Source of the DNA: an uncultured Oxalicibacterium sp.
Lineage (GTDB): Bacteria; Pseudomonadota; Gammaproteobacteria; Burkholderiales; Burkholderiaceae_D
DNA: 57,257 bases
Assembly (NCBI RefSeq): GCF_913776015.1
Contig: NZ_CAJYMD010000008.1
Span: 1-57,257, forward strand
Reading direction: 5' to 3'
This document shows positions 1 to 57,257 of this stretch, one piece after another; the stretch's first letter is position 1, and every line of letters starts with the position of its first letter. A program made the position numbers and the translations under genes. Below the pieces are notes generated by a model. The model saw only the letters and a list, made by a program, of their open reading frames with translations. It was not told the origin of the DNA and ran no database searches.

Positions 1-224
1 TTTACCGCTGGATTGTCCAGGGCGCGGAGTGCCGATTTGACGTCCACAGCGGCGACACGGTAGCCATTCGGATACCGGAGCTGGACACGGAACTGGCTGT
101 TTGGGAGTTCGAGCTGGAAGCGGGCCTTTGCCTGGCGTGCCAGGAGAATGCAAGCCAGGAAGTCGTCGGAGCCGCCCGAGCAGATGACGCCGGATCGGCA
201 GTGGATTTCGTAGAAGGTTTTCAT
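1..224 (-). CDS. Partial small protein of the phage control region
   Basis: An open frame begins with ATG at 224 and runs off the left edge without a stop (74 codons visible). It starts MKTFYEIHCRSGVICSGG and contains a Cys-rich N-terminus followed by a basic stretch. Its ATG overlaps the TGA of the 88-residue gene upstream (ATGA), so the two are probably translationally coupled. I do not recognise the family. The position, second gene after a small DNA-binding-like protein and divergent from a small repressor, fits the early region of filamentous phages, where a replication initiator usually follows; that gene would lie beyond the window. The role is inference. Confidence 0.5.
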   Translation of the reverse strand, partial: MKTFYEIHCRSGVICSGGSDDFLACILLARQAKARFQLELPNSQFRVQLRYPNGYRVAAVDVKSALRALDNPAV

Positions 225-487
225 TTGCGCACCCACAAGTGAGCGCAGCATACCCAGCACATGCAGCCGGGCTGGCAATATGATTTTTTGGTTACGGTCT
301 GTGATGAATTTTCGTTACGCGTAACGGAAATTGCAGGCTCACCCTGCGCCTGGAGGAAATTGAATTTGCGACGAAGGCGGAATTCGCGTTGCCGCTGTGC
401 GTTGGATTTGGCGTCAGGCTTGCGAGGGCGACCGCGCCCTGGCTTTGTGAATGCATCTACGGTGTAGACGTCTGCGGTCTGCTTCAT
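221..487 (-). CDS. Small basic protein, probable filamentous-phage regulator
   Basis: This 88-residue protein has a strongly basic centre: GRGRPRKPDAKSNAQRQREF (about residues 17-36), an AT-hook-like GRPRK followed by an Arg/Gln-rich stretch that suggests nucleic-acid binding. The C-terminus holds a CxxxCxxCC cluster (PGCMCWVCCAH). It starts at ATG 487, close to the operator-like repeats at 511-587, and its stop overlaps the start of the next gene. Similar short basic proteins sit at the head of replication operons in filamentous phages of Gram-negative bacteria; I infer such a role from context only. It could also be a host toxin/antitoxin-type regulator. Confidence 0.5.
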   Translation of the reverse strand: MKQTADVYTVDAFTKPGRGRPRKPDAKSNAQRQREFRLRRKFNFLQAQGEPAISVTRNENSSQTVTKKSYCQPGCMCWVCCAHLWVRK

Positions 488-510
488 CCGTTTACCTTTT
501 AGTGAATTTA

Positions 511-587
511 AGCTAAGGTGCGGTCAACTAAGTTGCACCCAGCTTAGGTGAACTCAACTAATTGCGAAGACTAGTTGAACTCAACTA
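511..587. promoter_or_regulatory. Three operator-like repeats between divergent phage genes
   Basis: The divergent gap holds three related blocks: AGCTAAGGTGCGGTCAACTA (511-530), AGCTTAGGTGAACTCAACTA (541-560) and TAGTTGAACTCAACTA (572-587). The third is a dyad with 7-base arms TAGTTGA/TCAACTA around AC; the second keeps the arms with one mismatch; the first is the most degraded. Blocks one and two are exactly 30 bases apart. This is the layout expected for graded repressor binding over both divergent promoters. The likely ligand is the HTH protein at 610-972; that link is inference. Confidence 0.6.
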
Positions 588-609
588 CACATGTCAACGG
601 GAAATTTTT

Positions 610-972
610 ATGACTTATGACGAGCTGATTGAAAAAGTACTGAAGGGACGGAGCGTGAATGCGACAGCGAAGGCTATAGGCCTGCCACAGAAGACGATGG
701 ATCAGTATGTAAAGGCTACCAATTTGCCCGATTGCGAACGCGCCGTTCTGCTTGCGAATGCAGCAGGCGTATCGATTGAAGAAGCTGTATTGGCAATCGT
801 GAAGAAAAAGACTGAGCTGCGGCCAGAGCGTGTATCGACGTTTCTTAGACCGGCAATGGCCGCTGTTCTGACTGGTGTACTCAGTGTCAATTTGTTTTTG
901 ACACCTACCCCGTCGCAAGCCGCGCCAGTATTGAAGGCCGCGGCTGAGCAATTTGCATTATGTAAAATATAG
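610..972 (+). CDS. Small HTH/membrane protein, probable inovirus repressor
   Basis: A 120-residue protein. Residues about 1-45 resemble a helix-turn-helix (LIEKVLKGRSVNATAKAIGL then PQKTMDQYVK), followed by a helical stretch (LANAAGVSIEEAVLAIVKKK) and then a hydrophobic segment near residues 78-96 (MAAVLTGVLSVNLFL). The pattern of short HTH, 'aGvs.eEAvl.i..kk' region and C-terminal membrane segment is typical of control proteins of filamentous phages of Xanthomonas/Ralstonia type (DUF3693-like). ATG 610 is preferred over an upstream in-frame codon because it begins the HTH. It diverges from the 88-residue gene across operator-like repeats. Assignment as phage repressor is inference. Confidence 0.55.
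   Translation: MTYDELIEKVLKGRSVNATAKAIGLPQKTMDQYVKATNLPDCERAVLLANAAGVSIEEAVLAIVKKKTELRPERVSTFLRPAMAAVLTGVLSVNLFLTPTPSQAAPVLKAAAEQFALCKI
941..968 (+). other. Possible dif-like XerCD site (phage-host junction)
   Basis: TTATGTAAAAT at 958-968 matches the XerD arm of the proteobacterial dif site (TTATGTTAAAT) at 10 of 11 bases. The central region and XerC arm upstream (941-957) match poorly (about 7 of 17). Filamentous phages integrate at dif and often carry one degenerate arm, and this site sits on the last codons of the phage-like gene, just where a right attachment site could be. It may equally be chance in an AT-rich stretch. Confidence 0.25.
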
Positions 973-1075
973 GATATTGGAGGCTTTTATTTCTACACAA
1001 ATTATCACTCTCCCTCTGCTATCATTCCGCGCTCAAATCTCCCCTTTACCAGATCTCATAGAAACAGGATTGATC

Positions 1076-1246
1076 ATGGATGAACAACGTTGGCGCGCCC
1101 TTTGGATTCAGACGTTGCTGGAAGCCGGTGTGGATATGGAAAGCGCGTGGGATGCTTTCGATCTTTTTTATGGTGACGAAGGATTCGACACCGAGCCTGA
1201 TCCGGTTGCTGCGGCCAAGGAATTTCTTGACGATATCAATGGCTGA
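1076..1246 (+). CDS. Small acidic protein of unknown function
   Basis: A 56-residue acidic protein beginning MDEQRWRALWIQTLLEAG, with many Asp/Glu and Trp/Phe residues and no signal peptide or membrane segment. The ATG at 1076 is chosen because the upstream extension of the frame looks non-coding. It ends 42 bases before selU on the same strand and may be its first operon gene. I do not recognise a family; the regular acidic composition and a clean start make it a plausible real gene. Confidence 0.5.
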   Translation: MDEQRWRALWIQTLLEAGVDMESAWDAFDLFYGDEGFDTEPDPVAAAKEFLDDING

Positions 1247-1288
1247 GGAAGTGCTTGGCGCGAGCTGCTGCACTGGATTGCATCAAGA

Positions 1289-2353
1289 ATGAAATACCCA
1301 GCCGTATTGCCATTTGCGGAAGCATTGACGCAACTCGATCGGTTCGACACGATCATTGACGTCCGTAGCCCGCTCGAATTCACCGAAGATCATGTGCCAG
1401 GCGCGATCAACTGTCCGGTTCTGGATAACGAAGAACGTGTCCGCGTTGGTACCTTGTATCGTCAGCTTGGCGCCTTTGAGGCGAAAAAGCTGGGCGCGGC
1501 GCTCGTCGCGAAGAACGTGGCACACCATATTGAAACGGTTTTCCAGCCACATCCACAGAACTGGAAACCGCTTGTTTATTGTTGGCGCGGTGGTAACCGT
1601 AGCGGTGCGATGTCGCATATCTTGGCGAAAATCGGTTGGCAGGTAACGCGTATTGAAGGTGGCTACAAGGAATATCGCGCTTACGTGAATATCGAGCTGG
1701 CGACGCTGCCGAACCAGTTTCGCTACCAGATGTTGTGTGGCCCGACTGGCAGTGGAAAAAGTCGCCTGCTGCGAGAACTAGCGCGACAAGGTGCGCAAGT
1801 CCTCGATCTTGAACTGCTGGCCAATCATCGAGGTTCCGTGTTGGGCAACATGCCTGATAGCGGACAACCCGCCCAGAAACGTTTTGAGAGTGCGATCTGG
1901 CACACTCTTCGTGGATTCGATCCGTCACGTCCGGTGTTCGTCGAGGCAGAAAGCAAGAAGGTCGGCAAGCTGAGGGTGCCTGATGCATTGATGGAAAAAA
2001 TGCGCGCTTCTGCTTGCGTGGTAATTTCCCTGCCCTTGCCCGATCGGGTTCTATTATTGCTCGATGAGTATGCCCATTTTGTCGCTGATCCTGCGCACTT
2101 GACTGCACAACTCGCCTTGCTCACGCCATTGCACGGAAAAGAGCGTATCGCCGAATGGCGTGCGCTGGCTGAATCAGGACAGATGCCGAAACTGGTTGAG
2201 TGCTTGCTCGCAAGCCATTACGATGCACTGTACGCGCAGTCGATCAAACGCAACTTCATGCAAGCAGGAAGTGCCGTTGAAATGGCGATACCCGATGGCA
2301 GCAATGCTGCATTCGAACATGCCGCTGCCACACTGATTGCGACGAACGGATAA
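1289..2353 (+). CDS. selU: tRNA 2-selenouridine synthase (SelU/MnmH)
   Basis: SelU converts 2-thiouridine at the wobble position of tRNAs for Lys, Glu and Gln to 2-selenouridine, using selenophosphate from SelD and going through a geranylated intermediate. The 354 residues are the usual length. An N-terminal rhodanese domain carries the catalytic cysteine in VYCWRGGNRSG (C98, equivalent to E. coli C97), followed by a P-loop GPTGSGKS at 151-158. The gene stands 38 bases before selD, which supplies its selenium donor, so the neighbourhood supports the call. Also known as ybbB. Confidence 0.95.
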   Translation: MKYPAVLPFAEALTQLDRFDTIIDVRSPLEFTEDHVPGAINCPVLDNEERVRVGTLYRQLGAFEAKKLGAALVAKNVAHHIETVFQPHPQNWKPLVYCWRGGNRSGAMSHILAKIGWQVTRIEGGYKEYRAYVNIELATLPNQFRYQMLCGPTGSGKSRLLRELARQGAQVLDLELLANHRGSVLGNMPDSGQPAQKRFESAIWHTLRGFDPSRPVFVEAESKKVGKLRVPDALMEKMRASACVVISLPLPDRVLLLLDEYAHFVADPAHLTAQLALLTPLHGKERIAEWRALAESGQMPKLVECLLASHYDALYAQSIKRNFMQAGSAVEMAIPDGSNAAFEHAAATLIATNG

Positions 2354-2391
2354 ACTGTCGTCGCTAAACAATGTTTTCACACAGGATTTGA

Positions 2392-3447
2392 ATGGCAGAC
2401 ATGGATACTTCCGGTATCAGATTGACCGGTTTTTCCCACGGCGGAGGCTGCGGATGCAAGATTGCTCCGGGCGTTCTGCGCGATATTCTCAAGAGTACAG
2501 GCGGCTTTCCGTTGCCGCAGCAACTTCTGGTTGGCATCGAGACGTCCGATGATGCTGCGGTTTATCAGCTTAACGATGAACAGGCACTGATCGCGACGAC
2601 GGATTTTTTCATGCCGATCGTCGATGATCCTTTCGACTTTGGTCGCATCGCCGCAACGAATGCCATTTCCGATGTCTATGCGATGGGCGGCACGCCAATT
2701 ATGGCGCTGGCATTGGTCGGCATGCCGATCAATCAATTGCCTATCGATGTTATTGGTCAAATTCTGCGTGGTGGTGAATCCATCTGTGCCGAAGCAGGCA
2801 TTCCGATTGCGGGTGGCCATACCATTGATTCCGTCGAGCCCATTTACGGCTTGGTGGTTTTGGGATTGGTCCACCCTTCCCGTCTCAAGCGCAATGCTGA
2901 TGCGCAGTCTGGCGATGCGCTGATTCTCGGGAAACCCTTGGGCGTGGGTGTATTGTCCGCTGCACTCAAGAAGAATCAGCTTGATCAGGATGGCTACGCT
3001 GCCATGATCGCCAATACGACCAAGCTCAATACACCTGGCAAGAAACTCTCGACGCTGGATGGCGTCCATGCCATGACGGATGTGACTGGCTTCGGCTTGC
3101 TTGGTCATACGCTGGAAATAGCTCGCGGCTCAGGTTTGCGCGCCAATATCGACATGACCTCCGTACCATTCCTGCCTCAAGTAACGGTGCTGGCGGAAAA
3201 AGGCTGCGTCACCGGTGCCTCGGACCGTAATTGGCTGGGCTATGGCAAGGATATCGAACTGGCGGCGCCCATCACCACCTTGCAAAAGGCATTGCTGACC
3301 GATCCGCAGACAGCGGGCGGGCTGCTGGTTTCCTGCGCACCGGAAGCCGTCGAAAAGGTCTTGGCGCTGTTTCGTTCGGAGGGGTTTCATGATGCGGCCG
3401 TGATTGGTCACATGGTGGAAGGCACGCCCGGCGTGCAGGTTGCTTGA
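2392..3447 (+). CDS. selD: Selenide, water dikinase (selenophosphate synthase)
   Basis: SelD makes selenophosphate from selenide and ATP, the selenium donor for both SelA and SelU. The 351 residues match the family. The catalytic pair is seen as C20 and K23 in GGCGCK (E. coli C17/K20); the codon at C20 is TGC, so this SelD is not itself a selenoprotein. The N-terminal ATP-binding loop and the AIR-synthase-type core (DDAAVYQL, ATTDFFMPIVDDPFDFGRIA) are intact. It lies between selU and the putative selenate transporter, probably in one transcript. Confidence 0.97.
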   Translation: MADMDTSGIRLTGFSHGGGCGCKIAPGVLRDILKSTGGFPLPQQLLVGIETSDDAAVYQLNDEQALIATTDFFMPIVDDPFDFGRIAATNAISDVYAMGGTPIMALALVGMPINQLPIDVIGQILRGGESICAEAGIPIAGGHTIDSVEPIYGLVVLGLVHPSRLKRNADAQSGDALILGKPLGVGVLSAALKKNQLDQDGYAAMIANTTKLNTPGKKLSTLDGVHAMTDVTGFGLLGHTLEIARGSGLRANIDMTSVPFLPQVTVLAEKGCVTGASDRNWLGYGKDIELAAPITTLQKALLTDPQTAGGLLVSCAPEAVEKVLALFRSEGFHDAAVIGHMVEGTPGVQVA

Positions 3448-3555
3448 AACAATAAAAAGGAGCAGAGAAAAGAAGCATCACGACGTGGTCTCGCACAAGC
3501 AGACCAGCCAGCAATGGCGAAGTCCAACCGTTTTTTCACAACCATGAGGTGTTGC

Positions 3556-4425
3556 ATGATCCGTTTACCCAAATTCTCCGCCCTCCTCGCCTCGGTCCTC
3601 GTGACCGTTGCTATTGGTGCCACCAGCATGGCACATGCCCAGCAGGTACTGCGCGTATCGGCGATTCCCGATGAATCGCCAACAGAGTTGCAGCGAAAGT
3701 TCAAGCCACTGGGTGATTATCTGGCGCAGAAGACGGGTATGAAGGTGGAATTCACGCCTGTCACGGACTATGCCGCATCGGTCGAAGGTCTGATCACACA
3801 CAAACTGGACATGGTCTGGTTTGGCGGTTTTACCTTCGTGCAGGCGAATGTACGTAGCGGCGGCAAGGTCATTCCGCTAGTACAGCGCGAGGAAGACGAA
3901 AAATTCCGTTCGGTTTTCATCACCACCAATCCATCAATTCACAAGCTGGAAGACTTGAAAGGTAAGAACTTCAGCTTCGGTTCCGAATCGTCGACGTCCG
4001 GTCACTTGATGCCGCGTTATTTCCTGCTGGCGGCCAAGCTGAATCCGGATACCGACATGAAGCGCATTTCCTTCTCCGGCGCACATGATGCGACCGTCGC
4101 TGCCGTCGCTGGTGGCAAGGTCGATGCAGGCGCATTGAACATTTCGGTCTGGGAAAAACTGGTTGAATCCAAGAAAGTGGATCCTTCCAAGGTACGCGTG
4201 TTCTACACGACGCCTGGCTATTATGACTACAACTGGAGCGTCAGCAGCGCGATGGAGCCTGCCCTGCGCAAGAAGCTGACCGATGCCTTCCTCGAACTGA
4301 AGCCCGATACGGCTGAAGGCAAGCAGATTCTCGAACTCCAGCGTGCCACGAGCTTCATCCCGACCAAGGCAGAAAACTACAAGGATATCGAAGCGGCCGC
4401 CCGTAACGCGGGCCTGCTGAAGTAA
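3556..4425 (+). CDS. Putative selenate ABC transporter, binding protein
   Basis: A periplasmic binding protein of the PhnD (phosphonate-like) family, 289 residues. ATG 3556 has a ribosome site (GAGGTG) just upstream and starts a Sec signal peptide ending at MAHA (cleavage after about residue 28). The mature part begins QQVLRVSAIPDESPTELQ, followed by the family's F..GGFTFV and GSESSTSGH segments. PhnD-like proteins encoded next to selD/selU form a recognised subgroup annotated as putative selenate binding proteins; the substrate has been inferred from genome context rather than proven. Position between selD and the transporter subunits supports selenium oxyanion uptake. Phosphonate or phosphite is the main alternative. 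Confidence 0.8.
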   Translation: MIRLPKFSALLASVLVTVAIGATSMAHAQQVLRVSAIPDESPTELQRKFKPLGDYLAQKTGMKVEFTPVTDYAASVEGLITHKLDMVWFGGFTFVQANVRSGGKVIPLVQREEDEKFRSVFITTNPSIHKLEDLKGKNFSFGSESSTSGHLMPRYFLLAAKLNPDTDMKRISFSGAHDATVAAVAGGKVDAGALNISVWEKLVESKKVDPSKVRVFYTTPGYYDYNWSVSSAMEPALRKKLTDAFLELKPDTAEGKQILELQRATSFIPTKAENYKDIEAAARNAGLLK

Positions 4426-4476
4426 GCTGCCTGAGACGCCTGTCTTGCCCCGTGCGGGCGGACAGGCGACGCCATC

Positions 4477-5304
4477 ATGAGTATTCATCTCGATTCGATT
4501 TCGGTACGCCACGACGGCGCACCTGAGTCCGCATTTGCCTTGCGGGGCCTTTCCCTTTCGATCGTGCAGGGCGAACAAGTTGCCTTGATCGGCCCTTCAG
4601 GAGCAGGCAAGACCAGTCTCTTGCACACGCTCGCTTGTGCTCTCCGGCCTGAAGCGCAGACGTCCGGCAGCGGCTATCGCCTGTTCGATCACGATCCCTG
4701 GCAGCTTTCCAATACGGAACGCCATGCGATGCGCGCGCGCCTGTTCCTGGCGCCGCAAACACCGCCATTGCCGCCACGTCAGCGGGTGGTCAATGCCGTG
4801 CTGGCTGGCGCATTGCCGTACTGGAGCTTGTGGCAAGCCGTCCGTTCGTTGATCAAGCCTGTTGACCCTGCGCGTGCCTATGCAGCTTTAGCGCGCTTCA
4901 ACCTGGAAGACAAACTCTACAAACGTGTCGATCGCTTGTCAGGCGGAGAACGACAACGTTGCGGTATGGCTCGCGCACTCGTATCTTCCGCAGAATTGTT
5001 TTTGGTTGACGAACCCTTGTCGGCGCTTGATCCGACACTGGCGATTCAAACCTTGAATGTGCTGCAGCAGGAAGCTGCAGTGCGCAATGCGACGCTGATT
5101 TGCAGCCTGCATCAGGTGGAACTGGCCCGACACTATTTTCCACGCGTGATTGGTTTGCGTGACGGACAGATCGTATTCGATGCTGCGAGCGAACAGATCA
5201 GCGATACGGACATCGCAGCGCTGTATCGCAACCGGCGTGACGATGCTCCCGCGATCGCCGAGTCGCCCGTACCGCAATCAATCACCATCATTCCCCGATG
5301 CTGA
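4477..5304 (+). CDS. Putative selenate ABC transporter, ATP-binding subunit
   Basis: A 275-residue ABC ATPase of the PhnC type. Walker A GPSGAGKTS is at about residues 38-46, the signature is LSGGERQRCGMAR, Walker B is LFLVDEPLSALDP, and the switch histidine lies in CSLHQVELARHYF. It energises import by the two permeases that follow. Its 3' end overlaps the next start by 7 bases, which indicates one operon. Substrate specificity cannot be read from this subunit and rests on the selenium neighbourhood. Confidence 0.85.
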   Translation: MSIHLDSISVRHDGAPESAFALRGLSLSIVQGEQVALIGPSGAGKTSLLHTLACALRPEAQTSGSGYRLFDHDPWQLSNTERHAMRARLFLAPQTPPLPPRQRVVNAVLAGALPYWSLWQAVRSLIKPVDPARAYAALARFNLEDKLYKRVDRLSGGERQRCGMARALVSSAELFLVDEPLSALDPTLAIQTLNVLQQEAAVRNATLICSLHQVELARHYFPRVIGLRDGQIVFDAASEQISDTDIAALYRNRRDDAPAIAESPVPQSITIIPRC

Positions 5305-6134
5305 GCGCAAATCCACAAAGCGCCTATCCTGATCCCGACTGGCACCGACGGATTGCGACATGCATTCTTGCATTGGTGATTCTGTGGCCATTACTGGTCA
5401 TGGCGGAATTCAAACCGTGGATTTTGCTCGACGCGCAAAGTCTGGGCGCAACCTGGCAATTCGTTTCCACGTTTTTTCCACCCGCGCATTCCGCCGAATT
5501 TCTTTTGATGGTGCTGGAGGCCACCTGGGAAACCATTGCAATGGCGACAGCCGGCATGACCTTGGCCTTGCTCGGTGCGATTCCCATGACGTTGATCGCC
5601 ACTGAACGGCTTTCCATTTCCCGTCTTGGCACCGGCCGCATTGCTGCGTGGGCAATGGGCGTTCGACAGATCGTACGCTGGATACTGATTCTTCTTCGCA
5701 GCGTGCCCGAGCTGGTGTGGGCCTTGCTGCTGGTACGCATTGTCGGTCTTGGCCCGACTGCAGGCGTGATCGCGATTGCGCTGACCTACTGCGGCATGCT
5801 GGGCAAAGTGTATGCCGATATTCTCGAATCATCGGATGCCGCTGCGTGCGATACCCTACTGCGCAACGGCAATAGTCGGCTTGCGGCCTTCTTCTATGGC
5901 GCCCTGCCCTCGTCTGCGTCTGAGCTCGTTTCCTACACCGTCTATCGCTGGGAATGTGCAATACGCGGTTCGGTCGTGATGGGTTTTGTCGGTGCCGGCG
6001 GACTCGGTCAACGCATGGATGAGTCGATGAAAATGTTGGCAGGCGACGAACTGGCCACCATGCTGTTGATGTTCGTGCTGCTGGTGGCATTGGCCGATTG
6101 GGTATCGGCCATGTTGCGCAGGAGGCTCGGATAA
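5298..6134 (+). CDS. Putative selenate ABC transporter, permease 1
   Basis: A 278-residue integral membrane protein of the PhnE type with about five to six membrane spans. The EAA-like coupling loop is seen near the C-terminal third (NGNSRLAAFFYGALPSSASE) with the G.VGAGGLGQ motif after it. It overlaps the ATPase gene at its start and shares one base with the next permease start (TAATG). It should pair with the second permease to form the channel of the importer. Confidence 0.85.
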   Translation: MLSANPQSAYPDPDWHRRIATCILALVILWPLLVMAEFKPWILLDAQSLGATWQFVSTFFPPAHSAEFLLMVLEATWETIAMATAGMTLALLGAIPMTLIATERLSISRLGTGRIAAWAMGVRQIVRWILILLRSVPELVWALLLVRIVGLGPTAGVIAIALTYCGMLGKVYADILESSDAAACDTLLRNGNSRLAAFFYGALPSSASELVSYTVYRWECAIRGSVVMGFVGAGGLGQRMDESMKMLAGDELATMLLMFVLLVALADWVSAMLRRRLG

Positions 6135-6940
6135 TGCCGGCGTTGCCAGACTCGCTCGAATTGCCTGAGCCACCAAGCATGCGCTGGTCGACCATTGGTC
6201 TGCTGCTGGCTATCGTTTTGCTGATCATTGCCAGCTTCGTTTCGTTGCAGTTGAAGTGGCAGGCTTTCTTCACCGCGGGTGCGATCCAGACCACGGTCGA
6301 ATTCCTGCGCGGTTTTGTGCCACCTGAAACAGCAGCACCTTTTCTTTCACGTATCGTCTCTGCGACGATGGAGACGCTAGCCATGTCTGCCGTCGGCACG
6401 GTACTGGCTGCCATTGCCGGCCTGCTGTTAAGCCTGCCCGCCAGCGGCCGCTTCGGCTTGCCTATGCGGACTGCCACGCGCGGCGTGCTGAATGTGTTGC
6501 GGTCGATACCTGAACTCGTATGGGCGGCCATACTATTGATTGCTGCCGGTCTGGGGCCGTTCGCCGGCACACTGGCACTGGCCATTCATACGGCGGGGGT
6601 GCTGGGCAGACTGTTTGCGGATACCCTGGAAAATTGTCCGCCACTTTCTGAAGAGACTTTGCGGCTCAACGGTGTACGTCCTGTGACAGCCTTTTTTTAT
6701 GCAACGCTGCCGCATTGCAGTCCGCAAATGATGTCCTACGTGCTGTATCGCTGGGAAAACAATATCCGCGCGGCCGCGATTCTCGGTGTGGTCGGCGCTG
6801 GCGGATTGGGCCAGATGCTCAAATATCATCTCTCGCTATTTCAAATGCATCAGGCGGCAACAGTCATCATTGCGATGCTTGTGCTGGTCTGTATCGTCGA
6901 TGCGGCAAGTTTCTGGCTGCGGCGTAAAATGACGCGTTGA
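6134..6940 (+). CDS. Putative selenate ABC transporter, permease 2
   Basis: A 268-residue PhnE-type permease, a diverged paralogue of the preceding gene: both share the RSIPELVWA and VGAGGLGQ segments and the 'NG..pv.AFFYatLP' coupling loop. The ATG at 6134 overlaps the upstream TAA and is preceded by AGGAGG at 6119-6124, which decides the start over a longer in-frame extension. Two permease genes for one PhnD/PhnC pair is the usual arrangement in phosphonate-type importers. Confidence 0.85.
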   Translation: MPALPDSLELPEPPSMRWSTIGLLLAIVLLIIASFVSLQLKWQAFFTAGAIQTTVEFLRGFVPPETAAPFLSRIVSATMETLAMSAVGTVLAAIAGLLLSLPASGRFGLPMRTATRGVLNVLRSIPELVWAAILLIAAGLGPFAGTLALAIHTAGVLGRLFADTLENCPPLSEETLRLNGVRPVTAFFYATLPHCSPQMMSYVLYRWENNIRAAAILGVVGAGGLGQMLKYHLSLFQMHQAATVIIAMLVLVCIVDAASFWLRRKMTR

Positions 6941-6998
6941 ACGTTCATTCAAAACGTTCGCTTCCATCATGACGTCATCATCAGACAGCTAAGTTTTT

Positions 6999-7613
6999 AT
7001 GAGCAAGCCAGCACACTGGGACAAGGTTTATGCGGAAAAGGCACCGGATGCCGTCAGTTGGTATGCACCTCATCTGGATCAATCTCTCAAGCTGATTGAA
7101 GATGCGGCAGATTCGCCGGATGCTACCATCATCGATGTAGGCGGCGGGGAATCCACCTTGATCGACGATCTGATCGCACGCGGGTATCGCGATATTTCGA
7201 TGCTCGATATCTCGCAAAAAGCGGTCGATGCCTGCCGTGATCGTCTTGGCGCAGCAGCGAAGAACATCACATGGCTGGTCGCCGACATAACGCAAGCGGC
7301 ATTAGACACGCAGCGCTATGACATCTGGCACGATCGTGCGGTGTTTCATTTTCTGACCGAAGCATGGCAGCGCGAAGCTTACGTACGGCAAGTAATCCGC
7401 GCGATGAAACCGGGTGGTACGGTGATTGTGGCGACCTTCGGGCCGGAAGGACCACTCAGTTGCAGCGGGCTGGAAACAGTTCGTTATGACAGCGAAGGCT
7501 TGCATGGAGAATTCGGCGAACGTTTTCGTTTGGTTGGCAGCACCATCGAATTGCATGAAACGCCATTCGGCACCAAGCAGCAATTTCTCTATTGCTATTG
7601 CCGAGTCGAATAA
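6999..7613 (+). CDS. Class I SAM-dependent methyltransferase
   Basis: A 204-residue soluble Rossmann-fold methyltransferase. Motif I IIDVGGGES is at residues 44-52, the acidic end of strand 2 is in ISMLDIS, motif II-like region is VADITQ and the post-motif is MKPGGTVIVATF. It starts HWDKVYAEKAPDAVSWY, as in a group of proteins related to tellurite/thiopurine-type methyltransferases. The substrate is not readable from sequence. It is the last plus-strand gene of the selenium cluster, 58 bases after the permease, so methylation of a selenium compound is a reasonable guess but only that. Confidence 0.75.
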   Translation: MSKPAHWDKVYAEKAPDAVSWYAPHLDQSLKLIEDAADSPDATIIDVGGGESTLIDDLIARGYRDISMLDISQKAVDACRDRLGAAAKNITWLVADITQAALDTQRYDIWHDRAVFHFLTEAWQREAYVRQVIRAMKPGGTVIVATFGPEGPLSCSGLETVRYDSEGLHGEFGERFRLVGSTIELHETPFGTKQQFLYCYCRVE

Positions 7614-7677
7614 ATATCACGGACTAGTGCTGCGACTACGACTGCACAGCATTGCCGAAAGATCAGGCATAAAAAGA

Positions 7678-7773
7678 TGGCGGAAGGAAGCGGGAGTCGA
7701 ACCCACCCGGCGACGCATGGCGCCACCAACCGGGTTTGAAGCCCGGCCGCCCCACCAGGGACGATTTCCTTCC
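7678..7773 (-). tRNA. selC: tRNA-Sec (anticodon UCA)
   Basis: Reading the minus strand from 7773, the RNA starts GGAAGGAA and ends UUCCUUCC-G-CCA, giving the 8-pair acceptor stem peculiar to tRNA-Sec; CCA is encoded (7678-7680). The anticodon loop is CUUCAAA with UCA at 7737-7739 (plus-strand tga). A long variable arm with a 7-pair stem (GGUGGCG/CGUCGCC) and a T stem-loop GUGGG-UUCGACU-CCCGC follow. SerRS charges it with serine, SelA converts this to Sec, and SelB delivers it to UGA. It lies 18 bases after the selB stop on the same strand, so it is probably cut from the selAB transcript. Confidence 0.96.
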
Positions 7774-7791
7774 GTATTCATTAACCTGCTT

Positions 7792-9711
7792 TCAGCTCTT
7801 GCGGTTTTCCTGCGGAACGAAAAGCAGACAACCGGGGCGCAGCAAATGTTCATCGCCAATGCGCCGCAACAAACCGATACGATCAAAAAACTCCAGTATC
7901 TGAATGGCGCGTTTGCGTCCCAAACCTGTCGCATCACGATACGTTGCAGCAGTGATCTTGCCATGTTCATGCGCAATCGTGCGCGCCAATGTTGCAAGCT
8001 GCTGCACGACGACAGGATGATAATAAAGGTCTTTGACGATTTGGAAAACCTCACCGGCTTTTGCCATGCGAATCATCACGTTACGGACCTGGTTTTCCGG
8101 CATATTGATATGCGTGGCAACATCACGCACCCACGGCGGATCGAAACGTCCTTCACTCAATAGCGGCAAGGCTTTTTCGGCCATGATCTTTTCTGCGGCA
8201 AGCAGTTGTACGCCATGTGCGGGCAAATGCAGAAAACCATTGCGCTCCTGAATATCGCCATCGTCACGCAAATGCGCCAGCAACTGCAGCCATAGCGGCT
8301 CCGGCATACGTGGGATCGCAAGCCTGCGTACACGTTGCCGGTCGGGGCCGATATCTTCCGGATAGCGTTGATGAAATGCCTCCAGTGCTTGCAGTACAGC
8401 CGCCCTGCTCTCTTGCAATCTTTGCTGCGCAATGATCCACTTGCCATCCTGATCCGCAATGGTTCCTGCGAGTGCAGCAGGATCGAACGGCCATTTTTTG
8501 AGTCCGTTACGGCGTAACCAGACATGGCCATCGACGCCAAAAACCGAATGCGCCAGCGCACCTTCAAGGCGTGTCTGCATCAGATCAGCGCGTTGCGTGT
8601 GCAAGTAGTCGAGTCTCTCAGGCGTTTGTCGATAACGTGCCGGACCATCCGTATCAAGCACGTTTCCACCCGCAACGGTGCGTGTTGCCGAGGCGTCGCG
8701 CAGGATGAAGCGATCGCCCTGCCAGGCATGAATCGTATGCTGCAGTACGACTTGTGCAAGCCCCGATTCGCCCGGACCGATCGAGGCTTGTCCGAGAATG
8801 GCGACAGATGCCGTGCAATCCTGTGTCGCCAGATGCAGATGGACCTTGGTGCCCGAACGCAGCACATGCTCCTCGGACGGCGCGACATGCAGCCAGACAT
8901 CCATGCGCTGCGTACCTTGCGCAATCGCCGGCGCACACAAAGTCTGTCCACGCTCGACTTGATTGCGCTCCAGACCGACCAGACCGATGGCACAGCGTTG
9001 CCCTGCCTGTGCCTCTTCCACTGCCTGACCGTGCACATGCAGGCTGCGAACACGGTACGGCTTGTCCGGCGCATGCGCCAGGCACAATCCGTCGCCGATC
9101 TTTACATGGTCCGCGGCAATGCTACCGGCGACGACCGTCCCCACACCATCCAGTGTAAAGACACGATCCAGGCCCATGCGAAAAGCGGCGTCGCTGCCAT
9201 TGTCATTAGCGACGATAGCTGCCTGCTGCTGCAGCAAATCGCGCACTTCGGGCACGCCTTCACCGGTAATGGCTGATGCCTGCAGTATGGGATACTCAAC
9301 TAGGCCATGTGCATGCAGCAACTGACGAACTTCTTCGACGCGTTGCTGGCGCAGTGGCGCATCTGCCTTATCAATTTTGGACAGCACTGCCGCACCGCGT
9401 TTAACGCCAAGCAGCGAAAGAATCGTCAGATGTTCGAGCGTCTGCGGCATGATGCCATCGTCAGCAGCCACCAGCAGCAACGCAAAGTCGATACCGCTGG
9501 CGCCTGCGGCCATCGTACGCACGAGTTTCTCGTGGCCTGGCATATCGACAAAACCGATCAAGCCATGCGGGCCTTGCAGATAGGCGTAGCCAAGCTCGAT
9601 GGTAATGCCACGTTTTTTTTCTTCCGGCAGGCGATCACCATGAATGCCGGTCAATGCCTGCACCAGTGCTGTTTTGCCGTGGTCGATATGCCCTGCTGTG
9701 CCGACGATCAT
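7792..9711 (-). CDS. selB: Selenocysteine-specific elongation factor SelB
   Basis: SelB carries Sec-tRNA to UGA codons marked by a SECIS hairpin. The 639 residues fit the family. The GTPase domain has G1 AGHIDHGKT (6-14), G3 DMPGHE (56-61) and G4 as SKID (111-114) rather than NKxD, common in SelB. EF-Tu-like domains II and III follow, and the C-terminal third is a string of winged helices that binds the SECIS. The gene follows selA by 6 bases and precedes selC by 18 bases. Confidence 0.97.
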   Translation of the reverse strand: MIVGTAGHIDHGKTALVQALTGIHGDRLPEEKKRGITIELGYAYLQGPHGLIGFVDMPGHEKLVRTMAAGASGIDFALLLVAADDGIMPQTLEHLTILSLLGVKRGAAVLSKIDKADAPLRQQRVEEVRQLLHAHGLVEYPILQASAITGEGVPEVRDLLQQQAAIVANDNGSDAAFRMGLDRVFTLDGVGTVVAGSIAADHVKIGDGLCLAHAPDKPYRVRSLHVHGQAVEEAQAGQRCAIGLVGLERNQVERGQTLCAPAIAQGTQRMDVWLHVAPSEEHVLRSGTKVHLHLATQDCTASVAILGQASIGPGESGLAQVVLQHTIHAWQGDRFILRDASATRTVAGGNVLDTDGPARYRQTPERLDYLHTQRADLMQTRLEGALAHSVFGVDGHVWLRRNGLKKWPFDPAALAGTIADQDGKWIIAQQRLQESRAAVLQALEAFHQRYPEDIGPDRQRVRRLAIPRMPEPLWLQLLAHLRDDGDIQERNGFLHLPAHGVQLLAAEKIMAEKALPLLSEGRFDPPWVRDVATHINMPENQVRNVMIRMAKAGEVFQIVKDLYYHPVVVQQLATLARTIAHEHGKITAATYRDATGLGRKRAIQILEFFDRIGLLRRIGDEHLLRPGCLLFVPQENRKS

Positions 9712-9717
9712 GGCGCT

Positions 9718-11166
9718 TCAGGCAAGTTGCTGACGCAAGACGTCGAGTTGCGATTGCACTTCCTGAACGTCATCGATGCAACGGCAATCGAGTAAGAGTT
9801 GGTCATCCGCAATGCGGCCGATAATCGGCATCGGCAACGCACGGAATTGCGCGGCCAAGTAATCGAGCGCAGAACCAATCCCGCGCTTGCCATCCAGAAC
9901 GGGCCTGATGGCAAGGCCACAGGAAGGCAAACGATCTACCGGCAATGAACCAGAGCCAATCTGGCTGTTCATGTCTTGTACGCTCACGCTGTAACGCGGT
10001 GCCAGTGCCGCCTGCATGGGCTGCAGTAATGCCTGCGCCATCTGCGCTACCTGTTCCTGCTGCCGCGTGAGCCAACGCAAGGTTGGCAGATCACGCGTGA
10101 GTAATTCGGGTTGCAGATAGAGTGTCAGTGTCGCCTCCAGTGCAGCGAGCGGCAGCTTGGATAAACGCAAGGCACGCTTCATCGGAAACTTGCGAATGCG
10201 GCCGATCAAATCGCGATCACCAACAATCAATCCAGCCTGAGGCCCGCCTAGCAGCTTGTCACCTGAGAATGTCACGACGCCGCAACCATCACGCAGCATT
10301 TCTTGCGGCGTCGGTTCATGCGGCAAGCCGAATTGCGTCATGTCCACCAGAGACCCGCTACCGAGATCGGTCACGAGTGCTACACCATACTCTTTAGCCA
10401 GCGGCGCGAGTTGCGCTTCGGCGACCGAGGACGTAAAGCCCTGCACCGCATAGTTGCTGGTATGGACTTTCATCAGCACGGCTGTGTGTGGATTGATGGC
10501 GCGTTGATAATCGGCCAGATGTGTACGATTGGTTGTGCCGACTTCAATCATGGTGGCACCGGCACTCGCCATCACATCAGGCATGCGGAACGCACCGCCG
10601 ATTTCCACGAGCTCGCCACGCGAGACGATGACTTCCCGTCCGCCGGCCAATGCGGCGATCGACAGCAGCACGGCAGCCGCATTGTTGTTGACCACGGTGG
10701 CTGCTTCCGCGCCGGTAATGTCGCACAGCAAACCTTCGACGATCGTGTCGCGATCCCCGCGACCGCCACTGCCAAGGTCATATTCGAGATTGTTGGGTCC
10801 CTCCATCATCGTCGTCAGATGACGAATGGCCGCTTGCGGCAGTACGGAACGTCCGAGGTTGGTATGAATGACCGTGCCGGTCAGGTTGATGACACGGCGC
10901 ATGTGCGAAGCCAGTTTGGCCTCTACCGCGGCATGCAAATGCGAAACAAGTACGTCTGGCTGAACAGCCGTCAAGGATATCTCTTCGTTCAGAATACGAT
11001 TGCGCAACCCATCAAGTAGCACACGCGCTTGAGTCGCAACTTGTGTGTGGCCACGCGTCTGAACCAAAGCCCGCACTTGCGGCAGGCGAAGCAGTTTGTC
11101 TATCGAAGGAAGATCCTGAGGCCTTGCCTTCGAGCCGTGAACCACGGACTCTCCGGTCGCTGCCAT
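9718..11166 (-). CDS. selA: L-seryl-tRNA(Sec) selenium transferase
   Basis: SelA is a PLP enzyme that forms a homodecamer and replaces the serine hydroxyl on tRNA-Sec with selenium from selenophosphate. The protein has 482 residues, with the PLP lysine at K304 in FSGDKLLGGPQAG (E. coli K295), and the nearby family motifs HTNLGRS and DLGSGSL. Its ATG at 11166 shares a base with the fdhE stop (TGATG), so translation is probably coupled, and selB starts 6 bases after it. Confidence 0.97.
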   Translation of the reverse strand: MAATGESVVHGSKARPQDLPSIDKLLRLPQVRALVQTRGHTQVATQARVLLDGLRNRILNEEISLTAVQPDVLVSHLHAAVEAKLASHMRRVINLTGTVIHTNLGRSVLPQAAIRHLTTMMEGPNNLEYDLGSGGRGDRDTIVEGLLCDITGAEAATVVNNNAAAVLLSIAALAGGREVIVSRGELVEIGGAFRMPDVMASAGATMIEVGTTNRTHLADYQRAINPHTAVLMKVHTSNYAVQGFTSSVAEAQLAPLAKEYGVALVTDLGSGSLVDMTQFGLPHEPTPQEMLRDGCGVVTFSGDKLLGGPQAGLIVGDRDLIGRIRKFPMKRALRLSKLPLAALEATLTLYLQPELLTRDLPTLRWLTRQQEQVAQMAQALLQPMQAALAPRYSVSVQDMNSQIGSGSLPVDRLPSCGLAIRPVLDGKRGIGSALDYLAAQFRALPMPIIGRIADDQLLLDCRCIDDVQEVQSQLDVLRQQLA

Positions 11167-12182
11167 CAGTGCGTACTGCCCGGATCGGGCTCCTGCGCAT
11201 CTGGGTCGCCGAACAGCAACATCAGATTGATACCATGTCGTTGAAAACCGGCTTCCGAAACCAGTAAGTCCAGCGTCAGCGAAGCCAGATCATCTGCAAC
11301 GGGCTCGACTGCTGGGTTGCGCTCCATGCGCAGGATTTTTAGGTAATGGCCGCACTCGTCACAGGTTTCTGCCTCCACAGCTTCCTTGCGTACAGTTCCT
11401 ACTGACTCGTCGTCACTAGCTTGCAGCGATTGATACTGGATGCCTTTGGTGCTGTCGCAATGCGTACATTTGATCCGTACGACATGCCACTGCGCAGAAC
11501 ACAACGAGCAATGTACATAGCGATAGCTGCCATCGGCATCGATCCGCGATATCGAAGCCGTAGGCAAACTGCCACAACATGGGCATCGCGATGGGTCATC
11601 GGTACGACCAAAAGGTGCAAGACGATCTTCGCCATGCGCCTGCTGGACGGCAGACACCATGTGAACCCAGTAAACCTGCAAACCTGCGGCAATCAAGGGT
11701 GCGCTTGCGAGATCAAGGCCGAACATGATGTTGTTAAGCAAACGGTCCGCCTGCTGTTCGATTTCCTGATCACTCAGAGCAAGCACTTTGCGGATCGCGG
11801 CGCCGACAGCATCTTGCGTTTGCAAAGTTGGCAGCATGCTCTCGAGCATGTTGCGTAACGCTGTGATCCATTGCGGATCGCGCTCCCATGATGTTGCCGC
11901 CAATGCCGGTTTGCCTGCATGGGCAGCAGCATTGATTGCATCGAAGTCGGGAAGTCGAACTGCAGGGAATGATTGCAGTGCCACATGCTGTGCATGGGCG
12001 ATATCGGCTGCGAAAAGAAGGAAATCGCGCATTGCGTTTTCATGCGCGCATTGGCGCAATCGTCGTTCACGTGCCGAAAACACATCTGCAACCTGCGGCA
12101 AACGCAGGAATTCGACTTGTTGTCCGGCACGGACCGCGATTTCTTCAGGGCTGAGCAGTCTGCTCGCTTGGCTGATAGTCAT
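11166..12182 (-). CDS. fdhE: Formate dehydrogenase accessory protein FdhE
   Basis: FdhE is a cytoplasmic rubredoxin-like protein needed for maturation of the periplasmic respiratory formate dehydrogenases. The 338-residue protein contains the expected paired CxxC motifs in its C-terminal half: CPCCG, CSLC, CTHC and CDECG, which bind iron. It sits between the fdo structural genes (22 bases after fdoI) and selA (one-base overlap), which ties enzyme maturation and Sec synthesis to one transcript. Confidence 0.93.
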   Translation of the reverse strand: MTISQASRLLSPEEIAVRAGQQVEFLRLPQVADVFSARERRLRQCAHENAMRDFLLFAADIAHAQHVALQSFPAVRLPDFDAINAAAHAGKPALAATSWERDPQWITALRNMLESMLPTLQTQDAVGAAIRKVLALSDQEIEQQADRLLNNIMFGLDLASAPLIAAGLQVYWVHMVSAVQQAHGEDRLAPFGRTDDPSRCPCCGSLPTASISRIDADGSYRYVHCSLCSAQWHVVRIKCTHCDSTKGIQYQSLQASDDESVGTVRKEAVEAETCDECGHYLKILRMERNPAVEPVADDLASLTLDLLVSEAGFQRHGINLMLLFGDPDAQEPDPGSTH

Positions 12183-12204
12183 GCAGCGATTGTGCCCTCA
12201 AAGA

Positions 12205-12825
12205 TTATTTTCCGCCAGTGATTTTCCGGTACCAGAGCGAGTGATGCTTGCGTGCCCAGCTTTCGCTAACCGTACCGCGCGTCATCGCTTGCACCGAGCC
12301 TTTCACCCAGATCGCGGCGTAGATGTGAATGATCACGCTGATGATCAACACGACAGCGGAAATGGCATGGATCAATACGGCGAAGCGCCGTACGACGATC
12401 GGAAACAGATCGGCAAACCACGGACGCCAGAACATGATGCCGGTGACCAGCAACAATATGAGACTGATGCCGAAAATCCAGAAAACGGCCTTCTGTCCTG
12501 CGTTGTATTTGCCGACGGGCGGCATGCCCCCTTCCTCACCTTTCAGCAAGTCCGGGGAATGCTTGAGCCAGGCCGTGTCTTCACGCGTCCAGAAGTTGTC
12601 ACGCCATACCTGGAAAAACAGGAACACGAAGCCCAGCACCATCAGTACGCCAAAAAACGGATGCAGAATACGCGTCCACGATCCGCCACCGAACAAGGCG
12701 CTGAAGAAGAACATGGATGGATGGAAAATCGCCAGCCCGGAAAGACCGGCGCAGATGAAAAGGATCGCCACGGCCCAGTGATTCAGGCGGGTGCGGTCCT
12801 CATAGCGACGAATGAGTTTTGTCAT
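12205..12825 (-). CDS. fdoI: Formate dehydrogenase cytochrome b556 subunit
   Basis: The gamma subunit anchors formate dehydrogenase in the inner membrane and passes electrons to quinone through two b hemes. The 206-residue protein has four predicted spans and histidines H16, H55, H153 and H167, spaced like the four heme ligands of E. coli FdnI (H18, H57, H155, H169), so both hemes should be present. It follows fdoH by 9 bases. Confidence 0.94.
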   Translation of the reverse strand: MTKLIRRYEDRTRLNHWAVAILFICAGLSGLAIFHPSMFFFSALFGGGSWTRILHPFFGVLMVLGFVFLFFQVWRDNFWTREDTAWLKHSPDLLKGEEGGMPPVGKYNAGQKAVFWIFGISLILLLVTGIMFWRPWFADLFPIVVRRFAVLIHAISAVVLIISVIIHIYAAIWVKGSVQAMTRGTVSESWARKHHSLWYRKITGGK

Positions 12826-12834
12826 GGCGATCTC

Positions 12835-13767
12835 CTAGACGATGTCCGCATCGTTCTTGCGCTGCTCTTCAGCCAGACGCTCGCGTTCGGCTTCTTCGTC
12901 TTCCTTCGCTTCCAGCGGACCGACCTTCATGTAATGGAAGAAGCCGGCAAATGCCGCGCCAATCATGGCAGCGACTGCCAATGGTTTGGCAGCACCCTTC
13001 CACAATGCCACAAGCGGGCTGATGGTCGGATTTTCCGGCAGACCGTGATACAGCTTGGGCTGATCGGCATGCTGGAGCACATACATCACGTGCGTACCGC
13101 CGACACCTTGCGGATCATAGACGCCGGCATTTTCGTAACCGCGCTCTTTCAGATCGACGATGCGTTCTGCGGCGTATTCATGCATGTCTTCCTTGGTGCC
13201 GAAACGAATGGCGCCCGTCGGACATACTTTTACGCATGCTGGCTCAAGGCCGACCGTCACGCGATCCGAGCACAGGGAACACTTGTAGGCCTTATCATCC
13301 TTCTTGCTGATACGTGGCACATCGAATGGACAGCCAATGACGCAGTTGCCGCAACCGATGCAATTTTCGCTGATGAAATCAACGATGCCGTTGGTGTACT
13401 TGACGATGGCGCCGGGTGCCGGACACGCTTTCAGGCAGCCCGGATCCTCGCAGTGCATGCAGCCATCCTTGCGGATCAGCCACTCCAGACGCGTACCTTC
13501 GTCCTGGACCGGCATTTCAACTTCCGAATACCGCATGACTGTCCACGACTGCGGCGTCAGGTCACGCGGATTATCGTAAGTACCGTGATTCTCGCCCACT
13601 TCATCACGCAGATCATTCCATTGCATGCAGGCGACCTGGCAAGCCTTGCAGCCAATGCAGCTCGGAACATCGATGAGTTTGGCAAGTGCCGGCGTGTTAC
13701 GCGCCTGCGGCATCGGCGTTGTCGTCGCCGAGCGCAGTGCGATATCGAGAGATTGTAGTGATGACAT
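12835..13767 (-). CDS. fdoH: Formate dehydrogenase iron-sulfur subunit
   Basis: The beta subunit carries four [4Fe-4S] clusters that relay electrons from FdoG to FdoI. In 310 residues it has four cysteine clusters, including [37 protein letters not shown] and CSLCSDRV...CVKVCP, and a C-terminal membrane helix near residues 250-272. The acidic tail ([17 protein letters not shown]) is longer than in E. coli. It lies 12 bases after fdoG. Confidence 0.95.
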
Positions 13768-13779
13768 GTTCGTTCTCCC

Positions 13780-16700
13780 TTATGCCTTCTCGATGTTGAC
13801 GGTGAACGACTTGTACTCGGGCGTATTCGTATTGGCGTCACCGACGAACGGTGTCAGCGTATTCACGAGGTAACCTTTCTTGGCTACGCCGACGAATCCC
13901 CAGTGATTGGGCAAGCCCACGGTGTCGATCTTCTTGCCGTCAACGGTAAGCTGCGGGATGCGCTTGCTGACCACGGCTACCGCTTTAATGAAACCCCGGT
14001 TCGAAGACACCTTGACCCAGTCGCCATTGCCGATCCCCTTGGCCTTGGCCAGTTCTTCGCCGATTTCGACGAATTGCTGAGGCTGGATGATCGCGTTAGA
14101 CCGTACATTCTTGGTCCAGTAATGGAAGTGCTCGGTCAGTCGATAACTGGTCGCAACGTAAGGGAATTTGTCCGGCTTGCCAAATGCCTCCAAATCGCTC
14201 TTGAAGACGCGCGCTGCCGGATTGGCACGTGCCTTCGGATTGTTCGGATGCATTGGGTTGTTTACCAATGGCGATTCGAACGGTTCATAGTGCTCGGGCA
14301 GTGGGCCATCGGCCATACCGCTTGGCGCAAACAGACGTGCGACACCTTCCGACGTCATGATGAAAGGCTGCACGCGGTTCAGGTCGCCCGGATTCGCATC
14401 AGGACGGATGTCGGGAATATCTGAGCCACCCCAGGTCGTGCCATTCCACTGCACCAGCTTGCGTTTGGCATCCCACGGTTTGCCATCTGGCGCGGACGAC
14501 GCTGCGTTGTAAAGAATGCGGCGATTCGCGGGCCACGCCCAGGCCCAGTTGAGTGTCTGGCCGATGCCCCATGGATCCGAGTTGTCACGACGCGCCATCT
14601 GATTGCCAGCCTGCGTCCAGCTACCGGCATAGATCCAACAGCCCGACGTGGTACTGCCATCGTCGCGCAACAAGCCGAAGCCAGACAATTGCTCGCCCGC
14701 CTTGGCCAATACCTTGGTTGGATCTTTGGGGTCGAGCACATCGGACAACGCCTTGCCGTTGAATTCCATCGCCAACTCTTGCGGAGAAGGTTTTGACGGA
14801 ATCTTGTATTGCCAGGTCAAGTTCAGGATCGGATCTGGGAAAGCGCCACCGTCCTTCAGATACGCCTGCTTCATGCGATGGAAAAGATCGCCGATGATTT
14901 CGGCATCGCCACGTGCTTCACCTGGCGGCTCTGCGCCCTTCCAGTGCCATTGCAACCAGCGACCAGAATTGGTCAGCGAACCATCCTCTTCGGCAAAGCA
15001 CACACAAGGCAGACGGAACACCGTGGTCTTGATTTCCTCGGTTTTCACATCGTTAAATTCACCGTGATTTTTCCAGAACTCGGCCGTTTCCGTTTCTAGC
15101 GGATCAATGCTGACGAGGAACTTCAGCTTCGACAAACCAGCGATGATCTTGGCCTTGTTCGGGAAAGAACCAACCGGATTGAAGCCCTGGCAGATATAGC
15201 CGTTGAGCTTGCCCTGATTCATCAACTCGAACGCCTGCAAGACGTCATAGACCTTGTCGAGTTTTGGCAGGTAATCGAAAGCCCAATTGTTTTCCGCCTT
15301 GGCCGCATCACCCCACCAGGTTTTTTGCAGACTGACGAAGAACTTGGGATAGTTCTGCCAGAAGCTCATCTGATTCGGGCGCAGCGGTTTCAGTGCACGC
15401 GGCTTGTAATACGTTTCCAGGTCCTGCTCGGCCTCATTGGGCAACGATAAGTAGCCTGGCAAGGAATTCGACAGCAAGCCAAGATCCGTGAGACCCTGAA
15501 TATTGCTGTGTCCACGCAAGGCATTCATGCCACCGCCCGCGATACCGATATTGCCGAGCAGCAGTTGCATGATGGCCGCTGTACGAATCATCTGCGAACC
15601 TTGGCTATGCTGCGTCCAGCCAAGGGCATACATGATCGTCATGGCCTTGTTCGGCACGGCCGTTTCCGAAATCATCTGGCAAACCTTGATGAATTTCGCT
15701 TTCGGAGTACCGGTAATGCGTTCGACCATTTCTGGCGTGTAGCGCGAATAATGCTGCTTCATGATCTGCAGCACGCTGCGCGGATGCGCCATGTCCATAT
15801 CGACCTTGGCGAAACCCTGTTCATCCAGTTCGTACGCCCACTGCTTGTTGTCGTAACGACGCTTGGTTTCGTCGTAGCCACTGAACAAGCCATCCTCGAA
15901 GCGATAGTTTTCGCCGACAATGAAGGTCGCGTTCGTGTAGTTACGAACGTATTCCTTTTGAATCTTGTCGTTGGACAGAAGATAGTTGATGACACCGCCA
16001 AGGAAGGCGATATCCGAGCCCGCCCGAATCGGGGCGTAATAGTCGCTCATCGCGGCCGAACGCGTATAACGCGGATCGACGACGATCAATCGTGCCTTGT
16101 TATGATGTTTTGCTTCAATAACCCACTTGAAGCCGCATGGATGTGCCTCGGCGGCATTGCCACCCATGATGAGTACGAGATCGGCGTTCTTGATGTCCAC
16201 CCAGTGGTTGGTCATCGCGCCTCGTCCAAATGTTGGAGCCAGACTGGCTACCGTTGGACCGTGTCAGACCCTCGCCTGATTGTCGAAGACGAGCATCCCC
16301 ATCGATCTCATCACCTTGTGTGTGATGTAGCCGGTTTCATTGGGAGACGCAGAAGCCGCCAGCATGCCGGTAGTCGTCCAGCGGTTGACGAGCTTGCCGT
16401 CATCCGTACGAGCCACAAAGTTGGCATCACGGTCTTCCTTCATGAGCTTGGCGATGCGTCCCATCGCTTCATCCCACGAAATACGCTTCCATTCCTTGCT
16501 GCCCGCTTCACGCACTTCGGGATACTTGAGACGGTGCGGGCTGTGTACAAAGTCGAGCAGACCGGCACCTTTCGGGCACAGCGTGCCGCGATTGACAGGG
16601 TGATCCGGATCGCCTTCGATATGAATGATGCTGGCCGTGACGTTTTTTGCCTTGTCACCCAAGCTGTACATGATCAGGCCGCAACCCACCGAGCAATACG

Positions 16701-16851
16701 GGCAGGTGTTGCGGGTTTCAGTGGCGCGCGCGAGCTTGAATTGTCGCGTTTCGGCCAGTGCTTCCGTCGGCGAAAAGCCGAGCGCGACCAGACTGGAGCC
16801 CATTAGGCCAGCCGTAGTCACACGGAAAAACTGCCTCCGGTTCATGTCCAT
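13780..16851 (-). CDS. fdoG: Formate dehydrogenase major subunit, selenocysteine-containing
   Basis: Catalytic molybdenum/tungsten bis-MGD subunit oxidising formate to CO2 in the periplasm. An in-frame TGA at 16264-16266 is Sec codon 196, the same residue number as in E. coli FdnG: the context reads FDNQARV-U-HGPTVASLAPTFGRG. The frame continues to 13780, 1023 residues in all, as expected. The N-terminus has a Tat signal (NRRQFFRVTTAG) and a [4Fe-4S] motif CPYCSVGCG. ATG 16851 is chosen because AGGAGG lies 8 bases upstream; a GTG at 16860 would overlap this site. It opens the fdoGHI-fdhE-selAB-selC operon, so it needs the machinery encoded behind it. Confidence 0.96.
16224..16259 (-). promoter_or_regulatory. 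SECIS element of fdoG
   Basis: Just after the UGA the mRNA can form an outer stem GUCCAA/UUGGAC (plus-strand 16254-16259 with 16224-16229) and an apical hairpin AGCC-AGUCU-GGCU (16237-16249). The apical loop AGUCU resembles the GGUCU loop of E. coli fdhF that SelB reads. The hairpin base is about 14 bases from the UGA, close to the usual spacing. Confidence 0.85.
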
Positions 16852-16913
16852 GGTGATCACCTCCTAGAGCGTTTCTCGCGAACGCGTGGCATTAAAACGA
16901 ACTGCTAGACCTA

Positions 16914-16934
16914 CGGATGAATTGCTATCATCCG
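16914..16934. other. Perfect 7-pair hairpin between lipoprotein gene and fdoG
   Basis: CGGATGA (16914-16920) and TCATCCG (16928-16934) pair perfectly around a 7-base loop. A T run follows on the plus strand (16935-16939), whereas on the minus strand, which is the transcribed direction of both flanking genes, the hairpin has an A run before it and no T run after. It could be a weak terminator behind the lipoprotein gene or a leader structure of fdoG. Confidence 0.45.
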
Positions 16935-16941
16935 TTTTTAC

Positions 16942-17238
16942 TTACTTGGACGGGCCGTTGCCATCCCCTCCCGTACTAGCTGGCGCCTTGCTCTTGGAAG
17001 CGCCTTCATCATCCTGATGCGTACTGCTCAAGCCACCGATCGCAGTACCGCCATCAGCAGGGCTGGAACCCGGAACGGCAGGCGGCAAAGGAGAGCTGGA
17101 TGCAGGAGTAACAGAATTGGCGGAGGGAGAAGCAGCAGGCGCGGAAGACGCTGGCGCGCTACCGGAAGATTTGCTGTCGCAGGCGGAAAGTACCAGAAGC
17201 GAAAATGCAAGGCTGGCACAGATATGCAGCTTATTCAT
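16942..17238 (-). CDS. Small Ser/Ala/Pro-rich lipoprotein
   Basis: A 98-residue predicted lipoprotein: signal peptide MNKLHICASLAFSLLVLSAC with lipobox LSAC and lipidated C20, followed by a low-complexity tail rich in Ser, Ala, Pro and Gly. There is no recognisable domain. It is upstream of fdoG on the same strand but separated from it by a hairpin, so a link to formate dehydrogenase is not shown. Confidence 0.7.
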   Translation of the reverse strand: MNKLHICASLAFSLLVLSACDSKSSGSAPASSAPAASPSANSVTPASSSPLPPAVPGSSPADGGTAIGGLSSTHQDDEGASKSKAPASTGGDGNGPSK

Positions 17239-17468
17239 TGGCTATCCCGAATGATGTGGAACATCGAATTCGCCCCCGTGAGGGGTTTGGCTATTTTTAA
17301 TATAACAGGCATGTTGCAAACGTTCAATCAACTTTGCACCACGATGGATGAAAGAAATGCATTCCATAATCCATTTTGGTGAAATGCAGCGGTTGTGATT
17401 GAGCAAAACGGAAAGACAATACAGCTACTGGAGTGGACACGAGCGCAGGAGAAATAGTTTCGCCACAG

Positions 17469-18101
17469 CTAAGATGACTGGCCGATTGCTTCTCGAATTT
17501 CGATATCGATAGGCTTGAAGGCGTGGTTATTGGAGAGTTCTGCAGAACATGCAGTCACCCCAACGACCATGTCCATTTCGGCGCGCAGATCGATGAATTG
17601 GCCGGCCTTCGATAGTGGCGGGCCAATGGTCAATTCACCATTATCCGCAATCTTCACATTCATGAAGACGTTGAAGGTTGTGGGAATACGATCGGGCTGA
17701 ATACCGAAAGGTGCCAGGTTATTGACCAGATTCATGAAGCAGCTGGGATGCGGCGCGTGATTATCGTAAATGATCTGGAATGTCTCTGGGCTGCATGGCG
17801 TCAACAGAAAATCATGTCGCCCTACCTGATCCTCGAGAATCGTGAACATCGGCGTACTACGATTGGAATAGAGAACATGGCCGGTGGTCAGGTAGATCGT
17901 ATTGGCATAATCAATACTTCGCCCCGAAGACAGCACTTCGTCAAGATCGTGTTCGTTGAAGGCCATCAAATCCGATACTTGCTCGCCCATCGGATCGATG
18001 ATTCTCAATACCTGCCCACGTTTCAGAATAAATGCCGTGCCGCTTTGCTGTTCGATATGACGACATTCCAGAGTATATGTGTGACTCATTGCCTGGCTCA
18101 T
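17469..18101 (-). CDS. DUF1989 (urea carboxylase-associated / CgdAB family) protein
   Basis: A protein of about 210 residues with the DUF1989 core: GQVLRIIDPMGEQVSDLMAF, STPMFTILEDQVGRHDFLL, CSPETF, HPSCFMNLV and NVFMNVKI. Two members of this family, once called urea carboxylase-associated proteins, are now known as the carboxyguanidine deiminase subunits CgdA and CgdB. This gene stands alone rather than as a pair and follows a YqcI/YcgG gene by about 16 bases. Several starts are possible: ATG 18140 overlaps the upstream gene and has no ribosome site, so 18101 or 18089 is preferred. Its exact substrate is unknown; a guanidino or amidino compound is inferred. Confidence 0.8.
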   Translation of the reverse strand: MSQAMSHTYTLECRHIEQQSGTAFILKRGQVLRIIDPMGEQVSDLMAFNEHDLDEVLSSGRSIDYANTIYLTTGHVLYSNRSTPMFTILEDQVGRHDFLLTPCSPETFQIIYDNHAPHPSCFMNLVNNLAPFGIQPDRIPTTFNVFMNVKIADNGELTIGPPLSKAGQFIDLRAEMDMVVGVTACSAELSNNHAFKPIDIEIREAIGQSS

Positions 18102-18117
18102 TCTTTCGATCTTCTTT

Positions 18118-18942
18118 TCAAGTTTCACTTTTCTTTGCATTCAAAGCGCTGAAAGGGCAACGCCATGTTTCTTCCACGGCACGCCCTGCATATTGACGCG
18201 CATCCGACATGCTGCCGTACTCGCTCAACGTCTCATTTATCGATCCCTGGAGTTTGCGTTCACGCGCTCGAATCACTTCCTGCATTCGCTCAAAACGTCC
18301 GTCATCGCGCAGTTTCTCAAATTGCGCGTGGAGGTTAAACACTAGGGTTGGCCAAGCAAAACGTCGTGTATAACGCGATGCGGCAGGATGAATGCCTACT
18401 ACGAAGAAACTCTGTCCGGCAAAACTGAAAGCGAAATGGGGATTCTCGGGGTCGTCACTGACTGCCGGGTCCCACGCATGCAAATTGGCATCGAGAGCAT
18501 GCAATTGCTGAAGCTGCTGCCAAAGTAATTGTTCAAATTGCTGCTCGGAATGAATGACCGGCTGCGAGAAGGTCGCTACAAAGGTCGAAAATTCGCCATC
18601 CAGACTGGGCTGTTCCTGCAGAAAATGGAAAAGATCATGTGCCAGACCTGCGGTGGATTTTTCGTCGCCTAATGCAGGGTAGTGTCCTATCCGATAGCCG
18701 CCCTGCTGGATGGCCGACTTGGCACCCACGCAGGAAAACTGCGGATTCAGCACAAGTGAACGAAAAGAATCATGAATGAAATCCAACAAGGCTTGCGGTT
18801 TCTGGTCCAGCATGTCGCCCGCTACCAGCTTCTTGTCAATAAAGGCTGCGTAGTTGCTGCATTCCATGGCATCGCTGCTGTTGAATGGATTTTCGTGTCG
18901 TAATACTTCGTTGAGCAATGGTTTCTGTGTCTGGCTTTGCAT
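18118..18942 (-). CDS. YqcI/YcgG family protein (GntA-like heme N-hydroxylase family)
   Basis: A 274-residue protein matching the YqcI/YcgG family in the segments FSCVGAKSAIQQGGYRIGHY, AHDLFHFL, NPHFAFSFAGQSFFVVGIHP and the ASRYTRRFAWPTLVFNLH stretch. No signal peptide or membrane span is seen. A characterised member, GntA of guanitoxin biosynthesis, is a heme-dependent enzyme that N-hydroxylates a guanidino group. Here it heads a two-gene unit with a DUF1989 protein, which suggests successive steps on a guanidino compound. The family call is firm; the reaction is inferred. Confidence 0.78.
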   Translation of the reverse strand: MQSQTQKPLLNEVLRHENPFNSSDAMECSNYAAFIDKKLVAGDMLDQKPQALLDFIHDSFRSLVLNPQFSCVGAKSAIQQGGYRIGHYPALGDEKSTAGLAHDLFHFLQEQPSLDGEFSTFVATFSQPVIHSEQQFEQLLWQQLQQLHALDANLHAWDPAVSDDPENPHFAFSFAGQSFFVVGIHPAASRYTRRFAWPTLVFNLHAQFEKLRDDGRFERMQEVIRARERKLQGSINETLSEYGSMSDARQYAGRAVEETWRCPFSALNAKKSET

Positions 18943-19060
18943 GGCGGTCTGGCGGCCTTGATGAAGCCGTGAAAATGGAATGTGTCCACCATAGCCTGTG
19001 AAGAGATCGTCTGCGTATCGGACAATTGCGGCAATGCTTGTAAGTATTACGGAAGGGATA

Positions 19061-19076
19061 TGTCAAAAAAGTGACA
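19061..19076. promoter_or_regulatory. 16-base palindrome between yqcI-like gene and psiF
   Basis: TGTCA-AAAAAG-TGACA lies about midway in the 248-base divergent gap, 119 bases from the YqcI/YcgG start and 115 from psiF. It could be an operator for either unit. The TGTCA halves recall a Pho-box half, but the arrangement is inverted rather than direct, so I do not call it a Pho box. Confidence 0.35.
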
Positions 19077-19190
19077 ACCGATGTCGGCGTTTGCAAATGT
19101 TTTTTCCGGCACGATTGTTTCGTGCTGTAATGCCGATGCTGCTCACAGCGCTCTACCTCAAATAACCGGTGCGAAAGAAAGGATTTCAAA

Positions 19191-19475
19191 ATGAAAAAAC
19201 TGCTTGGTATTGCCATATTGCTGATGCCGATCGCCTTTCACACGGCGCACGCGGAAACGGCACAACAAAACAAGATGACGGAATGCAACAAGGAGGCTTC
19301 CGGCATGAAAGGCGATGAACGCAAAGCGTTCATGAAAAGCTGCCTGAGCAAGCCGAAAGCAACCGATGCGCAACAGGCACAACGCGACAAGATGAAAAGT
19401 TGCAACGCGCAAGCCAAGGACAAGAAAGGCGATGATCGCAAGGCGTTCATGAGTAGCTGCCTGAAAGGAAATTAA
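19191..19475 (+). CDS. psiF: PsiF repeat protein, secreted
   Basis: A 94-residue protein with a Sec signal peptide (cleavage after AHA near residue 21) and two PsiF repeats: KMTECNKEASGMKGDERKAF..SCL and KMKSCNAQAKDKKGDDRKAF..SCL, each with two cysteines. PsiF in E. coli is a phosphate-starvation-induced protein of unknown function, so the biochemical role is open. It is monocistronic: a strong terminator follows at 19523. Confidence 0.88.
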   Translation: MKKLLGIAILLMPIAFHTAHAETAQQNKMTECNKEASGMKGDERKAFMKSCLSKPKATDAQQAQRDKMKSCNAQAKDKKGDDRKAFMSSCLKGN

Positions 19476-19522
19476 GGAAATTGAGGCGCGTTTTTACACA
19501 AGCCCTAGAGCACAAGCCCTAG

Positions 19523-19551
19523 AAAAAGCCCGCTACCTTGCGGGCTTTTTT
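19523..19551 (+). terminator. Rho-independent terminator after psiF
   Basis: Stem GCCCGC/GCGGGC (19528-19533 with 19540-19545), a six-base loop and a T run. A short direct repeat AAGCCCTAGA precedes it at 19500 and 19514. Confidence 0.9.
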
Positions 19552-19631
19552 CATGTCGTCTTCCCGGTTTGTTTGCATGGGGAACGCTTGCACGCATGGT
19601 ATGGTCGTAAAACCATATCGATGAAAGACGC

Positions 19632-20159
19632 ATGAAAACACTTTTGAATAACGATAGACGCATCGTCGTCATGGGCGTATCAGGATGCGGGAAAAGCTCG
19701 GTCGCTCGCTTGCTGGCAGAGCGACTAGGCTGCGACTTCATCGAGGGTGATGACGCGCATCCGCAGGAAAACATCGACAAGATGGCTGCAGGGATACCGC
19801 TTAGCGACGCAGACAGACAGGACTGGTTGCAGACGCTGAAACAAACCTTGCAGCATCGGGTGCAATTGCAGGACAGCGTGGTATTGACCTGTTCGGCACT
19901 CAAGCGACGTTATCGTGACCTTTTGCGCGAAGCCGATCCGCATTTGTTTTTTCTCCACCTGCATGGCGACCATGCATTGATCGCACAACGCATGGCATCT
20001 CGCAATCGGCATTTCATGCCGACCGCCCTGCTCGATAGCCAATTTGCCGATCTTGAACCTCTACAAAGCGACGAGTTCGGTATGATGCTCGATGTTCGGC
20101 ACTCGCTGGAAAAGCTGGTCACGCAAGCAATCGAGGCCATCAGTATCGAAGTCGAATAA
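19632..20159 (+). CDS. gntK: Gluconokinase
   Basis: A 175-residue P-loop kinase of the GntK/IdnK family, phosphorylating gluconate to 6-phosphogluconate for the Entner-Doudoroff or pentose-phosphate route. Walker A GVSGCGKSS is at about 15-23; the family's EGDDAHPQENIDKMAAGIPL substrate segment and the CSALKRRYRD motif are intact. No gluconate permease or other sugar gene is nearby; it stands alone between psiF and a convergent hydrolase. Confidence 0.92.
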   Translation: MKTLLNNDRRIVVMGVSGCGKSSVARLLAERLGCDFIEGDDAHPQENIDKMAAGIPLSDADRQDWLQTLKQTLQHRVQLQDSVVLTCSALKRRYRDLLREADPHLFFLHLHGDHALIAQRMASRNRHFMPTALLDSQFADLEPLQSDEFGMMLDVRHSLEKLVTQAIEAISIEVE

Positions 20160-20176
20160 TCGACCTCGATACGCCC

Positions 20177-21208
20177 TTACTTTTGCCTCAGCCCTTGCAA
20201 CAGCGCCGCATGGAAACGCTCGGGCTCCTGAATCTGCGGTGAATGCCCAAGATCATCGAATTCGACAAGACGTGCCTGTGGAATACTCGCTGCGGTCTGC
20301 TTGCCCAACACCGCATAATTGCCTAGCGTGGGCTGTACTTCTGGCGCCGCGAAATTCTTGCCGATTGCCGTGTTGTCGTTGGTACCGATCAGCAACAAGG
20401 TCGGCACTTGCAGCAAGGGAAACTCATAAACAACGGGCTGGGTATATATCATTTCATACGTCAGGGCTGAATTCCACGCTACCTTTTTCTTACCCGGGCC
20501 TGCATACATACCGGCTTGCATCGTTACCCAACGATCAAACTCCGGCCGCCACTGATCGACATAGTAGGTTTTCTGCTGATAACGACGGACGCCTTCCGCA
20601 TTGGTTTGCAATTCGTTCGCATACCATTGATCCACCGTTCGGTATGGCACACCCTTGGTTTTCCAGTCCTCCAGGCCGATCGGGTTGACCATGACAAGTT
20701 GTTCGGTTTGCTGCGGATACAGCAAGGCATATCGCGTAGCGAGCATGCCGCCCATCGAGTGCCCCATTACGGTCACTTTCTCAACATTCAGACTTTGCAG
20801 CAAGGCGTGGGTGTTCGCAGCCAATTGATGAAAACTGTATTGGTAATGCGCCGGTTTGCTCGACTTACAGAACCCGATCTGATCCGGCGCAATCACGCGG
20901 TAGCCATTTTCGGTCAATGCCTTGATGGTGCCTTCCCATGTTGCCGCGCAAAAATTCTTGCCATGCATGAGAACAACCGTTCGGCCATTTGCCTTCGGTG
21001 GCGCAACGTCCATATAGCGCATATGCAATTGTTGCCCCTGCGAACGGAACACATAAGTTTTTAATGGATAGGGATAGTCAAAACCTTCGAGTTCTGCGCC
21101 ATACGTAGGCACAACTGGGGTTGACTCTGCCTGCGCTAGCGTTGGCAGCAGTGGCAGCACAAGGCTGCATGTCACAGCCAGAAAAAGTGACGGTCCTATG
21201 GTGCGCAT
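20177..21208 (-). CDS. Secreted alpha/beta hydrolase
   Basis: A 343-residue alpha/beta-fold hydrolase exported by a signal peptide (MRTIGPSLFLAVTCSLVLPL, cleavage near AQA at about 26). The oxyanion region is LMHGKNFCAATW, the nucleophile elbow is GHSMGG, and a C-terminal histidine is in FDDLGHSPQIQ. ATG 21208 is chosen because it begins the signal peptide; the frame stays open upstream without coding character. The substrate is unknown; esterase or epoxide/haloalkane-type hydrolases are the nearest comparison. Confidence 0.82.
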   Translation of the reverse strand: MRTIGPSLFLAVTCSLVLPLLPTLAQAESTPVVPTYGAELEGFDYPYPLKTYVFRSQGQQLHMRYMDVAPPKANGRTVVLMHGKNFCAATWEGTIKALTENGYRVIAPDQIGFCKSSKPAHYQYSFHQLAANTHALLQSLNVEKVTVMGHSMGGMLATRYALLYPQQTEQLVMVNPIGLEDWKTKGVPYRTVDQWYANELQTNAEGVRRYQQKTYYVDQWRPEFDRWVTMQAGMYAGPGKKKVAWNSALTYEMIYTQPVVYEFPLLQVPTLLLIGTNDNTAIGKNFAAPEVQPTLGNYAVLGKQTAASIPQARLVEFDDLGHSPQIQEPERFHAALLQGLRQK

Positions 21209-21315
21209 GGCGATCCTCATCAATGAACAAATCGTCTGATCGAGTACCGTTACACAACATTGGTTCCGGCACATCGTCATTCGCATTGAAAGATCGAACC
21301 TCAAAACCATACTTC

Positions 21316-21921
21316 TCAAGGCAGGCTGGAACGATCGTTCACAAATTCTGCGCTCACGCCAGGGCCGGCTTTCAGCAAGGGATAAGGATTCAGGGCGCCG
21401 TTCTTGTAGATGCCGTAATGCAGATGGGGTGGCGTACCACGCGCGTTGCCGGTATTGCCAACCATGCCAAGCAGCGAGCCCGGCACGACGCGGTCGCCTG
21501 CAGCAATCTCCGCGTAGTCGTCGAGATGTGCGTAGTAATGTCGGTGCCCGCCCGGCCCCAGCACCCACACCACCTTGCCGCCGAGGTTATTGGTGCCGAC
21601 GCTCGTGACAATACCTTCGGTCGTGGCAAGTACCGGCGTGCCGCGTCGCGCAAAGATGTCAATCCCTTCATGTACCCGACCGCCACTGCGCGAGGCGTTC
21701 CAGGTATCACGCAACTGTTTGACGCCAATGCCCTGGACCGGTATCGGCAGCGATGTGGGCGCCTCCATCAAAGACAGTTTGATGACGTAGAACGGTGTCT
21801 TGGAGATCGGCGGCAGATAAGGCCATGCCAGATAGCCGGCCACCGCCAGAACCACCCAGAAAGCCAGGCGACGCCAGCCCGATGAGGATGCTGTTTTGGC
21901 AGAGGACGTTTCTTCATGCAT
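21316..21921 (-). CDS. Membrane-anchored M23 (LytM) peptidase
   Basis: A 201-residue protein with one N-terminal membrane span (about residues 17-38) and an M23 metallopeptidase domain facing the periplasm. The zinc motif is HEGIDIF (HxxxD) and HYGI (HxH in PHLHYG), with HYYAHLDDY between. Such enzymes cut peptidoglycan cross-bridges or activate amidases; with all ligands present this one could be active. ATG 21921 is set by the cytoplasmic tail MHEETSSAKT. Confidence 0.87.
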   Translation of the reverse strand: MHEETSSAKTASSSGWRRLAFWVVLAVAGYLAWPYLPPISKTPFYVIKLSLMEAPTSLPIPVQGIGVKQLRDTWNASRSGGRVHEGIDIFARRGTPVLATTEGIVTSVGTNNLGGKVVWVLGPGGHRHYYAHLDDYAEIAAGDRVVPGSLLGMVGNTGNARGTPPHLHYGIYKNGALNPYPLLKAGPGVSAEFVNDRSSLP

Positions 21922-21973
21922 GCAGGTTGGATCATGAAATGTATCGGTCGTTCTCCCGCATCGAATTGGCAAC

Positions 21974-22651
21974 CTAGGCGGGCTTGCACACTTGTAGGGC
22001 ATCGATATCGGCACCCACAATCGCTTCCAGATGCCGACTGATCAAATCGATGGGCCAGTCCCACCATGCAATCTGCTCCAGTTGTGCCACCTGCTCCGGT
22101 GAAAAACGCGAGCGGACAATCTGTGCCGGGTTGCCGCCGACAATGGCATAGGGCGGCACATCACGCGTCACGACCGAGCCCGCTGCGATGATTGCGCCAT
22201 TGCCGATATGCACGCCCGGCATGATCAAGGATTGGTAACCGATCCAGACATCGTTGCCAATGACGGTGTTTCCCTTGAATGGCAAATCGCCTTCTTTCGG
22301 CATCACCTTTTCCCAACCCTGTCCGAATATCTGAAAGGGATAGGTCGATATGCCGGACATCTTGTGATTCGCGCCATTCATGATGAAGCGTACGCCCGTC
22401 GCAATGGCGCAGAATTTACCGATGATCAGTTTATCGCCAATGAACGGATAGTGATAGAGAACATTCCGTTCGAAATTCTCCGCGCCGTTCGGATCATCGT
22501 AATAGGTGTACTCGCCAATCTCGATGTTGGGATTGTTAATGATGTTCCTGATGTAGCTGACTTGCGGAAAGCCAGGTAAAGGATGTTTGTTGCTTAGGTC
22601 TGGGCCGTTCACAAGGGCTCCTTTGTTATCGCGAGGATTTGGTGCAGACAT
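21974..22651 (-). CDS. CatB/Vat-type hexapeptide acetyltransferase
   Basis: A 225-residue left-handed beta-helix acyltransferase: hexapeptide repeats such as IGEYTYYDD, IIGKFCAIATGVRF and VWIGYQSLIMPGVHIGNGAI. The family includes xenobiotic (chloramphenicol, streptogramin A) acetyltransferases with a catalytic His, seen here in MNGANHKMSG. Its length and C-terminal RFSPEQVAQLEQIAWWDWP match that group. Whether it gives resistance is not shown. ATG 22651 is preferred over an upstream in-frame start; it overlaps the NtrC-like dyad of the divergent atzF promoter. Confidence 0.85.
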   Translation of the reverse strand: MSAPNPRDNKGALVNGPDLSNKHPLPGFPQVSYIRNIINNPNIEIGEYTYYDDPNGAENFERNVLYHYPFIGDKLIIGKFCAIATGVRFIMNGANHKMSGISTYPFQIFGQGWEKVMPKEGDLPFKGNTVIGNDVWIGYQSLIMPGVHIGNGAIIAAGSVVTRDVPPYAIVGGNPAQIVRSRFSPEQVAQLEQIAWWDWPIDLISRHLEAIVGADIDALQVCKPA

Positions 22652-22667
22652 GCGCCACGTGGGTGCA
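22651..22667 (+). promoter_or_regulatory. NtrC-like binding site upstream of atzF
   Basis: TGCGCCACGTGGGTGCA matches the NtrC dyad TGCACY-N5-RGTGCA at 11 of 12 defined positions. A second, weaker half (TTTGGTGCA) ends at 22646. The centre is about 106 bases before the predicted sigma-54 start, the usual enhancer distance. Confidence 0.65.
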
Positions 22668-22737
22668 ATTACCTTGTCGTTTTCAAGGTTGAATAGCAAA
22701 AACGGTGATTTCCCTACGCTTGTTTCTCGATAAACGC

Positions 22738-22754
22738 ATGGCACGAGGTTTGCT
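22738..22754 (+). promoter_or_regulatory. Sigma-54 promoter of atzF-uca-gntR
   Basis: ATGGCACGAGGTTTGCT fits the RpoN consensus YTGGCACGRNNNTTGCW except for the first base, with GG and GC exactly 10 bases apart. Transcription should start near 22765, about 23 bases before the atzF ATG. Confidence 0.8.
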
Positions 22755-22762
22755 AAATCCCA

Positions 22763-22776
22763 TCTTGTACACAAGA
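22763..22776 (+). promoter_or_regulatory. GntR-type operator at the atzF start site
   Basis: TCTTGTACACAAGA has perfect 6-base arms (TCTTGT/ACAAGA), with the TTGT-N2-ACAA core typical of FCD-type GntR regulators. It covers the predicted transcription start. A 12/14-identical copy is at 29146-29159 before urtA. The likely ligand is the GntR protein at 28247-28978. Confidence 0.65.
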
Positions 22777-22787
22777 AGGGATACCAC

Positions 22788-24596
22788 ATGCTCGGCTGGA
22801 CTATCAAGGAATGGCAACAAGCCTATCGTTCGGGCCAATCGCCCGCCACATTACTGCGCAAACTGCTCGCTACGCTACCAGCAAATGACGTCGCCTGGAT
22901 CACGATCATGGATGAGGCCGGGCTCGAGGCGCAACTTGCGCATCTGGCGAAACGGCTGATCGAGGTCGATGGCGATCTGGCACAACTGCCCTTGTATGGC
23001 GTGCCATATGCCGCGAAAGACAATATCGATGTAGCGGGCATACCAACGACTGCGGCCTGCCCTGCCTTTGCCTATGTGCCGCAAAGCAATGCCACCATCG
23101 TGAAGCGGCTTGCCGATGCCGGTGCCATCGTCATTGGCAAAAGCAATCTCGATCAATTTGCCACCGGTCTGGTCGGTGTGCGCTCGCCCTACGGCATTCC
23201 CACCAACACCTTCAATCCCGAATATGTATCAGGTGGATCGAGCTCCGGTTCGGCGTCGCTGGTGGCGCGCGGCATCGTGCCATTTTCTCTCGGCACCGAT
23301 ACGGCGGGCTCCGGCCGTGTGCCGGCTGGCCTCAACAATATTGTTGGACTCAAGCCGACACGCGGCGCATTCAGTAATACCGGCGTGGTCCCGGCCTGTC
23401 GTACGCTCGATTGCGTCTCGGTCTTTGCCAGTACGTGTGCCGATGCCGTCACGGTCTACGACGTCGCCGCTGCACTGGATAAAGCCGATGGTCTGTCGCG
23501 CGCGATGCCTGCGGCGGCACGTCTTGATGCACTGCCCGCAACACCGCGTTTTGGCATCCCTGCCAAACCGGAATTTTATGGCGATGCCCAGGCGGAGAAA
23601 GCGTTTGCCTATGCCATCCGTCAGCTTGAAGCGCAAGGCGCTAGCTGTGAGCCGATCGACTTTTCACTCTTCGATGACGTCACCAAGCTTTTGTACGATG
23701 GTGCCTGGGTCGCCGAACGCTACGCTGCCATCGAAGAATTTGCAGCAACACAGGAAGACGCGATTCACCCGGTCGTGCGCGGCATCATCTTCAAAGCAAA
23801 GCAGTTCTCGGCTGCCGATGCCTTCAAGGGCACGTACCGTCTGGCCGACCTGAAGCGCAAGTCCGATGCACTGCTCGCGCAATTCGACGCGCTGGTGGTA
23901 CCGACTGCACCCACCCATTACAAGATTGCCGAGTTGCTGGCGGACCCCGTGCGCCTCAACAGCAACATGGGCAAGTACACCAACTTCGTCAACCTGCTGG
24001 ATTGGAGCGCCTTTGCCGTACCGGCAAGCCTGCGTGACGATGGTCTGCCATTCGGCATCACCTTTATCGCCGATGCCTGGCGCGAACGCGCGCTGGCTGC
24101 ATTTGCAGCGCAATGGCATGTCAGCACAGGACTCACGCGCGGCGCCACCGGTCTGCCCTTGGCCGCCGATACAGATCTGCCACCTTGTGCCGATCCAGGC
24201 GCCATGATTCGCGTCGCCGTCGTAGGCGCGCATCTGCGCGGCATGCTGCTCAATCATGAACTCACGACGCGCAATGCCCGTTTCGTCAGCAGCACCACAA
24301 CAACGCCTGAATATCGTCTGTTTGCGCTGGCCAACACAACACCGCCTAAACCGGGTCTGGTACGCGTGGCTGAAGGCGGCGCGGCCATTCGCATCGAACT
24401 GTGGGATGTGCCTGGAGAAGCGTTCGGCTCCTTCGTCGCCGGTGTGCCTGCACCGCTGGGTATCGGCACGCTGACCACCGCTGATGGCAGCAGTGTCAAG
24501 GGTTTCATCTGCGAAGCGATCGGCCTCGATGGCGCGCAGGACATTACCGCATTCGGCGGCTGGGCCGCTTATCTGGCAAGCAAGAAAACAGCCTAA
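22788..24596 (+). CDS. atzF: Allophanate hydrolase
   Basis: Hydrolyses allophanate to ammonium and CO2, the second step of ATP-dependent urea breakdown. The 602-residue protein has an amidase-signature domain with the Ser-cis-Ser-Lys elements AAKDNIDVAG (lysine) and GGSSSGSASLVA, and a C-terminal allophanate hydrolase domain (from about residue 470, including VAVVGAHLRGMLLNHELT) that handles decarboxylation. It precedes urea carboxylase by 39 bases in the same operon and is under a sigma-54 promoter. Confidence 0.94.
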   Translation: MLGWTIKEWQQAYRSGQSPATLLRKLLATLPANDVAWITIMDEAGLEAQLAHLAKRLIEVDGDLAQLPLYGVPYAAKDNIDVAGIPTTAACPAFAYVPQSNATIVKRLADAGAIVIGKSNLDQFATGLVGVRSPYGIPTNTFNPEYVSGGSSSGSASLVARGIVPFSLGTDTAGSGRVPAGLNNIVGLKPTRGAFSNTGVVPACRTLDCVSVFASTCADAVTVYDVAAALDKADGLSRAMPAAARLDALPATPRFGIPAKPEFYGDAQAEKAFAYAIRQLEAQGASCEPIDFSLFDDVTKLLYDGAWVAERYAAIEEFAATQEDAIHPVVRGIIFKAKQFSAADAFKGTYRLADLKRKSDALLAQFDALVVPTAPTHYKIAELLADPVRLNSNMGKYTNFVNLLDWSAFAVPASLRDDGLPFGITFIADAWRERALAAFAAQWHVSTGLTRGATGLPLAADTDLPPCADPGAMIRVAVVGAHLRGMLLNHELTTRNARFVSSTTTTPEYRLFALANTTPPKPGLVRVAEGGAAIRIELWDVPGEAFGSFVAGVPAPLGIGTLTTADGSSVKGFICEAIGLDGAQDITAFGGWAAYLASKKTA

Positions 24597-24635
24597 CCAC
24601 GCCTGTCGCAACCGATTACCTTCGAGGATTCACGC

Positions 24636-27600
24636 ATGTTCAACACTGTTCTGATTGCCAACCGTGGCGAAATCGCGTGCCGTATCGCACGCACGCTGAA
24701 GAAAATGAACATCCGTTCGGTCGCCGTCTATTCGGATGCCGACCGCAACAGCCTGCATGTGACAGCTGCCGATGTGGCCGTCTCCCTGGGTGGACAGACT
24801 GCTGCCGAAAGCTATCTGCGCGGCGAACTCATCATCGAAGCTGCCAAGAAGACGGGCGCGCAAGCCATCATTCCGGGCTACGGTTTTCTTTCCGAGAATG
24901 CCGATTTCGCGGCACGCTGCGAAGCGGAAGGCATTGTCTTCGTTGGTCCGACGCCCAAGCAGATGGAACAGTTCGGCCTCAAGCATGCCGCGCGCGAACT
25001 GGCCGAACAGGCTGGTGTACCGCTGGTACCGGGCTCCGGTCTGTTGCCCGATCTGGCGTCGGCGAAGGCAAAGGCTGACGAGATCGGTTATCCGGTCATG
25101 CTCAAGAGCACCGCAGGTGGTGGCGGTATCGGCCTCACGCGCTGCAACAGCGAAGCCGAACTGGTTGCCGCATTCGAATCTGTACAGCGCCTCGGTCAAT
25201 CGTTCTTCGCCAATGCCGGCGTATTCGTCGAGCGCTTTGTCGACAAGGCACGTCATATCGAAGTACAGATTTTTGGCGATGGCCGCGGCAATGTGATTGC
25301 ACTAGGCGAGCGCGACTGTTCACTGCAGCGCCGCAATCAAAAGGTAGTGGAAGAAACACCGGCTCCGCATCTGTCCGCAGAATTGCGTCACGCTCTGCTG
25401 GCATCGGCAGAAAGCCTTGGCCGTTCGGTCGGCTATCGCTCGGCAGGCACGGTCGAATACATTTTCGATGCAGAAAAACATGCGTTTTACTTCCTCGAAG
25501 TGAACACACGTTTGCAGGTGGAACACGCGATCACCGAAAGCGTGACCGGCATCGACCTGGTCGAATGGATGATCCAGACTGCCGCCGGCAATCCACCATT
25601 TCTCGACCGCCCGATTCGCGCACAAGGTGCATCGATCGAGGTGCGCGTCTATGCCGAAAACCCGCTGCGCAATTTCGCGCCCAGCCCCGGCACGCTGACG
25701 GAGGTATTTTTCCCCGACAATATTCGTGTCGATGGCTGGGTCGAAACCGGCACCGAAGTGTCGGCGCATTACGATCCGATGATCGCCAAGCTGATCGTCA
25801 GCGGCAAGGATCGCGCCGATGCGATTGCCAACATGTCGCAAGCGCTGGCAGAAACACGGCTTTCTGGCATTTCCACCAACCTCGATTACCTGCGCCAGGT
25901 CGTCGCCAGCGAAGGCTTTCAATCGGGTGATGTCTCGACGCGCTATCTCGACAGCTTCGATTACCGTCCGCAAGTCCTTGAAATCATCGAGGCCGGCACC
26001 TACACGACGGTGCAGGACTATCCGGGCCGCGTCGGCTACTGGGATATCGGTGTGCCACCCTCCGGCCCGATGGATGACTGGGCATTCCGTCTGGCCAACC
26101 GCATCGTCGGCAACCAGCCTCACGCCGCCGGTATCGAAACCACGGTGCTCGGTCCGACCTTGCGTTTTCATTGCGACAGCGTGATTGCGCTGACCGGCGC
26201 GCCAACCGATGCCACGCTTGACGGTCAACCGATTGCCTTCTGGGTACCGATTAGTGTGAAAGCAGGTCAGGTCCTGCGCGTTGGCAAGGCCAACAGTGGT
26301 TGCCGCAGTTATCTGGCGATTCGCAACGGGCTCGATCTGCCCGTCTATCTCGGCAGCCGCGCGACGTTCGCACTCGGCCAGTTCGGCGGCCATGCCGGTC
26401 GTACATTGCGGCCTGGCGATGTATTGCCGGTCGCCAATCCTGAATTGCCTGCCACAGCCGATCTGGCACCGGCGCATGCACCAGTCGCCCTGCCCTCTTC
26501 ACTAATTCCGTCTTATGGCAAAACCTGGGAAATTGGCGTGCTGTATGGCCCGCATGGCGCACCCGATTTTTTCACCAGCGAATCCATCGAAACCTTTTTC
26601 GCCAGCGAGTGGGAAGTCCATTACAACTCGAATCGTCTCGGCATTCGACTGAACGGACCGAAACCTTCGTGGACACGTTCGGACGGTGGCGAAGCCGGCC
26701 TGCACCCATCGAATGTGCACGATTGCGAATATGCGATCGGCAGCATCAACTTCACCGGCGACATGCCGGTGATTCTGACGCGTGACGGCCCCAGCCTTGG
26801 CGGTTTTGTCTGCGCAGCCACCATCGTCAAGGGCGAGCTGTGGAAAGTCGGCCAGGTCAAGCCGGGCGACAAGATCCGCTTTGTGGAAATGTCGTTCGAA
26901 GAAGCGCTGGCGCTTGAGCAACGTCAGGATGCATTCCTCTCTGCATGGGATGCCAGCACGCTCACGCCGCCGGTCTTTGCCGCACAACGTGGCACGCCCA
27001 TCCTGTTCGAACGTGCGGCACAGGGCGAAGCACCCAAGACCGTGTTCCGTCAGGCTGGCGACAAATACATTCTCATCGAATACGGCGAAAACGTGCTCGA
27101 TCTGAATCTGCGCTTCCGTATTCACGCACTGATGGAAGCGCTCAAGCATGACGACCATGCCGGTGTGCTCGAGCTTTCGCCCGGCGTGCGTTCGCTGCAA
27201 GTACGTTACGACAGTCGCATCATTTCGCAAGCGACTTTGGTCAAGGTACTGTCCGACACGGATGCCGGCCTGAAAGACATCGCTACCATGCGCGTACCCA
27301 GCCGCGTGGTCTATCTGCCGATGGCCTATAACGATTCCGCCACGCTGGATGCCGTTGCACGTTATCGCCAATCTGTGCGCGATACGGCACCGTGGTTGCC
27401 AAGCAATACCGAATTCATCCGCCGCATCAACGGCCTGGATTCCGAAGAAGTCGTGCGTGACACCATCTACGAAACCAGCTACATGGTGCTGGGCCTTGGC
27501 GACGTGTATCTGGGTGCGCCCTGCGCGGTGCCGGTCGATCCGCGCCATCGCATGCTGACCTCCAAATACAATCCGGCCCGTACCTACACGGCTGAAGGAA

Positions 27601-28238
27601 CGGTCGGTATCGGCGGCGTCTACATGTGCATCTATGGCATGGATTCGCCGGGCGGCTACCAATTGGTCGGCCGCACGCTTCCGATCTGGAACAAGTTCAT
27701 GAAGAACAGCATGTTCGTCGATGGCAAGCCGTGGTTGCTGCGCTTCTTCGACCAGGTACGTTTCTATCCGGTGTCGGAAACCGAACTTGATCAATTGCGC
27801 AACGATTTCCGTGAAGGCCGTTGCGGTGTGCAGATCGAGGAAGAGATGTTCGATCTGGGCAAGTACAACGCCTTCCTCGAACGCATAGAACCGGAAATGG
27901 AAGGATTCCGTACACGCCAGAAAGCGGCTTTCGACCTCGAAGTGGCACGCTGGGCCAGCGAAGCCGATCAGGCGACCGCTGCTGCCGATGCGCAGCGCAA
28001 TCCGCTGGATGCTGCCAATCTGACCGGCTCTGTCGTCTCTGCCGATATCACCGGCAATGTCTGGAAGATCGTGGCCGAGGCTGGCGCAACCGTGAAAGCT
28101 GGCGATCCGTTGCTGATTCTGGAAGCGATGAAGATGGAATTCCATATCGCCGCGCCATGCGATGGCGTGGTCGGCAACTTCCACTGCAAGCCCGGCATGA
28201 TGATCAATGCCGGTGATCCGCTGGTTTCCATCGAATAG
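24636..28238 (+). CDS. uca: Urea carboxylase
   Basis: Biotin enzyme that carboxylates urea to allophanate with ATP and bicarbonate. The 1200 residues hold, in order, biotin carboxylase (1-450; GGGGIGLT, EVNTRLQVEH), a KipA/AHS2 domain (about 455-780; DYPGRVGYWDIG), a KipI/AHS1 domain (about 800-1040) and a biotinyl domain with EAMKMEF near 1165. Close relatives prefer guanidine, but those operons also carry cgdAB and a guanidine riboswitch, neither of which is here; the Urt urea transporter next door favours urea. The GntR gene follows by 8 bases. Confidence 0.93.
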   Translation: MFNTVLIANRGEIACRIARTLKKMNIRSVAVYSDADRNSLHVTAADVAVSLGGQTAAESYLRGELIIEAAKKTGAQAIIPGYGFLSENADFAARCEAEGIVFVGPTPKQMEQFGLKHAARELAEQAGVPLVPGSGLLPDLASAKAKADEIGYPVMLKSTAGGGGIGLTRCNSEAELVAAFESVQRLGQSFFANAGVFVERFVDKARHIEVQIFGDGRGNVIALGERDCSLQRRNQKVVEETPAPHLSAELRHALLASAESLGRSVGYRSAGTVEYIFDAEKHAFYFLEVNTRLQVEHAITESVTGIDLVEWMIQTAAGNPPFLDRPIRAQGASIEVRVYAENPLRNFAPSPGTLTEVFFPDNIRVDGWVETGTEVSAHYDPMIAKLIVSGKDRADAIANMSQALAETRLSGISTNLDYLRQVVASEGFQSGDVSTRYLDSFDYRPQVLEIIEAGTYTTVQDYPGRVGYWDIGVPPSGPMDDWAFRLANRIVGNQPHAAGIETTVLGPTLRFHCDSVIALTGAPTDATLDGQPIAFWVPISVKAGQVLRVGKANSGCRSYLAIRNGLDLPVYLGSRATFALGQFGGHAGRTLRPGDVLPVANPELPATADLAPAHAPVALPSSLIPSYGKTWEIGVLYGPHGAPDFFTSESIETFFASEWEVHYNSNRLGIRLNGPKPSWTRSDGGEAGLHPSNVHDCEYAIGSINFTGDMPVILTRDGPSLGGFVCAATIVKGELWKVGQVKPGDKIRFVEMSFEEALALEQRQDAFLSAWDASTLTPPVFAAQRGTPILFERAAQGEAPKTVFRQAGDKYILIEYGENVLDLNLRFRIHALMEALKHDDHAGVLELSPGVRSLQVRYDSRIISQATLVKVLSDTDAGLKDIATMRVPSRVVYLPMAYNDSATLDAVARYRQSVRDTAPWLPSNTEFIRRINGLDSEEVVRDTIYETSYMVLGLGDVYLGAPCAVPVDPRHRMLTSKYNPARTYTAEGTVGIGGVYMCIYGMDSPGGYQLVGRTLPIWNKFMKNSMFVDGKPWLLRFFDQVRFYPVSETELDQLRNDFREGRCGVQIEEEMFDLGKYNAFLERIEPEMEGFRTRQKAAFDLEVARWASEADQATAAADAQRNPLDAANLTGSVVSADITGNVWKIVAEAGATVKAGDPLLILEAMKMEFHIAAPCDGVVGNFHCKPGMMINAGDPLVSIE

Positions 28239-28246
28239 GCCACAGC

Positions 28247-28978
28247 ATGCAAGCGCAACCACTCAGCGAAATCTTGCCGACCACCGGCAAGAACGCCAAC
28301 AACCTGGCAATGCAAATCTATCGTCAGATCAAGGCCGACATTTTCGACTTTCGCCTGCTGCCCGGCGACAAGTTCAGCGAAGGCGATATCGCCACGCGCA
28401 TGCAAGTCAGCCGCACGCCGGTAAGGCAGGCACTGTTCTGGCTTCAGCGCGAAGGCTATGTCGATGTGCATTTCCGCAGTGGCTGGCAGGTGCGCAGTTT
28501 CGACTTCAAGTACTTCGAAGACTTGTACGAGATTCGCATCATGATGGAAACATCGGCAGTAGGCAGTCTGGTCGAACGCGGCGAGACCGAGCGTTTGGCA
28601 ACGCTGCGCGAGATCTGGTGCATTCCCGCCAGCGAACAGTTGGCCGAGCCGAGCAAGGTCGCGGCACTCGACGAAGCCTTTCATGCACGTCTGGTGGCGG
28701 CCGTCGGCAACAACGAAATGGCGCGCATGCATCAGGATGTGACAGAGCGCATTCGCATCATCCGTCGGCTCGACTTTACCAAGGCACCGCGCATCGATGC
28801 CACGTATAGCGAACATGCCGACATTCTTGATCGCATCTTCAGCGGCGATGCAGCCGGTGCACAGCAAATGCTGCGCGATCACATTGCCGAAAGCCGCGAT
28901 GAAGTCAAACGCATCACGCTGTTCATGCTGCACAACGCTCGCGCGCAGTACGCAGGCGAAGAATTGGAAAGCTCCTGA
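28247..28978 (+). CDS. GntR/FCD transcription regulator of urea genes
   Basis: A 243-residue regulator with an N-terminal winged helix (about 20-85; GDKFSEGDIATRMQVSRTPV) and a C-terminal FCD ligand domain (about 90-225) with the metal-type histidines in FHARLV and a later H in DHIAESRDE. As the third gene of the atzF-uca unit it should control that unit and urtABCDE through the shared TCTTGT-N2-ACAAGA sites. The effector is unknown; urea, allophanate or a nitrogen metabolite is likely. Confidence 0.88.
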   Translation: MQAQPLSEILPTTGKNANNLAMQIYRQIKADIFDFRLLPGDKFSEGDIATRMQVSRTPVRQALFWLQREGYVDVHFRSGWQVRSFDFKYFEDLYEIRIMMETSAVGSLVERGETERLATLREIWCIPASEQLAEPSKVAALDEAFHARLVAAVGNNEMARMHQDVTERIRIIRRLDFTKAPRIDATYSEHADILDRIFSGDAAGAQQMLRDHIAESRDEVKRITLFMLHNARAQYAGEELESS

Positions 28979-28988
28979 TTTGTGCAAG

Positions 28989-29005
28989 CGCACCACGTCG
29001 GCGCA
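28989..29005 (+). promoter_or_regulatory. NtrC-like binding site upstream of urtA
   Basis: CGCACCACGTCGGCGCA matches TGCACY-N5-RGTGCA at 10 of 12 positions and shares the CACCACGT-like core with the atzF site. Its centre is about 148 bases before the predicted start. Confidence 0.5.
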
Positions 29006-29117
29006 AGGGTGACGATGCGGTAGCGATGTAGCACTTCAACCGAGGTCCAGTATCGATATCAACTGCCATTTTTCGATGGCAACGGTGGTGTTCGCCCTTG
29101 TTATTGCATTGTCGTCG

Positions 29118-29134
29118 TTGGTCTGGAAATTGCT
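29118..29134 (+). promoter_or_regulatory. Sigma-54 promoter of urtABCDE
   Basis: TTGGTCTGGAAATTGCT matches the RpoN consensus at all defined positions except the CAC after GG; GG and GC are 10 bases apart. The start would fall near 29145, leaving a leader of about 127 bases before the urtA ATG. Confidence 0.7.
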
Positions 29135-29145
29135 ATTAGCGTATG

Positions 29146-29159
29146 TCTTGTATCCAAGA
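29146..29159 (+). promoter_or_regulatory. GntR-type operator at the urtA start site
   Basis: TCTTGTATCCAAGA has arms TCTTG/CAAGA and is 12/14 identical to the site at the atzF promoter, placed at the same point relative to the sigma-54 element (within 3 bases). Confidence 0.6.
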
Positions 29160-29271
29160 TGAAATACAACATGGACGTGACCGGTAACGGCAATGTCCAT
29201 GGCATGAAAAGTCTGCTGTTCCCTTTTGCTGTCATTTGCGTTTTTGTTCAATCACATAGGAGCACATCAAC

Positions 29272-30525
29272 ATGTCACGTCGTCTGATTTTGAAAGCAAC
29301 GGCACTCGGCGCCTTCGCACTGGCTGCCTCTTCCTGGCTGCCGCCTGCTTTCGCCGCCGATACCATCAAGGTCGGCATTCTGCATTCGCTGTCGGGCACG
29401 ATGGCAATCTCCGAAACGTCACTCAAGGACGTGGCGCTGATGACCATCGATGAAATCAATGCCAAGGGCGGCGTACTGGGCAAAAAACTGGAGCCTGTCG
29501 TCGTCGATCCCGCATCAAACTGGCCGCTGTTTGCCGAAAAGGCACGCCAACTGATTTCGCAAGACAAGGTGTCGGTCGTGTTCGGCTGCTGGACTTCGGT
29601 CTCGCGCAAATCCGTCCTGCCGGTCTTCAAGGAATTGAACAGCCTGCTGTTCTACCCCGTGCAATATGAAGGCGAGGAACTTGAGAAGAATGTGTTCTAC
29701 ACGGGTGCGGCACCCAACCAGCAAGCCATTCCTGCGGTTGAATACCTGATGTCGAAAGAAGGTGGCGAAGCCAAGCGCTTCGTGCTGCTGGGTACCGACT
29801 ATGTGTATCCGCGTACCACCAATAAGATCCTGCGCGCCTTCCTGCACAGCAAGGGCGTGAAGGATTCGGATATCGACGAGGTCTACACGCCGTTCGGCCA
29901 CTCCGACTATCAAACCATTGTCGCCAACATCAAGAAGTTTTCCGCTGGCGGCAAGACGGCCGTGATCTCGACCATCAATGGCGACTCCAACGTGCCGTTC
30001 TACAAGGAACTGGGCAATGCCGGCATCAAGGCAACCGATGTACCAGTCGTCGCTTTCTCTGTGGGTGAAGAAGAGCTGCGCGGCGTCGATACCAAACCGT
30101 TGGTGGGGCATCTGGCTGCATGGAACTACTTCCAGTCCGTGAAGAATCCGGTCAACACTGAATTCATCAAGAAATGGAAAGACTATGCCAAGGCCAAGAA
30201 ACTGCCGAATGCCAGCACGGTCGTGACCAACGATCCGATGGAAGCTACCTACGTCGGCATCCACATGTGGGCGCAGGCAGTCGAGAAAGCCAAGTCCACC
30301 GATACCGACAAGGTCATCGCAGCGATGGCAGGCCAGACCTTCAAGGCACCATCGGGCTACACGCTGAAGATGGATGAAACCAACCACCACCTGCACAAGC
30401 CTGTGATGATCGGCGAAATCCGCGCCAACGGTCAGTTCAATGTGGTCTACAAGACCAAGGAACCGATTCGCGCCCAACCTTGGAGCCCATACATCAAGGG
30501 CAACGAGAGCAAGCAGAAGATGTAA
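29272..30525 (+). CDS. urtA: Urea ABC transporter, binding protein
   Basis: Periplasmic urea-binding protein of the branched-chain amino acid receptor type, 417 residues. An N-terminal twin-arginine-like or Sec signal (SRRLILKATALGAFALAASS, cleavage near AFA) precedes DTIKVGILHSLSGTMAISE. The NSLLFYPVQYEGEE and NSTE-type hinge segments and the C-terminal QPWSPYIKGNESKQKM region are typical of UrtA. It heads the urtABCDE operon under a sigma-54 promoter, as expected for nitrogen scavenging. Confidence 0.94.
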   Translation: MSRRLILKATALGAFALAASSWLPPAFAADTIKVGILHSLSGTMAISETSLKDVALMTIDEINAKGGVLGKKLEPVVVDPASNWPLFAEKARQLISQDKVSVVFGCWTSVSRKSVLPVFKELNSLLFYPVQYEGEELEKNVFYTGAAPNQQAIPAVEYLMSKEGGEAKRFVLLGTDYVYPRTTNKILRAFLHSKGVKDSDIDEVYTPFGHSDYQTIVANIKKFSAGGKTAVISTINGDSNVPFYKELGNAGIKATDVPVVAFSVGEEELRGVDTKPLVGHLAAWNYFQSVKNPVNTEFIKKWKDYAKAKKLPNASTVVTNDPMEATYVGIHMWAQAVEKAKSTDTDKVIAAMAGQTFKAPSGYTLKMDETNHHLHKPVMIGEIRANGQFNVVYKTKEPIRAQPWSPYIKGNESKQKM

Positions 30526-30678
30526 TCGTCTTCCCGGCAAGACGGCTGCATCTGCGGGTGCAGCCGTTCCGGCGGGACATTGCATCGATTGCTGGAACAT
30601 CGATTGCAGAGTTCACACCGGAAAAAACGTGAAGTTTCCCTCGAACTGGCGCATCGCGCGCCATTCAAGATCACATCC

Positions 30679-32295
30679 ATGACACGCATTTCTCGTTTCA
30701 CTTTTCGCGCATGGCTGCTCGCCTTTCTGTGGCTGGTAATGGCTGGTGCGCATGCTGCGATCGATCGTGCCGTACTGGCACCGCTGGGCAACGACGATGC
30801 CGATGCCCGCATCGAAGCGGTCGGCCATATCGCTGCATTGGCCACGCCGGATGCACGCCGCGTTCTCGACGCACTCAACAATGAAACCCTGTACGTGACG
30901 CCGGCTGGCGACGTACTGGTCGTCGATGACGACAAGGCATGGAATCCTGTAACCGATGCCACCACGGCCGTACCGGACGATGCCGAAGATATCAGCGTCA
31001 ACAATCGCCTGCGTAGCGTGCTGCAAGGTGCGCTGTCCGGCATGCGCCTGTTTTCCGAAGATCGCAGCGAACGTCTGGCCGCCGCGCGCGCCATGACGCG
31101 CAATGCCGATCCAGCGCAATTGCCGTTGATCGAAAAGGCATTGGAAAAGGAAAAAGATGCCGACGTCATCGCGCAACTCGAACAGGTACGCGCCATTGCC
31201 AATCTGAATGCCGAGGATGCGGCCAAACGCAAGGCCGCGCTGATCACCTTGCGCAACACGACCGATGCCAGCCTGATGGGCACGTTCCGCGACATGGCCG
31301 AGAAAAAGCCGGATGGCAGCTATCAGGAACCGGATGCAGAAGTGCGCGCAGAAGCCGCCAAGACGGTCGCCGCCTTGCAGAACCATCTGCGCATGACCGA
31401 CATCGCCGGCAAGGTTTTCTACGGCCTGTCGCTCGGCAGCGTGTTGCTGCTGGCAGCTCTCGGCCTGGCCATCACCTTCGGCCTGATGGGCATCATCAAC
31501 ATGGCGCATGGCGAAATGCTGATGATCGGTGCCTACACCACTTATCTGTGTCAGTTGTTCTTCCGCGCCTACTTTCCCGAGGCGATCGACGCTTACCTTT
31601 TGCTGGCGCTGCCCGCCGCCTTCATCGTCACCGCGGCAGTCGGTATCGTGATCGAGCGGCTCGTGATTCGCTGGCTCTATGGCCGCCCGCTGGAAACGTT
31701 GTTGTGCACCTGGGGTATCAGCCTGATGCTGATGCAGGGCGTGCGCACCCTCTTCGGCGCGCAAAATGTCGAGGTCGCCAATCCTTCATGGATGTCCGGT
31801 GGCATCACGGTGATGGGTTCACTGGCACTGTCGTGGAACCGCATCATCATCATCGTCTTCTCGCTGCTAGTGGTGCTGGCAGTCTGGCTGATCCTGAACA
31901 AGACAAGGCTGGGCCTGTTCCTGCGCGCCGTCACACAAAACCGTCGTATGGCCGATTGCGTCGGCGTATCGACCGGACGCATCGACATGATGACCTTCGG
32001 ACTCGGTTGCGGCATTGCGGGTCTTGGCGGCGTGGCACTGTCGCAACTGGGCAATGTCGGCCCCGACCTCGGGCAGGCCTACATCGTCGACTCCTTCATG
32101 GTGGTGGTATTGGGCGGCGTCGGCCAGTTGGCCGGTACCGTGATCGCCGCATTCGGACTGGGTGAAATCACCAAGTTCCTTGAGCCGGTTGCCGGTGCCG
32201 TGCTGGCGAAGATCGCCATCCTGGTCGTCATCATCGTCTTCATCCAAAAACGTCCGCAAGGCCTGTTTGCGCTGAAAGGCAGGAGTGTGGAATGA
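30679..32295 (+). CDS. urtB: Urea ABC transporter permease UrtB
   Basis: Membrane subunit of the urea importer, 538 residues from ATG 30679. That start gives a signal peptide (RISRFTFRAWLLAFLWLVMA, cut near AHA); an upstream in-frame start adds a non-coding-looking tail. Residues about 30-240 form a soluble helical domain with repeat character, seen in the long proteobacterial UrtB proteins, followed by a LivH-type permease with about eight spans (MGIINMAHGEMLMIGAYTTY, GLFLRAVTQNRRMADCVGV). It overlaps urtC by the sequence ATGA. Confidence 0.92.
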   Translation: MTRISRFTFRAWLLAFLWLVMAGAHAAIDRAVLAPLGNDDADARIEAVGHIAALATPDARRVLDALNNETLYVTPAGDVLVVDDDKAWNPVTDATTAVPDDAEDISVNNRLRSVLQGALSGMRLFSEDRSERLAAARAMTRNADPAQLPLIEKALEKEKDADVIAQLEQVRAIANLNAEDAAKRKAALITLRNTTDASLMGTFRDMAEKKPDGSYQEPDAEVRAEAAKTVAALQNHLRMTDIAGKVFYGLSLGSVLLLAALGLAITFGLMGIINMAHGEMLMIGAYTTYLCQLFFRAYFPEAIDAYLLLALPAAFIVTAAVGIVIERLVIRWLYGRPLETLLCTWGISLMLMQGVRTLFGAQNVEVANPSWMSGGITVMGSLALSWNRIIIIVFSLLVVLAVWLILNKTRLGLFLRAVTQNRRMADCVGVSTGRIDMMTFGLGCGIAGLGGVALSQLGNVGPDLGQAYIVDSFMVVVLGGVGQLAGTVIAAFGLGEITKFLEPVAGAVLAKIAILVVIIVFIQKRPQGLFALKGRSVE

Positions 32296-33401
32296 GCAAC
32301 GCCGTGATCAAAACCTCTCTCTTCACTCGACCCGCCTGGATCGGCATTGTGCTGTGCGCTATCGTTCTGGCTGCCCTGCCCTTGCTGAACCTACTGTTTG
32401 CTGCCGACCACGCTCTGCATGTATCGAGCTACACGGTCGGCCTGATCGGCAAGTTCATGTGCTACGCAATGGCCGCACTGGCACTCGATCTGGTATGGGG
32501 CTATACCGGCATCCTGTCGCTCGGGCACGGCGTGTTCTTCGCGCTGGGCGGCTACATGCACGGCATGTACCTGATGCGCGCCATCGGTAAGGATGGCGTC
32601 TATCAAAGCGATCTGCCAGACTTCATGGTGTTTCTGAACTGGAGCGAGTACCCGTGGTACTGGTGGATGACGAATCACTTCTGGTTTGCCATGCTGCTGG
32701 TGGTGCTGGTGCCGGGCTTGCTGGCATTCGTATTCGGCTACTTCGCATTCCGTTCGCGCATCAAGGGCGTGTACTTCTCGATCATCACGCAGGCGATGAC
32801 GTTTGCCTTCATGCTGCTGTTCTTCCGCAATGACACGGGCTTTGGAGGCAACAATGGCTTTACCGACTTCAAGCGGATTCTCGGCATCACGATCACGGCG
32901 CCTGAAACCAAGGCCGCGCTGTATCTCGTCACCCTTGCCTTCCTGCTCGGTGCATTGTTGCTGTGCCGCTGGATCGTCACTTCCAAGCTCGGCCGCGTGC
33001 TGCAAGGCGTGCGCGATTCCGAATCGCGTCTGATGTTCATCGGCTACAACCCGCTGTGGTTCAAGCTATTCATCTGGGTGCTGTCGGCGATTTTGTGCGG
33101 CATTGCCGGTGCGTTGTATGTCCCGCAAGTCGGCATCATCAATCCTTCCGAGATGTCGCCGGCCAACTCGATCGAAATGGTGATATGGGCAGCAGTCGGC
33201 GGACGCGGTTCGCTGATCGGCCCGATCATCGGTGCCTTCAGCGTCAACGGTCTCAAGAGCTGGTTCACGGCGGCCTTTCCCGATTTGTGGCTATATGCGC
33301 TGGGGCTGATCTTCATTCTCGTCACGCTATTCATGCCACAAGGGATTCTGGGCGTTGTACAGAAACTGAAGAAACGTACAAAAGACGGAGAAGCCGCATG
33401 A
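32292..33401 (+). CDS. urtC: Urea ABC transporter permease UrtC
   Basis: Second, LivM-type, permease: 369 residues with about ten membrane spans and the conserved GYTGILSLGHGVFFALGGY, FRNDTGFGGNNGFTDF and GVRDSESRLMFIGYN segments that mark UrtC. Start ATGA overlaps the urtB stop and its stop overlaps the urtD start, so all three are co-translated. Confidence 0.94.
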   Translation: MSNAVIKTSLFTRPAWIGIVLCAIVLAALPLLNLLFAADHALHVSSYTVGLIGKFMCYAMAALALDLVWGYTGILSLGHGVFFALGGYMHGMYLMRAIGKDGVYQSDLPDFMVFLNWSEYPWYWWMTNHFWFAMLLVVLVPGLLAFVFGYFAFRSRIKGVYFSIITQAMTFAFMLLFFRNDTGFGGNNGFTDFKRILGITITAPETKAALYLVTLAFLLGALLLCRWIVTSKLGRVLQGVRDSESRLMFIGYNPLWFKLFIWVLSAILCGIAGALYVPQVGIINPSEMSPANSIEMVIWAAVGGRGSLIGPIIGAFSVNGLKSWFTAAFPDLWLYALGLIFILVTLFMPQGILGVVQKLKKRTKDGEAA

Positions 33402-34273
33402 TGGTCAAACAGCCCGGCGAACAAGCAACCAACTTCGACCCATACATCGACGAGTACGTCGATGAATACGTTGGCGACCAGGGTGAAACTAATTACGGTC
33501 GCGTCAAGCCCGAAGGGCTGGATACCGCGCACGGTGCGATTCTGTATCTGGAAGATGTGGTCGTGAATTTCGATGGCTTCAAGGCCATCAACAAACTCAA
33601 TCTCGATATCTCGGTCGGCGAACTGCGCTGCATCATCGGCCCCAACGGGGCCGGCAAGACGACGATGATGGATGTCATTACGGGCAAGACGCGCCCTACT
33701 TCCGGCTCTGTCTATTTCGGCCAGACCATCGATCTGACACGCATGACCGAATACCAGATTGCGCATGCCGGCATCGGCCGCAAATTCCAGCGACCGACCG
33801 TTTTTGAACATCACACTGTGTTCGAGAACCTTGAGCTGGCGATGAAGATGGACAAGCGCGTCAAGACGACGTTGTTTGCGCGTCTCAACAGTGAACAGCG
33901 CGACCGCATTGCGGACACGCTGAAGCTGATTCGCCTAGACGGTCAGGAAAAACGACTGGCCGGCCTGCTTTCGCACGGCCAGAAGCAATGGCTGGAAATC
34001 GGCATGCTGCTGATGCAGGAACCTCTGCTGCTGTTGCTGGATGAACCGGTCGCCGGCATGTCCGATGCCGAAACGGTGCGCACTGCCGAACTGCTCAACG
34101 AACTGCGCGGCAAGCATTCGATCATGGTGGTCGAACACGACATGGGCTTCGTCGAAGAAATCGCACAAGGTGGCAAGGTGACCGTGCTGCACGAAGGCTC
34201 GGTGCTGGCCGAAGGCAATATGCAACAGGTGCAATCGAACGATCGCGTGATCGAAGTCTATCTGGGACGCTAG
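33398..34273 (+). CDS. urtD: Urea ABC transporter ATPase UrtD
   Basis: LivG-type ATPase, 291 residues. Walker A GPNGAGKTT, signature LSHGQKQWLEIG and Walker B LLLLLDEPVAGM are present. ATG 33398 overlaps the urtC TGA (ATGA) and is chosen over a longer reading frame that runs inside urtC. An acidic N-terminal extension of about 45 residues (DPYIDEYVDEYVGDQGETN) precedes the ATPase core; it is longer than in many UrtD proteins. Confidence 0.93.
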   Translation: MMVKQPGEQATNFDPYIDEYVDEYVGDQGETNYGRVKPEGLDTAHGAILYLEDVVVNFDGFKAINKLNLDISVGELRCIIGPNGAGKTTMMDVITGKTRPTSGSVYFGQTIDLTRMTEYQIAHAGIGRKFQRPTVFEHHTVFENLELAMKMDKRVKTTLFARLNSEQRDRIADTLKLIRLDGQEKRLAGLLSHGQKQWLEIGMLLMQEPLLLLLDEPVAGMSDAETVRTAELLNELRGKHSIMVVEHDMGFVEEIAQGGKVTVLHEGSVLAEGNMQQVQSNDRVIEVYLGR

Positions 34274-34286
34274 GAGTACCGCATAC

Positions 34287-34985
34287 ATGCTGCAAGTCGA
34301 TGAACTGAATCAATACTACGGCGCGGCGCATACCTTGCGTGGCGTGTCGCTCAATGTACAAAAAGGCCGCTGCATGGCGCTGCTGGGCCGCAATGGCGTT
34401 GGCAAAACCACCTTGCTCAAATGCCTGATGGGCGTGCTGCCGGTTGCGAAAGGCAACGTTACCTTCGAAGGTCAGGACATTACACGTCTGAAACCACATC
34501 AGCGCGCCGCGCTCGGCATTGCCTATGTGCCGCAAGGTCGGGAAATCTTCGCGCGCCTGACCGTGGAAGAAAATCTGCTGATGGGCATGGCCACCAAATC
34601 GGGACGTGCTGCCGCCTCGATTCGTGGCGAGGTCTATGAACTCTTCCCCGTTCTGAAGGAAATGCTGCATCGGCGCGGTGGCGACCTATCTGGCGGTCAA
34701 CAACAGCAACTGGCGATTGCCCGCGCTTTGCTGGCCGATCCCAAGCTGATCATTCTGGATGAACCGACCGAAGGGATCCAGCCATCGATCATCAAGGATA
34801 TCGGGCGCGTGATTCGCCTGCTGCGCGAACGCGGCGATATCGGCATCCTGCTGTGCGAACAGTATTTCGATTTCGCTCACGATCTGGCCGATGACTTCAT
34901 CGTCATGTCGCGCGGTGAAGTGGTTGCCAGCGGCACGCAGGCGCAAATGAATGACGAGAGCGTCAAACGACATCTGGCTGTGTGA
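34287..34985 (+). CDS. urtE: Urea ABC transporter ATPase UrtE
   Basis: LivF-type ATPase, 232 residues: Walker A GRNGVGKTT, signature LSGGQQQQLAIAR, Walker B LIILDEPTEGIQPS. It completes the five-gene high-affinity urea importer and lies 13 bases after urtD. A bidirectional terminator follows at 35010-35050. Confidence 0.94.
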   Translation: MLQVDELNQYYGAAHTLRGVSLNVQKGRCMALLGRNGVGKTTLLKCLMGVLPVAKGNVTFEGQDITRLKPHQRAALGIAYVPQGREIFARLTVEENLLMGMATKSGRAAASIRGEVYELFPVLKEMLHRRGGDLSGGQQQQLAIARALLADPKLIILDEPTEGIQPSIIKDIGRVIRLLRERGDIGILLCEQYFDFAHDLADDFIVMSRGEVVASGTQAQMNDESVKRHLAV

Positions 34986-35009
34986 TGCATCTGTATTGAT
35001 GCCGAATAT

Positions 35010-35050
35010 AAAAAAGCGACGACCAGTTAAATACTGTCGTCGCTTTTTTA
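35010..35050. terminator. Bidirectional terminator between urtE and DUF3325 gene
   Basis: Stem GCGACGA/TCGTCGC (35016-35022 with 35037-35043) flanked by A6 and T6 runs, so it can stop transcription from both convergent operons. Confidence 0.92.
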
Positions 35051-35146
35051 TTGCGTGGACATTGCCATTTATCCAGCGCAGCCAGCTATCAGATCGCCGC
35101 TATGACGGTATGACATGCAAGCATGCGCACGGCGATGCTTGCTGAA

Positions 35147-35500
35147 TTATCCCACCATCCACAGTACGCCAAACAGCATACCTAACACCGCAGCCACTTG
35201 CCCACCTTGTATTGCGCGTTGCGGTGCATAAGTCAACAGCAGTACCAGCAATAAGGCGCTCATCGTCATCGTGCCCAGACACAACACAGCACCGACCGTC
35301 CAGCCTTGCAGATATACGCAGGCGGCAAATGTCAGCAACAGCGCCAAGGTGCCGAGCAGCCGGCAGATGCGGCGGATGCGCTGGTCCGGCTCCTTGCCGC
35401 GACCATGCATGTCGGCGTAATGGCGATCCATGCCAATACTCAAGGCTGTCCAGCCACCATAGGCAAATGCCAGACTCGTGAGAAAACCGAAACCCATCAT
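35147..35500 (-). CDS. DUF3325 membrane protein
   Basis: A 117-residue protein with three to four predicted spans (LTSLAFAYGGWTALSIGMDR and two later hydrophobic segments). DUF3325 proteins are found beside PepSY-TM and DUF3649 proteins in iron-uptake neighbourhoods; their function is unknown. Its start overlaps the end of the PepSY gene by 4 bases and it is the last gene of the operon. Confidence 0.82.
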   Translation of the reverse strand: MMGFGFLTSLAFAYGGWTALSIGMDRHYADMHGRGKEPDQRIRRICRLLGTLALLLTFAACVYLQGWTVGAVLCLGTMTMSALLLVLLLTYAPQRAIQGGQVAAVLGMLFGVLWMVG

Positions 35501-37140
35501 GTCGCCTCCCGTGCGACGAGTTCCTCTGTCACTTCGTTAGGAGCAGTCTGCTGTGGACGCGCCTTGGCCACAGGTTTCATCGCCGTTTTCTTTTTCTGCA
35601 AATGACGCACTGCATACAGGAGACAGAAACCGAATACCAGCGCAAACAGATCAAAACCGACCACCGGCCACGGCCCTTTGCCTTGCAGCAGTGTTACGCC
35701 GAGATGAGAATGCGTGGTGAACACATTCAACACCGGCAAGGCCATGAACATCAGTCCACCGATGGACAAGACGACTTGCCAAGTACGGCGCGAAGCAGTC
35801 ACGAGACCGACCAGCGCCGTCGCGCCCCACGCAATAAAGAACCAACTGATTTCCGCTTCAGGACGTTTGTCGATACCGAGCGGTAGCAGACGATTTGCCC
35901 AAAAATAGGCTGCATAGGCGATTGGCAGGCCACCGATGGCGCCCAGATTCAAGCCCTCCACCAGACGGAGGCCGAATCCGACACGCCCGCCCTTCGCCAA
36001 TACCTTGGCATACTCCTGCCGTTTCTTGACGGCCCATAACAAGGCTCCGGTCGCGACCATTGCACTGCCTGCCAAACCACACAGGAAGAACAGGAAACGT
36101 AGCAAGGGATCGGCAAAACTGGCCAGATGCAGCCCCATCAATACACCACGCGATTCGACCGCAGCACTTGGCGCATCGCCCTCGAACGAGGTCATGGCCC
36201 CCGTTACACCATCGAACTGTACCGACTGGCGCGAATTGGAAAGCTTCTGTTCCTGCTGGCGGGTGATGCTGACCGTGGCATTGGCATCGCCAGCATTGTT
36301 GATGGTAACGCGATCGATTTCACCGCCACCCCAATGCTTTTTCGCCTGCGCGATCATCGGCGCGACAGGAGCCAACGGTGCCGCCGTACCGGCAGCAGGC
36401 CGCTCACCACGATTCGGGAATACTTCTGCGAAAAAGGCTTTCTGATCGCCGCTGTATGCGACTTGCGCGCCGCTTGGCATATACATGAACATCAGCGTCA
36501 CCAGACCCGTGTACGTGATCATCAGGTGATACGGCAACGCCAGTACAGCCAGGGCATTGTGTGCATCCAGCCAAGAGCGCTGACCTTTTTTCGGACGGAA
36601 GGTAAAGAAATCTTTGAAGATGCGCTTGTGCGTGATGACGCCGCTGATGATGGCAGCCAGCATGAACATGGCGCAGAAACCAGCGATCCAGCGCGCCCAT
36701 TGCGCAGGCATGTAATGGAGATCGAAGTGCAGGCGATACAGAAACTCGCCGCCGCGTGTATCACGTGCCTCGCCCAGCACCTCACCCGTGGATGGATTCA
36801 GTTCGTGACGCACAAACTTGCCGCGCCCTTTTTCGCCCGGTGCCGGCGGTACGCTCCAGCCTACCGAAACGGAAGGACTGCGTTCATTCGGCGCACTGAT
36901 GAACCAGCGATTGATACCGGCCGCATTTTTTTCCAGCATGCCGATCGCGCTCTGAATCGCCACTTCACTGGCAACCGGCTTGATGGACGCCTCATGCATT
37001 TCCGGCTTCATCCACAACGAAATTTCGTCGCGGTAATAAGACGATGTCCCCGCTGTGAACATCAGCAAGAGAACCCAACAGACCAGCAATCCTGACCAGG
37101 TATGCAACCATGCCATCGACTGGCGAAAACCTTCTTTCAT
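35497..37140 (-). CDS. PepSY-associated membrane protein
   Basis: A 547-residue inner-membrane protein with PepSY-TM architecture: a first span (WLHTWSGLLVCWVLLLMFT), a PepSY-bearing periplasmic part, then further spans (FCAMFMLAAIISGVITHKRI, LRFLFFLCGLAGSAMVATG and two near the C-terminus). Conserved histidines near spans, such as HTWSG and HNALAVLALPYHL, resemble the heme or iron-reductase-like pattern of the family. ATG 37140 shares ATGA with the DUF3649 stop, so it is preferred over an in-frame start at 37155. Ferric-siderophore reduction is a suggested role for the family. Confidence 0.85.
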   Translation of the reverse strand: MKEGFRQSMAWLHTWSGLLVCWVLLLMFTAGTSSYYRDEISLWMKPEMHEASIKPVASEVAIQSAIGMLEKNAAGINRWFISAPNERSPSVSVGWSVPPAPGEKGRGKFVRHELNPSTGEVLGEARDTRGGEFLYRLHFDLHYMPAQWARWIAGFCAMFMLAAIISGVITHKRIFKDFFTFRPKKGQRSWLDAHNALAVLALPYHLMITYTGLVTLMFMYMPSGAQVAYSGDQKAFFAEVFPNRGERPAAGTAAPLAPVAPMIAQAKKHWGGGEIDRVTINNAGDANATVSITRQQEQKLSNSRQSVQFDGVTGAMTSFEGDAPSAAVESRGVLMGLHLASFADPLLRFLFFLCGLAGSAMVATGALLWAVKKRQEYAKVLAKGGRVGFGLRLVEGLNLGAIGGLPIAYAAYFWANRLLPLGIDKRPEAEISWFFIAWGATALVGLVTASRRTWQVVLSIGGLMFMALPVLNVFTTHSHLGVTLLQGKGPWPVVGFDLFALVFGFCLLYAVRHLQKKKTAMKPVAKARPQQTAPNEVTEELVAREAT

Positions 37141-37427
37141 GCTACGCCTCGCCACATCATGACGCCCAATGCCAGCAACAACGTCGGCACGCCAATGCCA
37201 GCCCAGGCGCGCAACGCAGTGCGCGCGGCGAATACCCAGATCACGGCACAGACATACACCGTAAAAGACAGCAGCGTGGCTGTCAGTACGGCATCTGCCC
37301 GGGAGAGCGGCAGCGTCAGCGCCATCATGGCGGTTGCTGCCGCTGCCAGTGCGTAGCCGCCAAGAATGGCAGCGACGGCACGCGACGCCACGCCGAGGCG
37401 ATAGCGCAGTCCTTCGTTGGATTTCAT
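37137..37427 (-). CDS. DUF3649 membrane protein
   Basis: A 96-residue, three-span protein (RAVAAILGGYALAAAATAMM, then YVCAVIWVFAARTALRAWAG and a C-terminal span) of the DUF3649 family, which co-occurs with PepSY-TM and DUF3325 genes. The role is unknown; a small partner in a membrane iron system is inferred. Its stop overlaps the PepSY start. Confidence 0.82.
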   Translation of the reverse strand: MKSNEGLRYRLGVASRAVAAILGGYALAAAATAMMALTLPLSRADAVLTATLLSFTVYVCAVIWVFAARTALRAWAGIGVPTLLLALGVMMWRGVA

Positions 37428-37444
37428 CTTGCTTGTTTCAATAC

Positions 37445-38164
37445 TTATTTGTTAGGTGTGGCGGCTGGCGCGGCAGGCAGCGGCTTGGCACCGGTCGATT
37501 GATTCAGGGACAGCGTCGTGACGTAACTGGCGGTGTCATATGCCTGACCATCGCGCTGGCCTGGTGTTTTGTCCGTATGCTTGGTTTCCAGTATATAGGT
37601 ACCTTGCCACGGCGTATCGAAATGCACGAGACCCTGTTCATCCGCATGCGCTTCCTTGCCCCAGCCCGATTGCGTGTTGATCGTCACGGCAGCTTTCGGC
37701 AGTGGCTGGCCCTTGTAGGTGACCTTGTATTCGCCAGCCTTGCCGGTCGGTACGATATCCAGCGTCAGTTTCGGCTCGACGGCAGCTGACGACGTGATCA
37801 GGCGCGCAGCAGGCGTCCAGATCAGGCGCGACTTGACCTTGTCGCCTTCCTTTTGCTCGATCACCGGATAAGTCGCTTCTTCGGCATACAACGATTCATT
37901 CTTGCCGGCACGTGCCGACAGCTGGAACGATTTGGCCGATTTCGTCAACGTCAACGCCTGTTCACCCTTGCTGCCCGCCAGATGGGCGGTCGGCTTGACG
38001 AACTTGTCGAGCAAGCCGGGCGAGGTTTCGCGCAGGTTTTCACCGAACTCGCCAAAGTACAGGTTGGCACTGTTGGCATCCTGCTCCAGCCAGACCTGGT
38101 GGGCTTGTGCCGAACCGGCAAGCACCAAAGCGGAAATCAACGGCAACAAGGCGAAACGTTTCAT
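37445..38164 (-). CDS. DUF4198 periplasmic protein
   Basis: A 239-residue secreted protein: signal peptide ending near SAQA (about 21), then AHQVWLEQDANSANLYFGEF, typical of DUF4198 proteins, which often sit near nickel/cobalt or iron uptake genes and have an Ig-like fold. It ends in a Pro/Ala-rich tail. It is the first gene of the operon and a Fur-box-like sequence lies 81 bases upstream of its ATG. Metal binding is inference. Confidence 0.8.
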   Translation of the reverse strand: MKRFALLPLISALVLAGSAQAHQVWLEQDANSANLYFGEFGENLRETSPGLLDKFVKPTAHLAGSKGEQALTLTKSAKSFQLSARAGKNESLYAEEATYPVIEQKEGDKVKSRLIWTPAARLITSSAAVEPKLTLDIVPTGKAGEYKVTYKGQPLPKAAVTINTQSGWGKEAHADEQGLVHFDTPWQGTYILETKHTDKTPGQRDGQAYDTASYVTTLSLNQSTGAKPLPAAPAATPNK

Positions 38165-38244
38165 CGAGCAGTCCTTTTCTTGTGGTGAATAAAGTGAATG
38201 AAGCCGGTAATAAATTTCCCGAGTTCAGGCAACGAATATTGAAT

Positions 38245-38263
38245 GAGAATGGTTATCGTTGCT
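38245..38263 (-). promoter_or_regulatory. Fur-box-like operator upstream of DUF4198 gene
   Basis: On the minus strand AGCAACGATAACCATTCTC matches the 19-base Fur box GATAATGATAATCATTATC at 13 positions, with the central GATAAC-CATT dyad intact; ATT before it extends the GAGAATG motif. Iron-repressed transcription of the following four genes is likely. Confidence 0.7.
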
Positions 38264-38380
38264 ATTCTAGAAGGAAAGTGTAAGCGCTGCAATGGAAAGC
38301 CGCGATTTCGATCGTGATTACATCGAAAAGACAGCGCCCCTCTTATCCAAACCACAAAACCACAAAATAAAACACAAAAG

Positions 38381-38413
38381 AAAAAGCGCGGATCACCTTC
38401 ATCCGCGCTTTTA
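38381..38413 (-). terminator. Terminator of the czc operon
   Basis: Stem GCGCGGAT/ATCCGCGC with flanking A/T runs (AAAAAGCGCGGAT ... ATCCGCGCTTTTA) lies 19 bases after the czcA stop on the minus strand; the A/T tracts on both sides would also let it work from the other side. Confidence 0.88.
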
Positions 38414-38431
38414 TTTTGTCGAGAATTTTCG

Positions 38432-41584
<3,153 letters not shown>

Positions 41585-42832
41585 TCAATGCGTATGCTCG
41601 ACCGAAGCCTTGCCGAGTTCGGAACGCACGACAAAACTGCCCTCAGCGGCATATTCCTGCCCAAGCTGCATGCCTTGCAGAACTTCGATGCGCTTGCCGT
41701 CACTACGCCCGAGCTGAACAGCTTGCGCCCGGAAACCGTCGGGCGTGCGCACGAACACCACATCGCGGTTTTCCAGCTTGTGGATGGCGTTCTTGCTGAC
41801 GGCGACCGGTACCTGATTCTCGCCAGTCATGATGTCGATCGTCACGAACAATCCTGGCCGCCAGATGCCCTGCGGATTGGTCAGCGTTACGCGCGCGGTT
41901 GCCGTACGTGTCTGCGCCCCCAGCAAGGAGCCGACATAGGCCACCTTGCCACTGGCCGACGAAGCAAAGGCATCTGCCTTGACGACCACACTTTCTCCCA
42001 CGCGTATGTGCGGCAGGTTGCTGGCTGGCACGGCGATTTCTGCCCACACTGTACCGAGATCGGACAGCGTGAAGATCGGCGTATCTTCCTTCAACGATTC
42101 GCCCAAAGATATATGCTTTTCGACCACCATGCCGTCGAATGGCGCACGAATCTCGTAACGATTCAATTCCCTGCCGCTACCGGCATCGGCACCGATGGCA
42201 ATCAGTTTCTGCGCGGCGTTACGCGCCGCGATTTCGCTCTCCTGCAAGGCTTGCTGTGCCTGCAGGAAATCCTGCTCGGCCGACACCTTTTCCTGCCACA
42301 GCATCTTTTCGCGCGCATAGGTCAATTGCGCAAGCTTCAGGCGCTTTTGTGCTGCCGATAATTCACTGCGCTGTTCTGACACGGCAGTACTCGCCATTAC
42401 CGCCAGCACCTGTCCTTTCCTGACCTGCTGTCCGAGATCGGCAGTCACCTGCAAGACCACACCGGACACGCGCGGCACGATATGCGCCGTGCGATCTTCG
42501 TTGAAACGAATCTCCCCCGGCAAGGTCATCGACGTGCGAATGAACGCGGTATCCGCAACCTCTATCTTGATACCGGAAGTCTTGATCTGCTCGGCATTCA
42601 GCTTGACGTTATCGACCTCTTTTTCCTGCGTCTGCGTTGCGTCGGACGTTACCTCGGATTTTCCGGCGGCCCGCTTCTCGTCTTTCTTGACGCTTGCATG
42701 ACCATGTCCATCGTTTTCGCCATGCTCGTCCTGTGAGCCGCCACCCAGCAGAATCAATCCGCTGAGAACAAGGCCGACTGCAACGATGATGGCGATCCAT
42801 GTCGCCTGCTTTTTATTCAGATTGAAAATCAT
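41585..42832 (-). CDS. czcB: CzcB membrane fusion protein
   Basis: Periplasmic adaptor linking CzcA and CzcC: 415 residues with one N-terminal span (ATWIAIIVAVGLVLSGLILL), a His/Asp-rich linker (DEHGENDGHGHASV) that may bind metal, a barrel-sandwich domain, helical hairpin, and C-terminal beta domains. It lies between czcC and czcA with 12- and 15-base gaps. Confidence 0.92.
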   Translation of the reverse strand: MIFNLNKKQATWIAIIVAVGLVLSGLILLGGGSQDEHGENDGHGHASVKKDEKRAAGKSEVTSDATQTQEKEVDNVKLNAEQIKTSGIKIEVADTAFIRTSMTLPGEIRFNEDRTAHIVPRVSGVVLQVTADLGQQVRKGQVLAVMASTAVSEQRSELSAAQKRLKLAQLTYAREKMLWQEKVSAEQDFLQAQQALQESEIAARNAAQKLIAIGADAGSGRELNRYEIRAPFDGMVVEKHISLGESLKEDTPIFTLSDLGTVWAEIAVPASNLPHIRVGESVVVKADAFASSASGKVAYVGSLLGAQTRTATARVTLTNPQGIWRPGLFVTIDIMTGENQVPVAVSKNAIHKLENRDVVFVRTPDGFRAQAVQLGRSDGKRIEVLQGMQLGQEYAAEGSFVVRSELGKASVEHTH

Positions 42833-42847
42833 GATCGTGTCCTGTTC

Positions 42848-44248
42848 TTATCGTTGCGTTGTCTCGTGGCTGGTGCCGCGATTCGCGTGGCGGATTGCAT
42901 CACGGACGTTCGAAGCCGCGGACGGTAATGCGACCGCATCCTCTGGCATGCCTAGCCAGCGATCGATGTCGGCAGCGGCTGTGTGTGCGTCAGCCAGTGC
43001 GCGCAAATACTGCGAGCGTGTCTGCAGCAAGGTACGCTGCGCATCGAGCACATCGAGAAAATTAAACTTGCCGAACTCGAACCCTCTGACAGCGGCGTCA
43101 TAGGCGCTTTGCGCGCCTGGCAGCATGTCACGTTGCAATGTCACGGTTTGCTGGGTCGCATTGCGCAGCATTTCGTAAGCCTGCGTGACATCGGCATCAA
43201 GTCGGATCAGCGTCACCTGCGCTTCATCGCGTGCCTTGTCGGCACGACGCAAGGCTTCAAGCAGATTGCCCTGGTTACGGTCGAACAAGGGCAGCGGCAG
43301 TGACACACCAAACAGTGCCTGGTCTCGCCCAAGTTCGTTATTGCGCTGCATCCCCAGACTGACGCTGACATCAGGAATGCGCTTGCTCTTTTCAACCTCG
43401 ACCTGCGCCTGCCAACGCTCGATTTCCGCGCGCGCACGTCGTGCCAGTGGCGCGTCCTGCATGCGCTGCTCCAGTTCGTTCCAGCTCGGCACGACAGGCA
43501 ATGCCTGTGCATCGCCGACGACTTGTCCGAAACGTGCAGCCGGATTACCCCAAGTGGCAGCCAATTTGCGGCGGGCCACATTCAGGTCGGTGGTGGCCTG
43601 CGTGACGTCGAGACGTACGCCGGCTTCAGCCACACGAGCACGCGTTTCTTCCACTGGCGACACCTTGCCGGCCTGTACGCGCCGTCCCGCAACACGACTG
43701 CCGCTTTCGGCAATGGTCAGTGCGGCCTGCGCGAGTTTCAAACGTTCCTGCGCGTACAGAACGCTAAAAAAAGCCGTGATCACGTTGGCACGAATGTCGG
43801 CGACACGTGCCGCCAGGTCGGCTTGCGACGTGTCGTAGGCACGTGTCGCAGCGGCAATGCGTGCACTGCGTTTGCCGCCAAGCTCGATCGGCTGACTCAA
43901 TTCAAGGCTGGTGGTACGCGTGTCGCGCCGACGATCTTCCACCGCCATCGACACCGAAGGATTGGGAATGATGCCGGCTTGGCGAATGGTTGCGGCTACG
44001 GCCGCCGATTCATGGCGAGCCGCCGACAATTCCGGGCTGGAAGCAAAAGCCATTGCCAGTGCTTGCGGCAAGGCCAGCACGCCCAAAGATGCGGCTTCGG
44101 CGGCTGGATGGCTCCGCATCTCACCGATGGAAATACCGTTTCCGGCCACCATGCCTGGCGGCGGAAAATCGGTTTGTGCCATCGCCAAGCGAGGCACGGG
44201 CATGAGCGCAAGCGCCAGCATGCCGCATGACAGTGAAACCCTGTACAT
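42848..44248 (-). CDS. czcC: CzcC outer-membrane channel
   Basis: TolC-type outer-membrane factor of the Czc pump, 466 residues with a signal peptide ending near AMA (about 24) and two long alpha-helical repeat pairs (OEP domains, e.g. LPQALAMAFASSPELSAARH and LDVTQATTDLNVARRKLAAT). A 97-base gap separates it from czcI upstream; czcB follows by 15 bases. Confidence 0.9.
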   Translation of the reverse strand: MYRVSLSCGMLALALMPVPRLAMAQTDFPPPGMVAGNGISIGEMRSHPAAEAASLGVLALPQALAMAFASSPELSAARHESAAVAATIRQAGIIPNPSVSMAVEDRRRDTRTTSLELSQPIELGGKRSARIAAATRAYDTSQADLAARVADIRANVITAFFSVLYAQERLKLAQAALTIAESGSRVAGRRVQAGKVSPVEETRARVAEAGVRLDVTQATTDLNVARRKLAATWGNPAARFGQVVGDAQALPVVPSWNELEQRMQDAPLARRARAEIERWQAQVEVEKSKRIPDVSVSLGMQRNNELGRDQALFGVSLPLPLFDRNQGNLLEALRRADKARDEAQVTLIRLDADVTQAYEMLRNATQQTVTLQRDMLPGAQSAYDAAVRGFEFGKFNFLDVLDAQRTLLQTRSQYLRALADAHTAAADIDRWLGMPEDAVALPSAASNVRDAIRHANRGTSHETTQR

Positions 44249-44345
44249 CGAATTCTCCTGGAACGAACATGGAAATTCGACGGAAGAGCAGTCCTATCGG
44301 CTTGTCGCCGTGAGTAGAGGAAAGATCAGGACCGGTCCCGCCGCG

Positions 44346-44708
44346 TCAGGCGGCGGGCAGACGATCGGGCCGTCTGGGTCCTTCAGGAAAATGCGAAGAG
44401 AAATACTGCGGGGGTGTGGCGTTGTAGATGCGCGGTGGCGGCACGACAGTCGGCAGCAGTGGCAAGGCAAAGAAGGCCTGCAGCGCAGCAGCATGACAAT
44501 AGCCGCAGTCGCCATGTACCTTGGACAGATCGCCATCGCCATTTTTTTCATGGTAATCGGCATCGAACTGGTGTTCGTGATGACCAAAGTGCGTCGCTGT
44601 CGAAGGCAGTTGACCATGCTCGCAATAGACAGCCGCCGCAGCCCAGGAAAACTGGAACGGCAGAATCGTCAGCAGGAGGATGATCAACAGTTTTTTCACG
44701 GCAGGCAT
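44346..44708 (-). CDS. czcI: CzcI-like small periplasmic protein
   Basis: A 120-residue secreted protein, signal peptide (KKLLIILLLTILPFQFSWAA) then a His/Cys-rich stretch: HFGHHEHQFDADYHEKNG and GDCGYCHAA. This fits the CzcI family, a metal-binding regulatory protein found ahead of czcCBA. The Cys/His residues suggest metal binding in the periplasm. It follows the P-type ATPase gene by 28 bases. Confidence 0.8.
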   Translation of the reverse strand: MPAVKKLLIILLLTILPFQFSWAAAAVYCEHGQLPSTATHFGHHEHQFDADYHEKNGDGDLSKVHGDCGYCHAAALQAFFALPLLPTVVPPPRIYNATPPQYFSSHFPEGPRRPDRLPAA

Positions 44709-44736
44709 GATAACGCAGAAATCATTGAATACGTGC

Positions 44737-46974
44737 TCAGGACTTGTTCGGGATGGCTCGCAACAGCCGCAAACCGTTCGCCACCACGATCAGACTCGCG
44801 CCCATGTCGGCGAACACCGCCATCCACAGCGTCGCTTCTCCGGTCAGTGCCAGCACCAGAAAAACAGCCTTGATGCCGAGCGCGATCATGATGTTTTGCA
44901 ACAGAACGCGATGGGTACTGCGGCTGAGGCCGATGAAGTCGGCCAGCTTGCCGAGACGGTCATCCATCAGGGCCACGTCCGCCGTTTCCAGCGCCGTGTC
45001 GGTGCCTGCTGCCCCCATGGCAAAACCGATATCGGCCTTGGCCAGCGCCGGCGCATCGTTGATGCCATCGCCAACCATGCCGACCTTGCCGCGTTCGGTT
45101 TGCAATGCACTGACAGCAGCCAGCTTGTCTTCCGGCAGCATATTGCCGCGCGCATCGGCAATGCCGACCTGGGCTGCGATGGCTTCGGCCGTGTGCGGAT
45201 TGTCGCCCGTCAGCATGACCACATGTACGCCCTGACGTTGCAAGCGTGTGATCGCATCCGCTGCATCGGCACGGACCGTGTCGGCCACCGTGATCAACAA
45301 CATGCGGCGCGTCTCGCTGGCAAGCACAACGACGGTTTTGCCGGCACGCTCATGCCCATCCAGCACTGCTTCCAGTTCGGGACTGCAAACACCCATTTCA
45401 TGTATCAGACGATGGTTACCCAGATACCAGGTTTGACCGTCGATGACACCTTTGACGCCGCGCCCCGTCAACGCGGAAAAATCGCTGACCTCGAATGGTG
45501 AAGCCTGCGTGTGCCGCTTCCATGCGGCAAATACTGCGGTCGATACCGGATGATCGGACAGATGCCCGAGGCTGGCAGCGATCTGCAGCAAGTTGTCGGC
45601 ATCGCCACCGAGCGCCACGACATCGACCACGGCTGGCTTGCCAGCGGTAATCGTGCCGGTCTTGTCCAGCGCGATCGCCTTGAGCTTGCGCCCCATTTCC
45701 AGATACACGCCACCCTTGATCAGGATGCCGTGCCGTGCTGCCGCCGCCAGTCCGCTCACGACCGTGACCGGCGTCGAAATCACCAGCGCACATGGACAGG
45801 CGATGACCAGCAATACCAACGCCTTGTACAGCCACGGCTGGAACGCCGCGCCCGTAACGAGCGGCGGCACGATGGCAATCAGTAAGGCCAGTGCGACGAC
45901 TGCCGGAATGTAATAGCGGGCGAACTGATCGACAAAACGCTGCGTGGGTGCGCGCTCGCCCTGCACTTCCTGCACGCTGCGGATGATGCGCGCCAGGGTG
46001 GAATCGGTCTGTGCTGCGGTCACGCGATACGTAAAGGTCCCGTGTTCGTTGATGGTGCCGGCAAATACCTGATCGCCGGGACCACGTTCTACCGGCAGGC
46101 TTTCGCCGGTAATTGGCGCCTGGTTGATGGCGCTCTGCCCTTCTTCGATGATGCCGTCGAGGGGCAGTCGCTCGCCAGGACGCATGCGCACCACGGCATC
46201 ACGATCCACGCTGGCTGCCGGTACTGCCTGCCACTCACCACCTGCATCGCGAACGGTCGCCATATCAGGCGTCATGGCCATCAGGCTCTGGATGGCATTC
46301 CGGGCACGATCCAGCGACATGGCTTCAATCATTTCGGCGGCGGCGAACAGGAAAATCACGACCGCCGCTTCCGGCCATTGGCCGATCAACACGGCGCCAA
46401 TGACCGCCAGCGACATCAGGAAATTCATGTTCAGCGAGAAATGACGTAGCGCGACCCAGCCTTTGCGCAAGGTATCCAGCCCGCCGGTCAGGATGGCCGT
46501 CAGTGCCAGTGCAATCACGAGCATGGAACTGTCGCTCCCCGTCGTCCATGCCACGACCTCGGAACCGATTGCCGTGACGCCGGACAAGCCCATCAGCAGC
46601 CATTTGCGTTGTGAGATATGCAAACTGCCATCAAGCGTTACCTTTGCAGCATGCTCTGCGTCGGCATCCAGCGAATCCGACTTCACGACCGGCTCAAGAT
46701 CGAGTTTCTTCAGCGCCGTGACGATGCCTTGCAAGGACGGCAAGGTGTGATGGACAGTGAGTTCACGCGCCATCAGATTGAACTGCATGGCAAGCACACC
46801 TTCCATTTTCTGGAAACGGTCGCGGATCAGTTTTTCTTCTGTCGGGCAATCCATTTTCTGAATCAGCAAAACCGCCTTTTCTGTACCGGCAGGAAGTGTT
46901 GCAGCAGACGCTGCCGCGGCGGAAACGGGCGCAGTATTGGTGGCACAACCGTGATCATGATTGCAACATCCCAT
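44737..46974 (-). CDS. cadA: Heavy-metal P1B-type ATPase (Cd/Zn/Pb)
   Basis: ATP-driven metal exporter, 745 residues. An N-terminal Cys/His tail (MGCCNHDHGCATN) precedes a metal-binding domain with DCPTEEKLI, in place of the usual GMxCxxC. The core has the CPC motif (VIACPCALVISTP), DKTGTITAGKP phosphorylation site, SDHPVS in the nucleotide domain and GDGINDAPAL. CPC with these features groups it with CadA/ZntA/PbrA transporters of divalent metals. ATG 46974 follows a ribosome site (GGAGAAATC); an upstream in-frame start lies across the promoter. It is the first gene of the cadA-czcICBA unit. Confidence 0.9.
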   Translation of the reverse strand: MGCCNHDHGCATNTAPVSAAAASAATLPAGTEKAVLLIQKMDCPTEEKLIRDRFQKMEGVLAMQFNLMARELTVHHTLPSLQGIVTALKKLDLEPVVKSDSLDADAEHAAKVTLDGSLHISQRKWLLMGLSGVTAIGSEVVAWTTGSDSSMLVIALALTAILTGGLDTLRKGWVALRHFSLNMNFLMSLAVIGAVLIGQWPEAAVVIFLFAAAEMIEAMSLDRARNAIQSLMAMTPDMATVRDAGGEWQAVPAASVDRDAVVRMRPGERLPLDGIIEEGQSAINQAPITGESLPVERGPGDQVFAGTINEHGTFTYRVTAAQTDSTLARIIRSVQEVQGERAPTQRFVDQFARYYIPAVVALALLIAIVPPLVTGAAFQPWLYKALVLLVIACPCALVISTPVTVVSGLAAAARHGILIKGGVYLEMGRKLKAIALDKTGTITAGKPAVVDVVALGGDADNLLQIAASLGHLSDHPVSTAVFAAWKRHTQASPFEVSDFSALTGRGVKGVIDGQTWYLGNHRLIHEMGVCSPELEAVLDGHERAGKTVVVLASETRRMLLITVADTVRADAADAITRLQRQGVHVVMLTGDNPHTAEAIAAQVGIADARGNMLPEDKLAAVSALQTERGKVGMVGDGINDAPALAKADIGFAMGAAGTDTALETADVALMDDRLGKLADFIGLSRSTHRVLLQNIMIALGIKAVFLVLALTGEATLWMAVFADMGASLIVVANGLRLLRAIPNKS

Positions 46975-47020
46975 GATTTCTCCTTGAACAAACTTGGTCT
47001 TGCTTGACCGGACACTTGTT

Positions 47021-47051
47021 ATTAGAGACTCTGTAGCCACTATAGGGTCAA
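47021..47051 (-). promoter_or_regulatory. MerR-type promoter and operator of the metal operon
   Basis: Read on the minus strand: -35 TTGACC, a 19-base spacer holding the dyad CTATAG-TGGCTACAGAGT, and -10 TCTAAT. The overlong spacer with a central dyad (ACTCTGTAG/CTATAGGGT) is the mark of MerR-family activation by DNA untwisting. It lies 47 bases before the cadA ATG and overlaps the divergent cadR promoter region. Confidence 0.88.
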
Positions 47052-47082
47052 GCACTTCCGTTACTCTTTTGGGAGAAATCGC

Positions 47083-47532
47083 ATGTCAGGGATGAAAATT
47101 GGCGAGTTGGCTGCCAAAACCGGTTCTTCGGTAGAAACCATTCGCTATTATGAACAGCAACAATTGCTGCCGCCGCCAGCCCGCAGCGCGTCGAATTACC
47201 GCATGTATGGCGAGCCGCATGTGAAACGCCTGCAATTCATCCGGCATTGCCGTTCGCTGGACATGGCGCTCGATGAAATCCGCGCCCTGCTTGCCCTGCG
47301 CGATCATCCGCAAGCCGACTGCGGCGGCGTCAATGACGTACTCGATCATCACATTGCGCACGTTGCAGCGCGGATTGTGGAATTGCAGAACCTGCAACAG
47401 CAATTGCAAGAACTGCGCAGTCGCTGCAGTGAGGTACAAGCCACCGACCATTGCGGCATCCTGCAGGAACTTGAAAATACCGAAGGTGGCGAACCGCGTA
47501 ACCTGGGTTCGCACAGTGGCGGTTGCCACTGA
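47083..47532 (+). CDS. cadR: MerR-family metal-sensing regulator (CadR/PbrR type)
   Basis: A 149-residue activator: winged helix (MKIGELAAKTGSSVETIRYY), dimer coiled coil, and a metal site with C80, C115 and C124. The Cys spacing of 35 and 9 matches that of the PbrR lead sensors as I recall; CadR of Pseudomonas has a shorter last gap. A C-terminal tail GSHSGGCH adds more ligands. ATG 47083 has GGGAG just upstream. It is divergent from the cadA operon and should control it through the overlong-spacer promoter. Confidence 0.85.
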   Translation: MSGMKIGELAAKTGSSVETIRYYEQQQLLPPPARSASNYRMYGEPHVKRLQFIRHCRSLDMALDEIRALLALRDHPQADCGGVNDVLDHHIAHVAARIVELQNLQQQLQELRSRCSEVQATDHCGILQELENTEGGEPRNLGSHSGGCH

Positions 47533-47669
47533 AAGCCAATGCATCGACCGCGCATTTGAACGTTCGCTCACACCAAAACAAGCGGCTGCGCCAGCGCGTT
47601 TATCTGACCTATCTTCTGTATCATGCCGGCTCCGCCAGACTGAACTGCTCACCCTGTTCTATTCACTGA

Positions 47670-48173
47670 ATGACACGCCGTAAGATTCTTCGCTATCCTG
47701 ATCCACGTCTTCTCACCGTCGCCAAACCTGTCACGCGTATTGATGATGCGCTGCGACGACTCATCGATGACATGACAGAAACCATGTATGGCAGCGGTGG
47801 CATCGGTTTGGCCGCCACACAAATCGATGTGCATCAACGCGTGATCGTGATGGATGTGTCACAAAAACGCGATCAGCTCGTGGTGCTGATCAATCCCGTG
47901 ATCCTGGCTGCAGGCGGCAGTGCCAGCCATGATGAAGGCTGTCTATCCGTACCCGGCACGACGATACGCGTGCGACGCCCTGCCTGGATTCAAGTGCAGG
48001 CACTGGATCGTGAAGGCGATTTGTTTGAAGTGCGTGCCGATGACTGGGAAGCGGTTTGCATCCAGCATGAGATCGAACATCTCGACGGCATCGTCTTTAC
48101 CGACTACCTGCCAGTCGCACAACAGGAAAAATTGCGCAAGCAACTCGCAACGGCGGGAAACCGCCGCCGCTGA
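47670..48173 (+). CDS. def: Peptide deformylase
   Basis: Removes the formyl group from nascent N-terminal methionine. The 167-residue metalloenzyme has all three motifs: GIGLAATQ (about 45-52), EGCLSVP with the metal Cys, and QHEIEHLDG with HExxH. Proteobacteria often carry more than one def; the essential copy usually sits next to fmt, which is absent here, so this may be a second copy. The gap before it (47533-47669) contains no gene that I can see. Confidence 0.93.
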   Translation: MTRRKILRYPDPRLLTVAKPVTRIDDALRRLIDDMTETMYGSGGIGLAATQIDVHQRVIVMDVSQKRDQLVVLINPVILAAGGSASHDEGCLSVPGTTIRVRRPAWIQVQALDREGDLFEVRADDWEAVCIQHEIEHLDGIVFTDYLPVAQQEKLRKQLATAGNRRR

Positions 48174-48202
48174 CTAGCCGGATTGCGCGTGCCCTCAGTG
48201 CG

Positions 48203-48529
48203 TTACGCCTGAATCAGCGTGGCACTGACGGGATGCATCGCGCCCGTAGCCGGATGGCGCAACTTGGAAACGCGTGCAGCGAGAATGGGCGCAACCTGTT
48301 CCCTAGTTAGCCCGTTGCGGACGAAGAAAGCGTCGTCGATATCCAGTTCGGCGCGCACGGTGTCAGATTCAATCGCGATGTCACTGACCTTGCCGAATAA
48401 ATCGATCTGCAAGCCGCTAGCTGGACTACGGATATCAATCAGACGTTGTGCTACCGCCTCGGCAAATTGCCGCGCATCCAAGGCGCGCAAGACAGGAAAG
48501 CAACCATCGATACGAATCCAGATTTTCAT
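48203..48529 (-). CDS. Unrecognised small conserved-looking protein
   Basis: A 108-residue soluble protein beginning MKIWIRIDGCFPVLRALDAR, ending AMHPVSATLIQA. It mixes alternating beta-like segments and short helices; no signal peptide, motif or cofactor site is clear. ATG 48529 is chosen since the longer frame upstream is low-quality. It is convergent with def (29 bases between stops) and divergent from the GGDEF gene. I do not recognise it. Confidence 0.55.
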   Translation of the reverse strand: MKIWIRIDGCFPVLRALDARQFAEAVAQRLIDIRSPASGLQIDLFGKVSDIAIESDTVRAELDIDDAFFVRNGLTREQVAPILAARVSKLRHPATGAMHPVSATLIQA

Positions 48530-48709
48530 TGTGCGATTCCTGATTTGCCTACGGTCTTGCCTGCTTGCGGACGCAACATGTGCATAATTAAAGATTCCAT
48601 TATCGAGATTTAACAAACTTCCACAATTAATACCCTTTTCACAACATTTTATCGTCAATCGCTAGGCTAGAATTGGCGCAACCGATTAAACGGTCGCCTG
48701 CCATAAAAA

Positions 48710-50260
48710 ATGCCTACAACGCGTGCGCCCACCATCCGTGCAAAACTTGTCATGCTGATCCTGGCATGCGTTGTGCCGGCTTCATTGATGGCCATCGTCT
48801 TAATCGCTCACGATTATCAACGCGCACGCGAACACCTGCTGTTCAATCTATTGACGACCGCCCGCACGATGATATCTGTCGTCGATCGCGATCTGGCCAG
48901 CATCGAATCCTCACTGAATGCGCTCAGTACCTCACCCTATCTGGAACAACGCGATTTTCGTGCCTTTCATGCCCAGGCACGTGATGTATTGCTCAGTCAG
49001 GCTGGCGGCGATGATATGCATATTTCGCTGCTCGATAACAAGGGCATCCCTGTCCTGAATACCCGGCGGCCATATGGGACGGCATTTTCCCAATCCAATA
49101 TCGCTGCCGGATATCACTCGATACGGGAAACCGGCAAGCCATTCATTTCCGATATTTTTACCAGTCAGTTTTCCGGTCTGCCAATCATCACGATCGGCGT
49201 GCCGATAAAAGACCGTTACACCTTGCACGCTGCGATCAAGCCGGATCGCTTTTACAAGCTGCTGCAAAGCCAGCGGTTGCCCGCCGAATGGGTTGCCGCC
49301 ATCTTTGACGGTCAGAACACCATCATTGCGCGCAGCCGCGACATGCCACGTTTCGTTGGCAAGAAAGCATCGCAAAGCATGGAAGAACAGTTGTCCAGCG
49401 GCGAACCCATTTTCGTGACTACTAGTCACGACCAAGTCAAACTTTACACGGTCGTTGGCCGCTCAACGGTTTCCAGTTGGTCGCTCGCGATCGGGATTCC
49501 TGAGGACTTGATTAATCAGGAGCTGCGCCAAACCATGCTGTGGCTGATCATTGCCACCATCATCCTGCTTGCCAGCAGCTTGGGGGCAGCGTGGCTGATC
49601 GGCGGCCGTATCGCCGAATCGATTCGCGGCCTGACAGGCCCGGCACTGGCGCTCGGTGCAGGTAACGTTGTAACGGTGCCACCGTTGAATCTGCGCGAAG
49701 CCGATGAAGTCGGCAATTCGCTCGTAAAGGTATCGTACATGCTGCTGCATGCGCAGTATCGTGCCAACCACGATGCCCTGACGGGGCTCGCCAACCGTAG
49801 CCTGTTCAATGAAGTACTGGAACAGCATCTAACTCTATGCAAACGCAACCAGACGCCGCTCTCGATTCTTTATATCGATCTTGATGGTTTCAAGGCCATC
49901 AACGATCAGCATGGTCACGATGTAGGCGATCGCCTACTGTGCACCGTTGCCTCGCGCATGAAAGTGGGCAGCCGACGTTCAGACATGGTGGCGCGGCTTG
50001 GTGGCGATGAGTTTGCGATTATCATGGTTGGAGCAAGCAGAGCCGATAGCGCGGTGGTCGCACAAAAGCTGGTGGATAGTCTGTCGTGCCCTTATGAAAT
50101 CGATGGCATGAAGTTACGCATCTCCGCCAGCATCGGTATAGCCGGCTATCCCGAGTCCGGCGAAACAGTGGAATCACTGTTACAGCGCGCCGATGACGCG
50201 ATGTACCGCGCCAAGGAATTGGGGCGTCAGCGTGTAGAAACGGATGACATCGAATCCTGA
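48710..50260 (+). CDS. Membrane-bound diguanylate cyclase (GGDEF)
   Basis: A 516-residue signalling protein that should make cyclic di-GMP. One span near residues 13-35, a periplasmic Cache-like sensor (about 40-275), a second span (about 275-300), a HAMP-like linker and a C-terminal GGDEF domain. The active-site GGDEF is intact at 431-435 and the inhibitory I-site RRSD is five residues ahead of it, so product feedback is likely. The sensed ligand is unknown. Confidence 0.88.
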   Translation: MPTTRAPTIRAKLVMLILACVVPASLMAIVLIAHDYQRAREHLLFNLLTTARTMISVVDRDLASIESSLNALSTSPYLEQRDFRAFHAQARDVLLSQAGGDDMHISLLDNKGIPVLNTRRPYGTAFSQSNIAAGYHSIRETGKPFISDIFTSQFSGLPIITIGVPIKDRYTLHAAIKPDRFYKLLQSQRLPAEWVAAIFDGQNTIIARSRDMPRFVGKKASQSMEEQLSSGEPIFVTTSHDQVKLYTVVGRSTVSSWSLAIGIPEDLINQELRQTMLWLIIATIILLASSLGAAWLIGGRIAESIRGLTGPALALGAGNVVTVPPLNLREADEVGNSLVKVSYMLLHAQYRANHDALTGLANRSLFNEVLEQHLTLCKRNQTPLSILYIDLDGFKAINDQHGHDVGDRLLCTVASRMKVGSRRSDMVARLGGDEFAIIMVGASRADSAVVAQKLVDSLSCPYEIDGMKLRISASIGIAGYPESGETVESLLQRADDAMYRAKELGRQRVETDDIES

Positions 50261-50342
50261 CGGCAAGACACGACAGCCAACAGATCGGATATCCGCAACG
50301 AATACCGTACCGCGAAGGCGCATCAAAGACTCCTTGGCACAT

Positions 50343-50370
50343 AAAAAAGCAGACAATCGTCTGCTTTTTT
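50343..50370. terminator. Bidirectional terminator between GGDEF gene and mrcA
   Basis: Stem AAAAAAGCAGAC/GTCTGCTTTTTT around a 4-base loop, between the convergent ends at 50260 and 50402. Confidence 0.92.
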
Positions 50371-50401
50371 CATACATCAGCCCATTTGTCCAAATCGACG
50401 C

Positions 50402-52819
50402 TCAACCGCGATAGAGATCATCCATGCGTTTTTGCTGCCGCTCTTCAGGACTATTTGGCGGCGGTGCGGTTTGCGGCTGAGAGTCCTGGCTTGGCGTAAA
50501 GAATCGCTCCCAGAAACTCTTTTCCTCATCAACATCCAGCGAACGCACAGCATTCGGACTGTCGACATAATCGCTGTACATCCAGTCATCTTCCGCACGT
50601 ACCAACCCTGGTGGCACGACGGGCGACATTTCAGGCTTGCCGCGCAAGGCGGTACGCATGTAATCGGTCCAGATCGGCAAGGCGAGCGTACTGCCGAATT
50701 CACGACCGCCGAGCGAGCGCGGCTTGTCGTACCCCATCCAGGCGACGCCGACGATATCGCGACCGTAACCGGCAAACCAGCCATCCATTGCATCGTTGGT
50801 GGTGCCGGTCTTGCCCGCCAGATCGCTGCGCCCCAGACGTTGTCCGGCCAGATAGCCGGTGCCCGACCGCACCACATCGCGCATCATCGAATCGGTGACG
50901 AAGGCATTGCGCGGGGAAATGGCGCGGATGGTTTCATCACCGGCTTTCGGGTGATCGGCTTCGAGCAAGACTTTGCCTTGCGCATCGAGCACTTTCTCGA
51001 TCAGATACGGCGTGACGCGGAATCCACCGTTCGCAAAAACGGCATAAGCGCCCGCCATTTGCAGTGGCGTCACCGAGCCGGTACCCAGTGTCAAGGTCAG
51101 ATTCAAAGGCTGCTTGGCAGGATCGAAGCCAAACTGGCTCAGATGCTCGACAGCGAACTGTGGCGTGATCTTGCGCAGGATACGAATCGATACCAGGTTT
51201 TTCGAACGCTTCAAGCCGTTACGCATCGTGATCGGACCGTCGTACTGGCCGTTGTCATTGCCTGGATTCCAGATTTTGCCATCCTGCTGCAAACCGCCGT
51301 CATCCGACAACTGCGCATCGTTGACGATGGTACTGGGCGACAAACCGCGTTCCAGTGCAGCCGAATAGACGAATGGCTTGATCGTCGAGCCAGGCTGACG
51401 CCAAGCCTGCGTCACGTGGTCGAACTGGTTCTGCGCGAAGTCGAAGCCGCCGACCAGTGCACGAATCGAACCGTCTTGGCCATTCAGTGCGACAAAACCG
51501 GCCGCCACTTCGGGCAACTGCACGATCGACCATTTGTTCTTGACCGCAACGACACGAATGATGGAACCGGGCTTGAGCTTTTTCGGCTCCGCGGCCTTGG
51601 GCGCGAGGCTGGATGCGGCGAACTTCAAGCCGTCACCGGTGATTTCCACCACATCGCCCGACAGCAAGGCTGCCTGCACGCGTTTTGGCGAGGCCTCCAG
51701 AACGACGGCTGCTTTCAGATCGTCGCTATCCGGATAGCGGCCCAGTGCTTCCTCGATCGCCTGATCGCGATCTTCGGCATCCTGTGGCAATTCGATCTGT
51801 CCTTCCGGGCCGCGATAACCATGACGACGGTCGTAATCCAGAATGCCACGACGAACCGATGCATAGGCCGCATCCTGATCGGCTTTTACGAGTGTCGTAT
51901 AGACCGTGTAACCGGCGGTGTAGATCGCATCGCCATATTGGCCATACATGAAGCGGCGTACGGATTCTGCCGCAAATTCGGCATGCGTACGGTATTGGCC
52001 GCCATCGCGACGCACCTGCGACTCTTCATGCCGCGCCTGATCGTATTGCGCCTGCGTGATGAAATTCAGATCGTGCATGCGCTTGAGCACATATTGCTGA
52101 CGTTCTGTCGCACGCTTTGGATTGACCACCGGATTGGCACTTGCTGGCGCCTTGGGTAGGCCCGCCAGCATGGCCGCCTCGGCAATCGTCAATTCCTTGA
52201 TCGGCTTGCCGAAATAGATGCGCGCTGCGCTACCGAACCCATAGGCGCGCTGTCCCAGATAAATCTGGTTCATGTAGAGCTCAAGAATCTGATCCTTGGT
52301 CAGATTGCGTTCAATCTGGTAGGCCAGCAACACTTCCTGCAGTTTGCGGCTATAGGTTTTCTGGCGCGTCAGAAGGAAGGTGCGTGCCACCTGCATGGTG
52401 ATGGTCGAAGCGCCCTGCGAACGACTGCGTACGAGATTGGCCAGGCCCGCCCGCACAATGCCGAGAAAATCGACACCACCATGCTCGTAGAAATTGTTGT
52501 CTTCGATGGCGATGATCGCTTTCTTCAGGTGATCGGGTACCTGCGCAATCGGCACGAAATCGCGTCGCTCTTCGCCATATTCCCCTATCAGCGCCCCATC
52601 CGCGGTATAGACGCGCAGCGGGATCTTGGGCTTGTAATCAGTCAGCGCATCAATGGATGGCAGGTTGGGCATGATGAAGGCGAATACCCACAAGGCAAAG
52701 ATGACCACCAGCCCGGCAAAACCGACGCCAGCCGCGACAGCGGCCTGGCGCAACTTGATATCGGTCGGTCGCTCAGACCACGCAACGAACTGCTCGGAAA
52801 GATACTTGATGAACCGCAA
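50402..52819 (-). CDS. mrcA: Penicillin-binding protein 1A
   Basis: Bifunctional class A PBP making and cross-linking peptidoglycan, about 805 residues. After an N-terminal span (VGFAGLVVIFALWVFAFIM) come the glycosyltransferase motifs EDNNFYEHGGVD and GASTITMQ, and then an OB-type insert. The transpeptidase has SxxK as STIKPF, SxN as SKN and KTGT as GKTGTTND. No ATG exists in the N-terminal frame; TTG at 52819 with AGAGG about 7 bases upstream is the best start. A second TTG lies at 52906. Confidence 0.93.
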   Translation of the reverse strand: MRFIKYLSEQFVAWSERPTDIKLRQAAVAAGVGFAGLVVIFALWVFAFIMPNLPSIDALTDYKPKIPLRVYTADGALIGEYGEERRDFVPIAQVPDHLKKAIIAIEDNNFYEHGGVDFLGIVRAGLANLVRSRSQGASTITMQVARTFLLTRQKTYSRKLQEVLLAYQIERNLTKDQILELYMNQIYLGQRAYGFGSAARIYFGKPIKELTIAEAAMLAGLPKAPASANPVVNPKRATERQQYVLKRMHDLNFITQAQYDQARHEESQVRRDGGQYRTHAEFAAESVRRFMYGQYGDAIYTAGYTVYTTLVKADQDAAYASVRRGILDYDRRHGYRGPEGQIELPQDAEDRDQAIEEALGRYPDSDDLKAAVVLEASPKRVQAALLSGDVVEITGDGLKFAASSLAPKAAEPKKLKPGSIIRVVAVKNKWSIVQLPEVAAGFVALNGQDGSIRALVGGFDFAQNQFDHVTQAWRQPGSTIKPFVYSAALERGLSPSTIVNDAQLSDDGGLQQDGKIWNPGNDNGQYDGPITMRNGLKRSKNLVSIRILRKITPQFAVEHLSQFGFDPAKQPLNLTLTLGTGSVTPLQMAGAYAVFANGGFRVTPYLIEKVLDAQGKVLLEADHPKAGDETIRAISPRNAFVTDSMMRDVVRSGTGYLAGQRLGRSDLAGKTGTTNDAMDGWFAGYGRDIVGVAWMGYDKPRSLGGREFGSTLALPIWTDYMRTALRGKPEMSPVVPPGLVRAEDDWMYSDYVDSPNAVRSLDVDEEKSFWERFFTPSQDSQPQTAPPPNSPEERQQKRMDDLYRG

Positions 52820-53017
52820 GGCGAACCTCTGTATGTACTGTGTATAGAGCGAATGTAAAACCAGCCAAATACAAACTGGCAACTGCGAAACTGATTTGCG
52901 CCGCAACTTTATCAGGCATTGCCGGATCGAGTTGAAAGCAATTGTTTTTACGTTAAGAAAACGTAACCCTGCATGGACCGCATCACGCGGGAAGCGTTTC
53001 CGAAAATCGTTGTCCTC

Positions 53018-54307
53018 TTAGCCAATATGCGCGCCTTCAGGTAAGCGCAAACGGCCGGTATGGTAGTCGTAATCGTATAGTTCACCATAGCGCCCCCACT
53101 CAATCGCCGTCTCCAGGATGGCTTGTGCCGCATCGCTTTCGCGATTCTCGGACAGAGATTCGATGAACTGTTTCTCGGGCAATTCACCGCTGGTTTCGCG
53201 TTCCAGCTCCGCACGAATGTGCATCGCCAGTGGCACATGCAACAACAATTGCTGGCCAAACATTTCCTTGCGCATCATGTGCGGTACATGGCTGTAACGG
53301 TGCCCAAGAGCAGTGAGTGCGATATCGCCCTGTTCCACTTGCGCCAAGCCAAGCAAATTGAGTGCCTCATAGGCAGGAAACAAGTCTTCGTCGGGCAATT
53401 GCGCTTCGTCGGCCAGCTTGGGCAGATCAGCACGACCATGAAATGGTGCTGCTGCCAGCAGATCAAGCACGGCTTCAATACGCGCCACACCCGCTTGTGG
53501 CAAGGCGTCGCTCCAGGACTTGCGCGCTGCGGCAGCGACCGGACGCATCGTCATCAATCCATAAACCTGATCGATGAGCGCGCGCACGGCGGGCGAATCG
53601 GCATTGCGCGGACGCGGCAGGTTGACGGCAATTTCGGTACCGATGCGGCCGGGGCTACTGGTCATGACGAGAATGCGGTCGGCCATCATGACCGCTTCCT
53701 CGATGTTGTGCGACACCACCAGAATGCCCTTGGTCGGGATGCGTCGCGCCTCCCACATTTCGAGAATATCGTCGCGCAGGGTTTCGCCTGTCAGCACATC
53801 GAGCGCCGAGAAGGCTTCATCCATCAGCAGCACATCTGGGCCAGTCACCAGACCGCGTGCGATACCGACGCGCTGCTTCATGCCACCTGAAAGCTCGCGC
53901 GGCAAGGCACCACCGAAACCGGCCAAGCCGATCAAGTCCAGCATGGCATCGGCGCGTTGCGCGCGCTCGTCGGCGGGCACGCCTTGCGCTTCGAGACCCA
54001 GTTCGACATTCTGTTGCACCGTCAGCCAGGGAAACAACGCAAACGACTGAAATACCATTGCAATACCCGGCACGGGTTCCTTGATATCGCGCCCGCGATA
54101 ACGCGCGCTGCCTCCATCAGCACGTACCAAACCGGCCATGATGCGCAATAGTGTCGATTTGCCCGAACCCGATTTGCCCAGCAAGGCGACGATTTCGCCT
54201 TCGCGCAGGGCGAAGTCCACGTTTTCCAGTACGTGCGATGCAATGCCATCGGCAGTGCGGAAGGATTTCGTCACGCCTTCCAGCGTGATCAATGCCTGAT
54301 CGTTCAT
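53018..54307 (-). CDS. ABC transporter ATPase with C-terminal AAA-associated domain
   Basis: A 429-residue ATPase of the nitrate/sulfonate/taurine (NitT/TauT) group: Walker A GKSGSGKST, signature LSGGMKQRVGIARG, Walker B VLLMDEAFSALD. Residues past about 270 form the AAA-associated C-terminal domain found in NrtC-like proteins, which may bind a regulator. ATG 54307 is chosen as the first Met of the MNDQALITLEGVTKSF start. It follows the permease by 17 bases. No binding protein gene is in the window, so the substrate cannot be read. Confidence 0.85.
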   Translation of the reverse strand: MNDQALITLEGVTKSFRTADGIASHVLENVDFALREGEIVALLGKSGSGKSTLLRIMAGLVRADGGSARYRGRDIKEPVPGIAMVFQSFALFPWLTVQQNVELGLEAQGVPADERAQRADAMLDLIGLAGFGGALPRELSGGMKQRVGIARGLVTGPDVLLMDEAFSALDVLTGETLRDDILEMWEARRIPTKGILVVSHNIEEAVMMADRILVMTSSPGRIGTEIAVNLPRPRNADSPAVRALIDQVYGLMTMRPVAAAARKSWSDALPQAGVARIEAVLDLLAAAPFHGRADLPKLADEAQLPDEDLFPAYEALNLLGLAQVEQGDIALTALGHRYSHVPHMMRKEMFGQQLLLHVPLAMHIRAELERETSGELPEKQFIESLSENRESDAAQAILETAIEWGRYGELYDYDYHTGRLRLPEGAHIG

Positions 54308-54324
54308 TTTTTCGTCTCCCGTAT

Positions 54325-56067
54325 TCAATTGCTGCGCGCCTCGGCCAGCAGATAGAGTCGCCGCCAGAAAAAGCGGTTCAGCAACATCACGAAAATGCAC
54401 ATCACCCCGATACCCAGAGCGATGCGATGGAAATCACCGGCATCGGTGGTCTGCTTGATATAACTGCCAAGACCGGTAGCCGCCAGGGTGGTATTCCCCC
54501 AGGTGACATATTCGGCAACGATGCTGGCGTTCCACGAACCGCCGCTGGCCGTGATCGCGCCAGTCACAAAACTTGGAAAGACGGCAGGCAGGTAGACGCG
54601 CTTCCATTTCATCCAGCCCTTGAGGCCGAGATTGTCTGCCGCCAGACGCAATTCGTTGGGAATCGCGCTTGCCCCAGCCACTACGTTGAACAAGATGTAC
54701 CACTGCGTGCCGAATACCATCAGTGGGCTGAGCCAAATATTGGCATTCAGATCCAGCTTCAGCAGCACGAACACCACGAAAGGAAACATCAGATTCACCG
54801 GGAATGCCGCCAGAAACTGGGCGACGCCCTGCACGCGCTGCGCCCATGCCGGACGCAAACCGATCCACACGGCAATCGGCACCCACACCAGCGATGCCAG
54901 ACCGATCAGCAGCATCACACGCAGCAAGGTGATGCAGCCCAGCCAGACGACATGCGCCGTCTCGGCCCAGCCGACTTCCGCATGGATGAAGATGCCAAGG
55001 CGAATCACTGCCAGGGTCGTCACCGTCAGGATCACGCCATCCCAGAAGCCCGCCGGGATAGGTGCGAGGCGTGTTTTACGACGTGAAACCGCTGTGCCAT
55101 CCTGCCCTTGTTGGGGCAGGCGAAACCAGCCAAGCGCACGCGCCAGTCGCGCTGTCACCTTGCTCCAGAACAAACGCATCCAGCGCGAACGACGCCCCAG
55201 ATCGAGCAGCCAGGAACGTTGTGCAATATCGCCCGGTGACTCCTCGAAACGGAATTTGTCGGCCCATGCCAGCAAGGGGCGAAAGAACAACTGGTCGTAC
55301 AGCACAATGCCAGCCAGCATGGCGACGATGGCCCACAAGATCGCGTGCACATCGCGCGCCTCGATGGCGGTTTCGATGTAGGCACCGATGCCGGGCAATC
55401 GGATGTCCTGCCCCGCTACCGAAATGGCTTCGGAGGCAACCAGAAAAAACCAGCCGCCCGACATCGACATCATCATGTTCCACAGCAGGCCCGGCATTGC
55501 AAACGGCAATTCCAGCCGCCAGAAACGCTGCCAGCCCGAAAGCCGGAAGATGCGGGCCGCTTCATTGAGTTCCGGCGGCACCGTACGGATCGATTGATAC
55601 AGGCTGAACGCCATGTTCCATGCCTGCGACGTAAAGATCGCAAAGATGGCCGCGCATTCAACGCCCAGCATGTTACCGGGGAAAAGTGCGATGAAGGGTG
55701 CAATCGCAATTGCCTGAAAACCGAGGATCGGCACCGACTGCAGAATGTCCAGTGACGGAATCATCACCTTTTCTGCCGCCCGATATTTCGCAGCGACCGC
55801 CGCGAACACGAAGCTGAACAGCAAGGCAAACGCCAGCGCCGTGAACATGCGCAGGATGGTACGGAACAGGTAATACGGCAGATTGACCGGATCGAGCGAA
55901 ATCGCCGTCACCTGCCCGACCACAAAGGGCCGCGTCATCTGCATGGCGCCAAACGCCAGCGCGACCAATACGGCCAGCACGAGCGGCAACAAAGCCCAAT
56001 CCCAGCGATTGGGCGAGACAGCGAGCAATGAACGCGCGTGCCGACGCGGAGTGAACAATTCAAACAT
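54325..56067 (-). CDS. Double-length ABC permease (two fused permease domains)
   Basis: A 580-residue membrane protein with about 12 spans and two binding-protein-dependent permease domains in tandem, each with an EAA-type coupling loop (IFRLSGWQRFWRLELPFAMP and LGLKGWMKWKRVYLPAVFPS). A single gene thus forms the full channel. ATG 56067 is the start of MFELFTPRRHARSLLAV; the upstream frame is non-coding in character. Related anion or sulfonate importers have two separate copies. It pairs with the ATPase that follows. The substrate is unknown. Confidence 0.85.
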   Translation of the reverse strand: MFELFTPRRHARSLLAVSPNRWDWALLPLVLAVLVALAFGAMQMTRPFVVGQVTAISLDPVNLPYYLFRTILRMFTALAFALLFSFVFAAVAAKYRAAEKVMIPSLDILQSVPILGFQAIAIAPFIALFPGNMLGVECAAIFAIFTSQAWNMAFSLYQSIRTVPPELNEAARIFRLSGWQRFWRLELPFAMPGLLWNMMMSMSGGWFFLVASEAISVAGQDIRLPGIGAYIETAIEARDVHAILWAIVAMLAGIVLYDQLFFRPLLAWADKFRFEESPGDIAQRSWLLDLGRRSRWMRLFWSKVTARLARALGWFRLPQQGQDGTAVSRRKTRLAPIPAGFWDGVILTVTTLAVIRLGIFIHAEVGWAETAHVVWLGCITLLRVMLLIGLASLVWVPIAVWIGLRPAWAQRVQGVAQFLAAFPVNLMFPFVVFVLLKLDLNANIWLSPLMVFGTQWYILFNVVAGASAIPNELRLAADNLGLKGWMKWKRVYLPAVFPSFVTGAITASGGSWNASIVAEYVTWGNTTLAATGLGSYIKQTTDAGDFHRIALGIGVMCIFVMLLNRFFWRRLYLLAEARSN

Positions 56068-56370
56068 GGGGATACTGCCAGCAAGACGAGTCCATCGGGC
56101 CACCCGCTGGCGGGCGGCGACATGCCCCTTTAACGCAGCGACAATATTGCCGGTGTACAAAAGGTCGCCGAATCTTGCATCAGGTCGCGTGAAATTTGCG
56201 TTATCGGTACGAAACGATCCTGTTAGCCGATCGTTCGCCGCTGGATGATGAAAGTTTTTAACGCCGCCCTAACACGATTGGCATGTAAGGGGCGCTAGCA
56301 TTTACAATCATGCCCTGTAACCGCATCGATGCGATTTTCGCTAACGCTACATTTCTGATTCGGATTCTCC
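56068..56370. promoter_or_regulatory. Divergent control region between ABC permease and fnr
   Basis: A 303-base gap without an ORF that I trust. It contains an imperfect dyad AACGATC (56213-56219) / GATCGTT (56229-56235) with a 9-base spacer and a possible -10 TACAAT at 56303. No FNR box (TTGAT-N4-ATCAA) is visible, so autoregulation by FNR is not supported here. Confidence 0.4.
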
Positions 56371-57123
56371 ATGACCCAACCCTCTCCTTCTGCCGAACCA
56401 TTGAACGTGCATGCGTTGCGCGCCAGCTGCTCCAATTGCAGCATGCACCAACTCTGTCTGCCGATGGGGCTGGGGGAAAATGACATGGCACGGCTCGATC
56501 AAATCATCGGCCGCCGTCGCAAGGTGCCCCGCGACGGCCATTTGTATCGCATGAACGATCCGTTTACCAATTTGTACGCGATCCGCCTGGGCCACTTCAA
56601 GACCTGCCAGGTCAACGCCGGTGGTGAGCAGCAGATCACCGGATTTCAGATGACGGGTGAATTGCTCGGTATGGATGCGATCAGCACCGATCGCCATCAC
56701 TGCGATGCGATTGCGCTGGAAGACAGCGAGGTCTGCGAGATTCCTTTCCCGCGTCTGGAAGAACTGTTTGGCACGATGCCGACACTGCTGCGCCATTTCC
56801 ATCGCATGATGAGTCAGGAAATCACGCGCGAGCAGAATGTCATGCTTTTGCTGGGCAATATGCGCGCCGAGCAGCGTTTTGCCGCTTTCCTCGTCAACCT
56901 TGCCTCGCGCTATCTGACCCGCGGCTATTCGTCGACCCATTTTCAGTTGCGCATGTCGCGCGAAGACATCGGCAATTATCTCGGCCTGACAATCGAAAGC
57001 ATTAGCCGCCTGCTGTCCAAGTTCAAGAAGCAGGGATTGTTGAAGGTCAATAATCGCCAGATCGAATTGCTCGATTTGCCGACACTGAAAGCCATGGCCG
57101 TAGGCAGCGACGTGTGCGCTTGA
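56371..57123 (+). CDS. fnr: FNR, oxygen-sensing transcription regulator
   Basis: A 250-residue Crp/Fnr protein that binds DNA as a dimer when its [4Fe-4S] cluster is intact under low oxygen. The four cluster cysteines C20, C23, C29 (ASCSNCSMHQLC) and C122 (VCEIPF) fall at the same residue numbers as in E. coli FNR. The C-terminal helix-turn-helix has the recognition segment TIESISRLLS with the E..SR signature. It may control anaerobic genes such as the formate dehydrogenase operon, but no FNR box was seen before fdoG. Confidence 0.95.
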   Translation: MTQPSPSAEPLNVHALRASCSNCSMHQLCLPMGLGENDMARLDQIIGRRRKVPRDGHLYRMNDPFTNLYAIRLGHFKTCQVNAGGEQQITGFQMTGELLGMDAISTDRHHCDAIALEDSEVCEIPFPRLEELFGTMPTLLRHFHRMMSQEITREQNVMLLLGNMRAEQRFAAFLVNLASRYLTRGYSSTHFQLRMSREDIGNYLGLTIESISRLLSKFKKQGLLKVNNRQIELLDLPTLKAMAVGSDVCA

Positions 57124-57257
57124 AACGTGCACATTACCGAGATATCCAACTGAATCTCGCCTAACGCTGGCGCACGCCTTGCTTGCAAGGAAATGCTACG
57201 AAGCTTGTCCGAAACACATTTGGCAAGCATTTCGCTATACGTCTGCTTTTACGGAAG

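Follow-up and report, generated by a model that had tools for sequence, protein, structure and literature searches.

Shared design of NtrC-like dyads, sigma-54 elements and GntR-type palindromes at the atzF and urtA promoters of an uncultured Oxalicibacterium sp.

In Pseudomonas sp. ADP, atzDEF has an NtrC/sigma-54 promoter that is repressed by the pathway regulator AtzR. AtzR is a LysR-type protein of the cyanuric acid pathway, unlike the GntR-type regulator and urea pathway considered here; among the papers listed in a literature search, none combined AtzR with NtrC. At hutU of Pseudomonas, the GntR-family pathway repressor HutC has a footprint that overlaps the sigma-54 site of a catabolic operon yielding nitrogen, as described in the accessible part of the source (PMC12977541), and HutC at hutU is a known precedent for GntR gating of a sigma-54/NtrC promoter. 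In Burkholderia cenocepacia, urt, urease, and an annotated urea carboxylase depend on ntrC, their levels being lower in an ntrC mutant (PMC5491218), and the RegPrecise reconstruction of NtrC regulons of Proteobacteria assigns to NtrC the atzF gene of Rhizobiales and urt/ure of several taxa (PMC5343134), according to the available portions of these two papers.

The window, which is the whole stretch of 57,257 nt that was analysed (contig NZ_CAJYMD010000008.1), contains two promoters of one design, before atzF and before urtA, each with NtrC-like dyads, a sigma-54 element, and a GntR-type palindrome (Table 1). An earlier note on this DNA had placed three elements before each gene; all six were found where it put them, and the palindromes TCTTGTACACAAGA and TCTTGTATCCAAGA are indeed identical at 12 of 14 bases. 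The similar spacing that it described holds from the -12 element to the operator (11 nt for atzF, 14 nt for urtA) and fails from the NtrC dyad to the sigma-54 GG (89 bp and 131 bp, respectively). Likewise, the palindrome lies over the predicted start at atzF, as had been claimed, and begins just past it at urtA. Beyond what the earlier note had described, each operator has a third half-site, the NtrC dyads are paired, and certain relatives carry a further operator copy that overlaps the -12 element.

Table 1. Promoter elements and genes of the urea locus (positions in the window)
Feature	Position	Strand	Evidence
Second, weaker NtrC-like dyad before atzF (CGCGAGGATTTGGTGCA)	22630..22646	+	21 bp before first; pair score 34, reached by 0/300 single-base shuffles
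NtrC-like dyad before atzF (TGCGCCACGTGGGTGCA)	22651..22667	+	19/20 weighted matches, reached by 0/300 shuffles; 1-2 mismatches to TGCACCN4TGGTGCA
Sigma-54 element of atzF (ATGGCACGAGGTTTGCT), predicted start about 22765	22738..22754	+	12/13
Candidate GntR operator at atzF (TCTTGTACACAAGA), about -2 to +12	22763..22776	+	exact consensus; <=1 mismatch in 26/26 atzF promoters, window included
Third operator half-site at atzF (ATACCA)	22781..22786	+	4 bases past palindrome, just before start codon
atzF, allophanate hydrolase	22788..24596	+	TIGR02713, 809 bits (cut-off 511)
uca, biotin-dependent urea carboxylase	24636..28238	+	TIGR02712, 1927 bits; urea-type Asn705; alignment to solved K. lactis enzyme
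gntR, GntR/FCD regulator, probable repressor of both promoters	28247..28978	+	PF00392 and PF07729 over cut-off
Second, weaker NtrC-like dyad before urtA (AGCTCCTGATTTGTGCA), overlapping gntR stop	28970..28986	+	pair score 34, spacing 19, reached by 0/300 shuffles
NtrC-like dyad before urtA (CGCACCACGTCGGCGCA)	28989..29005	+	18/20 weighted matches, p=0.003
Sigma-54 element of urtA (TTGGTCTGGAAATTGCT), predicted start about 29145	29118..29134	+	10/13, weak alone; GG-N10-GC kept there in relatives
Candidate GntR operator at urtA (TCTTGTATCCAAGA), about +2 to +15	29146..29159	+	1 mismatch; <=1 mismatch in 10/14 urtA promoters of the locus
Third operator half-site at urtA (ATACAA)	29164..29169	+	4 bases past palindrome, about 100 nt before start codon
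urtA, urea ABC transporter binding protein	29272..30525	+	TIGR03407, 591 bits (cut-off 493)
urtBCDE, remaining urea transporter genes	30580..34985	+	UrtB TIGR03409; Pfam domains of permease (32292-33401) and ATPase (34287-34985)

The urt gene between the permease and the ATPase (about 33.4-34.3 kb) is named by its position, with no profile score. In the uca product, Asn705 aligns with the Asn of the K. lactis enzyme, the residue being Asp in both carboxylases of L131/L132. Asn versus Asp at the specificity position separates urea from guanidine carboxylase in the accessible part of the source (PMC12186494), and the Asn705 column is presumably the position meant there. Guanidine carboxylase was set aside as the identity of uca because of Asn705 and because its neighbours are atzF and gntR, without a pair of DUF1989 genes beside it. 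A single DUF1989 gene is present at 17469-18140. No urease was found in the bacterium's own genome, nor was there a urease match in the five gntR-containing genomes of the genus. The genome has one Sigma54_DBD match (rpoN) and one NtrC above cut-off. At gathering scores, Rfam matches in the whole window are confined to tRNA-Sec and a SECIS element, both elsewhere, and a known RNA element at the promoters was therefore rejected.

At both promoters a GG-N10-GC element stands in a TGGCAC...TTGC-like context that is conserved in relatives. Against the general consensus used for scoring, the atzF score was reached by a fraction of 0.001 of 2000 single-base shuffles. Counting both strands, 93 sites in the window reach 10/13; the urtA score alone therefore proves nothing. 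Scores of at least 9/13 are seen in all 26 atzF promoters, window included; the urtA element of L002 was read by eye. A sigma-70 promoter was rejected, as 22600-29300 contains no such site.

The NtrC matrix was likewise built from a general consensus, and single matches to it are no more frequent in the window than expected (24 versus 29.4). The dyads come in pairs, 19-22 bp apart. Pairs at a shuffle p of 0.05 or less were found in 22/26 atzF and 9/12 urtA promoters, the window among them, and pair scores of at least 30 in 10/26 and 7/12, versus 1.5 % of random stretches. By shuffling, the pair is not significant in the remaining 4/26 and 3/12 promoters, and several more have borderline p values (0.02-0.05). 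The atzF pairs of L001 and L019 lie near -291 and -316, off the usual place. It is conservation in relatives that raises the observation above chance, motif scans of the window alone being weak evidence.

The same applies to the palindrome. In the bacterium's own genome, seven places lie within one mismatch of TCTTGTNNACAAGA, versus eight for a reversed control pattern; the bare count is therefore no evidence, and motif counts in the window or genome were rejected as proof. The sole exact match in this genome is the atzF site; of the five other places, all but those on C65 and C77 were examined, and these three are inside open frames. These counts would fit chance palindromes beside a real sigma-54/NtrC control, and the CTTGTATACAAG type is common to other GntR-like genes, so that the sites might also belong to another GntR regulator. 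It is very improbable, however, that they are chance or another regulator's, given that they are kept at a constant distance from the sigma-54 element and co-occur with the linked gntR. Five TCTTGTATACAAGA sites elsewhere adjoin other GntR-like genes (named by eye), and this type of palindrome is therefore likely to be a GntR operator. Exactly 4 bases past the palindrome, an ATACMA-like third half-site follows in 24/26 atzF and 10/10 urtA operators and in none of the five operators of other GntR-like genes. The whole operator thus has the form WCTTGTAYMCAAGA-N4-ATACMA, with three half-sites; L026 keeps the third although it is not adjacent to the start codon there.

Among loci with an orthologous gntR, a palindrome with at most one mismatch begins 8-17 nt downstream of the -12 G in every atzF promoter (26/26) and in 10/14 urtA promoters, window included in both. 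In L013, it is the nearer operator copy that lies at 17 nt. L020, which has just a second atzF-like gene, L022-L024, which lack an intact atzF, and L030 (weak match) were left out before counting; L027 and L029, where the UrtA start did not align, are included in the 14 urtA loci. Thirty-one related genomes have urtA and, as G003 gave no locus, 30 promoters were counted: the operator is present in 3 of 4 with gntR and 0 of 26 without (Fisher p=0.001).

Each transcript would carry its palindrome at the 5′ end, that of atzF abutting the ribosome-binding site, and the palindromes could for that reason be thought to form RNA hairpins controlling stability or translation. This is highly improbable: in 18/26 atzF sites the first base, A or G, cannot pair with the last A and the core is still kept, the third half-site gives no hairpin extension, second copies over the -12 element would be untranscribed, and the 26 urtA promoters of genomes lacking the gntR ortholog have no operator. 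An operator for GntR remains the preferred reading. The second copies, present in some relatives 20-21 bp upstream and overlapping the -12 element, are as expected of a competitor of the polymerase.

In 4/14 loci, the urtA operator is either absent or degenerate. It has three mismatches in L003 (likewise in G256), despite the presence of gntR and of an operator at atzF, and three in L027; in L026 and L029 it is absent. More distant gntR homologs (E<=1e-40) occur in 39 of 250 genomes of the order. Among 29 such loci (L042-L070), only L042 has an operator with at most one mismatch within about 3.7 kb. Fourteen of the 28 others adjoin an atzF-like or uca gene with its promoter outside that stretch and were refetched. 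In seven of the 14 (L137, L138, L139, L140, L142, L145, and L149), an operator-like site (<=3 mismatches) lies at most 25 nt after a sigma-54 match of at least 10. The first five have the pair right before atzF, the operator of L138 being exact, and L138, L139, and L142 also have the third half-site. L145 and L149 were not counted, since a few such pairs could arise by chance in 190 kb (rough estimate). The other seven showed no such pair; L143 and L150 have an operator-like site without a sigma-54 element. In three genomes with a distant homolog beside atzF-uca (G099, G237, and G138), urtA is nearby and has no operator; this is also the arrangement at L138, L139, and L142. With distant homologs (52-57 %), the design recurs before atzF and not before urtA, and joint control of uptake and breakdown is probably a feature of this gntR clade. 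The earlier prediction of joint NtrC/sigma-54 control with local GntR gating is thus supported by comparison, in that synteny, operator, and sigma-54 element are conserved together, the urtA operator accompanies the gntR ortholog, rpoN and ntrC are present, and sigma-70-like sites are lacking in 22600-29300.

GntR has both a winged helix and an FCD domain and belongs to the FCD (FadR/VanR-like) subgroup; its gene is kept beside the urea carboxylase genes in relatives, and none of the curated NCBIfam models names it. The effector domain of HutC is UTRA. GntR has no UTRA match and reaches only 20 bits with the HutC model TIGR02018 (cut-off 220), and a HutC-type identity was rejected on these grounds. 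Its best solved relatives by sequence (E 1e-19) are 3fms and 3sxy, which we take to be TM0439. The Asp and three His of 3fms align with D142, H146, H190, and H212, presumably the metal-binding set of FCD regulators; the first three are invariant in 30 aligned sequences, window included, and H212 is kept in at least 90 %. Some FCD regulators activate, and GntR could likewise be an activator or dual regulator. This is unlikely, as operators lying between about -2 and +15, or across the -12 element in certain relatives, are better placed to block a sigma-54 promoter than to activate one for which NtrC dyads are already there.

We therefore favour, with a probability of about 80 %, two NtrC/sigma-54 units (atzF-uca-gntR and urtABCDE) gated by a self-limiting FCD-type GntR repressor that a pathway metabolite releases. 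At nitrogen limitation, the dyad pair, about 100-175 bp before each predicted start, would recruit phosphorylated NtrC, which would open sigma-54 RNA polymerase at the GG-N10-GC element. GntR on the three-half-site operator, beginning about the start site, would block melting or escape until a small carboxylate of the urea pathway (allophanate is the likeliest guess) fills the FCD domain and GntR leaves. The promoters would therefore need low nitrogen and substrate together. As gntR is the third gene of the first unit, a repressor of both promoters would probably also limit itself. More tentatively, an FCD-type GntR whose operator has three half-sites, where its relatives have a plain palindrome, may act after the sigma-54 closed complex, with polymerase bound and poised and melting or escape barred, so that urea frees a loaded promoter; duplication of the operator over the -12 element in some Burkholderiales might then have made it a direct competitor of polymerase.

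This proposes a function for a GntR regulator without a curated NCBIfam name and predicts that bacteria of this clade control the uptake and the breakdown of urea by a single two-signal switch. The natural promoter set, with the repressor at varied distances from the sigma-54 element, could show how a repressor halts a bound but waiting polymerase. The TM0439-type FCD regulators are the closest solved relatives by sequence. The NtrC regulon reconstruction, in the part available, has no GntR regulator of urea carboxylase and does not name atzF/urt for Betaproteobacteria (PMC5343134). The hutU promoter of Pseudomonas is a sigma-54 promoter also activated by NtrC, as is proposed for atzF and urtA, and the HutC consensus TGTA-N2-TACA, as given in the accessible part of its source, resembles the core of the palindrome. 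However, the ligand of HutC is urocanate, whereas here an FCD domain, the urea pathway, and a third half-site are combined with two promoters, for breakdown and for uptake, of one design.

The six promoter elements described in an earlier note, an NtrC-like dyad, a sigma-54 element (GG-N10-GC) and a GntR-type palindrome before each of atzF (allophanate hydrolase) and urtA (urea ABC transporter), were all confirmed in position, and the two palindromes are identical at 12 of 14 bases, as claimed. The similar spacing proposed for the two promoters holds for the palindrome, here called the operator, but not for the NtrC dyad, which is 89 bp from the sigma-54 GG before atzF and 131 bp before urtA. 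With the C of each GC taken as -12, the predicted starts are at about 22765 (atzF) and about 29145 (urtA); the palindrome lies over the first (about -2 to +12), as had been suggested for both, but not over the second (about +2 to +15).

Evidence for this design from the window alone is modest. Allowing up to two mismatches, TCTTGTNNACAAGA has five matches in the window against 1.49 expected, and one of 100 shuffles gave as many. The sigma-54 score of atzF (12/13) was attained by a fraction of 0.001 of 2000 single-base shuffles and that of urtA (10/13) by 11 %, and NtrC-like matches show no enrichment across the window. In its own genome, the operator with up to one mismatch occurs in 7 places, against 8 for a reversed control pattern; the atzF promoter is the only exact match, and three of the other five one-mismatch places were examined, all inside open frames.

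Using the GntR protein as query against genome contigs, 30 loci (L-numbers) were recovered, the set comprising Oxalobacteraceae, Burkholderiaceae, Pigmentiphaga and Delftia and including three Gammaproteobacteria (Pokkaliibacter, Oceanobacter and Serratia). In L001-L029, gntR is accompanied by atzF in most cases, with uca (urea carboxylase) in between in most, and urtA is downstream in 13, some contigs stopping short of it. The motif scan of related genomes suggested in the earlier note bears out conservation before atzF, with the operator (up to one mismatch) at 26/26 promoters, the window included, but less so before urtA, where it is present at only 10/14 and missing or degenerate at four. 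All 26 atzF promoters also have a sigma-54 match of at least 9/13, with 8-17 nt from the -12 G to the operator start, and in 23 of them the operator starts exactly 25 bp upstream of the start codon. Oceanobacter (L028) has TGGT at -12 instead of TTGC. In Delftia, gntR is present without an intact atzF; near 9749-9790 in L022-L024 the operator and a gntR are kept with no atzF or uca match, and the operator precedes a mere atzF-like start, by eye the remnant of a deleted locus.

For urtA, the first set gave 10/12, to which L027 and L029 were added; nine of the ten operators were scored by script and that of L002 by eye, and they lie 14-17 nt downstream of the G of GG-N10-GC. The operator is degenerate in L003, where the sigma-54 element is retained; neither element was found in the L026 urtA promoter, and no operator in that of L029. 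About 57 bp before urtA in L027, CTGGCTTGGAAGTTGCT precedes CCTTGTATTCAAGG, a variant with three mismatches in which the outer arms are altered symmetrically and the palindrome is kept, followed by ATCCAA at the place of the third half-site (an ATACMA-like hexamer 4 bases after the palindrome). Including this variant, the tally becomes 11/14.

The half-site pattern [AG]T[ACT]C[ACG]A, which was defined after the operator alignments had been viewed, occurs exactly 4 bases past the palindrome in 24/26 atzF and 10/10 urtA promoters, against 14/1430 and 2/550 positions in the upstream 60 bp. It lies far upstream of the start codon in urtA, and in L026 it accompanies the atzF operator with the start codon located elsewhere; it is therefore not a translation signal. 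Since the half-site is a further copy of the palindrome's right-hand half, placed 12 bp downstream, the operator may carry more than one GntR dimer. No half-site was found in either direction at TCTTGTATACAAGA sites of other GntR-like genes (0/5), and none of these five comparison operators has the shape described here.

Second operator copies are present 21 bp (two turns) upstream of the main operator in L006 and L013 (2 and 1 mismatches, respectively), overlapping the -12 element; in L013 the nearer copy is 17 nt after the -12 G. Copies with three mismatches lie 20-21 bp upstream in L016, L017 and L027. The -12 element at second-copy promoters is CTTGA or CTTGT, not TTGC, and, because CTTG is common to both motifs, chance may account in part for the weaker copies.

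An ortholog of gntR (at least 77 % identity) was identified in 5 of 80 related genomes (G-numbers), all of one genus. The strict operator pattern is present in 5/5 of these and in 7/75 others, where five matches are perfect TCTTGTATACAAGA palindromes adjoining other GntR-like genes (named by eye) and that in G032 is within a gene. The remaining match, near 10079 of L134 (G005, from another family), is directly before atzF; here sigma-54 element CTGGCGTGATGTTTGCT is followed by TCTTGTATCCAAGA and an ATCCA half-site, and a gntR homolog (51 %) is 5.5 kb from atzF. Comparison of 30 urtA promoters out of 31 genomes having urtA found the operator (up to one mismatch) in 3/4 genomes with the ortholog versus 0/26 without it (Fisher p=0.001, which is generous because the compared genomes are kin). 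A sigma-54-like match of at least 10/13, no more than about 130 bp from the start, is present in 22/26 of the latter; TGGCATGCATTCTGCT is the sigma-54 reading in 8/26, the copy in G276 being farther up, the match is weak or distant in G268, G270 and G289, and G286 has a palindrome with two mismatches. On this comparison, the operator is gained or lost together with the regulator, and the sigma-54 element tends to persist.

In G250, G251, G254 and G261, four genus-mates lacking the ortholog, a 50-53 % gntR paralog comes directly after atzF, which is preceded by a sigma-54 element at -53, ACTTGTATACAT at -25 and ATTCAA at the half-site place. In L133 (G250, 5503-8048) and L121-L124, atzF and the 50-53 % paralog have no adjoining uca. 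G002 has a sigma-54 element and ACTTGTATACATGT. Where more distant gntR homologs lie by atzF-like or uca genes, a sigma-54 element with an operator-like site stands directly before atzF in 5/14 loci. The operator is exact in L138 (G099), followed by ATACAA, and has one mismatch in L142 (G138) and three in L139 (G237), each with ATTCCA; the sites in L137 (two mismatches) and L140 (three) have no half-site. No operator was found at the nearby urtA of L138, L139 or L142, two of which have a sigma-54 element scoring 12-13/13. In Pandoraea communis (L020), a second gene for allophanate hydrolase, with genes of an ABC transporter, follows gntR behind ttggcacgctctttgct and TCTTGTATCCAAGT. Based on this recurrence with paralogs, distant homologs and in L020, the atzF promoter design looks old and repeatedly reused; its extension to urtA seems to be a trait of the clade of the window's gntR. 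Separately, near 3107 of L145 (G049), sigma-54 element CTGGCATCAAGCTTGCA and then TCTTGAATACAAGA stand ahead of a gene of no assigned identity, about 5 kb upstream of a 53 % gntR homolog.

NtrC sites were scored with a matrix built from an NtrC consensus. Single dyads reach p<=0.05 in 16/26 atzF and 7/12 urtA promoters, and pairs 19-22 bp apart do so in 22/26 and 9/12, several being borderline. Pair scores of at least 30 are seen in 10/26 and 7/12, versus 1.5 % of random stretches from the same loci. The single dyad of the earlier note is thus probably half of a pair. GCACCA-N3-TGGTGC, close to the consensus used, is printed in the available text of PMC12977541.

The gene order in the window is atzF, uca, gntR, urtA, urtB, then another permease and ATPase. 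Asn705 of the carboxylase aligns with the Asn of the urea enzyme solved from K. lactis; at this position the two carboxylases of L131 and L132 have Asp, and they adjoin genes of DUF1989 type (identified by eye), a family presumably linked to carboxyguanidine deiminase. The window's DUF1989 gene has no neighbouring carboxylase and is 4.6 kb from atzF. In the accessible part of a review (PMC12186494), Asp marks guanidine carboxylases and Asn urea carboxylases, and we infer that the Asn705 column is the specificity column meant. Searches for the urease alpha subunit gave no hit in the window's genome or the four other genomes of the genus with gntR (0/5); it is present in 2/8 searched genus-mates without gntR and in 34/80 genomes overall.

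Elsewhere in the window, the frame of the molybdopterin gene is split at about 16.2 kb, which fits a TGA read as selenocysteine. By eye, the hexapeptide-repeat transferase resembles the xenobiotic acetyltransferase type; a start at the GTG near 22615 would place the NtrC dyads between this gene and atzF. The RND efflux set adjoins a P-type ATPase, perhaps for metal export.

Features of the window with coordinates
Feature	Position	Strand	Remark
tRNA-Sec	7682-7773	minus	selenocysteine cluster 7682-16860
selB, selA	within 7682-16860	minus	selenocysteine cluster
SECIS_3 element	16211-16269	minus	with molybdopterin (formate dehydrogenase-like) gene
DUF1989 gene	17469-18942	minus	range includes the adjoining YqcI/YcgG gene
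Hexapeptide-repeat transferase	about 21974-22615	minus	divergent from atzF
NtrC pair before atzF	22630-22646 with 22651-22667		
Operator before atzF	22763-22776		
NtrC pair before urtA	28970-28986 with 28989-29005		
Operator before urtA	29146-29159		
RND efflux set	38432-47055	minus	AcrB-type pump, HlyD-type fusion protein, outer membrane protein

In the proposed mechanism, NtrC phosphate on the paired dyads would open the sigma-54 polymerase, GntR at the start site would bar polymerase, and gntR, being within the first unit, would limit itself. GntR may either keep polymerase off the promoter or retain it there as a closed complex, and which of the two applies is the point of greatest interest. 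GntR residues D142, H146, H190 and H212, which we take to correspond to the metal site of FCD domains, are conserved, and this suggests a small carboxylate as ligand. By analogy with the yeast urea pathway, allophanate, the urea carboxylase product, would be the best guess.

Literature queries on GntR control of urea carboxylase, on GntR-type repression of sigma-54 promoters and on the operator sequence brought up no study of this system among the matches listed, with few subscription journals covered. The order atzF-uca, gntR, urtABCDE is reported for Ectopseudomonas guguanensis in a 2026 genome paper, the available text of which does not mention control (PMC13296017). As far as the accessible parts of these sources go, control of urea genes by sigma-54 and NtrC is already known (PMC5491218, PMC8443478, PMC5343134), as is a GntR repressor, HutC, overlapping a sigma-54 site (PMC12977541).
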